A stretch of 64,000 nucleotides of DNA from Sipunculus nudus (taxonomy: Eukaryota > Annelida > Sipuncula > Golfingiida > Sipunculidae). Made by a program: the position numbers and the translations under genes. Shown here piece by piece: positions 1-64,000 of this stretch. The stretch spans positions 55,969,812 to 56,033,811 of the forward strand of contig CM049314.1 in the NCBI GenBank assembly GCA_026874595.1. The letters run 5' to 3'. The stretch's first letter is position 1. Every line of letters begins with the position of its first letter. Under the pieces are notes generated by a model. The model was not told the DNA's origin. It saw only the letters and a program-made list of their open reading frames with translations, and ran no database searches.

Positions 1-163
1 CATGTTACGAAGAGGTTACGGATAGAGACCCATGTACGGCCCGACGGAGCTGACCACTATATCACCAGCCAGATGAGGATGTTGTAAATAAATATATCTG
101 GAGCGGTGAGCTCCTGGCCACTTACACAAAAAGTAATCATTTCAGCTTGATCGGTGAGGGGGA

Positions 164-262
164 CAATCTGAAAAGTAGGGGGGTAACCTGAAATCAGGTT
201 CAGACTATCTGAAATCGATTTCAGATTAATGGGGGGTAACCTGAGAGGGGGGGGGGGGCGTA
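164..262. repeat. G-rich and palindromic short-repeat cluster
   Basis: The stretch alternates G runs with GTAACCTGA/AATCTGAA words. It holds a perfect 20-bp palindrome at 207-226 centred on ATCGAT, an imperfect one at 184-199 (AACCTGA..TCAGGTT), and a G run at about 245-256. The sequence could form hairpins or a G-quadruplex. No coding signal is seen. Confidence 0.5.
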
Positions 263-663
263 ATCTGAAGTCCTTGCACCGGTATAAATATCATGACAGA
301 GTGCAAATATTACATTAATGTCAGAATCGTTCTTACATGAATCTTCTGTTTATACACAATATTGCACATTTATTTTGGGGTTGGTCACATGTTTGTCTGT
401 AAAACTTTCTCCATTAATTCATATTAGGTGATTAGCATTAGTTCTAATTCTGATGAACATCCAACACTTTCAGGATTAGAACTGTCCAGATTTCATTCCA
501 ATGTCCTGATTTCAAGTACTTATGCATTACTCTATAATAATTATTATCTCGCAGAAATTCTATATGTTATATTTATAATATAAAGTCACTGATTAATGTG
601 AGATGCATTTGCTGTTCACTTCTCTTACTTCATTGCATTGCTGTTGTCCGTTCCATCTAAAAT

Positions 664-1307
664 ATAAAGGTATCCTGTAGCCTGGATGTAGCATATATTA
701 ATAGTGACAAAGACTTACTGGAGTATTCACACCTGAAGGGTTAGGGTAACCTGTATCCCAGATATACCTTATATTAATACTTCCTGGAGTATAGTCTGAT
801 TGGTGATTTAAAATTTGAAGGGTTAGGGTAACCCGTCTCCCAGATATACCATATATTATTAGTTAAAAAGACTTATTGGAGTAATTCAAGTTTGCAGGAG
901 GAGGTTAGCCCGTATCTTGCATTTAGCATATATTAATAGTGACAAACACTCCAGTATTCATACCTAAAGGGTTCGGGTAACCCATATCCTAGATTCAGCA
1001 CATTTTAGTAGTGAACAACACTTACTGGAGTATTTAAAGGCAGAAGGGTTTGAGTAACCTATATCCCGGATATAGCATATATCACCAGTGAGGAGCACTG
1101 ACTGGAGTATTTCATGTCCGTAGGGAAGGTTACCTGTATCCTTGAAAAGCATATATTAATAGTTACTAAAAATATCTCGAGTATTTTATGTCGAAGACTA
1201 AGGGTCACCCTGTCTGTAATATACCATATATTAACAGTGATAAACACATTGGTTATTTCTTGTCTGAAGGGTTAGGGTAACCCATAACCTTATAAAGCGT
1301 ATATTAT
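664..1307 (-). repeat. Degenerate 77-bp satellite, array 1
   Basis: About eight divergent copies of a unit of roughly 77 bp. Each carries GGGTTAGGGTAACC, then a gap, then AGCATATATTAATAGTGA and a CTGGAGTATT box. It is the same family as the arrays at 25.2 and 57.7 kb but in the opposite orientation and more decayed. Short open frames inside it are incidental. Confidence 0.85.
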
Positions 1308-2097
1308 TGCCCAAAAACAATTTTTGCAGTTCATCAATTGCTTAATATTTATTGTGCTAAAAAAACTCAACTCGCATCCCCTTCTTTAAACTTTTATTTT
1401 ACATACAGACCTCATTCAATTTTTATACTCATTATCATCATGACTTATGCAATCTCCCTGCCATGTTTTTGACTTCTCATAGGGCCAATGATATAAGTGT
1501 CTGTAATATATACAGTACATGACCCGCTCCATTTATATTAACACATACAATGGTTAAAAATATTCATAAGTTTCTTTACATCAATTCCACTAACACATAT
1601 AGCAGTAACTCATCTTTTTTTTTAATAGTAAGATGTTTTTGCCTCGGCAGTTGCCACAGTATCCATAAAAATTATTTGCTCCACTTCGTGGCTTGCCCCC
1701 CCACCCCAAACTATATTTACATCCTCACACTAACCACATATCCACAACAATAGGGTGTTATATTATGCCGCTTATACAAACACCTTATAATACAGTGTTT
1801 CTCTGACGTGTCCTTCTGATCCTAGGATAGTTTTATTTAATTACTCCACTTTTTTAATGACAGATTTTTATTTTTTTTTTTTTTTTTGCTTTTTATTGTC
1901 AACAGATGACCAATTCTCTATCCAATTGAGACAATTTACAACAGATAACATTACATTCATGATGTTAGAAATCTTTCTGTACAGTTTGTGTTTTGCAAAA
2001 ATCATATGCATACAAGGCTAATATATTGCAGATGGGTTCACTACATGTTACATTATGGACAACTTGCAACATGACTTCTGTGTGATTTAATATCCCT
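1308..2097. other. Non-coding stretch
   Basis: AT-rich sequence with a T run of about 20 near 1867-1887. I see no exon with splice signals. It lies just past the 3' end of the KDZ-type gene. Confidence 0.5.
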
Positions 2098-2103
2098 TTT
2101 ATT
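2098..2103 (-). terminator. AATAAA polyadenylation signal of KDZ-type gene
   Basis: TTTATT on the plus strand is AATAAA on the minus strand, about 140 bp beyond the TGA at 2244-2246. Spacing and strand fit the 3' end of the KDZ-like transcript. Confidence 0.5.
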
Positions 2104-2243
2104 GAAGATGGGCTTAGATACCAAAATTGTGCTCAATTATGTTCCAAAGTCAGTACCAAAATTGGCCCTTAAGATAAGGCTACATTCAACATTCTCAGGA
2201 GAGACATTTTATAATGCCCTGGATCAATGCTACTGCTCTGTCA

Positions 2244-2902
2244 TCACCCCAATGTGGATTGAACATGGGTGTTCCTAGCATGTACTGCCTCTTGCAACAA
2301 CCATTTGAACTTATGAACTGTCATTTTTCTGACAATGCGTTTGAACCGATTTAACCAACTAAATGCTTGTTCGGCGCTTTCTGTATTTGTGTTACGTATT
2401 TCCACAAAACGGTCTAAATGAGGGTGATACCTACAAAGGGGCCCATCCAAGGGCATGCATGTTGCTTTGACATGCTTGGTTACATGGAAAATATCCACAA
2501 GAAAATCACAGTTTTGGATGAGCAATTGTGCTCCAGGATTACCATTTTTGGCTAGTTTAGTCAAGAAGGGATGCAGCTCACAGGCTCGGTCATATCCAAT
2601 GTATCTTAAAGTGTCTGGAAATTGTTCCATCAGTGACAGCAGAGCATGAAATACTTGGCTGCTGGACTCACATGTATACATCTCCTTCAAACTCACTATG
2701 ATCCCACATGGTTTGACAAAAGCAAGCACACCTGCTGTTGTGTTGTAAAATGTGGTCAATTTTTTCTCGTCTTTGCATCCTGTCATAACTGTAGAATCCT
2801 CGGGCAATGGCAGATCTTTGGTTGACAGTTCCTGTATCGTGGTTTTCAACATCATGTCACACAAGGTAATTCTCAATCTCTTCTCAATCCCTTGCCCTTT
2901 AC
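2244..2902 (-). CDS. KDZ transposase-like gene, 3' terminal exon (catalytic core)
   Basis: This is the last coding exon of a minus-strand gene. It opens after a clean acceptor (TTTTATTTGTAG) and runs 219 codons to TGA. Visible motifs in order: TAGVLAFVKPCGII, then GYDRACELHPF (the YD..C box of KDZ transposases), DIFHVTKHVKATC (D.FH...H...C box), and TESAEQAFSWLNRFK, which resembles the family's E-x-x-E glutamate region. In this family the D and E residues form an RNase H-fold DNA-cutting centre in the nucleus; that role is known for the family and inferred here. The phase (2 nt first) accepts the 1 nt left by the exon ending at 5074. The gene may be a transposon gene or a host-adopted derivative. 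An upstream in-frame stop at 13674 argues that the full protein is no longer made. Confidence 0.72.
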
Positions 2903-3619
2903 CTACAAATAAAACCAAATTTGTATTTCATTATCATATTGTTACCTTAGGTTTGGTTTACTTATCCCTAACTATTCATTCACAATTGTGCATGCATTTG
3001 CAAACACACGTTGATATTTTATTGCTTGACATAATAGAACACTTTAACTGTGCTTTTGCTTTTCATTATCGTTTTGCACTATCTACATTCAGTCTCTGTT
3101 ATACGGCATATACATATATTATTCAGCTATTATAGTCCTGCCAGTCAGGAACACTCATGCTACTGCTCTCATCTGCACCTGTTTGTTAGTGCACAGACAT
3201 GGTTGTTAACACCCTTCAGTATTTCATGGATCACGAGTACACATACCCTTGCCATGGATATTTTCCTTATACAATTAACAGTCTTATACATATTTCATTA
3301 TTAGTCCTTTAATGGGAAATATGCACCTCATAAGGCATATCTGCTGCATATATAACTGCTATGTATGGGATCTATATAGTGGGGTTGGCCTTCTGTTTCC
3401 ACACAATTGGGCATATATGGTGATTCTGTCTTGAAAAAGGTAATTCTTTCTACTATTCACATGGTCCATTGACTGGTGGATGAGAAAACTTCCTGAGACG
3501 GTTGTACTTGGCTCATTGAAGACCATATGATTAAACCATTCTCAAAATATTTTACCTACGACAAATGGACAAACAAATGTTACACCTATACTTGTGCAGA
3601 ATTTTTTTCTGATTGGTCA
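2903..3619. other. Intron sequence of KDZ-like gene
   Basis: AT-rich intron. Both strands show short open frames but no exon with matching splice sites and phase. Nothing else recognised. Confidence 0.4.
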
Positions 3620-4235
3620 ATTGGTTCCCGAGATATGTGGGTTTATGTGTGGAAACAGATGCACAAATGGACGCAGGGCAGAGCGGAAACGTCAGGGGTC
3701 AAGGTCACATGGTTAGGCACCAGTTCACATGTGACCCAATAATTGTGTAAGTTTCGGAAAAATCCATCCAGTAGTCTCAGAGGAGTTCTCCGGAAATGAA
3801 CACAGCGGGGGCGGCGGCGGAACCCAGTCAAAAACATAGTATCCGCAAAACTTTGTTTGGCGTATACAATTATATAATACAGACCTAATTTCTGCCATGT
3901 ACAGAGGAACTAAATAGGGGAATATTTAAGAAAAATATTAGGAAAAACAAATGAGTGGTTTGAATATTAGGCAGACCTGAAGTGTGAAAATAGGTTTTTA
4001 ATACAAAATTGAGGTGTTTGTTTAAATATTCAAAGGAACAAAGTCACAAAGACCTAGTTTTTGGTTTGGTAGGAGATCTTGGGGGCATCTAACATTATGA
4101 GGAAATTACAATTCCTAGGTCTTACGGTTTCAAAATGTGCCACGTCTTCAAAAAGACAGACGGACAGGCGGAAGGACGACAGACAATGGACTACAACTTC
4201 TGCTCAGTCGGTTCATAGTTTGCTGAGGTAAAAGG
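3620..4235 (+). repeat. Dispersed repeat with GGAC-type tract
   Basis: Two repeat segments lie together. At 3620-3830 is a segment with AATCCATCCAGTAGTCTC and GGAGTTCTCCGGAAA and a GGCGGCGGCGG run. At 3830-4235 is a 5'-truncated relative of the repeats at 27.5, 39.4 and 59.9 kb: shared landmarks are ATACAGACCTAATTTCTG, CCTGAAGTGTGAAAA, TTGGTAGGAGATCTTGG and a closing GACAGACGGACAGGCGG tract. It sits in an intron of the KDZ-like gene. Confidence 0.7.
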
Positions 4236-5073
4236 ACCAATGGTGGCGCTAATGTCTCCTGCAGACTACAATGTTATTAATGAACTTTGAACAACTTTTA
4301 ATTTTGGAAAAGTCATGAATTTGTTTATTTCATTGAAATATTATATGATTCTGTGTGTATAAAAATATGCAGTATTCAAGGTCAAAGTCAGGGTCAGGTT
4401 GTGATGCCCTTAAATAAGCACCATCCAATAATCTATTCTGATAAATATGCATACTTTAAAGTAAACCGTCCATAAGTCCTGACTTACAAAGCTCATTGTA
4501 CTGTCCAGTGGTAAGGTGGGAGTATATTCAGCACAAATCATGTAATGAATAAAAGGTTACGCCATTGATTTGCATTACATAAAAACTCTTTCCAAGATAT
4601 TCAGTCAACCAATTTTTGGATCAAATTGTGCAATAAAGCAGGAGACATTTAAGAAGTTTTCTAATTTCCCTTGAGATGGCTTCGTCAACGTCAACAATCT
4701 CTCCTAATTCTAAACATGACCCAATTTGAAATTGGAAATGTCCTCCCACCCATATCTTTGCTTTTGTCTAGTTGGGGACATATCAATCAACTATGCATGG
4801 GCCAGTGGTGGTTCACCTCTGTTGCTTGACCTGCTTCCTTGGTACAATTTTATTCAGATTTTTGTAATGGCATCTCTTTTTTGACATATGTGGTATGACT
4901 TCTCCTCTGTGTTGTTTTTGTCAAGTATTCTGCACTATCTTTTGATAAATAGGGATCAGGTTTTGTTTGGCATTGGGTAGGTTGTTTTCTTACCACCATG
5001 TCCCAATTCAACAAGGGACGAACCCAGCATTACATCTTAAAATAATAATGTTATCAATATAACCCTTGTTTAC
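4236..5073. other. Intron sequence
   Basis: AT-rich with no supported exon. At 4378-4405 there are several GGTCA-like words in a row, possibly remnant repeat sequence. Confidence 0.4.
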
Positions 5074-5250
5074 CTTCACAGGGTGTGCAGTCACTATTTG
5101 TTGCATTGTTCATTGTAGTTTTTGGTCTTGCTTTGCTTGTCACGGCTGCTGGATGTCCATCATGTTGTGTCTTTATGGAGCCCCTTGAAGTAACAGTACT
5201 TTGCTCATCTGTCTCTGGAAATGGAAACCATGTATTAGCATCCCCAGTTT
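5074..5250 (-). CDS. KDZ transposase-like gene, linker exon
   Basis: Minus-strand exon ending at a good donor (GAAG|GTAAAC at 5074/5073). Two acceptors keep the same frame: one at 5250 (AAATAG) and a stronger one at 5214 (TTTCCATTTCCAG). It encodes about 47-59 residues rich in S, T, K, N and Q, including TDEQSTVTS and a closing CTPCEG. This looks like a flexible linker before the catalytic exon. It starts with 2 nt and ends with 1 nt, which matches both the exon ending at 10267 and the exon starting at 2902. Its 5' part resembles the exon at 8471-8661 at both DNA and protein level (TG..AN...DEQST), so the two are probably duplicated or alternative exons. Confidence 0.5.
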
Positions 5251-6700
5251 CTATTTATGTTAGTAATCAAAACACCCATATATGCCATATTATTCCACAA
5301 TGAATCCCCCCCCCAGACAACACAGACATGTATGTCCAGCTCATAATTTCCTGTTGTTGCTTGTCAGTTTTGTATTGTATTTTACAATAAGTTTTATTAG
5401 CCATATAAGCTTCACTGTCTTCTCGTCTTGTGTACACTAAATAAGAATAAGTTAAAGATATGTAATATAGATGTATGTGAGAAGGTATTATGAGTGCCAG
5501 GTGAAATACAGTGGATATGATCAGTCTGAAAAGTCTCATATATGGACCATCTACAAACTTGGTGAAAATATATGACACATGCCATAACAAACAACTTATG
5601 TTAAAACTCCTTTAATTTTTTCCTCAGGAGTTCATGCCAAATTTTGCTTATATTTGGAAGGTTATTATGCCTATAATAAAAAGGATGGGGACCTGGTATG
5701 TTGTTTTATATGCATGGATGTTGTCTACATCAAACTTACCCTCATAGTCTGTTGTCCAAGTCCAGTAACAGTTAACTGACTGATGAATGCATGTTGGTAT
5801 CTGTCGTATGCTCTGCTTTATTTTAATGTTATTATTGTTAAAATAATATCAGGATTGGTTAAATGGTTGAACAGTTTAACAAGTGTGTGTATTTTATTCT
5901 TGGTGATTTCAAAACTTCATTCCAATCTCAACTATACTTTTGACATTTTATTACCTTGTATTATACATACCAGTGTTGTCAATATTTTTTGGGTAATAGC
6001 ATTAATGTTATGTTTTGGTGTGTGTATTGTGCATGAATTGTATCCCTGTATCCTAACTATGGTAAGGTCAAAACTGTCATGTTCATACACCACAATAGTA
6101 CATTTGTTGTAACACCTATCATGTGACACTGTTGATAATTAATGGTTCTTCAGTACGGTGTGTTTCCTACAATTGTTATACAAGGGACCCAACTGTTTTG
6201 CCTTTTACCTTCTTTATTGTTAATGGTACAATAAGCTTTGACTAGCGGTGTTTTTCGGATAATGATAGCCCTTTACAATTGAAACTGAGCACAACTGTGC
6301 CACTTATGGCTTGGTGTAATAAATGTTACTACCATCATTAATCAGTAGATTATGTTCCTGACCTATACAAGTTCCTCTATTTAACACTGTGCCTGATAAT
6401 GTTTGGTGGTCATTTTCAATAATGTGCCAAACCTGCTATTTGGCTCCTCTCCCATCTGATTCTTTGATCTATATCATCTTGGTATCTATTTCCTACGCTA
6501 CTATATTGTCTGCTATGGAAAACTAGAATATCAACCAAAAGCTGACAAAAGCCCTCGGCAAAAAGAACAGTGTTTATAAGTGGTTATATTAACAAGTACA
6601 AAATAATTCTTCTCACAGGGACCTATAACTGTACATGTCTCAGTTATAAATTTAACCTGGAAAAGTATGTACCATGTTTCATAATAATCCACCAAATGCT
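5251..6700. other. Intron sequence
   Basis: AT-rich sequence. A 109-codon plus-strand open frame at 5783-6112 is strongly hydrophobic and reflects T-rich composition; I do not consider it a gene. No repeats recognised by eye. Confidence 0.4.
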
Positions 6701-7805
6701 TCCTGAAAAATAAGCCCCGAAGTTTTATTCTATTCTAAGTCTGTACTCTTGAAAGTAGGTCAGGGTCACCCATCTTTGAACATGACCAAGATTTTGTAAA
6801 CATGCAACAGCACTGAAAAAATAAAGTTCCTGTGTTGAATACCTTTGGAAAAATTTTGCTCACAGGGCCAAAGTTGAAAAATCTGATAAATTTCAGTAAA
6901 ATTGAGAAATTGTAGGAGGCGGCCCAAACTTGTCCAGCAGGTACAAACCAATAGTCCCAGTGATCATAGTTAGTTTTGTGAAAATCCACTGAATGCTTCC
7001 TGAGAAAAAAGCTAATAAGTGTCTATAATCAGCTGTAAAACATAGAAAAATAGGTCAAGGTCACCTATCTTTAAACTTGGCCGAGTTTTTTTAGATATAC
7101 ACGTTCACCAAAGAAATAACATTTATACGGAGATTCCTTTAAGAGATATCCCGCTCACAAGATCAAAGTTGAAAAATCCGGGAAAAATTCATAAAAAATC
7201 AGAAATTGTAGGTGGCAATACATAACTTGTGCAGCAGGTACAGACCATCAGTCCAAATGACCATAGTAAGCTTTGTGAGAAAAAAGCTAATAAGTGTCTA
7301 TAATAAGCTGTAAAACATAGAAAAATAGGTCAAGGTCACCTATCTTTAAACTTGGCCGAGTTTTTTAGATATACATGTTCACCAAAGAAATAACATTTAT
7401 ACGGAGATTCCTTTAAGAGATATCCCGCTCACAAGGTCAAAGTTGAAAAATCCGGGAAAAATTCATAAAAATTCAGAAATTGTAGGTGGCAATGCATAAC
7501 TTGTGCAGCAGGTACAGACCATCAGTCCAAATGACCATAGTAAGCTTTGTGATGGTTCCTGAGAAATAATATTCTAAGAGTTTTTCCATAATCAGCTGTA
7601 AACGTAGGAAATTGGGTCAAGGTCACCCATCTTCAAATTTGACAGAGATTTTGTCGACAAACATTCCACAAAAGAAAGAAAGATTCCTACGGTGAATCCA
7701 TTTAGAGATATCCTGCTCACAAGGTAAAAGTAAACAGATGCCAGACAGACAGAGGGAAGGACAGCTTGGGTGATATCAATAGCCCATCAGCCTAGGGGCT
7801 AAAAA
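6701..7805 (+). repeat. Tandem repeat of about 285 bp, four units, with GACAGACAGA tail
   Basis: A block recurs at a step of about 275-295 bp, marked by GTCA(A/G)GGTCACC starting at 6759, 7054, 7329 and 7616. Shared parts are CCGCTCACAAG, AAAGTTGAAAAATC, AGAAATTGTAGG, TTGTGCAGCAGGTACAGACC and CATAGTAAGCTTTGTGA. Units 2 and 3 are nearly identical; the outer units are more diverged. The array ends at about 7740 in GACAGACAGAGGGAAGGACAG, as the GGAC-tract repeats elsewhere in the window do. A tandem core plus a short microsatellite is the layout reported for bivalve Pearl-type elements; that assignment is tentative. Confidence 0.75.
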
Positions 7806-8470
7806 GAAATTGCAGATACAATCGGGCCCCCTTTTTTTATTTCTTTATTCATCAACAGATGACACTGTGTGACTAAAGTGCTTTTTTCATTTCAATGCTA
7901 CAGTATATTGGTTTTTTTAGTTGGCAATATTATTTACAATATTATGTGTTCCCATACATTAAAGTAACTTTGCAACTCCTTTTAAAAACGTGTGTTGTCT
8001 GTGGCTGATTTATTGTTGCATGGAGAGTTCAATTTCACCAGCTAATGTTATTATTCACTGGAACACTTCACCCCTTGTAAACCATTTATGCATCATTTAC
8101 TGTCTACATCGGGGCTGGGAACTATATTAAGTGGGGTCTTATATGGTCCCATTGCAGTCACACCTCAAGGTGTATATTGTTTGGTTTATGCAGTAATTGA
8201 AGAGTTCTGATGGAGGATTTTACATTATTTTGTATTGGCCTTATCACCAGAGTCATAGTAACAGCACTTCAATCTTGTGATAAATAACAGAATGTGAAAC
8301 CTCTATGTACCAGCAGTAGGTCCATTATAAAATATATACCCTCACTGTAATATGCCTAAGGTCCTTAAATTCTACAATGGGCCAGTCTGGCAATTTGGCT
8401 TGCACTTCATAATATAACATTTCCCTTCTTGTATTTTACCTACCAGTACTTTTACAGTGGGTCCTAAGAG
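7806..8470. other. Intron sequence
   Basis: AT-rich; I see no exon, repeat unit or RNA gene in it. Confidence 0.4.
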
Positions 8471-8661
8471 TCATGCCTGTTTTGCCTTAGTTGCCTTTGA
8501 TTTCCCTTTTGTGGACGGACGTGATGGTTCTCCTTGTTCAGATGTGTTCTTTTGATTCTGTTGGTCATTAGTGCTCTGTTCATCTGGTGGTGGTAAAAAA
8601 CGCATTATATTAGCAAGTTTTGAACCAGTTACAGTTTGAAATTGACAGATCTCAGGTCTCA
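8471..8661 (-). pseudogene. Second version of the KDZ linker exon, ends in a stop
   Basis: Minus-strand exon-like segment after an AG at 8663-8662. Its first 2 nt complete the codon left open by the exon ending at 10267, so it could splice in place of the exon at 5250. It encodes 63 residues: RPEICQFQTVTGSKLANI, then PPPDEQSTND, then a low-complexity S/T/K/Q tail that ends at TGA (8471-8473). The TG..AN...P..DEQST pattern is shared with the exon at 5074-5250. No donor is seen before the stop, so use of this exon would give a protein without the catalytic core. Either a decayed duplicate exon or an alternative terminal exon. No AATAAA is visible close downstream, which favours decay. Confidence 0.4.
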
Positions 8662-10266
8662 CTAACTACAATTATGATACATGTATGCTTTCATCTGGAA
8701 TATTTGGTACAGTGAAACTCCTACAGACATCTCAGTAATGCAGACATTAAATCCTGTCCTACAAAATTGCCACTATCTTATGTTTAATGTAAACTCAGTA
8801 TAGCGGGGAACTCACTATCCTCACTGTCCCACCTACGTATGTAGTACTTATTATGAATCTTTAAGGCAAACAGGCATTGCACTACCTTTGATTTGACCTT
8901 GTAGGACCTGTTTTGGTTAAAGTGGTTCAACCCCAGGACATGTGTAATACGATGAACCATTGTGAGTGTACATGCGAAATTCCTCCCCCCTTTCTTTTTC
9001 TCTCTCATAAACCTTTCAGCTTTTTATAAATTACAACAGTTGATATGTACTGGTGTTTAAGCAACTTTCAGTGATTTGGTAAACTGTAATTGAGGGCGGT
9101 TTGGCGAGATAAGAAGGTTATATTCATGCTTAATGTATACTAATTTAAAGTGTTTAGTTATGAATGATTTATTTGTGGGAATTAACATTTTTACTTAGAC
9201 TTAAATGGAGCTTAGCTTTTAGCATTACTGTTAGGGAGATCTCTGTGTATCCAATTAAGGGGAACTTAGTACGTATTTTTAGTCAGGAAATAGGTTTTCT
9301 ATTTAGTATAGTTTTTCAGATTCAACCTTCACAAATACGGGTGTTTCTTTCAGACTTAAAACACTTATTAGTTAGGTGGTAAGGGAACACATGTGGGTGA
9401 CTGTTAATGCTTAGGTGTAGTTTTACTTTTGAATTTGGAACAATAAACAATTATGGGGTATTCACTGTTATCTTAGGGTAGAATTTAGGATTTAAATTAA
9501 ATTTTCTCATCTTTGATGAAATCATTAACATTAATTTCATTCTATTGATACAGCTTTTTCATCTTTGATGCAGTCATTATCATCAACCTCATTGTAATTG
9601 ATTTTTAATTATATAATTATATGTTTTAACTTTTAAACTTGTGTTATGCATGATTTTGGAGGCAACAGGGTCAATGGATGTCTGTTGTGTGTGCCTGATT
9701 AAATTTCCTCACCAGTTCTTCCTTCTCCTCTTTTTTAATAGTTGAAAAATTATTTGGACGTGTAGTTTTTGTAAATTGTTTGGAAGCTTTAATTAAAATC
9801 CATTTGCCCACTGATCCTTGTATATTGGGTGCGAGACAAATGCCAAGGCACAAAGGCCATCCTGGTGAATTGGTGGTTTAACAATATTTCAGCTATGATT
9901 GAAATAAAATATATGTAGTTCATATGAAGCGTAAACATAATAAAAAGAAAGGATATCAGACACATTCATTGATGATTTAACACAACATGCCAATATTCTC
10001 CAAACGGGACAACTCACTAATAGGGGCAAATATTCCAGTCCCTTGAGTGTTCCATTGTTCCCATTTAGGATATGTCAGCTTCATACTGTAATGTTTCATT
10101 AATTTGTTTAAAATGCTTTATGATACACCACACACATTGTATTATTTTTATCCTTATTGCAGCTGAAACTGAGCACTTATTTATATATAATGCCTGGGTG
10201 ATTTTTTTTTGGAACAAATCTTGACACAGAGTACTCTGTAATTTCACAATTTTGTGAAACAATTAC
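8662..10266. other. Intron with two weak candidate exons
   Basis: At 9861-9737 (minus) an open frame starts with 2 nt in the right phase after TTCACCAG and reaches CTG|GTGAGG; it encodes a K/T-rich stretch but has no supporting motif. At 9008-8784 (minus) there is a 74-codon open frame with a donor-like GTGAGT. Neither joins cleanly to the next exon, so I leave both uncalled. Confidence 0.25.
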
Positions 10267-10492
10267 CTGCACTTTCATATTCCTGATGTCCTCTACAATA
10301 CTTGGAAGGTGCACGATTTTGGCATCCCATCACTGGTGAATTAGGGCAGGAATTGAACACCTTTGGCATGTTTGGTCCCATCTCAACAGAGCACTTGGGT
10401 GCAGCACAGACAGCACGGCGCAGTTTGGCATTCCCATCTATAGTGATGTATCCTTCTCTGCATCCCTTTCTTCCGCATGTGTGATGTGCCCA
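10267..10492 (-). CDS. KDZ transposase-like gene, Cys-rich exon with DGN motif
   Basis: Minus-strand exon between a clear acceptor (TTTTTCTTTATAG) and donor (GCAG|GTAATT), 226 nt, entering at phase 0 and leaving 1 nt. It encodes about 75 residues. CGRKGCREGYITIDGNAKLR holds the DGN..L.R box that in KDZ transposases carries the first catalytic aspartate. It is followed by Cys/His pairs (VCAAPKC, SCPN, MGCQNR, YCRGH) of the zinc-binding type found with this family. Entry phase matches the CAT|GTAAGT donor at 13140, and exit phase matches the acceptors at 8661, 5250 and 5214. The matching phases and continuous motif order are the main evidence that this is one spliced gene. It is not in the duplicated block, so it is present once here. 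Confidence 0.7.
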
Positions 10493-11054
10493 CTATAAAG
10501 AAAAAGGGATATGCGTGAGGCCATCCCAGCCTTAGTTAAAACACTGCTTTTATTAAATTATTATTAATCTTACGTTTTTGTGTCAGTTTTATATTCATTC
10601 TGGCAGGTTTTTATTAAGGTACCACGAGCGATTGTTTTGAATCATTCATGACACATATATGTTGACGGACCGACAAGAAAACTGGTGTTAAATTCATTGT
10701 CATAAAGGTGATAATAAGAGATAATACATATTACTTAACAATATCTGTTTACCTTAAAATGATAGCTTGGATGTTTACATCATGTTAACCTGGTGAAACC
10801 CCGGCTGCGTGATATAATTAAGCTGTTTTGTGCAGTGGAAAACTGCTCCACCGTGAAAGGGTTCTCACTAAGTGTAATACAAACATTAAAACACCCTTGA
10901 TCATGTGTCTTCAAGATTTAATCAGTAAGGCAAGTACCCCCGTAAATATCTATATAAACATTACATCTGCATTCTTTCATTCTCTCTCTTTTCTCTACTC
11001 TCTTTGTGAATATGAAATGAATTATACAATATTGCACTACTTACATATAACTTT
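10493..11054. other. Intron sequence
   Basis: AT-rich intron; no supported feature. Confidence 0.4.
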
Positions 11055-11786
11055 CTCGGACAAAATAATGTTATTAAGTGAGCAAGTCTGGGATCCATTA
11101 TAATTAATTTAACCCTCTTTCCGTCTCTCTCTCATTATATCTCTCATTCTATCTCTCATTCTATCTCTCATTCTATCTCTCATTGTTTCTCTTTCTCATT
11201 CATTCATTCATTCATTCTTTTTTTCTCTCGTCATATACATCGTTATTGGAAAAAATAAAGCGATTAAATGAGACAAGTCTGGGATTCATGAAAATTAAAC
11301 TCATTTATTAATCAATAAATTCATTCATTTATTCTTTCTTTCTTTCTTTCTCCTTCCTTTATTTTATCTCTCCTTTATCTTCTCTCTCCATCTGTTTATG
11401 AGTCTAATAATGCAATAATTGCAATATAAGATGTACCGTTGTCAGCAAAGCAAAATTATTAAATGAAACAGGTCATAGGAACCATGAAAATTAATTAACT
11501 ATCTCTGTCCGTCTCTCTCCCATTCTTATTCTGATTATTTCTTTCTATCTCTCTCATTCCATCTCTCATCCCTTCATTTATCCATCCTTTCTTTCTCTTT
11601 CTCTCTCATTCATTCATTTATTCTTTCTCTCCATATATATCGTTATCGGAAAAGTTATTAAATAAGATCCATCAAAATTGAATAACTCTCTCTTCTCATT
11701 CTTTCTTTCTCCCTCTCATTCATTCATTCAATCATTAATCCAGTCTTCCCTTCTCTTTCTCTCTCTCTCTCTCTCTCTCATATAAT

Positions 11787-11839
<53 letters not shown>

Positions 11840-12200
11840 GTAGATCGTTATCGAACAAAATAATGTTATTAAATGAGACAAGTCTGGGATCAATTAAAAA
11901 TTAACATATCACTCCCTTTCCGTCTCTCTCATTATTTCTCTTTTCTCTCTCTATCTCTCATTCATTCATTCATTCATTCTCTCTCTCTCTCGTCATATAT
12001 ATCTTCGGACAAAATAAAGTACTTAAATAAGACAGTTCTGGGATTCAATATGCATTCTTTCCGTGTCATTATTTCTCTTTCACTCTAACTCTCATACAGT
12101 CATGCATTCTAACTCCCTCGTAATATACATCGTTATATGAGAAAATATAGTTATTAAATGAGACCAGTTTGGGATTCATGAAAATTAAATTAACTTCAAA
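11055..12200. repeat. CT-rich tandem array with a conserved core of about 55 bp
   Basis: Seven irregular units of about 100-210 bp. Each has a core of the type ACAAAATAATGTTATTAAAT, then GAGACAAGTCTGGGATTCAT and a short AAAATTAAAT tail (cores near 11058, 11250, 11445, 11645, 11855, 12005, 12137). Between cores lie TCTCTCATT/CATTCATT runs, CT runs and a TA run (about 11786-11837). The left edge of the large duplication (11859) falls inside the fifth core. The copy at 44430 carries the last three units. Confidence 0.8.
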
Positions 12201-12366
12201 AACCGGTAGCTCCTGTATTTAAATGTTCCTTAATGTCTTCCATAATCTTCTTTTTCCATGACCGGTGCATATATGAACCGTGCAGGGTCATTTTCGACTG
12301 TAACGCTCACACACGGATATCTGGGCACCTGAATATTTGGTGAGCAGATATTTGGGAAGAGGATAA

Positions 12367-12683
12367 TTAGGAATTGATTGCCAGGCGGACACCCTCCATC
12401 TTCTGTGATTTTTTCGTCATTCTACTCATGTTCAACATTGGGATCATCTGATAACGCCTGTAAAGCGACTTCTGCTTCTTTCCAATCAATTTGATGTGGA
12501 TTGTGCAATTGAATTGGAACTTGGGACAGTTTGAGCACACCAATAGGAAATGTTTATGCATCTGAAAAAGGGCTCGACTTTTCCAGTTGTACAAATGGGA
12601 CATTTCTTCTGGGAATGTGATTGGAAAGCTGTCAATACTTCAAAATTCATACAAAAGAATAGTCGCACCATTTCCAGAGACAC
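12367..12683 (-). pseudogene. Possible frame-broken zinc-ribbon fragment
   Basis: Two overlapping minus-strand frames carry complementary halves of what looks like a zinc ribbon. The first (from 12683) has a KKCPICTTGK knuckle; the second (to 12367) has FLLVCSNCPKFQFNC followed by a basic tail. Joining them needs a one-base frame change near 12590. It lies in the first intron of the KDZ-like gene on the same strand. It may be a decayed exon or chance; both block copies share the same break, and copy 2 (44938-45254) has one extra substitution. I do not recognise a family. Confidence 0.25.
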
Positions 12684-13139
12684 AGTTTACTGTGGTAGTC
12701 TCGTTATATTCACAAATTAAGCTTTTTATTTTGCTGTAATTGCCAATGTATATTACTGTTAATATTGAACCCTCAGGACTAACATGCCGTATCTACTGAG
12801 ATTGCCTCTGACATAACCTTATTATCAATTTTATCTGTCTTTTTGAAACAGGCTCATGCATCAGTCGACTCACAGGCTGAGACACATGTTGAATGGAAAC
12901 AAAGGATGAACCAGATATTGTACGGTTTTGTTGGTTTATTTCCCTAATCATTTAAATCTTAAAGATCCTTTTGTACCTTGATTTTACAGGTTCTCATGCA
13001 ATAATAGAATTTAAACCATTAGAAACTTTAAAATGGATGCAAATAGAAATACAAGCTACATGTATGTAAAGCCTACCAAAGCATGCACTCCCTTGGCATG
13101 CCTTTCTTTTTATTTCGGGAATTTCTAAGAATTACTTAC

Positions 13140-14092
13140 ATGGTTTGTTTTCTGCAGTAAACTGTCATATGCTTCCTTGCACAGTTCCTCCAATTCTGGA
13201 GGATGGCCTTCTTTCTGCTGTGACACTCGTAGCACATCCCTTGGTCCCTTCTGCAGCAGCAGTCTCCACAAAAACCAAGCATCCTCCAGTCGGTCATGGT
13301 GCAGGGTGTTTTCACCTGGGTTGGGGGTTTGGTTGCACTTATGGCCAGGCACACAAGTACTCATATCACAACATCGGTTTTCTGCATTATATGCATCTGC
13401 TATAGCTCCAAATGAACACCCGCTCACTGTCAAGGATGCATGAAATTGTTCTAGCAAGCATGCTTCAAATACTGTGTCACGGGTTAACATGATATACTGA
13501 TCCAGACTGCAAGCACTGAACATCTTACAAGCAGGCACGCCTTTGTCATTATCCCTTGTGTAATAAGAGTACATCTGTGATATTTTGCAACTGGAGCACC
13601 TGCCATGGTATGCTACTCCCCTTATCATTCCTCTCTTGGTAAATATTTGTGGAAAGTTTGGACGGTAGTCAATTTACAAAGTATTCTTACACTCTGGACA
13701 AGATGAACTGTGTGGAAGCAGGATAATAGATTTATGTGCAGATTTGTTTGCACTAGTTTCAAAGAACACACTTGCAAATTTATCTAAATCTTGCTTACTC
13801 ACACTAACTGCTGTTTTCTGGCAGATTAAGTGAACTTCCCTACAATGAGAAGCTTTGCATTCAAACTGCACAGTGTTTTTCCCTGATCCTAGTGTCACAA
13901 AGACGTTGTTGGCTGGTTGTCCTTCCTTGTCCACATGTGCTTGGATGAATTCTTCTACAAGTTTCCACCTTTTTGTGGTATGCAGTGGGTAGTGGTTTGT
14001 TGCATAGCACAGGCAGTTCAGCCAGGGTATTGGAATTACGTACTTTGGCATTGTTGTCCAGGAGAACTTGAGATCTGTATAATGGTTATGAT
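13140..14092 (-). pseudogene. KDZ transposase-like gene, Cys-rich exon with in-frame TAA (copy 1)
   Basis: Long minus-strand exon: acceptor TTCTCTCTGATTGCAG at 14094, donor CAT|GTAAGT at 13140, 953 nt, 317 codons in one frame. It encodes the zinc-cluster region that precedes the KDZ core. Cys/His groups seen are ECKASHCREVHLIC, CPEC, GRCSSCK, ACKMFSAC and CCDMSTCVPGHKC. The frame is interrupted once by TAA at 13674-13676, about codon 139. On both sides the same frame looks coding (CPECKNTL before; IDYRPNFPQIF, then GMIRGVAYHGRC after), so this is a nonsense change rather than an intron edge. The exon enters with 2 nt, so at least one 5' exon exists upstream, beyond or before the palindrome; I could not find it. 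The same stop is in copy 2. Confidence 0.65.
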
Positions 14093-15033
14093 CTGCAATC
14101 AGAGAGAAACTATATTCAGTATAAATTATTTCTTTGTGCACAACAGAATATACTGTAACACGTTTTGGCAGTACTTATTTACTTCATTGATTTAATGGCA
14201 TACAGACAGCCCCTTAGATTTCTTACAAACAAGTATAAATCATCACAAGTAGGGATTGGTATGTACATCAGAATCTATTGAGCAGTAGTTATAATGACTG
14301 TCATCAATAACAGAACTGTCATTTGGATGTATTGCAGTCTCTAAATGCAAGCATGAGTTTTCAAGGTGCATTGAGCATTTTATTTTTTAAATTAACTATT
14401 CATGTGTGACCCACATTCTGGCCTGATACCTGTTTTGTGGGTCTTTAAAGTGAATGTTGATTAATGGATTACAGGTTATATTTAAAAAAAGTGTTTGTTC
14501 ACAGAAGAACAACCTGGGGCCAGTGCCACTACGGACAAGGACTCTCTGCATTGCTCTAAACACATCTGGTCAGTTCAGCAATAAATTAAAAAGAAATCAA
14601 GAAGTACAATTAATATTTTATGCCCAATCCTTATAAAAGTAATTCAAATACCTCTGTTCATGATTCCCTTGCAGCCATGATTATTATATTTTATTCTTAG
14701 TGACATATCAGGACAAATCATGCTGATTTTACGGGAACATGCCCCCTCCATGAACCCTTGTATATCTGAATGTAAACATGTCTTTAAATCCAAACCAATA
14801 TCCCAAGGCAATAAAAAATTCCAATCATATTTTGCTCAGTTTCAATTTTGCAGATCTCACCACTCTCCAGTACCTTAATAAATGTTTCAATGATTCTTAT
14901 TGGCACACTGTTATACAGATTCTATATAACTTGCAACAGCATGTTTACCTTAACCCTTAGGCAAATACACAATTGAGTTTATATCACAGATTTGGATCTT
15001 GGAACAGTACCCACAGGATTTTCAGCCACTGTT
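14093..15033. other. Sequence between KDZ exon and palindrome
   Basis: No clear gene. A 44-nt minus-strand candidate exon (near 14558-14515, after TTTAG, before CCAG|GTTGTT) would have the right phase to precede the exon at 14092, but it is too short to judge. The last bases before the palindrome repeat CAGCCA twice. Confidence 0.3.
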
Positions 15034-16611
15034 CAGCCATTATAATTGGGATAGTTTGATCTAGCATTCATTTCAAAGTATGGGGTTCTTTTTCAGTGAC
15101 ATCCACATCACATGAATTCCACGTTAGTAGTGAATATTTTTAGTTTAGTTTTGTTCCAGATAATGCGAGGACAAACAAAAACTGACAGATGGTGATATTA
15201 CATTTTTATTATAATAAAACATATAACCAATACAACACCTCACTGACACAAATTCCCTCATTGGTCATGTCAAAAGTGTGGCACATGGTTCACCATTATA
15301 GCACATTAAATAATTAATTAATTATTATCAACTGACTAATGGTTAATGAATCACGGAGGGATTATAAATTTTATATATACATTAATGAACTTTGTCTAAA
15401 ATTCACCACCACCATGAACTCGAGACACTTCCCAACCTGGAAATGAAAGTTGGTAATAGGAATATATTACTATATTTATAAATATATACCAGTGTTAGAT
15501 AATACAGCACCCAGATTGTGACTGGTGCTCAGCTGGCATGGACTTTTATTTTTTTTTCCTCCTCTTAAGTGTAAGGTTTGTATTAAGTCTTACACTTAGT
15601 ATGTGACTGAGGGTTACAAGTGGGAAGGGGAGGGGGGGGTTGTTCATATGATTCAGTGTCACTTAATACTGTCATGAGATAATCAAGCATGCTGAATGTG
15701 ACTAGTGTAGGCTAAATGGACACCTCTTGTCTCTTCTGTAGTTGGTAGAGGTCTGTATAGTTTTATTATAGTGACTGGGGTGAGAATTTTTTGCCTGTCT
15801 TAGCGTAACAGTTATATGGTAACAGTGAAATTTTTTTTAGATATAAAGCTTATCAAGTATACACAAGTATAACAGGTGACTGTGATGGTCCATGGAAAAT
15901 AGTTTTAAAGATTGTTTGCAAAAGAAACACAAGCAATCAGTATTGTGTATACCTTTCAGTTCTTTCATCAAACATATCATTGTTCAATACATAAAATGCA
16001 TATAATTTTTTTTAAAGTGTGAATGTGTCATGTATATTAAAGTAGAACACACTTTTAATGAAGTAATTTTGGGAAATATTTCATTCTAAAATTTCATTTA
16101 AATACTGCTACCTAAAGGTTTTTAACTAGTTACCATTTTGTATACTATTAAATTATATTCCAGCCATTTTTACATGATAGAACCAATAATAGTCTGCAGT
16201 GAATTTTTTGAAGGGTGTGATTCAATAAACTTTCATCTAAAGGTACTGACATTGTGCTCCACATTTGCAATGTGATTGCTGTGGGAATTATTTTTCTTTA
16301 TATGTAATATTATATAATGTTGTACATCTACAAAGAGACAAGTAAACAATTTTTGGTCAACTATATGTATATATTTATATATATATATGTGTGTGTGTGT
16401 GTACTAATTTATAAAACATACAGCAGGTGATTAGGAGGGAAGTAAGTCAAAGCTTAATAACACCCTGTTGAGGGGTTGTGATAAACAATGGAAAAGTCCT
16501 CTGTCAGCTCCCACGCACATTATATGCTCGCCTGGCCAGCAATCACCTAAGACTTCTGCAAACTCACAAGCATTGACAAAGCCCTGCGCAGATGAACCGG
16601 TCAACTAAATT

Positions 16612-17943
16612 ACATTACACACCAGTGTGCAGTAACGCCCTGCGCTGGGCGGTTTTAGACCCATAGCCTGCGGGGGATCGCAGCCCGCGGCCCCCACAGG
16701 CCCCCGCATAGGATTCTTTGTGGGGCCGGATGGGCTACATCTTAGAAAGTGCTGGGCAGGCTGAAATAAAGTCTGTGCGGGCAGGGCGTGCTGCGGGTTC
16801 ATGATCTGGCAGTTCAGTAGAACATGAATATATCTTTTGATATAAATCATCTTTTGAAGTTATTGATATATTTGTATAAATGTTTAGGTGTTGTAAAAAC
16901 AGTAATATGAAAAGATATATTTGAATAAACGTTAATTTATTCCCATTAATCCCTTACACTGACTGACAGTTGCAACAACACTATGAAAATGTGTCTTTTC
17001 TAGGTATCATGTCATTTTGTTTTACCAAATAGATGATGCAGCATTAATCCGAAATCTGGATTATAAACAATTGTCCTTGCAATGGAAGCTGGTCTAACTT
17101 TGTATAAAGTTACCTGTCATAATGTTGTATATGGACTGTAACCCTGTACTTGTGTCAGGTCTCACATTATTAATAATATGGCTGGGTGTGAAGCAAGGGC
17201 TTCAATGATTACCTTTGGTCTTGTAATATTTAGACAGTTTGTGTCTACAGCTGGCTCTGTAGGTGACTCAATTGACCTAGAACTTGACAAAGCCTAAGGT
17301 GGACTACTTATCTAATTTGAACTTCATATGCGGTCTATAATTGTAACTGAAATTGACCACTGGCTGGTCAAATCCATGTTTGGGCACTGTATAATGTAGT
17401 GATGACTTCAATAAGAATTTCTTTAAAAGACTATTCATTAGTATAAATGGAAAAACTTTTACAATTCGGGAAAACTTTCGCATATATCACAAAATTAAAT
17501 CCCTTGTGATCAAAAAGCAAGTAAAAGTATCTGGTTATAGCTTACAGTATGAGCATTCTTTTATAAATTGTCAGAAATGGCATGCAAAGGTGGGAGACCT
17601 GAGAACACAATTTGGGGATACAAGCCAAAACTGTCAGAGAAAACGTTCTTATGGAAAACCTGAAGTAGTGTTGTATTCATTTTTTTGTATCACTGATTAA
17701 TTTATTGAGTTTGAATAAAGTGTTCCTCACTTTCTTATTTGTTGAGCATATTTCTTTAATGCATTTAGCTGTGTAACAATAAAACATAGTTAAACTGCAG
17801 GTCATAGGTGAGGGTAATTAAGTAAGGTTTTGGCAGCAAAAGGCAGTTTTAGGCAGGTTATAACCTATTTTAGGCAGTTAAAGGCAGGTTTTAGGCTCTG
17901 CCCTGCCGAAAACAGCTTTTTGGCAGCCTAAAACCCAACCCTG
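16612..17943 (-). mobile_element. Possible non-autonomous hAT-like element inside the arm
   Basis: At 17943, reading the minus strand, an edge of type CAGGGTTGGGTTTTAGGC starts, followed by repeated GGCAG/TAGGCAG words (17828-17930). At the other end, 16612-16812 is a GC-rich patch with GTCTAAAACCGCCCAGCGC and GGGGGATCGCAGCCCGCGG. hAT elements often start CAG and carry short subterminal repeats, so this may be a decayed one. Terminal inverted repeats and an 8-bp target duplication are not convincing. Mirrored at 22340-23670. Confidence 0.25.
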
Positions 17944-18524
17944 ATAAGTAACACCCCTCTGGTTATGTCTATCTAAATGAACATCCAGAACCTAAAGCCA
18001 CATCAGATTACCCCTTTACTCCCTTGACCTGATTAGTCTCAGTTTCAGCTAATTAGCAGATTATGACTGAAAAGGTTTAAACAAGCAACACATCTTCGAA
18101 GTTTGATGGCTTGTGATTAGCTAAAACTATTCCGAAGGGCAATTTTGGGTACACATACTTTGAAGAAATCTAATTTTTTTCTTCACTTTTTCTTTTATAA
18201 ATTTATGTCAGAACAGACACAATAAACAAATTTTCTTTATTTCCCCTGTAAAATATGAAAACATATTTAAGGTGCGTTAAATTATTAAGATATATTAAAT
18301 CAATTTAACCTATCAAACATGTCTTTAAAAATAATTCATGAATTTTGGTTTGAATGATTGAAAAAAACGTATATTAATTAATTTTTCATTCCAGTCATCA
18401 AACTTTCATATATAAGAATAATATAAGGCTTATATTTGCAGCTTATATATGAGCTGTTAAAATATTCTTGATATGTAAACCTTTGGATCCAAAATTTTTT
18501 TTTTTTAATTATTTTGCGGGCTGG

Positions 18525-18630
18525 ACTGCGGGCCAGAAACTTAAAAAAATGCGGGGCAGGGCAGGTGCGGGCTGAAAGATAATTTTGCGGGCAGGGCTGA
18601 AAGAATCACAGTAACTGCGGGGCAGGCTAG
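18525..18630. repeat. GCGGGCAGGGC-rich patch
   Basis: Short GC-rich island in an AT-rich arm with repeated GCGGG(G)CAGGGC words, like those at 16770-16800. Mirrored near 21653-21758 and present in block copy 2. Function unknown; could be subterminal repeats of a transposon. Confidence 0.5.
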
Positions 18631-20080
18631 CTCAATTTTCTTCTTGAATTGCAGATTCTTGTGATTCTGTGATCTGCACTTTAGTGATGGAGTGTTATGT
18701 CTTCTGGTCTCCAGATTCAGGGTTCCTTTTTTCTTATCCCTTGGCAAAGAACTTTAAAACTGAGAGAGAAGCTTTAATGTCTATAGGTTTTTGGTCTTAC
18801 CAGTATCACAAGCCTTTTTTTCATTGAGATCAGAGCAATGATTTATTGTCCTTCAAGGCAAAGTTAGTCTTTCATTTTTGTGATAAGCATTCCAAGCTAG
18901 TATGACAAAGGGGGATGTTATGTGGTGTCTCTAAAGTTTGGGTTTATTTTTCCTAATTCTGTGCCAGCCACTTCCACTTTTACAGAGTGATATCATTTGT
19001 TTTCAAAAATGGTTAGACTAAGTCAAGACCTTTGTGACAATCCATTTTACTATGAAAGAGAGTGATGGTTTGTTAACAATGGTTGTGGTTCTTAACAGTA
19101 CCCCCGTGTCAAGCAGTTTACTTCACAGCATACCGTGGTTTCATGTATGCACAGATGGGTCTAGCTTATCCATTTTCAAATGTTATGGCTAAGTTTGGTC
19201 ACTGTACCTTTATTTTTGTCTTTGTAGCTAATGTTTAAGAAATGTGTGACTGACTAGCGGATGGATGGATGGATAGACCTTAACACAGATGGAGAGATGG
19301 ATGAACATTATGTTCGATGAACTTGCCTGAGCCACCTTCAGCATTGGTGGGAAATGGCTCCACTGATTTGTCACAAAAACACGAATGTGCTTAAATGTAT
19401 AGTAATAATAATGAATAGTTTCCACCCTCCGTCACTGAAATACTAGTCCCACCTTTCACAGATGTTATGTCTAGTTCCTAATGTCTTTTTTAAAATGTCC
19501 TAGTCATATTGCTTTTTGTCACAACACACTCATAGTTTTTTTAAATGCCATATAACAAAAACACTAGACCACCAGTGGTCGAGGGCTTGCCGGAAGTTGA
19601 AATGACAGGCAGACAGACAATAATAACTGTTGGTTTCCATCAATTGATTGAATTACGAAGCTTTGCTGAGGAACAGTGGCAACAGAACGACATATATTAC
19701 ACACATGAACATGAATCCACACCAGTTAAAAAAACCTATAATGGGCAGACATACTGACACACTTGAGATAACAGATGACCATATATTTTTTTTGGAGATC
19801 GTAACTAGAAACAAGATTTGATATAATTTGTGCAGATAAGGTTAACAGTTTTGGTAGTATGGCCATATAAATGATATGTTGCAGTATTTTGAGCGCAGGG
19901 TCTTTTGCCGCTATATCCTGAAAGGAAAAATTGCTTTCGAGATATAAATGTCTGACATAAGCTGTACCAGATTAAACAAAATTCTTGCAAAATTGTGGTC
20001 TGTATAAAGTTTTTTGTGAGATGCAAAAACCAGCAAGCAGGGAAATTTGAGGAAAACTGACAAACTGGCAGATAACTGAC

Positions 20081-20203
20081 ATATACCCAACATATCATGT
20101 TATTGCCATATCTCAAAATTAGAAACCTCAATTACATAAACTTAAGCGTATTTTCTTCTCCAATATTTAAAAAAGTAATTTGGTTGCAATATTGTGTCAC
20201 TTG
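20081..20203. other. Central spacer of palindrome 1
   Basis: About 123 bp of unique AT-rich sequence between the arms. The arms meet it at GGCAGATAACTGAC on the left and GTCAGTTATCTGCC on the right. No feature seen in it. Confidence 0.85.
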
Positions 20204-23200
20204 GTCAGTTATCTGCCAGTTTGTCAGTTTTCCTCAAATTTCCCTGCTTGCTGGTTTTTGCATCTCACAAAAAACTTTATACAGACCACAATTTTGCAAG
20301 AATTTTGTTTAATCTGGTACAGCTTATGTCAGACATTTATATCTCGAAAGCAATTTTTCCTTTCAGGATATAGCGGCAAAAGACCCTGCGCTCAAAATAC
20401 TGCAACATATCATTTATATGGCCATACTACCAAAACTGTTAACCTTATCTGCACAAATTATATCAAATCTTGTTTCTAGTTACGATCTCCAAAAAAAATA
20501 TATGGTCATCTGTTATCTCAAGTGTGTCAGTATGTCTGCCCATTATAGGTTTTTTTAACTGGTGTGGATTCATGTTCATGTGTGTAATATATGTCGTTCT
20601 GTTGCCACTGTTCCTCAGCAAAGCTTCGTAATTCAATCAATTGATGGAAACCAACAGTTATTATTGTCTGTCTGCCTGTCATTTCAACTTCCGGCAAGCC
20701 CTCGACCACTGGTGGTCTAGTGTTTTTGTTATATGGCATTTAAAAAACTATGAGTGTGTTGTGACAAAAAGCAATATGACTAGGACATTTTAAAAAAGAC
20801 ATTAGGAACTAGACATAACATCTGTGAAAGGTGGGACTAGTATTTCAGTGACGGAGGGTGGAAACTATTCATTATTATTACTATACATTTAAGCACATTC
20901 GTGTTTTTGTGACAAATCAGTGGAGCCATTTCCCACCAATGCTGAAGGTGGCTCAGGCAAGTTCATCGAACATAATGTTCATCCATCTCTCCATCTGTGT
21001 TAAGGTCTATCCATCCATCCATCCGCTAGTCAGTCACACATTTCTTAAACATTAGCTACAAAGACAAAAATAAAGGTACAGTGACCAAACTTAGCCATAA
21101 CATTTGAAAATGGATAAGCTAGACCCATCTGTGCATACATGAAACCACGGTATGCTGTGAAGTAAACTGCTTGACACGGGGGTACTGTTAAGAACCACAA
21201 CCATTGTTAACAAACCATCACTCTCTTTCATAGTAAAATGGATTGTCACAAAGGTCTTGACTTAGTCTAACCATTTTTGAAAACAAATGATATCACTCTG
21301 TAAAAGTGGAAGTGGCTGGCACAGAATTAGGAAAAATAAACCCAAACTTTAGAGACACCACATAACATCCCCCTTTGTCATACTAGCTTGGAATGCTTAT
21401 CACAAAAATGAAAGACTAACTTTGCCTTGAAGGACAATAAATCATTGCTCTGATCTCAATGAAAAAAAGGCTTGTGATAGTGGTAAGACCAAAAACCTAT
21501 AGACATTAAAGCTTCTCTCTCAGTTTTAAAGTTCTTTGCCAAGGGATAAGAAAAAAGGAACCCTGAATCTGGAGACCAGAAGACATAACACTCCATCACT
21601 AAAGTGCAGATCACAGAATCACAAGAATCTGCAATTCAAGAAGAAAATTGAGCTAGCCTGCCCCGCAGTTACTGTGATTCTTTCAGCCCTGCCCGCAAAA
21701 TTATCTTTCAGCCCGCACCTGCCCTGCCCCGCATTTTTTTAAGTTTCTGGCCCGCAGTCCAGCCCGCAAAATAATTAAAAAAAAAAAAATTTTGGATCCA
21801 AAGGTTTACATATCAAGAATATTTTTACAGCTCATATATAAGCTGCAAATATAAGCCTATATTATTCTTATATATGAAAGTTTGATGACTGGAATGAAAA
21901 ATTAATTAATATAAGTTTTTTTCAATCATTCAAACCAAAATTCATGAATTATTTTTAAAGACATGTTTGATAGGTTAAATTGATTTAATATATCTTAATA
22001 ATTTAACGCACCTTAAATATGTTTTCATATTTTACAGGGGAAATAAAGAAAATTTGTTTATTGTGTCTGTTCTGACATAAATTTATAAAAGAAAAAGTGA
22101 AGAAAAAAATTAGATTTCTTCAAAGTATGTGTACCAAAAATTGACCTTCGGAATAGTTTTAGCTAATCACAAGCCATCAAACTTCGAAGATGTGTTGCTT
22201 GTTTAAACCTTTTCAGTCATAATCTGCTAATTAGCTGAAACTGAGACTAATCAGGTCAAGGGAGTAAAGAGGTAATCTGCTGTGGCTTTAGGTTCTGGAT
22301 GTTCATTGAGATAGACATGACCAGAGGGGTGTTACTTATCAGGGTTGGGTTTTAGGCTGCCCAAAAGTTGTTTTCGGCAGGGCAGAGCCTAAAACCTGCC
22401 TTTAACTGCCTAAAATAGGTTATAACCTGCCTAAAACTGCCTTTTGCTGCCAAAACCTTACTTAATTACCCTCACCTATGACCTGCAGTTTAACTATGTT
22501 TTATTGTTACACAGCTAAATGCATTAAAGAAATATGCTCAACAAATAAGAAAGTGAGGAACACTTTATTCAAACTCAATAAATTAATCAGTGATACAAAA
22601 AATGAATACAACACTACTTCAGGTTTTCCCTAAGAACGTTTTCTCTGACAGTTTTGGCTTGTATCCCCAAATTGTGTTCTCAGGTCTCCCACCTTTGCAT
22701 GCCATTACTGACAATTTATAAAAGAATGCTCATACTGTAAGCTATAACCAGATACTTTTACTTGCTTTTTGATCACAAGGGATTTAATTTTGTGATATAT
22801 GCGAAAGTTTTCCCGAATTGTAACAGTTTTTCCATTTATACTAATGAATAGTCTTTTTAAGAAATTCTTATTGAAGTCATCACTACATTATACAGTGCCC
22901 AAACATGGATTTGACCAGCCAGTGGTCAATTTCAGTTACAATTATAGACCGCATATGAAGTTCAAATTAGATAAGTAGTCCACCTTAGGCTTTGTCAAGT
23001 TCTAGGTCAATTGAGTCACCTACAGAGCCAGCTGTAGACACAAACTGTCTAAATATTACAAGACCAAAGGTAATCATTGAAGCCCTTGCTTCACACCCAG
23101 CCATATTATTAATAATGTGAGACCTGACACAAGTACAGGGTTACAGTCCATATACAACATTATGACAGGTAACTTTATACAAAGTTAGACCAGCTTCCAT

Positions 23201-25247
23201 TGCAAGGACAATTGTTTATAATCCAGATTTCGGATTAATGCTGCATCATCTATTTGGTAAAACAAATTGACATGATACCTAGAAAAGACACATTTTCATA
23301 GTGTTGTTGCAACTGTCAGTCAGTGTAAGGGATTAATGGGAATAAATTAACGTTTATTCAAATATATCTTTTCATATTACTGTTTTTACAACACCTAAAC
23401 ATTTATACAAATATATCAATAACTTCAAAAGATGATTTATATCAAAAGATATATTCATGTTCTACTGAACTGCCAGATCATGAACCCGCAGCACGCCCTG
23501 CCCGCACAGACTTTATTTCAGCCTGCCCAGCACTTTCTAAGATGTAGCCCATCCCGCCCCACAATGAATCCTATGCGGGGGCCTGTGGGGGCCGCGGGCT
23601 GCGATCCCCCGCAGGCTATGGGTCTAAAACCGCCCAGCGCAGGGCGTTACTGCACACTGGTGTGTAATGTAATTTAGTTGACCGGTTCATCTGCGCAGGG
23701 CTTTGTCAATGCTTGTGAGTTTGCAGAAGTCTTAGGTGATTGCTGGCCAGGCGAGCATATAATGTGCGTGGGAGCTGACAGAGGACTTTTCCATTGTTTA
23801 TCACAACCCCTCAACAGGGTGTTATTAAGCTTTGACTTACTTCCCTCCTAATCACCTGCTGTATGTTTTATAAATTAGTACACACACACACACATATATA
23901 TATAAATATATACATATAGTTGACCAAAAAGTGTTTACTTGTCTCTTTGTAGATGTACAACATTATAAAATATTACATATAAAGAAAAATAATTCCCACA
24001 GCAATCACATTGCAAATGTAGAGCACAATGTCAGTACCTTTAGATGAAAGTTTATTGAATCACACCCTTCAAAAAATTCACTGCAGACTATTATTGGTTC
24101 TATCATGTAAAAATGGCTAGAATATAATTTAATAGTATACAAAATGGTAACTAGTTAAAAACCTTTAGGTAGCAGTATTTAAATGTAATTTTAGAATGAA
24201 ATATTTCCCAAAATTACTTCATTAAAAGTGTGTTCTACTTTAATATACATGACACATTCACACTTTAAAAAAAATTATATGCATTTTATGTATTGAACAA
24301 TGATATGTTTGATGAAAGAACTGAAAGGTATACACAATACTGATTGCTTGTGTTTCTTTTGCAAACAATCTTTAAAACTATTTTCCATGGACCATCACAG
24401 TCACCTGTTATACTTGTGTATACTTGATAAGCTTTATATCTAAAAAAATTTTCACTGTTATCATATAACTGTTACGCTAAGACAGGCAAAAAATTCTCAC
24501 CCCAGTCACTATAATAAAACTATACAGACCTCTACCAACTACAGAAGAGACAAGAGGTGTCCATTTAGCCTACACTAGTCACATTCAGCATGCTTGATTA
24601 TCTCATGACAGTATTAAGTGACACTGAATCATATGAACAACCCCCCCCCTCCCCTTCCCACTTGTAACCCTCAGTCACATACTAAGTGTAAGACTTAATA
24701 CAAACCTTACACTTAAGAGGAGAAAAAAAAAATAAAAGTCCATGCCAGCTGAGCACCAGTCACAATCTGGGTGCTGTATTATCTAACACTGGTATATATT
24801 TATAAATATAGTAATATATTCCTATTACCAACTTTCATTTCCAGGTTGGGAAGTGTCTCGAGTTCATGGTGGTGGTGAATTTTAGACAAAGTTCATTAAT
24901 GTATATATAAAATTTATAATCCCTCCGTGATTCATTAACCATTAGTCAGTTGATAATAATTAATTAATTATTTAATGTGCTATAATGGTGAACCATGTGC
25001 CACACTTTTGACATGACCAATGAGGGAATTTGTGTCAGTGAGGTGTTGTATTGGTTATATGTTTTATTATAATAAAAATGTAATATCACCATCTGTCAGT
25101 TTTTGTTTGTCCTCGCATTATCTGGAACAAAACTAAACTAAAAATATTCACTACTAACGTGGAATTCATGTGATGTGGATGTCACTGTAAAAGACCCCCA
25201 TACTTTGAAATGAATGCTAGATCAAACTATCCCAATTATAATGGCTG
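20204..25247 (-). repeat. Palindrome 1, right arm
   Basis: Inverted copy of 15034-20080. Scattered substitutions separate the arms, for example CCCCTTTACTCCC (left) against CCTCTTTACTCCC read from the right arm. It ends at AATTATAATGGCTG and is followed at once by the 77-bp satellite. Confidence 0.95.
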
Positions 25248-27480
25248 TGCTATATCTCAGATATGGGTTACCCTAACCCTTCGGGCATGAAATACTCCAG
25301 TAAGTGTTTGTTACTATTAATATATGCTATATCTAGGATACGGGTTACCAAACCCCTTCGGTATGAATACTCCAGTAAGTGTTTGTCATTATTAATATAT
25401 GCTATATCTAGGATCAGGGTTACCCTAACCCTTCATGCTTTAAATACTCCAGTGGGTGTTTGTCACTATTAATATATGCTTTATCCGGGATATGGGTACC
25501 CTAACCCGTCGGGCATAAAATTTTCCAGTAAGTGATTGTCACTTATAATATATGCAATATCCGGAAAACGGGTTACCCTGACCCTTTGGGCATGACATAC
25601 AACTTTGTGTTTGTCACTATTAATATATGCTCTATCCAGGATAAGGGTTCCCTAACCCTTCGGGCATGAAAAACTCCAGTAAGTGATTGTCACTTATAAT
25701 ATATGCCATATCTGGAGAACGGGTTACCCTAATCCTTCGGGCATGACATACTCCTTTAAGTGTTTGTCACTATTAATATATGCTATATCCGGGAAACGGG
25801 TTAACCTAACCCTTCAGCTATGAAATACTCCAGAAAGTGTATGTCACTATTAATGTATGCTATAACTAAATACGGGTTACCCTCACCCTTCAGGCATAAA
25901 AAACCCCCGTAAGTGTTTGTCACTATTAATATATGCTATATCCTGGAAACGGGTTGCCCTAAAACTTCGGGTATGAAATACTCCAGTCAGTGTATGTCAC
26001 TATTATTGTATGCTAGATCTCAGATACAGGTGACCCGAACCCTTCGGGCATGAAATACTCCAGTAAGTGATTGTTACTATTAATATATGCTATATCCGGG
26101 AAACGGGTTACCCTGATCTTTCCGGCATGACATACCCCTTTAAATGTTTGTCACTATTAATATATGCTATATCCGGAGAACGGGTTACCCTAATCCTTCG
26201 AGCATGATATTCACCAGTAAGTGTTTGTCACTTATAATATGCTATACCCAAAATACGGGTTACCCTAACCCTTCGGGCATGACACACCCCTTTAAGTGTT
26301 TGTCACTATAAATATATGGTATATCCAGGATACGGGTTAGGTTTATCCTCCGGGAATGAAATATTCCAGTAAATGTTTGTCCCTATTAATATATGCTATA
26401 TCCGGGATACGGGTTACCCTAACCCTTCAGGCATGATTTACCTCTATAAGTGTTTGTTGCTATTAATATATGCTATATCCAGGATACGGGACACTATCCC
26501 TTCAGATATGAAATACTCCAGTCAGTGTTTGTTACTATTAATATGTACTATATCCAGGATACAGGTTACCTTAACCGTTTTGGCATGAAAGACTCCACTA
26601 AGTGTGTGTCACTATAAATTTATGCTTTGTCCGAAGATGGGTTACCCTAACCCTTTGGATATGATGGAAATACTCCAGTAAGTGCTTGTCAATATATGTT
26701 CTTTGCCATAACCCCTTGGCCATAAAATAAGCCAGGAAGTGTTTCTCACTATTAATATATGCTATATCTGGGATACGGGTTACCCTAACCCTACGGGCAT
26801 GAAATACTCCAGTAGGTGTTTCTCACTATTAATATATGCTATATCCCAGATACAGTTTACTCTAACCCTTCGGGTATGAAATACTCCAGTCTGTGTTTGT
26901 TATTATTAATATGTACTATATCTGAAGACTGGTTACTCTAACCCTTTGGATATGATGGAAATAATCCAGTAAATGCTTGATACTATTAACTGTACTATAC
27001 CTGGGATATGGGATACCCTAACCTTTTAGGCAGGAAATTCTCCAGGTAGGGTTTGTCCTGTTAATAAATGTTATATCCGAATACGGGTAACCCTAACCCT
27101 TCGGGCATGAAATACTGTAGTAAGTGTTAGACATAATTAGTATTTGCTGTATCTGGTATACAATTACCATAACCCATTTACATGAAAAACTTCAGTAAGC
27201 GTATGTAACTATTAATCTATGTTATATCCAGGATACAGGTTACCCTAACTCTTTAGGCATGATATACTCAAGTAAGTGCAGGTCACTTTTAATATATGCT
27301 TTAATCAGGATGCGGGTTACCCTAATCCTTTGGCATGAAATACTACTGTAAGTGTTGGTCACTGTTTTGAACTATTAATATATGCTAAATCCGTATCCAG
27401 GATGTTTGTCACTATAAGTATATGCTATGTCCGAATCAGGTTACCCTAACCCTTCGGATATGAATGAAATATACCAGTGA
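25248..27480 (+). repeat. 77-bp satellite, array 2
   Basis: About 29 tandem units of roughly 77 bp. Each unit has GGGTTACCCTAACCCTTCGG, then GCATGAAATACTCCAGTAAG, then TGTTTGTCACTATTAATATA and TGCTATATCCGGGATAC. GGGTTA...TAACCC is a small inverted repeat, and CCCTAACCC matches one and a half telomere-type repeats. Units diverge by point changes and small indels. The array abuts the palindrome arm. Confidence 0.95.
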
Positions 27481-27481
27481 T

Positions 27482-27985
27482 TAATAAAAGTTATATTACT
27501 GGGAAAAAAATGCTTAGCTTGGACAAGTTTTTTGTTAAGTGATCATAAAATCTTTCCTGAATATCTATAAAATGCATTATCTTTGGGCGCATAACTTTTT
27601 AAAATTGAATTATACAGATTTAATTTCTGGCATCAACAGAGGAACTATATAGAGATTATTTTTGGTAAATATTAAGAAAAACAGATGAGTGTATTTGACA
27701 TTTGGCAGTCCTGAGGTGTGAAAAAAGGTTTTTAATGAAAAATTGAGGATTTTCCTAATTTTCTCAATGGAACATAGTTGCAAAGACCCAGTTTTTGGCT
27801 TGGTAGGAGATCTTGGGGACATCTATCATTTGTCAAATTTAAGATTCCTTGGACTTAGGGTTTCAAAACGTGGCACATGTACGGACAGATAGATGGACGG
27901 ACGGACGGACAGACGGACGGACAGATGACGGGCAATGGAGCACGGCTATAGCTCAGATGACTTATAGTCAGCTGAGCTAAAAAAG
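27482..27985 (+). repeat. Dispersed repeat with (GGAC)n tract
   Basis: Related over about 490 bp to 39385-39875. Landmarks: TATTACTGGGAAAAAA, AAATGCATTATCTTTGGG, GCATAACTTTTTAAAATT, CCTGAGGTGTGAAAA, TTGGTAGGAGATCTTGGGGA, a GGACGGACGGAC tract near 27890-27925, and an end GATGACTTATAGTCAGCTGA. Looks like a non-autonomous mobile repeat; no coding capacity. Confidence 0.8.
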
Positions 27986-28531
27986 GAGTCAGTCTAAATT
28001 ATCATTTGCACTCAACACTGGACTTGTGTGATCAATAGTGATGCCTTTAATGAGGAAAAACTGGGAATACCAATATTAAATAGAAAGCAGTCCATGATGT
28101 GAAAATGTTCCCAAAGCAGCTAATGTCCAATATTGAGATTATGATATAAACCAATTGTAGCAAAAGATGACACTGATCAAACTGAATTTATTATGTCTCA
28201 AAACAAAAGGCAGGCACCAAAGAATGGTAATTGACAAATAGACAGGTCAATCTGGCATGAAGAAAAACTCAACAAAAACAAAATCCAGAAGATGCAATTT
28301 GATGGGAGACATTAAGGATTTAAGGTACAGTCCACAACCATACAAATAATGTAATGTCAAATTTAAGATAGATAAATATACATATCTGTAAAAATTCTGT
28401 TGTGAGCCTTTAAATTAATCAATGTATATAGTCATTTCATAGGCACCAGACATGATTACACTCCACATAAAGAACTATAGTCATGAAGAAATAGTTCTCA
28501 TGATTAGTCACAGTAGCACATGCAATTGCAC
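27986..28531. other. Non-coding stretch
   Basis: AT-rich; no exon or repeat recognised. Confidence 0.4.
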
Positions 28532-28770
28532 TCAATATGTTAATTGTAATTTCGATTGCACTGCACTGGGTATTTCGTCCCTCAACTTCCGTGTAAATAC
28601 TGTGGTATTCTTCCCTTTGTGTTTTTTGTGGACCACCGAACCCAGACCTGCCCCTGCCACTAAACTGAAGAAAGCTTGGGCGTCTTCAGCCAGATACTTA
28701 GAGTTCCCATCACGTTTTACAGGCGGGATAAGTCTATGGCGACAAGCCTGTGCGGCGGTGACAGTTTCCC
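28532..28770 (-). CDS. Unrecognised exon-like segment, open on both strands
   Basis: CpG-containing segment, unlike its AT-rich surroundings. On the minus strand an acceptor-like CTCTTACAG (28771-28772) opens a 79-codon frame with CRHRLIPPVKRDG, YLAEDAQAFFSLVAGAG and a basic HKKHKGKN stretch, ending in TGA at 28532. The plus strand is also open over the same bases and has acceptor- and donor-like sites (GTTTTACAG, CCCT|GTAAGA). I cannot decide the strand. Copy 2 (60937-61179) has four extra bases (AAAC) exactly at this splice-like site, which shifts any frame spliced there. It may be an exon remnant of a third gene or a 5' exon of the KDZ-like gene; no family recognised. Confidence 0.35.
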
Positions 28771-29839
28771 CTGTAAGAGTTTTGTCACTTTGGTTGGGTA
28801 CATCAGAGCACTGATGCAACCCCTATTGTAGTACTAGAAGGTTACCAAGCAGAGCTATAGGGACAAATGTGCTTCACACAGGAGCTTGACATGCCAGATG
28901 ACAAAAAATGCTCCAATACAATTTTTAACAAGTTCAAATTGATCTAATTAGATCCTTATGGGTACCATGTCAGACAAATGTAGATTCCAGAATAAAAATG
29001 CATAGTCTAAGATGGTCAATTTAAGATAATGATAATCAGACACTGATACTGATAATCAGATACTGATATCATATAAACACTTTGTTTATATTTAAATACC
29101 AAAAAACAAGAAAACGATAAACCATGATATCTGTATACCAACATATTGAAAAACAACAACTGAATCTTAAAATTAGATAAGTCAATTAGGTAACTCAACC
29201 CAGGTAGCTATACGTGCATTATAATTTGACTGATTGTGGTTAACTTAATTCTGCCCTATTGTCTGGTGTTATGCAGACTGTTTATAGAAATCTTTAAGGA
29301 AAGTATATTGTGGTTTTTAATTTGAGACCATGCTGAGAAGTATATGGATCATTATTGGATCAGGGTTCACCCTTAATTTTCCAGGGGATCTCAATGCAGT
29401 GGTCCATTTGTATTGGTAGGGTAGGAATGCGAAAAATATGTATCAGAATGTCACAGAAGGTCAAACAACATGGCACTCTAACTGTCAAATGGAGGGATGA
29501 CAAAGCAATACCTTGTCCAGCACTCCAGGATTTATCACCGCTAGAGCTTTAAATTGTACCCAAGTATAAGAATATCACATTCATAATTAAATAAATTCAT
29601 TGTTATCATATAGGGGAACAGTTCCAAATGAAAAACAAGCAGTATTCAGTAAGTGAAACAACTACAACCCATAATTGATCTACCCACTCAACTGGTCACT
29701 TAGACAAAGAGATAAATGTTGGTATCTGGCCAAACACCAAACCCTGAACAACCCTGAAGAAGTGTTATGATGATTTGATAATGGGAACCCATATATGTTA
29801 AATGGATTAAAACATGACTCAATGTTGCCATGAAAAGTC
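28771..29839. other. Mostly non-coding stretch
   Basis: AT-rich. At about 29453-29549 (plus) a short frame, HGTLTVKWRDDKAI, loosely resembles the W-x-D-K region of piggyBac-type transposases. It has no other piggyBac motif around it, so I do not call it. Confidence 0.35.
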
Positions 29840-29845
29840 TTTATT
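29840..29845 (-). terminator. AATAAA polyadenylation signal of the unknown four-exon gene
   Basis: TTTATT on plus (AATAAA on minus), about 85 bp past the stop at 29930-29932, in the context CAAATAAAGAC. It supports this as the gene's 3' end. Confidence 0.6.
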
Positions 29846-29929
29846 TGAAAATGAAACTGGAACTAGCACAAAATACAGCAAGGTGGGTACTTGCATCATG
29901 TAATTTTTCAAAAGAAAACTGGTTAACAA

Positions 29930-30049
29930 TCAGCATGGCTTGTCCTCTTCACTGAATTCTGGGTCCTCTTGAGCTTTTTGAGACATTTCCTCCTGGAGTG
30001 TGATAATGCCAGATTCCAAACACTGTTGTGCTCCGCTTTTATTGAGACC
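29930..30049 (-). CDS. Unknown four-exon gene, exon 4 (terminal)
   Basis: Minus-strand terminal exon: acceptor ATTCCAACAG, 39 codons and TGA. The peptide is acidic and Gln/Glu-rich (GLNKSGAQQC, ITLQEEMSQKAQEDPEF, EEDKPC at the end). Starts at phase 0, matching the CATGAG|GTATAT donor at 30622. A polyA signal follows. No domain recognised. Confidence 0.6.
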   Translation of the reverse strand, partial: GLNKSGAQQCLESGIITLQEEMSQKAQEDPEFSEEDKPC

Positions 30050-30621
30050 CTGTTGGAATTATTGATAAATACATCAGTGCAGGAAACAGGTGGTATATAG
30101 TATAAGTATAAATAAAACAAGCTGTTGTAAACATTGACAATCAGCCCACAGAGGGCGGGCACCATCATATGATACCTCAAATGTAATGATGTCCAATGTA
30201 CAAGGCACTTTAAGCACAGTGTACTCCAACCACAAGCAATGAAACATCATTATGCCACAATAAAAATAACATTGGTATAAACACTCAAAAATTTAGAAGC
30301 TGATCAGGTTTTTAATCAGATTTATAACTGCATTCCTTTAGTCATATATTGCCCTAAACCATAGTACCAAAATGACCCAATCATGAAGCATCACAAAATG
30401 ATGGCATATATTCCCACATCTATAACATTGTAGTTTCCCAGACAATTAATCCCCCTCAACAATCCCACTGTGTTCAAAATGGTGAAGCTTTATTATACAG
30501 CACTAGGAAAACAACATATGGGTTGCCTCATACCATAAATTTTCAGTATAGTAGACAAATCTAAAATGATTTTGTTTATGACACACCTATACAAAAGATT
30601 TTGATCTTACATGATATATAC

Positions 30622-30754
30622 CTCATGTCGTCGATCAATAAACACTGTATATGCATAATCAGAAAAGTCACTGTTATTTCTTGACTTATAATGACTATTA
30701 GGTGGCAATAATGAGTTGATGAAAGGATAATAACCAATGGCCACACCATTATCA
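30622..30754 (-). CDS. Unknown four-exon gene, exon 3 (acceptor lacks AG)
   Basis: Minus-strand exon with a donor GAG|GTATAT at 30622. Its frame reads DNGVAIGYYPFINSLLPP, then SRNNSDFSDYAYTVFIDRRH and leaves phase 0 as needed for exon 4. Upstream is a pyrimidine-rich tract (CCTTTTATTGTCCTGTC) followed by ATG|T where CAG|T would be expected. If splicing occurs after this TG, the length (133 nt) and phase fit exon 2 exactly. The only nearby AG (CAG at about 30798) leads into another frame with early stops. So either a rare GT-TG intron or a damaged splice site. Function unknown. Confidence 0.5.
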
Positions 30755-31268
30755 CATGACAGGACAATAAAAGGTCCGTTGTGTTTTATTTAGTATGCTG
30801 ACCAAGTTGTTAATCTTGAAAACTGACTCAATGCCCAAAGCATCCCCAGTGAAATAACATCAATCAAGCCAAATGAAAAGATATACATGTAAATGCATAA
30901 TGGGAGGAATTGTGTACACAAGTTTTAAATTATAATGTAGACAGAAGTGACTGATCGGATGGTGAGTTAGGTGAAAAGAGGAGCATTTGAAGGTAACACC
31001 ACCAATGTGCAATTCATGAATTTTTTTAATACAAGTTGTTGGTCGCATATTTGTGTACCATGAAATTTGTAGGAGGTTAGTTTAATAAATGTGTGATTTA
31101 TTCTCAAAAGGGCCTGTTGCACAGTCCAGGTAAACCTCATTTTAATCAGTTCAGCCCTCACACTGTTAATTACAGGCCCATGTGAAATAATAAAAGTTAT
31201 CAAATAGAACCCAAAACTTGGTGTACAGTACGATAGTTAAGGAAAAGAGAAACATTTAGACAACAAAC

Positions 31269-31401
31269 CTTTTGTCCAATGAGTGCAGTCCACAAAATTC
31301 CAGGCTCTTTCCATGCCCCACGCATACTATACAGGCATTCCCGGTTGTTAAACCAAGTCCAACAGTGAGTAGTGGCACATATATGAAAGCTGGTGGAACA
31401 C
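31269..31401 (-). CDS. Unknown four-exon gene, exon 2
   Basis: Minus-strand exon between a strong acceptor (TTTTCTCTCCACTCCTAG) and donor (AAAAG|GTTTGT), 133 nt. It enters with 2 nt (matches exon 1) and leaves 2 nt. The peptide begins VPPAFIYVPLLTVGLGLTTG, a hydrophobic stretch that might be membrane-buried or a fold core. It continues NACIVCVGHGKSLEFCGLHS, with C..C..H and C..H spacing that could bind a metal. I do not recognise the family. Confidence 0.65.
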
Positions 31402-33320
31402 CTAGGAGTGGAGAGAAAAAATGTGTCTTCAACCTATGTTATGACTATGGTACACGGTAAACATTTGGAGAAAAGCTAATCTCACTACTCAGATTTAACA
31501 TAAATCTGAGGTATCCAAAGTGCAATGACAGAATCCTGAAGGCACTAGATATAATGGTAGAGCCATGGTGTGCTGAGTGACCTGATTGAAGCAAGGATTG
31601 ATATGCTTTACCAAAGAGTGGTCAGTATCTGTCCTAGAAATATCAAGCCTCCCAAATAATGCAATTGAACATGACCATGAAGGCACGATCATGATGAAAG
31701 TGTTATCTTACCTAGGTGAACAAAACAAAACCAGGGAAAGTCTGGGTGTCAACCATGTTTGTAGGGTACCATGGAATAATGCAAGATAAGTTAAAACAGT
31801 GGGTTATTGGTTACAATAATTAAACATACAGTGTCACATGAATAAAATGTTTGTTTAATAAATGTACTTCTATATACAGTGTTCAAGTCATTCAATGACA
31901 ATGAAACAAAAGGTGAAGATTACATTGAAGCTGACAAAATGACTTTAGTATCATTAAGTGTTTATAACTTCCAAGTGACTGAAGCCATTATACAATGATG
32001 CCCCAAGTGTAGGCCACCTGGCCCAACATCCCAATCACCCAAAGAGATCATGAAATGAAATGTTCCTCATAAAAAGTAAGGAATGCACAGCTGGTAAGCC
32101 AGGGGTAATAACATGTGGCAATATAGTCAAATCATGCAAAGAAGAAGTGAATAGGCTTCACATATAAAGGTTAAAGTTGTGGGGAAAAGGCAGCAAAAAT
32201 AGTAATAATTGCCAATGATACCAGGTTCAGCACACCCAAATTATGTTATTAATAATAATAGGGTCAAGACAGCTGTCATAACCAGAGAAAAACATAGCAA
32301 AAGGTCAAATGTGACTGCCAAGAAATCAGTTATCTCATGGAACTAAATATGAGGGAAAAAATGGAATAAGGAAAAAAATTAATTGGACTGTTGAAGGTAA
32401 AAATGTTAATGTCAAAGTGAACATGATTCCCATAATAGGAAAATCTTGCAATGTATAAAGATTTCCCTTCCTGTTGTTATCCTGCACCAAATAAAACTGT
32501 GAATGTATATGTTCCAAGATTGTTTACTAGCTGGAAATGGATCAATTAGCTGATGATTATATGGTGTAGCCACTGTGAACTCAATACCTCATAAAATAGT
32601 AAATGTATTTCACATTGTTCAAGTTATGATTGTAAGTATGTGTCAACTAGATTTAACCTGATTAAACCTAGATTTAAGACAAGTATTTCATATTCTCTAT
32701 ATATTTGCAATTAATGTTGGTGTTGTTAATTACATTTCAAGAACACTACAACTAAGGGGTATAAAAATGATGTTAATTTTTATACCATTTAAATTGTAAG
32801 GGAATTAAATGTACTTTGCGAAAAGAAGAAATGAACTGAATGAAGTATGATATACCTTCAGATATAAAGCACATCTATACAACAAGTGTAGTATACAACC
32901 ACACTGCAGTGTTTCTCATAATGTTATTCACTATTCTGGGCCTGAATGTTTATGGTGCTGTGCCAGAATATAAACTGTTAAAGTTGAAATTAATTAGGCA
33001 TCTGCCACCCCTATTGAAAAGGTAAAAATATATCCATCATGAGAGTAATAGCACCTATGGGATATGGCAGACATTGTGACAGAGGTAAAAAATAAATGAT
33101 TCCCATTGCTTTTCAAGAATAAAATATGGGATCCTTGTATCAAGTAATATAGCACACCGAGATTACATTCACTAGCAGTCCTGGTAAATGGTTTTACAAT
33201 GATTGTAGCTGATGTACTAGATCCCGTTTATATTGACATGATAAGTCAGTTTAATGCAGAACTGACTGTGGCTGAAATAACAAAGTTTTAAGATCATGAA
33301 TGATCACCATGTGTGCTCAC

Positions 33321-33450
33321 CTGCTTTCTGGGCCTCAACAGCCACAATCTGCCTGACATTGGGACATACAGCTTTCTTCCAAGGCAGCATCACCTCTTGA
33401 GCCTTCCTATAACGCTTCATCACTACTGCCCTGTCTATCTTTTTCCCCAT
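33321..33450 (-). CDS. Unknown four-exon gene, exon 1 (first ATG-bearing exon)
   Basis: Minus-strand exon with an excellent acceptor (CTCTCTTTTCAG) placed directly before ATG and an excellent donor (GCAG|GTGAGC), 130 nt. It encodes MGKKIDRAVVMKRYRKAQEV, then MLPWKKAVCPNV and VAVEAQKAG: basic, probably helical. It leaves 1 nt, matching exon 2. ATG right after the acceptor suggests a 5' untranslated exon upstream, but a longer coding start is possible. With exons 2-4 the protein would be about 171 residues. The four exons are all 120-133 nt. Copy 2 of this exon would lie just past the window end. Confidence 0.6.
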
Positions 33451-36400
33451 CTGAAAAGAGAGATCAACCAGAAAAAATCAAAATGGGTTAATGAGTGCCC
33501 TACAGAATAATCTGCATTAAATTGACCCCTGCACTATCTGTATCCATCATCATCCACAGGAGAACGTTGCAAATGGATACTGGGACATGTCATTTCTAAT
33601 TGAAGTGGTAAATGTGATAGCCCTTGATAGAATGTAATGAATGGTAACAAATCATTGTGCAATGTGTAGTGTCATTGTAAAATACAGGTACATCCATGTC
33701 TATGAGCAAAACACATTTCAATCAGAGACCGGCATGTGAAACAACTGGACAGTTTCACCACTGAGCAAATATATTTATTACTTTAAGAAGGGACTCCTTG
33801 AAATCACATATAGATGGACTGTAAGAAAATAAAGAATGCATCTTTTTTTCCAGTGAAGTAATATTTACAGAATGAATTTTTGTACAAATAATGATGGTAT
33901 TATAATCCAAAAATAAGGGCTCTTGAGATATAGTGAAAAGAAGACAGGTCTTTTGTGCTAACACTATGAATAATGTAGTAAATGTATTAATTAATGTAAA
34001 TATTGAAGAAAAAAATTATAAAGCAAATAAAAAAAAATATATGAAAGTTAAATATACAGTTAAGGTATTCTACTTATGCCATTTTCACAAGAGCAACAGA
34101 CTTGTTTATTTTCCCAATGAAATGTTAAATCCCAGTGTTATTAGTTGGGTATGTTGTTCTATGCATTAAAACCATATAGGACACCTATTTATATTAGTTA
34201 TGTAAATAAAAATCTTGGCAATAAAAGGGACAATATTCATAAAGAAAAAAGTGTAATAGTAATTTATGATCACAGCCTAACAGTCAAGTGGTCTAGAAAT
34301 ATGATTTAGAAAACCATCTCTGCTCAAGGAATTAATATAAAAATGAACAGCAGATTTTTCATACCACACAATAATTTGCACTTCTTAAAATCAGGGAAAC
34401 ATACACAATGTGCATGTCCAGAGTGTAATGGAGTAATAAATGTAAAATACCAAAAATATCTTTATTTAAATTTTGTGACAGATTATATACAGAACAGCAT
34501 TTACAAACTTACCATAAGTGAGTTCTTAATAAGCATACATCATCCAATATATAATACTTTCAGCCACCTAAGTAGCTTATAAATTTAGCATTATGAAATG
34601 CTGTATAGCTAATCTGAGAAGGGAGTTATGTTGCATGTTATAACTTTGTCCCAATTCCAATTTCAACCGGTCTATGTAAAGACTGGATTCAAAAGTAAAG
34701 TATAATTTGTGGAACAAATATAGATAGATATAATGCAAATTAGGAAACCTTATCTATGGCAACTGTTCTCCAATTAACATCTAGCGCAGTAGTGACCCCC
34801 TGTCAACAAGTTCACAGTGCAGGGCTTTTGATTGGATAAATAGCTAATCTGAACAGGCAGATGGTTTTCACTTGACCAGTATTGGTAGGTAATCTCCTAT
34901 GTGAATCCAGCTATCATCCCTGCAAGGGATTCGTACACTCTATTGCCCATTAGTTGTACCACTTAATGTATCACATGTTAAGCAACACAAGAACTAAGGT
35001 TAGGATGAAATTGACCATTTACATGAGATTAGCCCGTTCTTCCAAGGGAATGAATGACTAATTGAATACAACTATTAGGTCATAATCAAAACTGTGTTAC
35101 TGCTAGATTTAATACAGTGCTTCTGTATGACTTATTTTTATGTGCAATCAATACACTTTGATATGGCAGGAGTTGCCATAATTGTTCAATCGACTGGGAC
35201 CACATAAAATGGTGAATGTGTATATTGTTGAAAGAAAAAGGAGCATTATTAAAGTTTGGTTTATTAGCAAGAAAATACACACACTAGTTATGGCCTTGAC
35301 AATCTAAGATAATTTCTCTGGGGCTATGATCACACACCACAACTCAAAAATAATTTGTCTCACAAATTACATCACATGGCCCAAAAAGCAACATGTGATG
35401 ACTTGAGCCACTAAAGGGGGGGGGGGCCATCAGGCTCTATCACTGGCTTGTTTTAGTTTAACATAACACACAAAGCCTGAGGTGTTATCCTCATAGACCT
35501 GTCAAAACCAATGTATAGCTTGTGAGCACTGCAAGGACAAACAATTAATGCATACAAAAAATAAGCCATTCTCTTTTGAATTATATCTGTGTGTACATCT
35601 CCTTGATAAGATATTAAAATCTAACTCCATGGAAGTGCCAAATCCTTCCTCTTTTGCAACTAACTAGCTTAACATTACTAAACAAGGGACCGATGGGTCA
35701 TGGCGCTCAGCTGAATTGTGAAAATATTGCAAATGAAAAATATGCAAAATATTCTATTGTATTTTTTTTTCATAGATAAAGGCATATGAAGGCTAAGTGG
35801 AAAAGGGCCCTCCTACTGGGTTAAAGTAACATTCATACAAGTTTTATAAATTTGTAATGAAAAAGATCTGAAAATATAAGTTAAATATCAGAATTCTAAG
35901 TTGCAATCATTATTGATCCAGAGTGTAGCTCATATTGGGTCATATTATGCATACACATACATTTTATTATTTTTAAATCACAAATGTTTAAACTGAATTT
36001 AAAAGAAAATAATGCCACAACATGACATCTACAAGATTATTCCTTGAATCACTATTAAAAAGTTTTGTACATTGGAGCTTTCAGCACATGCTTAATTGTC
36101 TTCACTGATATAAAAGATTCAATAAATCTGATAAAATAAAACCATCTTTTCAAATAAAGTATACACCATGTTAGTTGAATGAGGGACAAACATCATCATT
36201 GTGCTAATAACTATCTCAGCTATAATTTATTACTGGAATTAATTATTAATTTCACACCTGATGAAGTATTACTCTTCCGAAGTAATGGAATACTTATCTG
36301 ATGAACATTCACACTTTCATATAGCAATACACCACTTTGTGGACACATTTAAAAGTGCACCCTGATGGTATAATACAAAATATAAAATGTGCCACAGCCT

Positions 36401-36690
36401 AGAATAAGAATGCATCAAAAACTGAAAATTATAACATTCATCCTTTTTATGTATCAGTGTGGGGGGGGGGGGGGGGGGATTGCAGAGCAAAGGAGAAGCT
36501 TGAGCCACGGCTAGCTGCCTGTAAAGAGTTACATGATACAAGTGAATGCTGTACTGCACAGTGGGCCTGAAGTAAAAAACACTTGACATGGTGCATGAAA
36601 ACTTGGATGAAAGCTTTCATTCTTTCCTTTAAAATTTCTGATTTTAAAAGATTAAATCTTTATGTATATATTCTTTGAAAATTAAATCAA
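33451..36690. other. Intergenic stretch, nothing firm
   Basis: AT-rich sequence with an 11-G run at 35416-35426. No splice-supported exon, RNA gene or tandem array was found. It is single-copy within the window. Confidence 0.4.
36461..36478 (+). repeat. Poly-G run of 18
   Basis: Uninterrupted G run after TCAGTGT. Length is prone to sequencing error and could form a G-quadruplex. Confidence 0.8.
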
Positions 36691-36840
36691 CAGTGCTTAC
36701 AGGGGGAATATATGTGCCTTAGCCAAAGTTGGAAAAAAAATATTATTTATATTATCAAGGTATTGTCTTTTTATTTATGCTAATAACTTAAAAAAAATTC
36801 ACATCTAATTTTTGGGTTAACAATTGAATCTTGATATAAT

Positions 36841-36985
36841 ATATATATAAGTATCCCTGAACAAAGGTCTCCAGCATCAACAATTCTCATGTTAAGTGAG
36901 TAAATATATTTCCTGTTTCTTAAAAAAATTTATTGCATTTATTTTGGACCATAACTTCAAAACAATACTGACCTAATTTATTATG
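36841..36985 (+). repeat. Relic of a dispersed repeat
   Basis: GTATCCCTGAACAAAG and CATGTTAAGTGAGTAAATAT are a diverged inverted match to 42355-42424. The next bases (TTGCATTTATTTTGGACC) resemble the GCATTATGTTTGGGCCC word of the GGAC-tract repeats. Fragmented copy. Confidence 0.45.
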
Positions 36986-37779
36986 TTAATAGAAAATGTA
37001 CAGAAGAACATGAATACTAAATATCGACGCGGTTCAGTGCACAGGCACTAGTTTCCAGCACTAAAATGGCCTAGAAACCGTAGACACTTTGAGTATGGGC
37101 GATATACCCTTTATAAAAGAACAAGGTAATGAACTGAAGTCCGAATTCCAAAGATACATCCACTTCACAAGCATGATCGCGTGCCTTTTTCTTGAAAACA
37201 TCTTTATTTACAAGATTAAACTTCCAAAAATAAACTTCTCTACACTAACCACGAATTCCAGCACTTTTTTTCCAGCTGCGACACCTATATGCTTTCACCA
37301 AACTTTAAAAAAATAACTCTGGTACTGGACGCGAATAAATTCCAAATTTAGTTTCAATATTTTTTTACCTTAATTGGTTCACAACTATCTTAATACTATG
37401 ATTTAATCACATTAAACTGTCTCTCAAGATGTCTTAAACATATTTATTTATTTCTAACTGATGAATAATAATATATTAAAGTTTAACTTGCTATATATTA
37501 ATATTGGTAACAATCATGTTATATGAGCAATAATAGTGGAATTATTAGACAAAAGGCTCAGTTAGCCATAAACATTTAATGGAATCAACTTGTTATTAAG
37601 CTAAAATGTCTCGTTATCTTTTAGAAAAGTATTTTTTTCCTATCTGAATCTAGGTTTGTAAATGATTTAAAAACAGTGTAACATTCATGTTTCATCATAA
37701 ATTTTTCCTTCTCTCTTTCTCACACACTTAAATCAATCAATCATGCTTATAAATCTCCTCAGTTAGCACAAGCAGCGAA
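36986..37779. other. Non-coding stretch
   Basis: CpG-containing bases near 37020-37090 (GACGCGGTTCAGTGC), otherwise AT-rich. A plus-strand ATG frame at 37089 ending CAAG|GTAATG is too weak to call. Confidence 0.3.
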
Positions 37780-38542
37780 TACACCACGCATTTCAGGTCA
37801 TTTTTATTTATTACAGGACCTATCTCATAAACGGTCTAACAAAGACCGTAGAGGGCTTTTGACCCCGAGTAATCAGTAGTAAATTTGTAGAATAAGTCAG
37901 GTTTTAGTGTTTATAAATTAAAATACGTTCACGCAGGTTTTTTAACGTTATATTTATCATTTGAGGAAACACATTAACATATTAATGTGCAAAACAAACG
38001 TTATGTGAAATGTCATCCGGCCGAGATGTCGTCGTACACGAAATCGTCCAGCTCAATTATTATGTAGTAATTTTGACACCAATTATATTCTGTTTGGGAT
38101 ATTTATGTGATTTATTTACATCCCATACGTGGTTATATAGTCAGACCGTGCGTATTTGTTTGTAGTATTAGCGCGTATTTGTTTGTTTCATACTCATGTG
38201 AAAACATCGGTATTCGGACAGTTTTTTTTCCACTCTGGCCTTGACCATTTCATACATCTACAAACTGTAAAGAATGGTTAAATTATAGTTTTACAAATGT
38301 TAATACTATTGAATTGAACAACCATATCGTCCAAAAGGACAGGCTATAAACGCCTTGCCCGGGGTATGTCTCGCCGGGCTACGTCTCAACGGGCTCTGCT
38401 ATCGTTAACAGGGCGGCGCATCCCAGCGGGACGGTCGTAACGAGCAGTGAAATCAGCCATACGTCCTATCGATCTGCGTCGTTCAAGGATGACACCTATT
38501 ACACCGATTTAGTGATGCACCAAGGGAACAAATAGGCCTACG
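37780..38542 (+). promoter_or_regulatory. CpG-richer region with possible 5' exon donor
   Basis: CpG density rises, above all at 38340-38510 (CCCGGGGTATGTCTCGCCGG, AACGGGCTC, GGCGGCGC, GGGACGGTCGTAACG), in contrast to the AT-rich surroundings. The plus strand then has a donor-type CCTACG|GTAAGTG at 38542/38543. Together with the acceptor at 40648 this could give an untranslated first exon for the signal-peptide exon at 40668. The last part (from 38489) is also in a dispersed repeat whose other copy has lost the donor GT, so this may be coincidence. Confidence 0.25.
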
Positions 38543-39144
38543 GTAAGTGTTATATAAAAGTTACATTTCATAAACAAAAAAATGTGTGAAGGTAATTGAC
38601 TTTTCCAAAGTTAAATATATGGCAATATGAGTTAAATTTTATCCCACAAAGTTTGAACAATAATCCTAATTTTAATACTAAGTTAACAGTGTTATTCACA
38701 CCTAGGCCCTGCCAACTTTAAGAGATATGAATGAATGCTACAAGTATTTATATCTTCTTAAATCTTGTAGGTTAGCACTTACATTAGATCCTAATATTTT
38801 ATCATATTTGAATATTAGGATTTAATTCACGAAAATTTTTCCCTTAAAAAAATATAAATTATCCAAGTCTCGTAAAAAATTTATTTAATTTTAAAATTAT
38901 AAGATTCATCTTGTGTATTAGTCCTGTGTATTGAAGGGGTGGAAGGGGGAGAGGGGTCTCCGTTGTTACTGCTCAGTGCTAAAAAAAAATGTTAATTCTA
39001 AGATTCATCTAGTCCATAGTACAGGTCAGTGTCAACAATGGGGGGGGGGGGGAGGCTCCCTGTGGTATTGTTTTAACTGCAGACAGCCTGATCAAGCTCA
39101 GCTTAGTGGAGAGAGAGCTTGCGCTAGTGATGGGATTGCATAAC
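38489..39144 (+). repeat. Diverged inverted repeat, left copy
   Basis: Reverse-complement match to 42425-43070 with many substitutions and indels. Shared landmarks: GATGCACCAAGGG, AAGAGATATGAATGAA, GCACTTACATTAGATC, a G run (39040-39052) facing the C run at about 42515-42524, CCTGATCAAGCTCAGC and GTGATGGGATTGCATAAC. Probably two insertions of one mobile repeat in opposite orientation. Confidence 0.75.
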
Positions 39145-39384
39145 ATTATGCCAACAGCCTGGGGTGCATAGAGAGCTGCACTGAATGACCTAGAGTGACC
39201 AAAGTGGACTGCTTGACAATGTAAGGGAATACAACAAGAGCCTCCAAAATATTCAATAACTAGCCTAATTTTGCAGGTTTTATTTTTAAAATTCAGATTT
39301 TTAAAATCCTTAGGAGTACATGCAAGTAAATTAAATCCACAGTACTTTGATGTAATTTTGGGTATACAATTTTGATTAATTAAA

Positions 39385-39875
39385 GTTATATTACTGGGAA
39401 AAAAGGCCTTAGTTTTAAGATGTTTTGCTTTAAGTTATAAAATATCTTTCCTGACTTTTTACGAAATGCATTATGTTTGAGCCCGTAACTTTTTAAAATT
39501 TATAATACAGACCTAATTTCTGGCATGTACTTAGGAACCATATAGAGGAATATTTATGGCAGAATTGAGAAAAAACAGATGAATGGTTTTGTTATTAGGC
39601 GGTCCTGAAGTGTGAAAATAGGGTTTTAATACAAAATTGAGGTTTATCATTTATTTCTCAAAGAACAAAGTCACAAAGACCCAGTTGTTGGCTTGGTAGG
39701 GGATCTTGGGGACATCTAAAATTTTGCCGAATTTGGATTATTAGGTCTTATGGTTTCAAAACATGCCACATCAACAGCCGGACGGACAGACAGACGGCTA
39801 GACAAATAGACGGACGGACGACGGACAATGAACCACGACCATAGCTCAGATGACTTATAGTCAGCGGAGCTCAAA
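39385..39875 (+). repeat. Dispersed repeat with GGAC-type tract
   Basis: Same family as 27482-27985: TATTACTGGGAAAAAA start, AATGCATTATGTTTGAGC, CCGTAACTTTTTAAAATT, ATACAGACCTAATTTCTGG, CCTGAAGTGTGAAAA, GGACGGACAGACAGACGG tract, and GATGACTTATAGTCAGCGGA end. Confidence 0.8.
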
Positions 39876-40165
39876 ATTTAGGAAATAAGGAATTTACTTA
39901 TATTTTGAAAAAATTAACGGCTTGCAGCAGCGTAAGGCTTTCAAGTCCCTCCTTTTAATGCCTTATTTAATTTTGGCGCCAAGCCCCTGGTATATTAAAC
40001 ATCTTGGGGGCTTAGTGAAAACTGAATGTGTAATTGGATATGACAATAACTCTAGTATAAATTAGTACGCTTGTCCTAAAATGTGACTTAGGCATAATCG
40101 ATTGCCACATAATGGAAAAAAGAGGGTTTAAAAAATAATTATACTTCAGAGAAGGCAAACATATT

Positions 40166-40400
40166 TCAAGATACTGACCTTTCGAGAGCGTCGATGTGAT
40201 CGGAAATGTAGAACACTTGAAATGATGCAACTGCAAACTTGTTGTCCGAAAAACTCGTCTGACCATGATGGATTTCCCCTCCTGTAAATAACCTATGTCC
40301 CAGGGGTGAACCAATAATCTCGCGATTTTGTAAATGAATATGCATAATGTTTTCACTACTCCAAATGGACAACCGACTTGAGAAAATCACGTGATCAGCA
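40166..40400 (-). other. Possible minus-strand exon beside a CpG and E-box region
   Basis: Two minus-strand frames are open here and both could end at a donor CGAAAG|GTCAGT (40182/40181). One reads ENIMHIHLQNREIIG and FTGGEIHHGQTSF. Upstream is TCACGTGA at 40387-40394, a palindromic E-box, and CpG-containing sequence to about 40600. Could be a first exon and promoter; neither frame matches a family I know. Confidence 0.2.
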
Positions 40401-40648
40401 CGAATTGTTAGGTACGTTTCAGCTGGTCACATAATGGAAACTAGCCGGCAATAAGTAGGCCTATCAATGAAAGTGTATGAAATTACGCAACATCTTAAGC
40501 AGCCAACTGGTTATCCACTCGCTCCCGCAGGGTTTCTTCTTCGCTGACACCTACCGCCGATTCACGAGACGATGTCTTACGCGTGCTTCTAATTAGGACC
40601 TGATTAGAGCTGGAACGTGTTGAACACTGTGTAAACATTATTTTACAG

Positions 40649-40798
40649 ACGATACGATGTGTAACAAATGAGAGGCAAGATATATGTCATTGTCATTAAT
40701 ACGATAACATTATTATATGTCCTTATTGATGTGACTGAAGGAACCAGCGTCAGCTGTCTCAGTATCGGTGCAGTCCACTTTCCTACACACATGAATTG
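40649..40798 (+). CDS. Possible first coding exon of a secreted protein
   Basis: Plus-strand exon after TTATTTTACAG (40648), with ATG at 40668 and a near-consensus donor AATTG|GTAAGT at 40798. It encodes 43 residues plus 2 nt: MRGKIYVIVINTITLLYVLI is a typical signal peptide (basic start, hydrophobic core), followed by DVTEGTSVSCLSIG and HFPTHMNW. A five-codon upstream ORF starts at 40657 and its TGA overlaps the main ATG (ATGA), an arrangement that can tune translation by reinitiation. I could not find the next exon; the inverted repeat and block copy 2 follow within 4 kb, so the gene may be cut. Unrecognised family. Confidence 0.35.
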
Positions 40799-41359
40799 GT
40801 AAGTACTGGCCGGTGTTGATTCAAGACTTTTATTCTTTTTCTTCTTGACGTTTACCAAGGATGACCCGACATGGATATTGGCGTAACGGGTTGGGCATGT
40901 TGGAGCACCAAATTAGGTAGCAAAATTGAAAAAAGCAGAGATTTCCCTAACACTTCGAATAAAATACCTGAATCTGTAAAAAAATCGAGTGGGAACTCGA
41001 CAGATGAATAAAATTAAATATTAATTAGATGTAATTTTTAAATGGAAAGCCATGCATTAAACTACAAAGTATTAAAGACAAGGTAATGTTTATATTATTG
41101 AGAATATAATATGAGGAATTGATCATATTTGCATCTATATGGGATACCGAACAATAAGGACTGTTATGAAAGGGAGAGAACTGGTGATGTGGTTTACATA
41201 ACTATTATATATATTATATATATTATATAAGGAAACGATTAGCTCAACAATGTAAAACATGTTCCTGCTGACTGAAAGACCTCCTCCGGTTATGCCCCTC
41301 AGAATCTTGCCTCATTCAGTCATCATAGTTATGATAAACAGACTGTGCATTTTACTTAC

Positions 41360-41570
41360 ACGCTAGGTTATAACAAATAGTTAAAAAGTCATATGCAAAC
41401 ATAATGAGACTGTACTGGTATGGTTTTTCTGGCAAACTGCTGTAAAAGGAAAACTGAACTGATAGTGTGAATAAAAAGAGTAATATTGCTCCAGAATATG
41501 TTGCTGTAATAAGATTAATAGAATTAAGAAGTACTCCAAACCAAGGGTCATTGATCCACTGAATATCCAT
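41360..41570 (-). CDS. Possible first coding exon of a membrane protein
   Basis: Minus strand: ATG at 41570, 70 codons plus 1 nt, ending at an excellent donor (GCGT|GTAAGT at 41360/41359). The peptide has a long hydrophobic stretch at about residues 11-43 (LLNSINLITATYSGAILLFL and FTLSVQF) and a second at 54-68 (SLIMFAYDFLTICYN), with PEKPYQ between them, as in a two-pass segment. The next exon would lie below 41360 but was not found. T-rich DNA often mimics hydrophobic frames, so confidence is limited. Confidence 0.3.
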
Positions 41571-41706
41571 GATGTCACCGTAATTTGTGATATTAAAAAG
41601 TTTACTTTAGACACTGTCAAAACATAACTTTTAATATTTGAATTGATACCAAAAAGCTGTAGAAAAAAAAAACAATTTAAAAACTACCTTTATTTAGCCC
41701 AAAATC

Positions 41707-42319
41707 TATTAAATTAAAACTACATAAGCACTGTACTTTTTTAATTTCTAAAAAATCAAATACATTATACTGTTCTGTGATGACACAACTATCCACACTT
41801 ACATAACTTTGGTCCTAGTATCGTTGATCCACTTACATTAAATTTATATAATAAATGAATTTAATAAAAGAGTATGAAATACTTTTCTCAGATAATAGGC
41901 AAAACGCCTAGTTAAAAAAAACACAGGGTGAAATAATCTAGCCTAAGGGTTTAAATTGGTCTAGAACAAATTATACTCTGATGTATTATCTAAGGCCTAA
42001 CAAAATTTATACCCTATGTATAACATGGGCTACACCATTTGAACACCGGGTGTACAAACAAGGGGAGTTTTTATGGCCATCTACATGTGCATGATGACTC
42101 CATGAATCATCGCTTAAGTTATGCTTATTTGTAAAGTCCATTCACCAATACGAAGGTAATTTAAAAGCAACAGTTAATGAAGAATATTCTGAATCCAGTG
42201 TCCGATACAGCAATCTTGAGAGAACATATGCCTGATATCATTGCTGGTACAGCCACAGCTTGTTGAAACATGACATTTCCTATGCACATAACAAAAATTA
42301 GGTATTGCGTAATTTGTTG
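41707..42319 (+). repeat. Young inverted repeat, left arm (613 bp)
   Basis: Reverse complement of 43820-44433, with only a few substitutions (for example GAACACCGGGTG against GAACACCAGGTG). The outer edge is TATTAAATTAAAAC and the inner edge GCGTAATTTGTTG. No coding content. Confidence 0.93.
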
Positions 42320-42424
42320 AAGTTATGGGCCCAAACGTAATGCACCTCGTAAAAACTCAGAAATATATTTACTCTCTTAACATAAGAATTGCTGATGTTA
42401 GATACTTTTTTTCAGGGATATAAC

Positions 42425-43070
42425 TGTTATGTAATCCCATCACACAGGCAAGCCCTCTCTCTTGTTGAGCTTGATCAAGCTGACTGGAGTTAATACCACA
42501 AGGAGCCCTTTTCTCCCCCCCCCCTTTCTGTTGACAGACCTGTACTTTAAATAAGAAATTTCATTTTTTTTCAGCATAGGCAGTAACAACAGAGACCCCT
42601 TCACCTACCCGTCCCTTCAATACACAGGACTAATAAACAAGACAAATCTGACAATTTTAATGATTAATAATTTTTTTTGTTGAGACTTGGACAATTTTGA
42701 TATTTTTATAGAAAAATATAGTCAGGAATACGATCCTAAAATTCAAATGTGATAAAGGATTAAGATCTAATGTAAGTGCTAACTGACATGATTTAAGAAG
42801 ATATAATTCTTTGTAGCAATTCATTCATATCTCTTTAAATTGGCTGGGCCTTGGTTTGGATAACACTGTAAACCTTATAATCAGGAATATTGGTCAATCT
42901 TTGTGGGATTAATTTTTAACTCATATGGCCATTATTTAACTTTTGAAAACGTAATGACCTTCACACATTATTTGTATATGAAATGTACTGTAACTTTTAT
43001 ATTACACTTTCTATAGGCCAATTTTTCCCCTTGGTGCATCATTAAATGGTTTCAGGCCACAGGTGTCATT
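42425..43070 (-). repeat. Diverged inverted repeat, right copy
   Basis: Partner of 38489-39144, lying inside the loop of the young inverted repeat. Adjacent 42355-42424 matches 36850-36925. Confidence 0.75.
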
Positions 43071-43819
43071 TATGCTTTAGCTTATGTCCATCATTCTATA
43101 ATTTAAAGAGTTTCATTTTAGCATGGCCATTTTCTCTCAGCTTTTCCCATGCTAATATACATCATAACCCAAAGAATTAAAAATAATTTGAAGTTGATAA
43201 AATTTTTTTTCCAAAACTCAGATGAGGATGTGACCCATGGGTCCCTTGTTGGTTAATGACCTCCAGGGGACCCTGAACTGACAACACTGCCATAAATCAT
43301 TTTTGTGCTATATCTCCAAAGCTATATTATCATATTATAATTTTCATTGTTGCAATATTATAATGTTTATTATATATCTTAAACTAAAAAGATGGCCTAA
43401 TTCCTGTGGAGATTTGGTCATATTTTGCCATAATCATGTTGACCAAATATAGGGTAAAACTTATCAAACTTAGAAATGTTCGAATACTTCTATATCAAAC
43501 ACAGCCCCCAGTTTCATTCAATCACTGTGAAACTAATACCATTGGTAAATATCTATTACCTTCAAACCTATTTGTTTTGTTTTTTTAATCAGGTCAAAGG
43601 TTAATATTTTCTTCCAACTTTTTTATAAATTGTTGCATCCAAATAAATGTTATTCATTTTGGTATCCTGTTCATTCACCATAATATAAAAGAATAATAAA
43701 TTTGAAAACTTGATCAATATGTATGCCAAAAATCATGACCATCAGTGTTGTAGTTATTGAGATGTTGCAGTTTGTTTTTATCAAATTTTCCATTATTCTG
43801 GGGGGTTACGCAAATTACG
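43071..43819. other. Loop of the young inverted repeat
   Basis: AT-rich sequence with no gene recognised. At 43801-43838 the words ACGCAAATTACGCAACAAATTA repeat in part just before the right arm. Confidence 0.4.
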
Positions 43820-44433
43820 CAACAAATTACGCAATACCTAATTTTTGTTATGTGCATAGGAAATGTCATGTTTCAACAAGCTGTGGCTGTACCAGCAATG
43901 ATATCAGGCATATGTTCTCTCAAGATTGCTGTATCGGACACTGGATTCAGAATATTCTTCATTAACTGTTGCTTTTAAATTACCTTCGTATTGGTGAATG
44001 GACTTTACAAATAAGCATAACTTAAGCGATGATTCATGGAGTCATCATGCACATGTAGATGGCCATAAAAACTCCCCTTGTTTGTACACCTGGTGTTCAA
44101 ATGGTGTAGCCCATGTTATACATAGGGTATAAATTTTGTTAGGCCTTAGATAATACATCAGAGTATAATTTGTTCTAGACCAATTTAAACCCTTAGGCTA
44201 GATTATTTCACCCTGTGTTTTTTTTTAACTAGGCGTTTTGCCTATTATCTGAGAAAAGTATTTCATACTCTTTTATTAAATTCATGTATTATATAAATTT
44301 AATGTAAGTGGATCAACGATACTAGGACCAAAGTTATGTAAGTGTGGATAGTTGTGTCATCACAGAACAGTATAATGTATTTGATTTTTTAGAAATTAAA
44401 AAAGTACAGTGCTTATGTAGTTTTAATTTAATA
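43820..44433 (-). repeat. Young inverted repeat, right arm, ending at the duplication junction
   Basis: Inverted copy of 41707-42319. Its outer end (GTTTTAATTTAATA at 44420-44433) overlaps the start of block copy 2 (44430) by AATA. Confidence 0.93.
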
Positions 44434-44771
44434 ATGTTATTAAATGAGACAAGTCTGGGATCAATTAAAAATTAACATATCACTCCCTTTCCGTCTCTCT
44501 CATTATTTCTCTTTTCTCTCTCTATCTCTCATTCATTCATTCATTCATTCTCTCTCTCTCTCGTCATATATATCTTCGGACAAAATAAAGTACTTAAATA
44601 AGACAGTTCTGGGATTCAATATGCATTCTTTCCGTGTCATTATTTCTCTTTCACTCTAACTCTCATACAGTCATGCATTCTAACTCCCTCGTAATATACA
44701 TCGTTATATGAGAAAATATAGTTATTAAATGAGACCAGTTTGGGATTCATGAAAATTAAATTAACTTCAAA
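44430..44771. repeat. Last three units of the CT-rich array (copy 2)
   Basis: Copy of 11859-12200: three cores with CATTCATT and TCTCTC runs between them. The earlier units are missing because the junction cuts the fifth core. Confidence 0.85.
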
Positions 44772-44937
44772 AACCGGTAGCTCCTGTATTTAAATGTTCC
44801 TTAATGTCTTCCATAATCTTCTTTTTCCATGACCGGTGCATATATGAACCGTGCAGGGTCATTTTCGACTGTAACGCTCACACACGGATATCTGGGCACC
44901 TGAATATTTGGTGAGCAGATATTTGGGAAGAGGATAA

Positions 44938-45254
44938 TTAGGAATCGATTGCCAGGCGGACACCCTCCATCTTCTGTGATTTTTTCGTCATTCTACTCAT
45001 GTTCAACATTGGGATCATCTGATAACGCCTGTAAAGCGACTTCTGCTTCTTTCCAATCAATTTGATGTGGATTGTGCAATTGAATTGGAACTTGGGACAG
45101 TTTGAGCACACCAATAGGAAATGTTTATGCATCTGAAAAAGGGCTCGACTTTTCCAGTTGTACAAATGGGACATTTCTTCTGGGAATGTGATTGGAAAGC
45201 TGTCAATACTTCAAAATTCATACAAAAGAATAGTCGCACCATTTCCAGAGACAC
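44938..45254 (-). pseudogene. Possible zinc-ribbon fragment (copy 2)
   Basis: Copy of 12367-12683 with the same frame break; the second frame ends LAIDS instead of LAINS. Confidence 0.25.
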
Positions 45255-45710
45255 AGTTTACTGTGGTAGTCTCGTTATATTCACAAATTAAGCTTTTTAT
45301 TTTGCTGTAATTGCCAATGTATATTACTGTTAATATTGAACCCTCAGGACTAACATGCCGTATCTACTGAGATTGCCTCTGACATAACCTTATTATCAAT
45401 TTTATCTGTCTTTTTGAAACAGGCTCATGCATCAGTCGACTCACAGGCTGAGACACATGTTGAATGGAAACAAAGGATGAACCAGATATTGTACGGTTTT
45501 GTTGGTTTATTTCCCTAATCATTTAAATCTTAAAGATCCTTTTGTACCTTGATTTTACAGGTTCTCATGCAATAATAGAATTTAAACCATTAGAAACTTT
45601 AAAATGGATGCAAATAGAAATACAAGCTACATGTATGTAAAGCCTACCAAAGCATGCACTCCCTTGGCATGCCTTTCTTTATATTTCGGGAATTTCTAAG
45701 AATTACTTAC

Positions 45711-46663
45711 ATGGTTTGTTTTCTGCAGTAAACTGTCATATGCTTCCTTGCACAGTTCCTCCAATTCTGGAGGATGGCCTTCTTTCTGCTGTGACACTCG
45801 TAGCACATCCCTTGGTCCCTTCTGCAGCAGCAGTCTCCACAAAAACCAAGCATCCTCCAGTCGGTCATGGTGCAGGGTGTTTTCACCTGGGTTGGGGGTT
45901 TGGTTGCACTTATGGCCAGGCACACAAGTACTCATATCACAACATCGGTTTTCTGCATTATATGCATCTGCTATAGCTCCAAATGAACACCCGCTCACTG
46001 TCAAGGATGCATGAAATTGTTCTAGCAAGCATGCTTCAAATACTGTGTCACGGGTTAACATGATATACTGATCCAGACTGCAAGCACTGAACATCTTACA
46101 AGCAGGCACGCCTTTGTCATTATCCCTTGTGTAATAAGAGTACATCTGTGATATTTTGCAACTGGAGCACCTGCCATGGTATGCTACTCCCCTTATCATT
46201 CCTCTCTTGGTAAATATTTGTGGAAAGTTTGGACGGTAGTCAATTTACAAAGTATTCTTACACTCTGGACAAGATGAACTGTGTGGAAGCAGGATAATAG
46301 ATTTATGTGCAGATTTGTTTGCACTAGCTTCAAAGAACACACTTGCAAATTTATCTAAATCTTGCTTACTCACACTAACTGCTGTTTTCTGGCAGATTAA
46401 GTGAACTTCCCTACAATGAGAAGCTTTGCATTCAAAGTGCACAGTGTTTTTCCCTGATCCTAGTGTCACAAAGACGTTGTTGGCTGGTTGTCCTTCCTTG
46501 TCCACATGTGCTTGGATGAATTCTTCTACAAGTTTCCACCTTTTTGTGGTATGCAGTGGGTAGTGGTTTGTTGCATAGCACAGGCAGTTCAGCCAGGGTA
46601 TTGGAATTACGTACTTTGGCATTGTTGTCCAGGAGAACTTGAGATCTGTATAATGGTTATGAT
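45711..46663 (-). pseudogene. KDZ transposase-like Cys-rich exon, orphan copy with same TAA
   Basis: Copy of 13140-14092 with the same acceptor, donor and in-frame TAA (46245-46247). Two amino-acid changes are seen against copy 1 (Q to H before FECKASHC; T to A near FFEASANK). The DGN, linker and catalytic exons are absent on the downstream (lower-coordinate) side, because the block starts at 44430 and is preceded by an unrelated inverted repeat. This copy cannot make a transposase. Confidence 0.7.
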
Positions 46664-47604
46664 CTGCAATCAGAGAGAAACTATATTCAGTATAAATTAT
46701 TTCTTTGTGCACAACAGAATATACTGTAACACGTTTTGGCAGTACTTATTTACTTCATTGATTTAATGGCATACAGACAGCCCCTTAGATTTCTTACAAA
46801 CAAGTATAAATCATCACAAGTAGGGATTGGTATGTACATCAGAATCTATTGAGCAGTAGTTATAATGACTGTCATCAATAACAGAACTGTCATTTGGATG
46901 TATTGCAGTCTCTAAATGCAAGCATGAGTTTTCAAGGTGCATTGAGCATTTTATTTTTTAAATTAACTATTCATGTGTGACCCACATTCTGGCCTGATAC
47001 CTGTTTTGTGGGTCTTTAAAGTGAATGTTGATTAATGGATTACAGGTTATATTTAAAAAAAGTGTTTGTTCACAGAAGAACAACCTGGGGCCAGTGCCAC
47101 TACGGACAAGGACTCTCTGCATTGCTCTAAACACATCTGGTCAGTTCAGCAATAAATTAAAAAGAAATCAAGAAGTACAATTAATATTTTATGCCCAATC
47201 CTTATAAAAGTAATTCAAATACCTCTGTTCATGATTCCCTTGCAGCCATGATTATTATATTTTATTCTTAGTGACATATCAGGACAAATCATGCTGATTT
47301 TACGGGAACATGCCCCCTCCATGAACCCTTGTATATCTGAATGTAAACATGTCTTTAAATCCAAACCAATATCCCAAGGCAATAAAAAATTCCAATCATA
47401 TTTTGCTCAGTTTCAATTTTGCAGATCTCACCACTCTCCAGTACCTTAATAAATGTTTCAATGATTCTTATTGGCACACTGTTATACAGATTCTATATAA
47501 CTTGCAACAGCATGTTTACCTTAACCCTTAGGCAAATACACAATTGAGTTTATATCACAGATTTGGATCTTGGAACAGTACCCACAGGATTTTCAGCCAC
47601 TGTT
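46664..47604. other. Copy of the KDZ-palindrome interval
   Basis: Equivalent to 14093-15033; nothing further seen. Confidence 0.4.
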
Positions 47605-50600
47605 CAGCCATTATAATTGGGATAGTTTGATCTAGCATTCATTTCAAAGTATGGGGTTCTTTTTCAGTGACATCCACATCACATGAATTCCACGTTAGTA
47701 GTGAATATTTTTAGTTTAGTTTTGTTCCAGATAATGCGAGGACAAACAAAAACTGACAGATGGTGATATTACATTTTTATTATAATAAAACATATAACCA
47801 ATACAACACCTCACTGACACAAATTCCCTCATTGGTCATGTCAAAAGTGTGGCACATGGTTCACCATTATAGCACATTAAATAATTAATTAATTATTATC
47901 AACTGACTAATGGTTAATGAATCACGGAGGGATTATAAATTTTATATATACATTAATGAACTTTGTCTAAAATTCACCACCACCATGAACTCGAGACACT
48001 TCCCAACCTGGAAATGAAAGTTGGTAATAGGAATATATTACTATATTTATAAATATATACCAGTGTTAGATAATACAGCACCCAGATTGTGACTGGTGCT
48101 CAGCTGGCATGGACTTTTATTTTTTTTTCCTCCTCTTAAGTGTAAGGTTTGTATTAAGTCTTACACTTAGTATGTGACTGAGGGTTACAAGTGGGAAGGG
48201 GAGGGGGGGGTTGTTCATATGATTCAGTGTCACTTAATACTGTCATGAGATAATCAAGCATGCTGAATGTGACTAGTGTAGGCTAAATGGACACCTCTTG
48301 TCTCTTCTGTAGTTGGTAGAGGTCTGTATAGTTTTATTATAGTGACTGGGGTGAGAATTTTTTGCCTGTCTTAGCGTAACAGTTATATGATAACAGTGAA
48401 ATTTTTTTTAGATATAAAGCTTATCAAGTATACACAAGTATAACAGGTGACTGTGATGGTCCATGGAAAATAGTTTTAAAGATTGTTTGCAAAAGAAACA
48501 CAAGCAATCAGTATTGTGTATACCTTTCAGTTCTTTCATCAAACATATCATTGTTCAATACATAAAATGCATATAATTTTTTTTAAAGTGTGAATGTGTC
48601 ATGTATATTAAAGTAGAACACACTTTTAATGAAGTAATTTTGGGAAATATTTCATTCTAAAATTTCATTTAAATACTGCTACCTAAAGGTTTTTAACTAG
48701 TTACCATTTTGTATACTATTAAATTATATTCCAGCCATTTTTACATGATAGAACCAATAATAGTCTGCAGTGAATTTTTTGAAGGGTGTGATTCAATAAA
48801 CTTTCATCTAAAGGTACTGACATTGTGCTCCACATTTGCAATGTGATTGCTGTGGGAATTATTTTTCTTTATATGTAATATTATATAATGTTGTACATCT
48901 ACAAAGAGACAAGTAAACAATTTTTGGTCAACTATATGTATATATTTATATATATATATATGTGTGTGTGTGTACTAATTTATAAAACATACAGCAGGTG
49001 ATTAGGAGGGAAGTAAGTCAAAGCTTAATAACACCCTGTTGAGGGGTTGTGATAAACAATGGAAAAGTCCTCTGTCAGCTCCCACGCACATTATATGCTC
49101 GCCTGGCCAGCAATCACCTAAGACTTCTGCAAACTCACAAGCATTGACAAAGCCCTGCGCAGATGAACCGGTCAACTAAATTACATTACACACCAGTGTG
49201 CAGTAACGCCCTGCGCTGGGCGGTTTTAGACCCATAGCCTGCGGGGGATCGCAGCCCGCGGCCCCCACAGGCCCCCGCATAGGATTCTTTGTGGGGCCGG
49301 ATGGGCTACATCTTAGAAAGTGCTGGGCAGGCTGAAATAAAGTCTGTGCGGGCAGGGCGTGCTGCGGGTTCATGATCTGGCAGTTCAGTAGAACATGAAT
49401 ATATCTTTTGATATAAATCATCTTTTGAAGTTATTGATATATTTGTATAAATGTTTAGGTGTTGTAAAAACAGTAATATGAAAAGATATATTTGAATAAA
49501 CGTTAATTTATTCCCATTAATCACTTACACTGACTGACAGTTGCAACAACACTATGAAAATGTGTCTTTTCTAGGTATCATGTCATTTTGTTTTACCAAA
49601 TAGATGATGCAGCATTAATCCGAAATCTGGATTATAAACAATTGTCCTTGCAATGGAAGCTGGTCTAACTTTGTATAAAGTTACCTGTCATAATGTTGTA
49701 TATGGACTGTAACCCTGTACTTGTGTCAGGTCTCACATTATTAATAATATGGCTGGGTGTGAAGCAAGGGCTTCAATGATTACCTTTGGTCTTGTAATAT
49801 TTAGACAGTTTGTGTCTACAGCTGGCTCTGTAGGTGACTCAATTGACCTAGAACTTGACAAAGCCTAAGGTGGACTACTTATCTAATTTGAACTTCATAT
49901 GCGGTCTATAATTGTAACTGAAATTGACCACTGGCTGGTCAAATCCATGTTTGGGCACTGTATAATGTAGTGATGACTTCAATAAGAATTTCTTAAAAAG
50001 ACTATTCATTAGTATAAATGGAAAAACTTTTACAATTCGGGAAAACTTTCGCATATATCACAAAATTAAATCCCTTGTGATCAAAAAGCAAGTAAAAGTA
50101 TCTGGTTATAGCTTACAGTATGAGCATTCTTTTATAAATTGTCAGAAATGGCATGCAAAGGTGGGAGACCTGAGAACACAATTTGGGGATACAAGCCAAA
50201 ACTGTCAGAGAAAACGTTCTTATGGAAAACCTGAAGTAGTGTTGTATTCATTTTTTTGTATCACTGATTAATTTATTGAGTTTGAATAAAGTGTTCCTCA
50301 CTTTCTTATTTGTTGAGCATATTTCTTTAATGCATTTAGCTGTGTAACAATAAAACATAGTTAAACTGCAGGTCATAGGTGAGGGTAATTAAGTAAGGTT
50401 TTGGCAGCAAAAGGCAGTTTTAGGCAGGTTATAACCTATTTTAGGCAGTTAAAGGCAGGTTTTAGGCTCTGCCCTGCCGAAAACAGCTTTTTGGCAGCCT
50501 AAAACCCAACCCTGATAAGTAACACCCCTCTGGTTATGTCTATCTAAATGAACATCCAGAACCTAAAGCCACATCAGATTACCCCTTTACTCCCTTGACC

Positions 50601-52484
50601 TGATTAGTCTCAGTTTCAGCTAATTAGCAGATTATGACTGAAAAGGTTTAAACAAGCAACACATCTTCGAAGTTTGATGGCTTGTGATTAGCTAAAACTA
50701 TTCCGAAGGGCAATTTTGGGTACACATACTTTGAAGAAATCTAACTTTTTTCTTCACTTTTTCTTTTATAAATTTATGTCAGAACAGACACAATAAACAA
50801 ATTTTCTTTATTTCCCCTGTAAAATATGAAAACATATTTAAGGTGCGTTAAATTATTAAGATATATTAAATCAATTTAACCTATCAAACATGTCTTTAAA
50901 AATAATTCATGAATTTTGGTTTGAATGATTGAAAAAAACGTATATTAATTAATTTTTCATTCCAGTCATCAAACTTTCATATATAAGAATAATATAAGGC
51001 TTATATTTGCAGCTTATATATGAGCTGTTAAAATATTCTTGATATGTAAACCTTTGGATCCAAAATTTTTTTTTTTTAATTATTTTGCGGGCTGGACTGC
51101 GGGCCAGAAACTTAAAAAAATGCGGGGCAGGGCAGGTGCGACTGAAAGATAATTTTGCGGGCAGGGCTGAAAGAATCACAGTAACTGCGGGGCAGGCTAG
51201 CTCAATTTTCTTCTTGAATTGCAGATTCTTGTGATTCTGTGATCTGCACTTTAGTGATGGAGTGTTATGTCTTCTGGTCTCCAGATTCAGGGTTCCTTTT
51301 TTCTTATCCCTTGGCAAAGAACTTTAAAACTGAGAGAGAAGCTTTAATGTCTATAGGTTTTTGGTCTTACCACTATCACAAGCCTTTTTTTCATTGAGAT
51401 CAGAGCAATGATTTATTGTCCTTCAAGGCAAAGTTAGTCTTTCATTTTTGTGATAAGCATTCCAAGCTAGTATGACAAAGGGGGATGTTATGTGGTGTCT
51501 CTAAAGTTTGGGTTTATTTTTCCTAATTCTGTGCCAGCCACTTCCACTTTTACAGAGTGATATCATTTGTTTTCAAAAATGGTTAGACTAAGTCAAGACC
51601 TTTGTGACAATCCATTTTACTATGAAAGAGAGTGATGGTTTGTTAACAATGGTTGTGGTTCTTAACAGTACCCCCGTGTCAAGCAGTTTACTTCACAGCA
51701 TACCGTGGTTTCATGTATGCACAGATGGGTCTAGCTTATCCATTTTCAAATGTTATGGCTAAGTTTGGTCACTGTACCTTTATTTTTGTCTTTGTAGCTA
51801 ATGTTTAAGAAATGTGTGACTGACTAGCGGATGGATGGATGGATAGACCTTAACACAGATGGAGAGATGGATGAACATTATGTTCGATGAACTTGCCTGA
51901 GCCACCTTCAGCATTGGTGGGAAATGGCTCCACTGATTTGTCACAAAAACACGAATGTGCTTAAATGTATAGTAATAATAATGAATAGTTTCCACCCTCC
52001 GTCACTGAAATACTAGTCCCACCTTTCACAGATGTTATGTCTAGTTCCTAATGTCTTTTTTAAAATGTCCTAGTCATATTGCTTTTTGTCACAACACACT
52101 CATAGTTTTTTAAATGCCATATAACAAAAACACTAGACCACCAGTGGTCGAGGGCTTGCCGGAAGTTGAAATGACAGGCAGACAGACAATAATAACTGTT
52201 GGTTTCCATCAATTGATTGAATTACGAAGCTTTGCTGAGGAACAGTGGCAACAGAACGACATATATTACACACATGAACATGAATCCACACCAGTGAAAA
52301 AAACCTATAATGGGCAGACATACTGACACACTTGAGATAACAGATGACCATATATTTTTTTTGGAGATCGTAACTAGAAACAAGATTTGATATAATTTGT
52401 GCAGATAAGGTTAACAGTTTTGGTAGTATGGCCATATAAATGATATGTTGCAGTATTTTGAGCGCAAACTGGCAGATAACTGAC
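47605..52484 (+). repeat. Palindrome 2, left arm (165 bp shorter near the centre)
   Basis: Copy of 15034-20080. Bases equivalent to 19898-20062 are missing: the join reads GAGCGCA|AACTGGC at 52466/52467. The matching bases in the right arm (about 52626-52790) therefore have no partner. Confidence 0.93.
49183..50514 (-). mobile_element. Possible hAT-like element in the arm (copy 2)
   Basis: Copy of 16612-17943: GC-rich patch, GGCAG repeats and a CAGGGTTGGG edge. Equally tentative. Confidence 0.25.
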
Positions 52485-52607
52485 ATATACCCAACATATC
52501 ATGTTATTGCCATATCTCAAAATTAGAAACCTCAATTACATAAACTTAAGCGTATTTTCTTCTCCAATATTTAAAAAAGTAATTTGGTTGCAATATTGTG
52601 TCACTTG
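52485..52607. other. Central spacer of palindrome 2
   Basis: Same 123 bp as 20081-20203. Confidence 0.8.
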
Positions 52608-55600
52608 GTCAGTTATCTGCCAGTTTGTCAGTTTTCCTCAAATTTCCCTGCTTGCTGGTTTTTGCATCTCACAAAAAACTTTATACAGACCACAATTTTG
52701 CAAGAATTTTGTTTAATCTGGTACAGCTTATGTCAGACATTTATATCTCGAAAGCAATTTTTCCTTTCAGGATATAGCGGCAAAAGACCCTGCGCTCAAA
52801 ATACTGCAACATATCATTTATATGGCCATACTACCAAAACTGTTAACCTTATCTGCACAAATTATATCAAATCTTGTTTCTAGTTACGATCTCCAAAAAA
52901 AATATATGGTCATCTGTTATCTCAAGTGTGTCAGTATGTCTGCCCATTATAGGTTTTTTTAACTGGTGTGGATTCATGTTCATGTGTGTAATATATGTCG
53001 TTCTGTTGCCACTGTTCCTCAGCAAAGCTTCGTAATTCAATCAATTGATGGAAACCAACAGTTATTATTGTCTGTCTGCCTGTCATTTCAACTTCCGGCA
53101 AGCCCTCGACCACTGGTGGTCTAGTGTTTTTGTTATATGGCATTTAAAAAACTATGAGTGTGTTGTGACAAAAAGCAATATGACTAGGACATTTTAAAAA
53201 AGACATTAGGAACTAGACATAACATCTGTGAAAGGTGGGACTAGTATTTCAGTGACGGAGGGTGGAAACTATTCATTATTATTACTATACATTTAAGCAC
53301 ATTCGTGTTTTTGTGACAAATCAGTGGAGCCATTTCCCACCAATGCTGAAGGTGGCTCAGGCAAGTTCATCGAACATAATGTTCATCCATCTCTCCATCT
53401 GTGTTAAGGTCTATCCATCCATCCATCCGCTAGTCAGTCACACATTTCTTAAACATTAGCTACAAAGACAAAAATAAAGGTACAGTGACCAAACTTAGCC
53501 ATAACATTTGAAAATGGATAAGCTAGACCCATCTGTGCATACATGAAACCACGGTATGCTGTGAAGTAAACTGCTTGACACGGGGGTACTGTTAAGAACC
53601 ACAACCATTGTTAACAAACCATCACTCTCTTTCATAGTAAAATGGATTGTCACAAAGGTCTTGACTTAGTCTAACCATTTTTGAAAACAAATGATATCAC
53701 TCTGTAAAAGTGGAAGTGGCTGGCACAGAATTAGGAAAAATAAACCCAAACTTTAGAGACACCACATAACATCCCCCTTTGTCATACTAGCTTGGAATGC
53801 TTATCACAAAAATGAAAGACTAACTTTGCCTTGAAGGACAATAAATCATTGCTCTGATCTCAATGAAAAAAAGGCTTGTGATAGTGGTAAGACCAAAAAC
53901 CTATAGACATTAAAGCTTCTCTCTCAGTTTTAAAGTTCTTTGCCAAGGGATAAGAAAAAAGGAACCCTGAATCTGGAGACCAGAAGACATAACACTCCAT
54001 CACTAAAGTGCAGATCACAGAATCACAAGAATCTGCAATTCAAGAAGAAAATTGAGCTAGCCTGCCCCGCAGTTACTGTGATTCTTTCAGCCCTGCCCGC
54101 AAAATTATCTTTCAGCCCGCACCTGCCCTGCCCCGCATTTTTTTAAGTTTCTGGCCCGCAGTCCAGCCCGCAAAATAATTAAAAAAAAAAAATTTTGGAT
54201 CCAAAGGTTTACATATCAAGAATATTTTTACAGCTCATATATAAGCTGCAAATATAAGCCTATATTATTCTTATATATGAAAGTTTGATGACTGGAATGA
54301 AAAATTAATTAATATAAGTTTTTTTCAATCATTCAAACCAAAATTCATGAATTATTTTTAAAGACATGTTTGATAGGTTAAATTGATTTAATATATCTTA
54401 ATAATTTAACGCACCTTAAATATGTTTTCATATTTTACAGGGGAAATAAAGAAAATTTGTTTATTGTGTCTGTTCTGACATAAATTTATAAAAGAAAAAG
54501 TGAAGAAAAAAATTAGATTTCTTCAAAGTATGTGTACCAAAAATTGACCTTCGGAATAGTTTTAGCTAATCACAAGCCATCAAACTTCGAAGATGTGTTG
54601 CTTGTTTAAACCTTTTCAGTCATAATCTGCTAATTAGCTGAAACTGAGACTAATCAGGTCAAGGGAGTAAAGAGGTAATCTGCTGTGGCTTTAGGTTCTG
54701 GATGTTCATTGAGATAGACATGACCAGAGGGGTGTTACTTATCAGGGTTGGGTTTTAGGCTGCCCAAAAGTTGTTTTCGGCAGGGCAGAGCCTAAAACCT
54801 GCCTTTAACTGCCTAAAATAGGTTATAACCTGCCTAAAACTGCCTTTTGCTGCCAAAACCTTACTTAATTACCCTCACCTATGACCTGCAGTTTAACTAT
54901 GTTTTATTGTTACACAGCTAAATGCATTAAAGAAATATGCTCAACAAATAAGAAAGTGAGGAACACTTTATTCAAACTCAATAAATTAATCAGTGATACA
55001 AAAAATGAATACAACACTACTTCAGGTTTTCCCTAAGAACGTTTTCTCTGACAGTTTTGGCTTGTATCCCCAAATTGTGTTCTCAGGTCTCCCACCTTTG
55101 CATGCCATTACTGACAATTTATAAAAGAATGCTCATACTGTAAGCTATAACCAGATACTTTTACTTGCTTTTTGATCACAAGGGATTTAATTTTGTGATA
55201 TATGCGAAAGTTTTCCCGAATTGTAACAGTTTTTCCATTTATACTAATGAATAGTCTTTTTAAGAAATTCTTATTGAAGTCATCACTACATTATACAGTG
55301 CCCAAACATGGATTTGACCAGCCAGTGGTCAATTTCAGTTACAATTATAGACCGCATATGAAGTTCAAATTAGATAAGTAGTCCACCTTAGGCTTTGTCA
55401 AGTTCTAGGTCAATTGAGTCACCTACAGAGCCAGCTGTAGACACAAACTGTCTAAATATTACAAGACCAAAGGTAATCATTGAAGCCCTTGCTTCACACC
55501 CAGCCATATTATTAATAATGTGAGACCTGACACAAGTACAGGGTTACAGTCCATATACAACATTATGACAGGTAACTTTATACAAAGTTAGACCAGCTTC

Positions 55601-57652
55601 CATTGCAAGGACAATTGTTTATAATCCAGATTTCGGATTAATGCTGCATCATCTATTTGGTAAAACAAATTGACATGATACCTAGAAAAGACACATTTTC
55701 ATAGTGTTGTTGCAACTGTCAGTCAGTGTAAGGGATTAATGGGAATAAATTAACGTTTATTCAAATATATCTTTTCATATTACTGTTTTTACAACACCTA
55801 AACATTTATACAAATATATCAATAACTTCAAAAGATGATTTATATCAAAAGATATATTCATGTTCTACTGAACTGCCAGATCATGAACCCGCAGCACGCC
55901 CTGCCCGCACAGACTTTATTTCAGCCTGCCCAGCACTTTCTAAGATGTAGCCCATCCCGCCCCACAATGAATCCTATGCGGGGGCCTGTGGGGGCCGCGG
56001 GCTGCGATCCCCCGCAGGCTATGGGTCTAAAACCGCCCAGCGCAGGGCGTTACTGCACACTGGTGTGTAATGTAATTTAGTTGACCGGTTCATCTGCGCA
56101 GGGCTTTGTCAATGCTTGTGAGTTTGCAGAAGTCTTAGGTGATTGCTGGCCAGGCGAGCATATAATGTGCGTGGGAGCTGACAGAGGACTTTTCCATTGT
56201 TTATCACAACCCCTCAACAGGGTGTTATTAAGCTTTGACTTACTTCCCTCCTAATCACCTGCTGTATGTTTTATAAATTAGTACACACACACACACATAT
56301 ATATATAAATATATACATATAGTTGACCAAAAAGTGTTTACTTGTCTCTTTGTAGATGTACAACATTATAAAATATTACATATAAAGAAAAATAATTCCC
56401 ACAGCAATCACATTGCAAATGTAGAGCACAATGTCAGTACCTTTAGATGAAAGTTTATTGAATCACACCCTTCAAAAAATTCACTGCAGACTATTATTGG
56501 TTCTATCATGTAAAAATGGCTAGAATATAATTTAATAGTATACAAAATGGTAACTAGTTAAAAACCTTTAGGTAGCAGTATTTAAATGTAATTTTAGAAT
56601 GAAATATTTCCCAAAATTACTTCATTAAAAGTGTGTTCTACTTTAATATACATGACACATTCACACTTTAAAAAAAATTATATGCATTTTATGTATTGAA
56701 CAATGATATGTTTGATGAAAGAACTGAAAGGTATACACAATACTGATTGCTTGTGTTTCTTTTGCAAACAATCTTTAAAACTATTTTCCATGGACCATCA
56801 CAGTCACCTGTTATACTTGTGTATACTTGATAAGCTTTATATCTAAAAAAATTTTCACTGTTATCATATAACTGTTACGCTAAGACAGGCAAAAAATTCT
56901 CACCCCAGTCACTATAATAAAACTATACAGACCTCTACCAACTACAGAAGAGACAAGAGGTGTCCATTTAGCCTACACTAGTCACATTCAGCATGCTTGA
57001 TTATCTCATGACAGTATTAAGTGACACTGAATCATATGAACAACCCCCCCCCCCCTCCCCTTCCCACTTGTAACCCTCAGTCACATACTAAGTGTAAGAC
57101 TTAATACAAACCTTACACTTAAGAGGAGAAAAAAAAATAAAAGTCCATGCCAGCTGAGCACCAGTCACAATCTGGGTGCTGTATTATCTAACACTGGTAT
57201 ATATTTATAAATATAGTAATATATTCCTATTACCAACTTTCATTTCCAGGTTGGGAAGTGTCTCGAGTTCATGGTGGTGGTGAATTTTAGACAAAGTTCA
57301 TTAATGTATATATAAAATTTATAATCCCTCCGTGATTCATTAACCATTAGTCAGTTGATAATAATTAATTAATTATTTAATGTGCTATAATGGTGAACCA
57401 TGTGCCACACTTTTGACATGACCAATGAGGGAATTTGTGTCAGTGAGGTGTTGTATTGGTTATATGTTTTATTATAATAAAAATGTAATATCACCATCTG
57501 TTAGTTTTTGTTTGTCCTCGCATTATCTGGAACAAAACTAAACTAAAAATATTCACTACTAACGTGGAATTCATGTGATGTGGATGTCACTGTAAAAGAC
57601 CCCCATACTTTGAAATGAATGCTAGATCAAACTATCCCAATTATAATGGCTG
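52608..57652 (-). repeat. Palindrome 2, right arm
   Basis: Copy of 20204-25247 and inverted copy of 47605-52484. It abuts the satellite as in copy 1. Confidence 0.93.
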
Positions 57653-59885
57653 TGCTATATCTCAGATATGGGTTACCCTAACCCTTCGGGCATGAAATAC
57701 TCCAGTAAGTGTTTGTTACTATTAATATATGCTATATCTAGGATACGGGTTACCAAACCCCTTCGGTATGAATACTCCAGTAAGTGTTTGTCATTATTAA
57801 TATATGCTATATCTAGGATCAGGGTTACCCTAACCCTTCATGCTTTAAATACTCCAGTGGGTGTTTGTCACTATTAATATATGCTTTATCCGGGATATGG
57901 GTACCCTAACCCGTCGGGCATAAAATTTTCCAGTAAGTGATTGTCACTTATAATATATGCAATATCCGGAAAACGGGTTACCCTGACCCTTTGGGCATGA
58001 CATACAACTTTGTGTTTGTCACTATTAATATATGCTCTATCCAGGATAAGGGTTCCCTAACCCTTCGGGCATGAAAAACTCCAGTAAGTGATTGTCACTT
58101 ATAATATATGCCATATCTGGAGAACGGGTTACCCTAATCCTTCGGGCATGACATACTCCTTTAAGTGTTTGTCACTATTAATATATGCTATATCCGGGAA
58201 ACGGGTTAACCTAACCCTTCAGCTATGAAATACTCCAGAAAGTGTATGTCACTATTAATGTATGCTATAACTAAATACGGGTTACCCTCACCCTTCAGGC
58301 ATAAAAAACCCCCGTAAGTGTTTGTCACTATTAATATATGCTATATCCTGGAAACGGGTTGCCCTAAAACTTCGGGTATGAAATACTCCAGTCAGTGTAT
58401 GTCACTATTATTGTATGCTAGATCTCAGATACAGGTGACCCGAACCCTTCGGGCATGAAATACTCCAGTAAGTGATTGTTACTATTAATATATGCTATAT
58501 CCGGGAAACGGGTTACCCTGATCTTTCCGGCATGACATACCCCTTTAAATGTTTGTCACTATTAATATATGCTATATCCGGAGAACGGGTTACCCTAATC
58601 CTTCGAGCATGATATTCACCAGTAAGTGTTTGTCACTTATAATATGCTATACCCAAAATACGGGTTACCCTAACCCTTCGGGCATGACACACCCCTTTAA
58701 GTGTTTGTCACTATAAATATATGGTATATCCAGGATACGGGTTAGGTTTATCCTCCGGGAATGAAATATTCCAGTAAATGTTTGTCCCTATTAATATATG
58801 CTATATCCGGGATACGGGTTACCCTAACCCTTCAGGCATGATTTACCTCTATAAGTGTTTGTTGCTATTAATATATGCTATATCCAGGATACGGGACACT
58901 ATCCCTTCAGATATGAAATACTCCAGTCAGTGTTTGTTACTATTAATATGTACTATATCCAGGATACAGGTTACCTTAACCGTTTTGGCATGAAAGACTC
59001 CACTAAGTGTGTGTCACTATAAATTTATGCTTTGTCCGAAGATGGGTTACCCTAACCCTTTGGATATGATGGAAATACTCCAGTAAGTGCTTGTCAATAT
59101 ATGTTCTTTGCCATAACCCCTTGGCCATAAAATAAGCCAGGAAGTGTTTCTCACTATTAATATATGCTATATCTGGGATACGGGTTACCCTAACCCTACG
59201 GGCATGAAATACTCCAGTAGGTGTTTCTCACTATTAATATATGCTATATCCCAGATACAGTTTACTCTAACCCTTCGGGTATGAAATACTCCAGTCTGTG
59301 TTTGTTATTATTAATATGTACTATATCTGAAGACTGGTTACTCTAACCCTTTGGATATGATGGAAATAATCCAGTAAATGCTTGATACTATTAACTGTAC
59401 TATACCTGGGATATGGGATACCCTAACCTTTTAGGCAGGAAATTCTCCAGGTAGGGTTTGTCCTGTTAATAAATGTTATATCCGAATACGGGTAACCCTA
59501 ACCCTTCGGGCATGAAATACTGTAGTAAGTGTTAGACATAATTAGTATTTGCTGTATCTGGTATACAATTACCATAACCCATTTACATGAAAAACTTCAG
59601 TAAGCGTATGTAACTATTAATCTATGTTATATCCAGGATACAGGTTACCCTAACTCTTTAGGCATGATATACTCAAGTAAGTGCAGGTCACTTTTAATAT
59701 ATGCTTTAATCAGGATGCGGGTTACCCTAATCCTTTGGCATGAAATACTACTGTAAGTGTTGGTCACTGTTTTGAACTATTAATATATGCTAAATCCGTA
59801 TCCAGGATGTTTGTCACTATAAGTATATGCTATGTCCGAATCAGGTTACCCTAACCCTTCGGATATGAATGAAATATACCAGTGA
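57653..59885 (+). repeat. 77-bp satellite, array 3 (copy 2)
   Basis: Unit-for-unit copy of 25248-27480, including the variant units. The array was therefore copied as a block, with no visible unit gain or loss. Confidence 0.95.
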
Positions 59886-59886
59886 T

Positions 59887-60390
59887 TAATAAAAGTTATA
59901 TTACTGGGAAAAAAATGCTTAGCTTGGACAAGTTTTTTGTTAAGTGATCATAAAATCTTTCCTGAATATCTATAAAATGCATTATCTTTGGGCGCATAAC
60001 TTTTTAAAATTGAATTATACAGATTTAATTTCTGGCATCAACAGAGGAACTATATAGAGATTATTTTTGGTAAATATTAAGAAAAACAGATGGGTGTATT
60101 TGACATTTGGCAGTCCTGAGGTGTGAAAAAAGGTTTTTAATGAAAAATTGAGGATTTTCCTAATTTTCTCAATGGAACATAGTTGCAAAGACCCAGTTTT
60201 TGGCTTGGTAGGAGATCTTGGGGACATCTATCATTTGTCAAATTTAAGATTCCTTGGACTTAGGGTTTCAAAACGTGGCACATGTACGGACAGATAGATG
60301 GACGGACGGACGGACAGACGGACGGACAGATGACGGGCAATGGAGCACGGCTATAGCTCAGATGACTTATAGTCAGCTGAGCTAAAAAAG
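59887..60390 (+). repeat. Dispersed repeat with (GGAC)n tract (copy 2)
   Basis: Copy of 27482-27985 with one noted base change (ACAGATGGGTG against ACAGATGAGTG). Confidence 0.8.
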
Positions 60391-60936
60391 GAGTCAGTCT
60401 AAATTATCATTTGCACTCAACACTGGACTTGTGTGATCAATAGTGATGCCTTTAATGAGGAAAAACTGGGAATACCAATATTAAATAGAAAGCAGTCCAT
60501 GATGTGAAAATGTTCCCAAAGCAGCTAATGTCCAATATTGAGATTATGATATAAACCAATTGTAGCAAAAGATGACACTGATCAAACTGAATTTATTATG
60601 TCTCAAAACAAAAGGCAGGCACCAAAGAATGGTAATTGACAAATAGACAGGTCAATCTGGCATGAAGAAAAACTCAACAAAAACAAAATCCAGAAGATGC
60701 AATTTGATGGGAGACATTAAGGATTTAAGGTACAGTCCACAACCATACAAATAATGTAATGTCAAATTTAAGATAGATAAATATACATATCTGTAAAAAT
60801 TCTGTTGTGAGCCTTTAAATTAATCAATGTATATAGTCATTTCATAGGCACCAGACATGATTACACTCCACATAAAGAACTATAGTCATGAAGAAATAGT
60901 TCTCATGATTAGTCACAGTAGCACATGCAATTGCAC

Positions 60937-61179
60937 TCAATATGTTAATTGTAATTTCGATTGCACTGCACTGGGTATTTCGTCCCTCAACTTCCGTGTA
61001 AATACTGTGGTATTCTTCCCTTTGTGTTTTTTGTGGACCACCGAACCCAGACCTGCCCCTGCCACTAAACTGAAGAAAGCTTGGGCGTCTTCAGCCAGAT
61101 ACTTAGAGTTCCCATCACGTTTTACAGGCGGGATAAGTCTATGGCGACAAGCCTGTGCGGCGGTGACAGTTTCCCCAAA
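60937..61179 (-). pseudogene. Unrecognised exon-like segment with 4-bp insertion (copy 2)
   Basis: Copy of 28532-28770 with AAAC inserted on the plus strand between TTTCCCC and TGTAAGAG. If splicing uses the CTTACAG site here, the frame shifts relative to copy 1. Confidence 0.35.
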
Positions 61180-62248
61180 CTGTAAGAGTTTTGTCACTTT
61201 GGTTGGGTACATCAGAGCACTGATGCAACCCCTATTGTAGTACTAGAAGGTTACCAAGCAGAGCTATAGGGACAAATGTGCTTCACACAGGAGCTTGACA
61301 TGCCAGATGACAAAAAATGCTCCAATACAATTTTTAACAAGTTCAAATTGATCTAATTAGATCCTTATGGGTACCATGTCAGACAAATGTAGATTCCAGA
61401 ATAAAAATGCATAGTCTAAGATGGTCAATTTAAGATAATGATAATCAGACACTGATACTGATAATCAGATACTGATATCATATAAACACTTTGTTTATAT
61501 TTAAATACCAAAAAACAAGAAAACGATAAACCATGATATCTGTATACCAACATATTGAAAAACAACAACTGAATCTTAAAATTAGATAAGTCAATTAGGT
61601 AACTCAACCCAGGTAGCTATACGTGCATTATAATTTGACTGATTGTGGTTAACTTAATTCTGCCCTATTGTCTGGTGTTATGCAGACTGTTTATAGAAAT
61701 CTTTAAGGAAAGTATATTGTGGTTTTTAATTTGAGACCATGCTGAGAAGTATATGGATCATTATTGGATCAGGGTTCACCCTTAATTTTCCAGGGGATCT
61801 CAATGCAGTGGTCCATTTGTATTGGTAGGGTAGGAATGCGAAAAATATGTATCAGAATGTCACAGAAGGTCAAACAACATGGCACTCTAACTGTCAAATG
61901 GAGGGATGACAAAGCAATACCTTGTCCAGCACTCCAGGATTTATCACCGCTAGAGCTTTAAATTGTACCCAAGTATAAGAATATCACATTCATAATTAAA
62001 TAAATTCATTGTTATCATATAGGGGAACAGTTCCAAATGAAAAACAAGCAGTATTCAGTAAGTGAAACAACTACAACCCATAATTGATCTACCCACTCAA
62101 CTGGTCACTTAGACAAAGAGATAAATGTTGGTATCTGGCCAAACACCAAACCCTGAACAACCCTGAAGAAGTGTTATGATGATTTGATAATGGGAACCCA
62201 TATATGTTAAATGGATTAAAACATGACTCAATGTTGCCATGAAAAGTC

Positions 62249-62254
62249 TTTATT
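62249..62254 (-). terminator. AATAAA polyadenylation signal (copy 2)
   Basis: Copy of the signal at 29840-29845. Confidence 0.55.
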
Positions 62255-62338
62255 TGAAAATGAAACTGGAACTAGCACAAAATACAGCAAGGTGGGTACT
62301 TGCATCATGTAATTTTTCAAAAGAAAACTGGTTAACAA

Positions 62339-62458
62339 TCAGCATGGCTTGTCCTCTTCACTGAATTCTGGGTCCTCTTGAGCTTTTTGAGACATTTCCT
62401 CCTGGAGTGTGATAATGCCAGATTCCAAACACTGTTGTGCTCCGCTTTTATTGAGACC
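62339..62458 (-). CDS. Unknown four-exon gene, exon 4 (copy 2)
   Basis: Copy of 29930-30049 with acceptor, frame and stop kept. I saw no differences from copy 1 in the exon. Confidence 0.55.
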   Translation of the reverse strand, partial: GLNKSGAQQCLESGIITLQEEMSQKAQEDPEFSEEDKPC

Positions 62459-63030
62459 CTGTTGGAATTATTGATAAATACATCAGTGCAGGAAACAGGT
62501 GGTATATAGTATAAGTATAAATAAAACAAGCTGTTGTAAACATTGACAATCAGCCCACAGAGGGCGGGCACCATCATATGATACCTCAAATGTAATGATG
62601 TCCAATGTACAAGGCACTTTAAGCACAGTGTACTCCAACCACAAGCAATGAAACATCATTATGCCACAATAAAAATAACATTGGTATAAACACTCAAAAA
62701 TTTAGAAGCTGATCAGGTTTTTAATCAGATTTATAACTGCATTCCTTTAGTCATATATTGCCCTAAACCATAGTACCAAAATGACCCAATCATGAAGCAT
62801 CACAAAATGATGGCATATATTCCCACATCTATAACATTGTAGTTTCCCAGACAATTAATCCCCCTCAACAATCCCACTGTGTTCAAAATGGTGAAGCTTT
62901 ATTATACAGCACTAGGAAAACAACATATGGGTTGCCTCATACCATAAATTTTCAGTATAGTAGACAAATCTAAAATGATTTTGTTTATGACACACCTATA
63001 CAAAAGATTTTGATCTTACATGATATATAC

Positions 63031-63163
63031 CTCATGTCGTCGATCAATAAACACTGTATATGCATAATCAGAAAAGTCACTGTTATTTCTTGACTTATAA
63101 TGACTATTAGGTGGCAATAATGAGTTGATGAAAGGATAATAACCAATGGCCACACCATTATCA
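63031..63163 (-). CDS. Unknown four-exon gene, exon 3 (copy 2)
   Basis: Copy of 30622-30754, with the same ATG|T in place of an AG acceptor. The lesion or unusual site is older than the duplication. Confidence 0.45.
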
Positions 63164-63677
63164 CATGACAGGACAATAAAAGGTCCGTTGTGTTTTATTT
63201 AGTATGCTGACCAAGTTGTTAATCTTGAAAACTGACTCAATGCCCAAAGCATCCCCAGTGAAATAACATCAATCAAGCCAAATGAAAAGATATACATGTA
63301 AATGCATAATGGGAGGAATTGTGTACACAAGTTTTAAATTATAATGTAGACAGAAGTGACTGATCGGATGGTGAGTTAGGTGAAAAGAGGAGCATTTGAA
63401 GGTAACACCACCAATGTGCAATTCATGAATTTTTTTAATACAAGTTGTTGGTCGCATATTTGTGTACCATGAAATTTGTAGGAGGTTAGTTTAATAAATG
63501 TGTGATTTATTCTCAAAAGGGCCTGTTGCACAGTCCAGGTAAACCTCATTTTAATCAGTTCAGCCCTCACACTGTTAATTACAGGCCCATGTGAAATAAT
63601 AAAAGTTATCAAATAGAACCCAAAACTTGGTGTACAGTACGATAGTTAAGGAAAAGAGAAACATTTAGACAACAAAC

Positions 63678-63810
63678 CTTTTGTCCAATGAGTGCAGTCC
63701 ACAAAATTCCAGGCTCTTTCCATGCCCCACGCATACTATACAGGCATTCCCGGTTGTTAAACCAAGTCCAACAGTGAGTAGTGGCACATATATGAAAGCT
63801 GGTGGAACAC
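63678..63810 (-). CDS. Unknown four-exon gene, exon 2 (copy 2)
   Basis: Copy of 31269-31401 with intact acceptor and donor. Exon 1 would lie near 65.7-65.9 kb if the duplication continues. Confidence 0.6.
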
Positions 63811-64000
63811 CTAGGAGTGGAGAGAAAAAATGTGTCTTCAACCTATGTTATGACTATGGTACACGGTAAACATTTGGAGAAAAGCTAATCTCACTACTCA
63901 GATTTAACATAAATCTGAGGTATCCAAAGTGCAATGACAGAATCCTGAAGGCACTAGATATAATGGTAGAGCCATGGTGTGCTGAGTGACCTGATTGAAG

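Follow-up and report, generated by a model that had tools for sequence, protein, structure and literature searches.

Rearrangements of the DUP-TRP/INV-DUP type, as described for PLP1, have two junctions that place an inverted triplicated segment inside a duplication; the part of that report drawn on here gives 1–4 bp of microhomology at the second junction (Jct2) for 14 of 16 cases, with one of the triplicated segments measuring only ~254 bp (PMC4352052). Inverted repeats at the first junction are usual, perhaps not required, according to an excerpt of a further report (PMC6902434). Small inverted triplications (SIT) average 148/160/148 bp with a 30-bp spacer in the section of the report considered (PMC13334657), and ODIRA is described, again in an excerpt, as a process that generates inverted copies when replication goes wrong at short interrupted inverted repeats (PMC10766183).

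We analysed 64,000 bases of an animal genome (hereafter, the window; 35.6% G+C, no Ns), in which an inverted copy (43820–44433) sits between the unit of block copy 1 and the start of block copy 2. We regard the locus as probably a germline tandem-duplication junction with an inverted templated insert, made by replicative template switching (probability of roughly 0.57). Like the DUP-TRP/INV-DUP rearrangements at MECP2 and PLP1, so far as the excerpted accounts describe them (PMC4352052, PMC6902434), it would have an inverted segment between two direct duplicated copies, with two junctions across which the direction of copying is turned and then restored via short microhomology; the AATA shared at its outer junction lies within the 1–4 bp given for second junctions in the excerpt. 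Unlike those rearrangements, the inverted segment is 614 bp long and no long inverted low-copy repeat was seen at the first junction; they are known from patients, whereas this is an animal genome in which the third copy is expected beyond position 64000. The locus also has the features of a FoSTeS/MMBIR scar—a nearby templated insert (inverted, ~1.5 kb away) with both joins apparently derived. It would share with SIT, in the portion of the report used (PMC13334657), the direct–inverted–direct order that is attributed there to replication errors, but its 614-bp arms, its 1.5-kb spacer and its tie to a ~32 kb duplication set it apart from the SIT class. The best reading is that the locus resembles a DUP-TRP/INV-DUP template-switch scar and belongs to a kind already known, with full membership depending on a third copy that would lie outside the window.

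Structure of the locus

All structures were obtained by comparing the window with itself (self-BLAST). The inverted repeat and the two parts of the block pair have bit scores of 1,116, 14,766 and 21,237, far beyond chance. The features are as follows.

11780–11836, plus strand: (AT)n tract (TRF), ending 22 bp before the breakpoint at 11859, assigned as native
11859–31591, plus strand: block copy 1, as far as its match to copy 2 can be followed in the window (BLAST); assigned as native at its left end from the satellite across 11859
15034–25247, no strand assigned: older palindrome in block copy 1, arms 15034–20080 and 25247–20204 (BLAST, 99.3% identical)
41707–42319, plus strand: left arm, assigned as the native source copy of the 613-bp inverted repeat (BLAST and family profile)
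42320–43805, plus strand: spacer between the arms (BLAST, nhmmer)
43806–43834, plus strand: inner junction J1 with stutter, the inverted-copy boundary lying at 43819/43820 (word search)
43820–44433, minus strand: right arm, assigned as the derived inverted copy of 41707–42319 (BLAST, family profile)
44430–44433, plus strand: outer junction J2, the AATA with which the inverted copy ends and block copy 2 begins (self-BLAST)
44430–64000, plus strand: block copy 2, assigned as derived at its left end (BLAST); still matching at the window edge, with its end beyond the window

The arms (41707–42319 against 44433–43820) are identical at 611 of 614 positions, with two substitutions and a single one-base gap. 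The left half of the spacer is a diverged dispersed repeat with relatives at 39147–38485 and 36955–36851, both on the minus strand (BLAST, nhmmer). The block matches directly in two parts (11859–19897 with 44430–52466, and 20061–31591 with 52465–64000); between its copies, at 99.8–99.9% identity (BLAST), there are 14 substitutions and small indels, and a single stretch of 165 bp is missing from copy 2. An earlier note on this DNA, made from the letters alone, had described the right arm as an inverted copy of 41707–42319 running to 44433, block copy 2 as matching from 44430, and the two as overlapping by the 4 bp AATA. These coordinates are exact to the base: in the self-comparison, the inverted match stops at 44433 and the block match begins at 44430, and the overlap is exactly 4 bp, the adjacent base mismatching on either side.

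An arrangement of this kind could be an assembly or library artefact, either a fold-back chimera or an end-to-end join of two haplotypes, and whole-genome amplification does produce inverted chimeric reads (PMC6218980 and PMC13265396, in the parts of these reports drawn on). Copies at 99.8–99.9% identity could be haplotypes, and the left part holds most of the substitutions that separate the block copies (12 in 8,039 bp compared with 2 in 11,531; p = 0.0014). An artefact is nonetheless improbable, given the two substitutions and one indel between the arms, the 14 substitutions, small indels and 165-bp absence that separate the block copies, and the lack of Ns in the window. Fold-back artefact copies are usually identical, and joining contigs on a 4-bp overlap is not normal assembler behaviour; both points count against an artefact.

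The left-heavy distribution amounts to a substitution density ~9 times that of the right part (11859–19897 against 20061–31591, divided at the deletion beside the palindrome centre), and could result from gene conversion of the right part, a haplotype switch or shared polishing. A break-induced-replication signature, that is, raised substitution in copy 2 near the junction, was considered and found unsupported, with private substitutions lying on both copies: the left palindrome arm has 3 in copy 1 (L1) and 5 in copy 2 (L2), and the right arm 0 in R1 and 1 in R2.

Native and derived copies

Template switching requires that the right arm and the start of copy 2 be the derived ones, and both requirements are borne out, the first by a repeat-family profile and the second by a local satellite. 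The profile was built from three relatives in the window (at 39.5, 37.0 and 27.6 kb, minus strand) with this locus left out. It gave one unbroken match of 80.2–80.3 bits at 42273–42411, across the boundary between left arm and loop at 42319/42320; in the right arm it gave only 7.7 bits (E 0.11) at 43866–43832 and stopped at the boundary. For control joins, the 60 bases ahead of the loop piece were replaced by 1,000 shuffles of themselves and by 1,000 random 60-base pieces of the window; none of the 2,000 reached the native 80.3 bits (maxima of 69.3 for the shuffles and 74.0 for the random pieces), and the loop piece with the right-arm context scored 58.5 bits against the native 80.3. When the arm side alone was compared pairwise with the relatives, its score was reached by 1 (39.5 kb), 163 (37.0 kb) and 774 (27.6 kb) of 2,000 shuffles; the right-hand context, used as a control, was equalled by 578, 559 and 1,617 of 2,000 in the same order. 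Similarity on the arm side alone is thus clear for the 39.5 kb relative, weak for that at 37.0 kb and not visible for that at 27.6 kb. Because the family profile crosses the left boundary and not the right, the left arm appears to be native and the right arm an added inverted copy.

At the other breakpoint, two satellite units align across 11859 in copy 1 (scores of 65 and 73), but their alignment in copy 2 begins no earlier than 44430 (51 and 56); BLAST also aligns 11837–11904 with 12122–12188 at 79%. Since the local satellite extends to either side of 11859 in copy 1, and copy 2 has it truncated, copy 1 appears native at this position and the start of copy 2 derived. Internal evidence therefore tells native from derived copies at both joins, which are fixed to the base.

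The same observations bear on whether 41707–44433 is a DNA transposon with 614-bp terminal inverted repeats that lies by chance at the block boundary. The arms are symmetric, and their outer ends can be read as TA-flanked TTAAATTAAAAC, which we take to resemble the ends of an element that targets TA; TA is readable at both outer ends, and, being self-complementary, is indistinguishable from the arm itself. Against a transposon, it is only at the left arm that the family runs through the inner end. The other profile matches above the inclusion threshold (near 3.9, 27.6, 37.0, 39.5 and 60.1 kb, the last being the block copy of the 27.6 kb match) are all on the minus strand with no inverted partner, in a search whose profile covers little of the arm, such that a diverged inverted partner could be missed. 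No further copy of the arm was found within the 64-kb window, nor were several copies sharing both terminal inverted repeats, as a transposon of this type would have. Nothing in the window matches the sequence to the left of 41707, which is therefore not the upstream continuation of the block; insertion into the block is contradicted, because it would require that continuation to lie left of 41707. On these grounds, within the scope of the window, we rejected the transposon as very unlikely.

Inner and outer junctions

At J1, TTACGCAA occurs at 43806, 43815 and 43827, and elsewhere in the window only at 40483. A second word, CAAATTACGCAA, stands twice in tandem at 43811 and 43823, with its complement in the left arm at 42305. 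The longest word common to the two 20-bp flanks of the boundary is 9 bp; 331 of 50,000 random window positions share at least 9. The stutter could reflect repeated short false starts on one template, a native inverted pair that guided the switch, or later slippage. The inverted pair seen at J1, CAAATTACGCAA at 43811 with the complement at 42305, is only 12 bp long and may itself be a product of the event. An ODIRA product would be expected to have short interrupted inverted repeats at either end of the amplified segment and a replication origin within it; here such a pair would be present only if the stutter is native, a comparison that concerns J1 alone.

At J2, at least 4 bp are shared in 2.2% of random inverted joins within the window and in 2.5% of joins drawn near the two breakpoints (200,000 draws each). 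The AATA overlap is mildly above chance and fits microhomology-guided joining, and is weak evidence, not decisive alone. A hairpin centred on 44434 (9-bp stem, 2-bp loop) was considered as a cause of J2 and set aside as not special: a scan of the whole window for stems of 9 or more with loops of 4 or less counted 76 such settings.

One event or two

The earlier note had reasoned that the breakpoint shared by the inverted repeat and the duplication makes two separate events unlikely. This argument is faulty. Suppose that an older inverted copy of more than 614 bp stood at 43820, and that a later tandem duplication of ~32.6 kb joined 44433 to 11859 via AATA. The arm would then seem to end at the junction simply through having been cut there, and the result would look identical; the shared breakpoint is no coincidence under such a history, because a cut arm ends at the junction automatically. 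More generally, the exact coincidence of an inverted repeat's end with a duplication junction does not, alone, speak for one event.

We consider this two-event history possible and yet rather unlikely. It explains the shared breakpoint with no extra assumption, and the region had made an inverted duplication before (15034–25247). Nominally, divergence is higher between the arms (2/613) than between the block copies (14/19,570). With two substitutions observed in 613, where the rate seen in the older palindrome would give an expected 3.8, the arms also agree with that palindrome in divergence. The apparent age difference between arms and block is, however, not significant (Fisher p = 0.083 against the whole block), and two independent derived events would be needed close together. 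Comparing the arms with the left block part alone (12/8,039) gave p = 0.26, and with the older palindrome (30 mismatches in 4,865) p = 0.57. Divergence leans slightly towards an older arm and decides nothing between one event and two.

The single-event reading is preferred, because it takes fewer independent rearrangements and because a two-junction structure of this kind is a known product of template switching. What the earlier note had proposed as template switching is upheld at the level of the derived joins, the J1 stutter and the J2 microhomology; its single event has the standing of a preference. Under the preferred reading, rightward synthesis would have proceeded to ~43819 and then turned onto the opposite strand at 42319, copying 613–614 bp back down to 41707, before a jump via AATA to 11859 restored rightward synthesis and gave rise to copy 2. 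The left-arm segment would then be present three times (direct, inverted and direct) inside a duplication of ~32 kb—a DUP-TRP/INV-DUP in miniature. Its third direct copy would be expected ~10.1 kb past the window edge, if the offset of 32,409 at the end of the window holds. We infer that both switches belonged to one event, that the event was replicative, as opposed to end joining of a copied fragment, that it took place in the germline and that the third copy lies outside the window.

The two histories differ in what they predict after the copy-2 version of 43819, ~12.2 kb past the window edge: with one event, copy 2 would exit there into native sequence, lacking the inverted arm, whereas with two events a longer inverted arm would follow. 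If there was one event, a type of scar described for human genomic disorders is also formed and retained elsewhere, in this case with base-level junctions and with internal evidence alone sufficient to separate native from derived copies.

The older palindrome and other features of the window

Both block copies contain a palindrome (15034–25247 and 47605–57652) with arms of ~5 kb that are 99.2–99.3% identical, separated in copy 1 by a spacer of ~123 bp. The palindrome predates the block duplication, because 32 variable columns (gap columns included) are common to both copies, in the pattern of L1 = L2 differing from R1 = R2. Near the centre, 165 bp of the left palindrome arm are missing from copy 2 (19896–20060 of copy 1; deletion point 52465/52466), and CA is common to the deletion ends. 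Palindromes are prone to asymmetric deletion at the centre, and this absence looks like such a deletion.

More tentatively, and with somewhat less confidence than we attach to the two-event history, one germline event may have created a DUP-TRP/INV-DUP on a miniature scale in a non-model animal, at a site chronically prone to template switching. The block unit would already have held the palindrome with 5-kb arms, at whose outer left end a candidate stutter also stands, and copy 2 would later have lost 165 bp at the palindrome centre. If so, the locus would be a natural record of repeated replication U-turns.

At the outer left end of the palindrome there is a short candidate CAGCCA stutter, and its outer right end abuts the start of a minisatellite at 25248 (unit of ~77 bp, 25248–27363, repeated in copy 2).

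On the minus strand, 2247–2927 matches KDZ transposase (PF18758; 39.8 bits against a cut-off of 26.6) and 13128–13673 marginally matches the CxC5 domain (PF18718; 27.3 bits against 26.9); the two are perhaps the ends of one split transposon gene. The block start at 11859 falls between them, and of the two frames only that of CxC5 recurs in the part of copy 2 inside the window (45696–46244). A search for structured RNA gave no Rfam matches at gathering thresholds in the window, which otherwise contains short interrupted reading frames and many simple repeats. Taken with the two domain matches, these frames and repeats indicate a eukaryotic, probably animal, genome. At 7001–7552 there is a tandem duplication with a 274-bp unit, its copies ~97% alike, that looks young.
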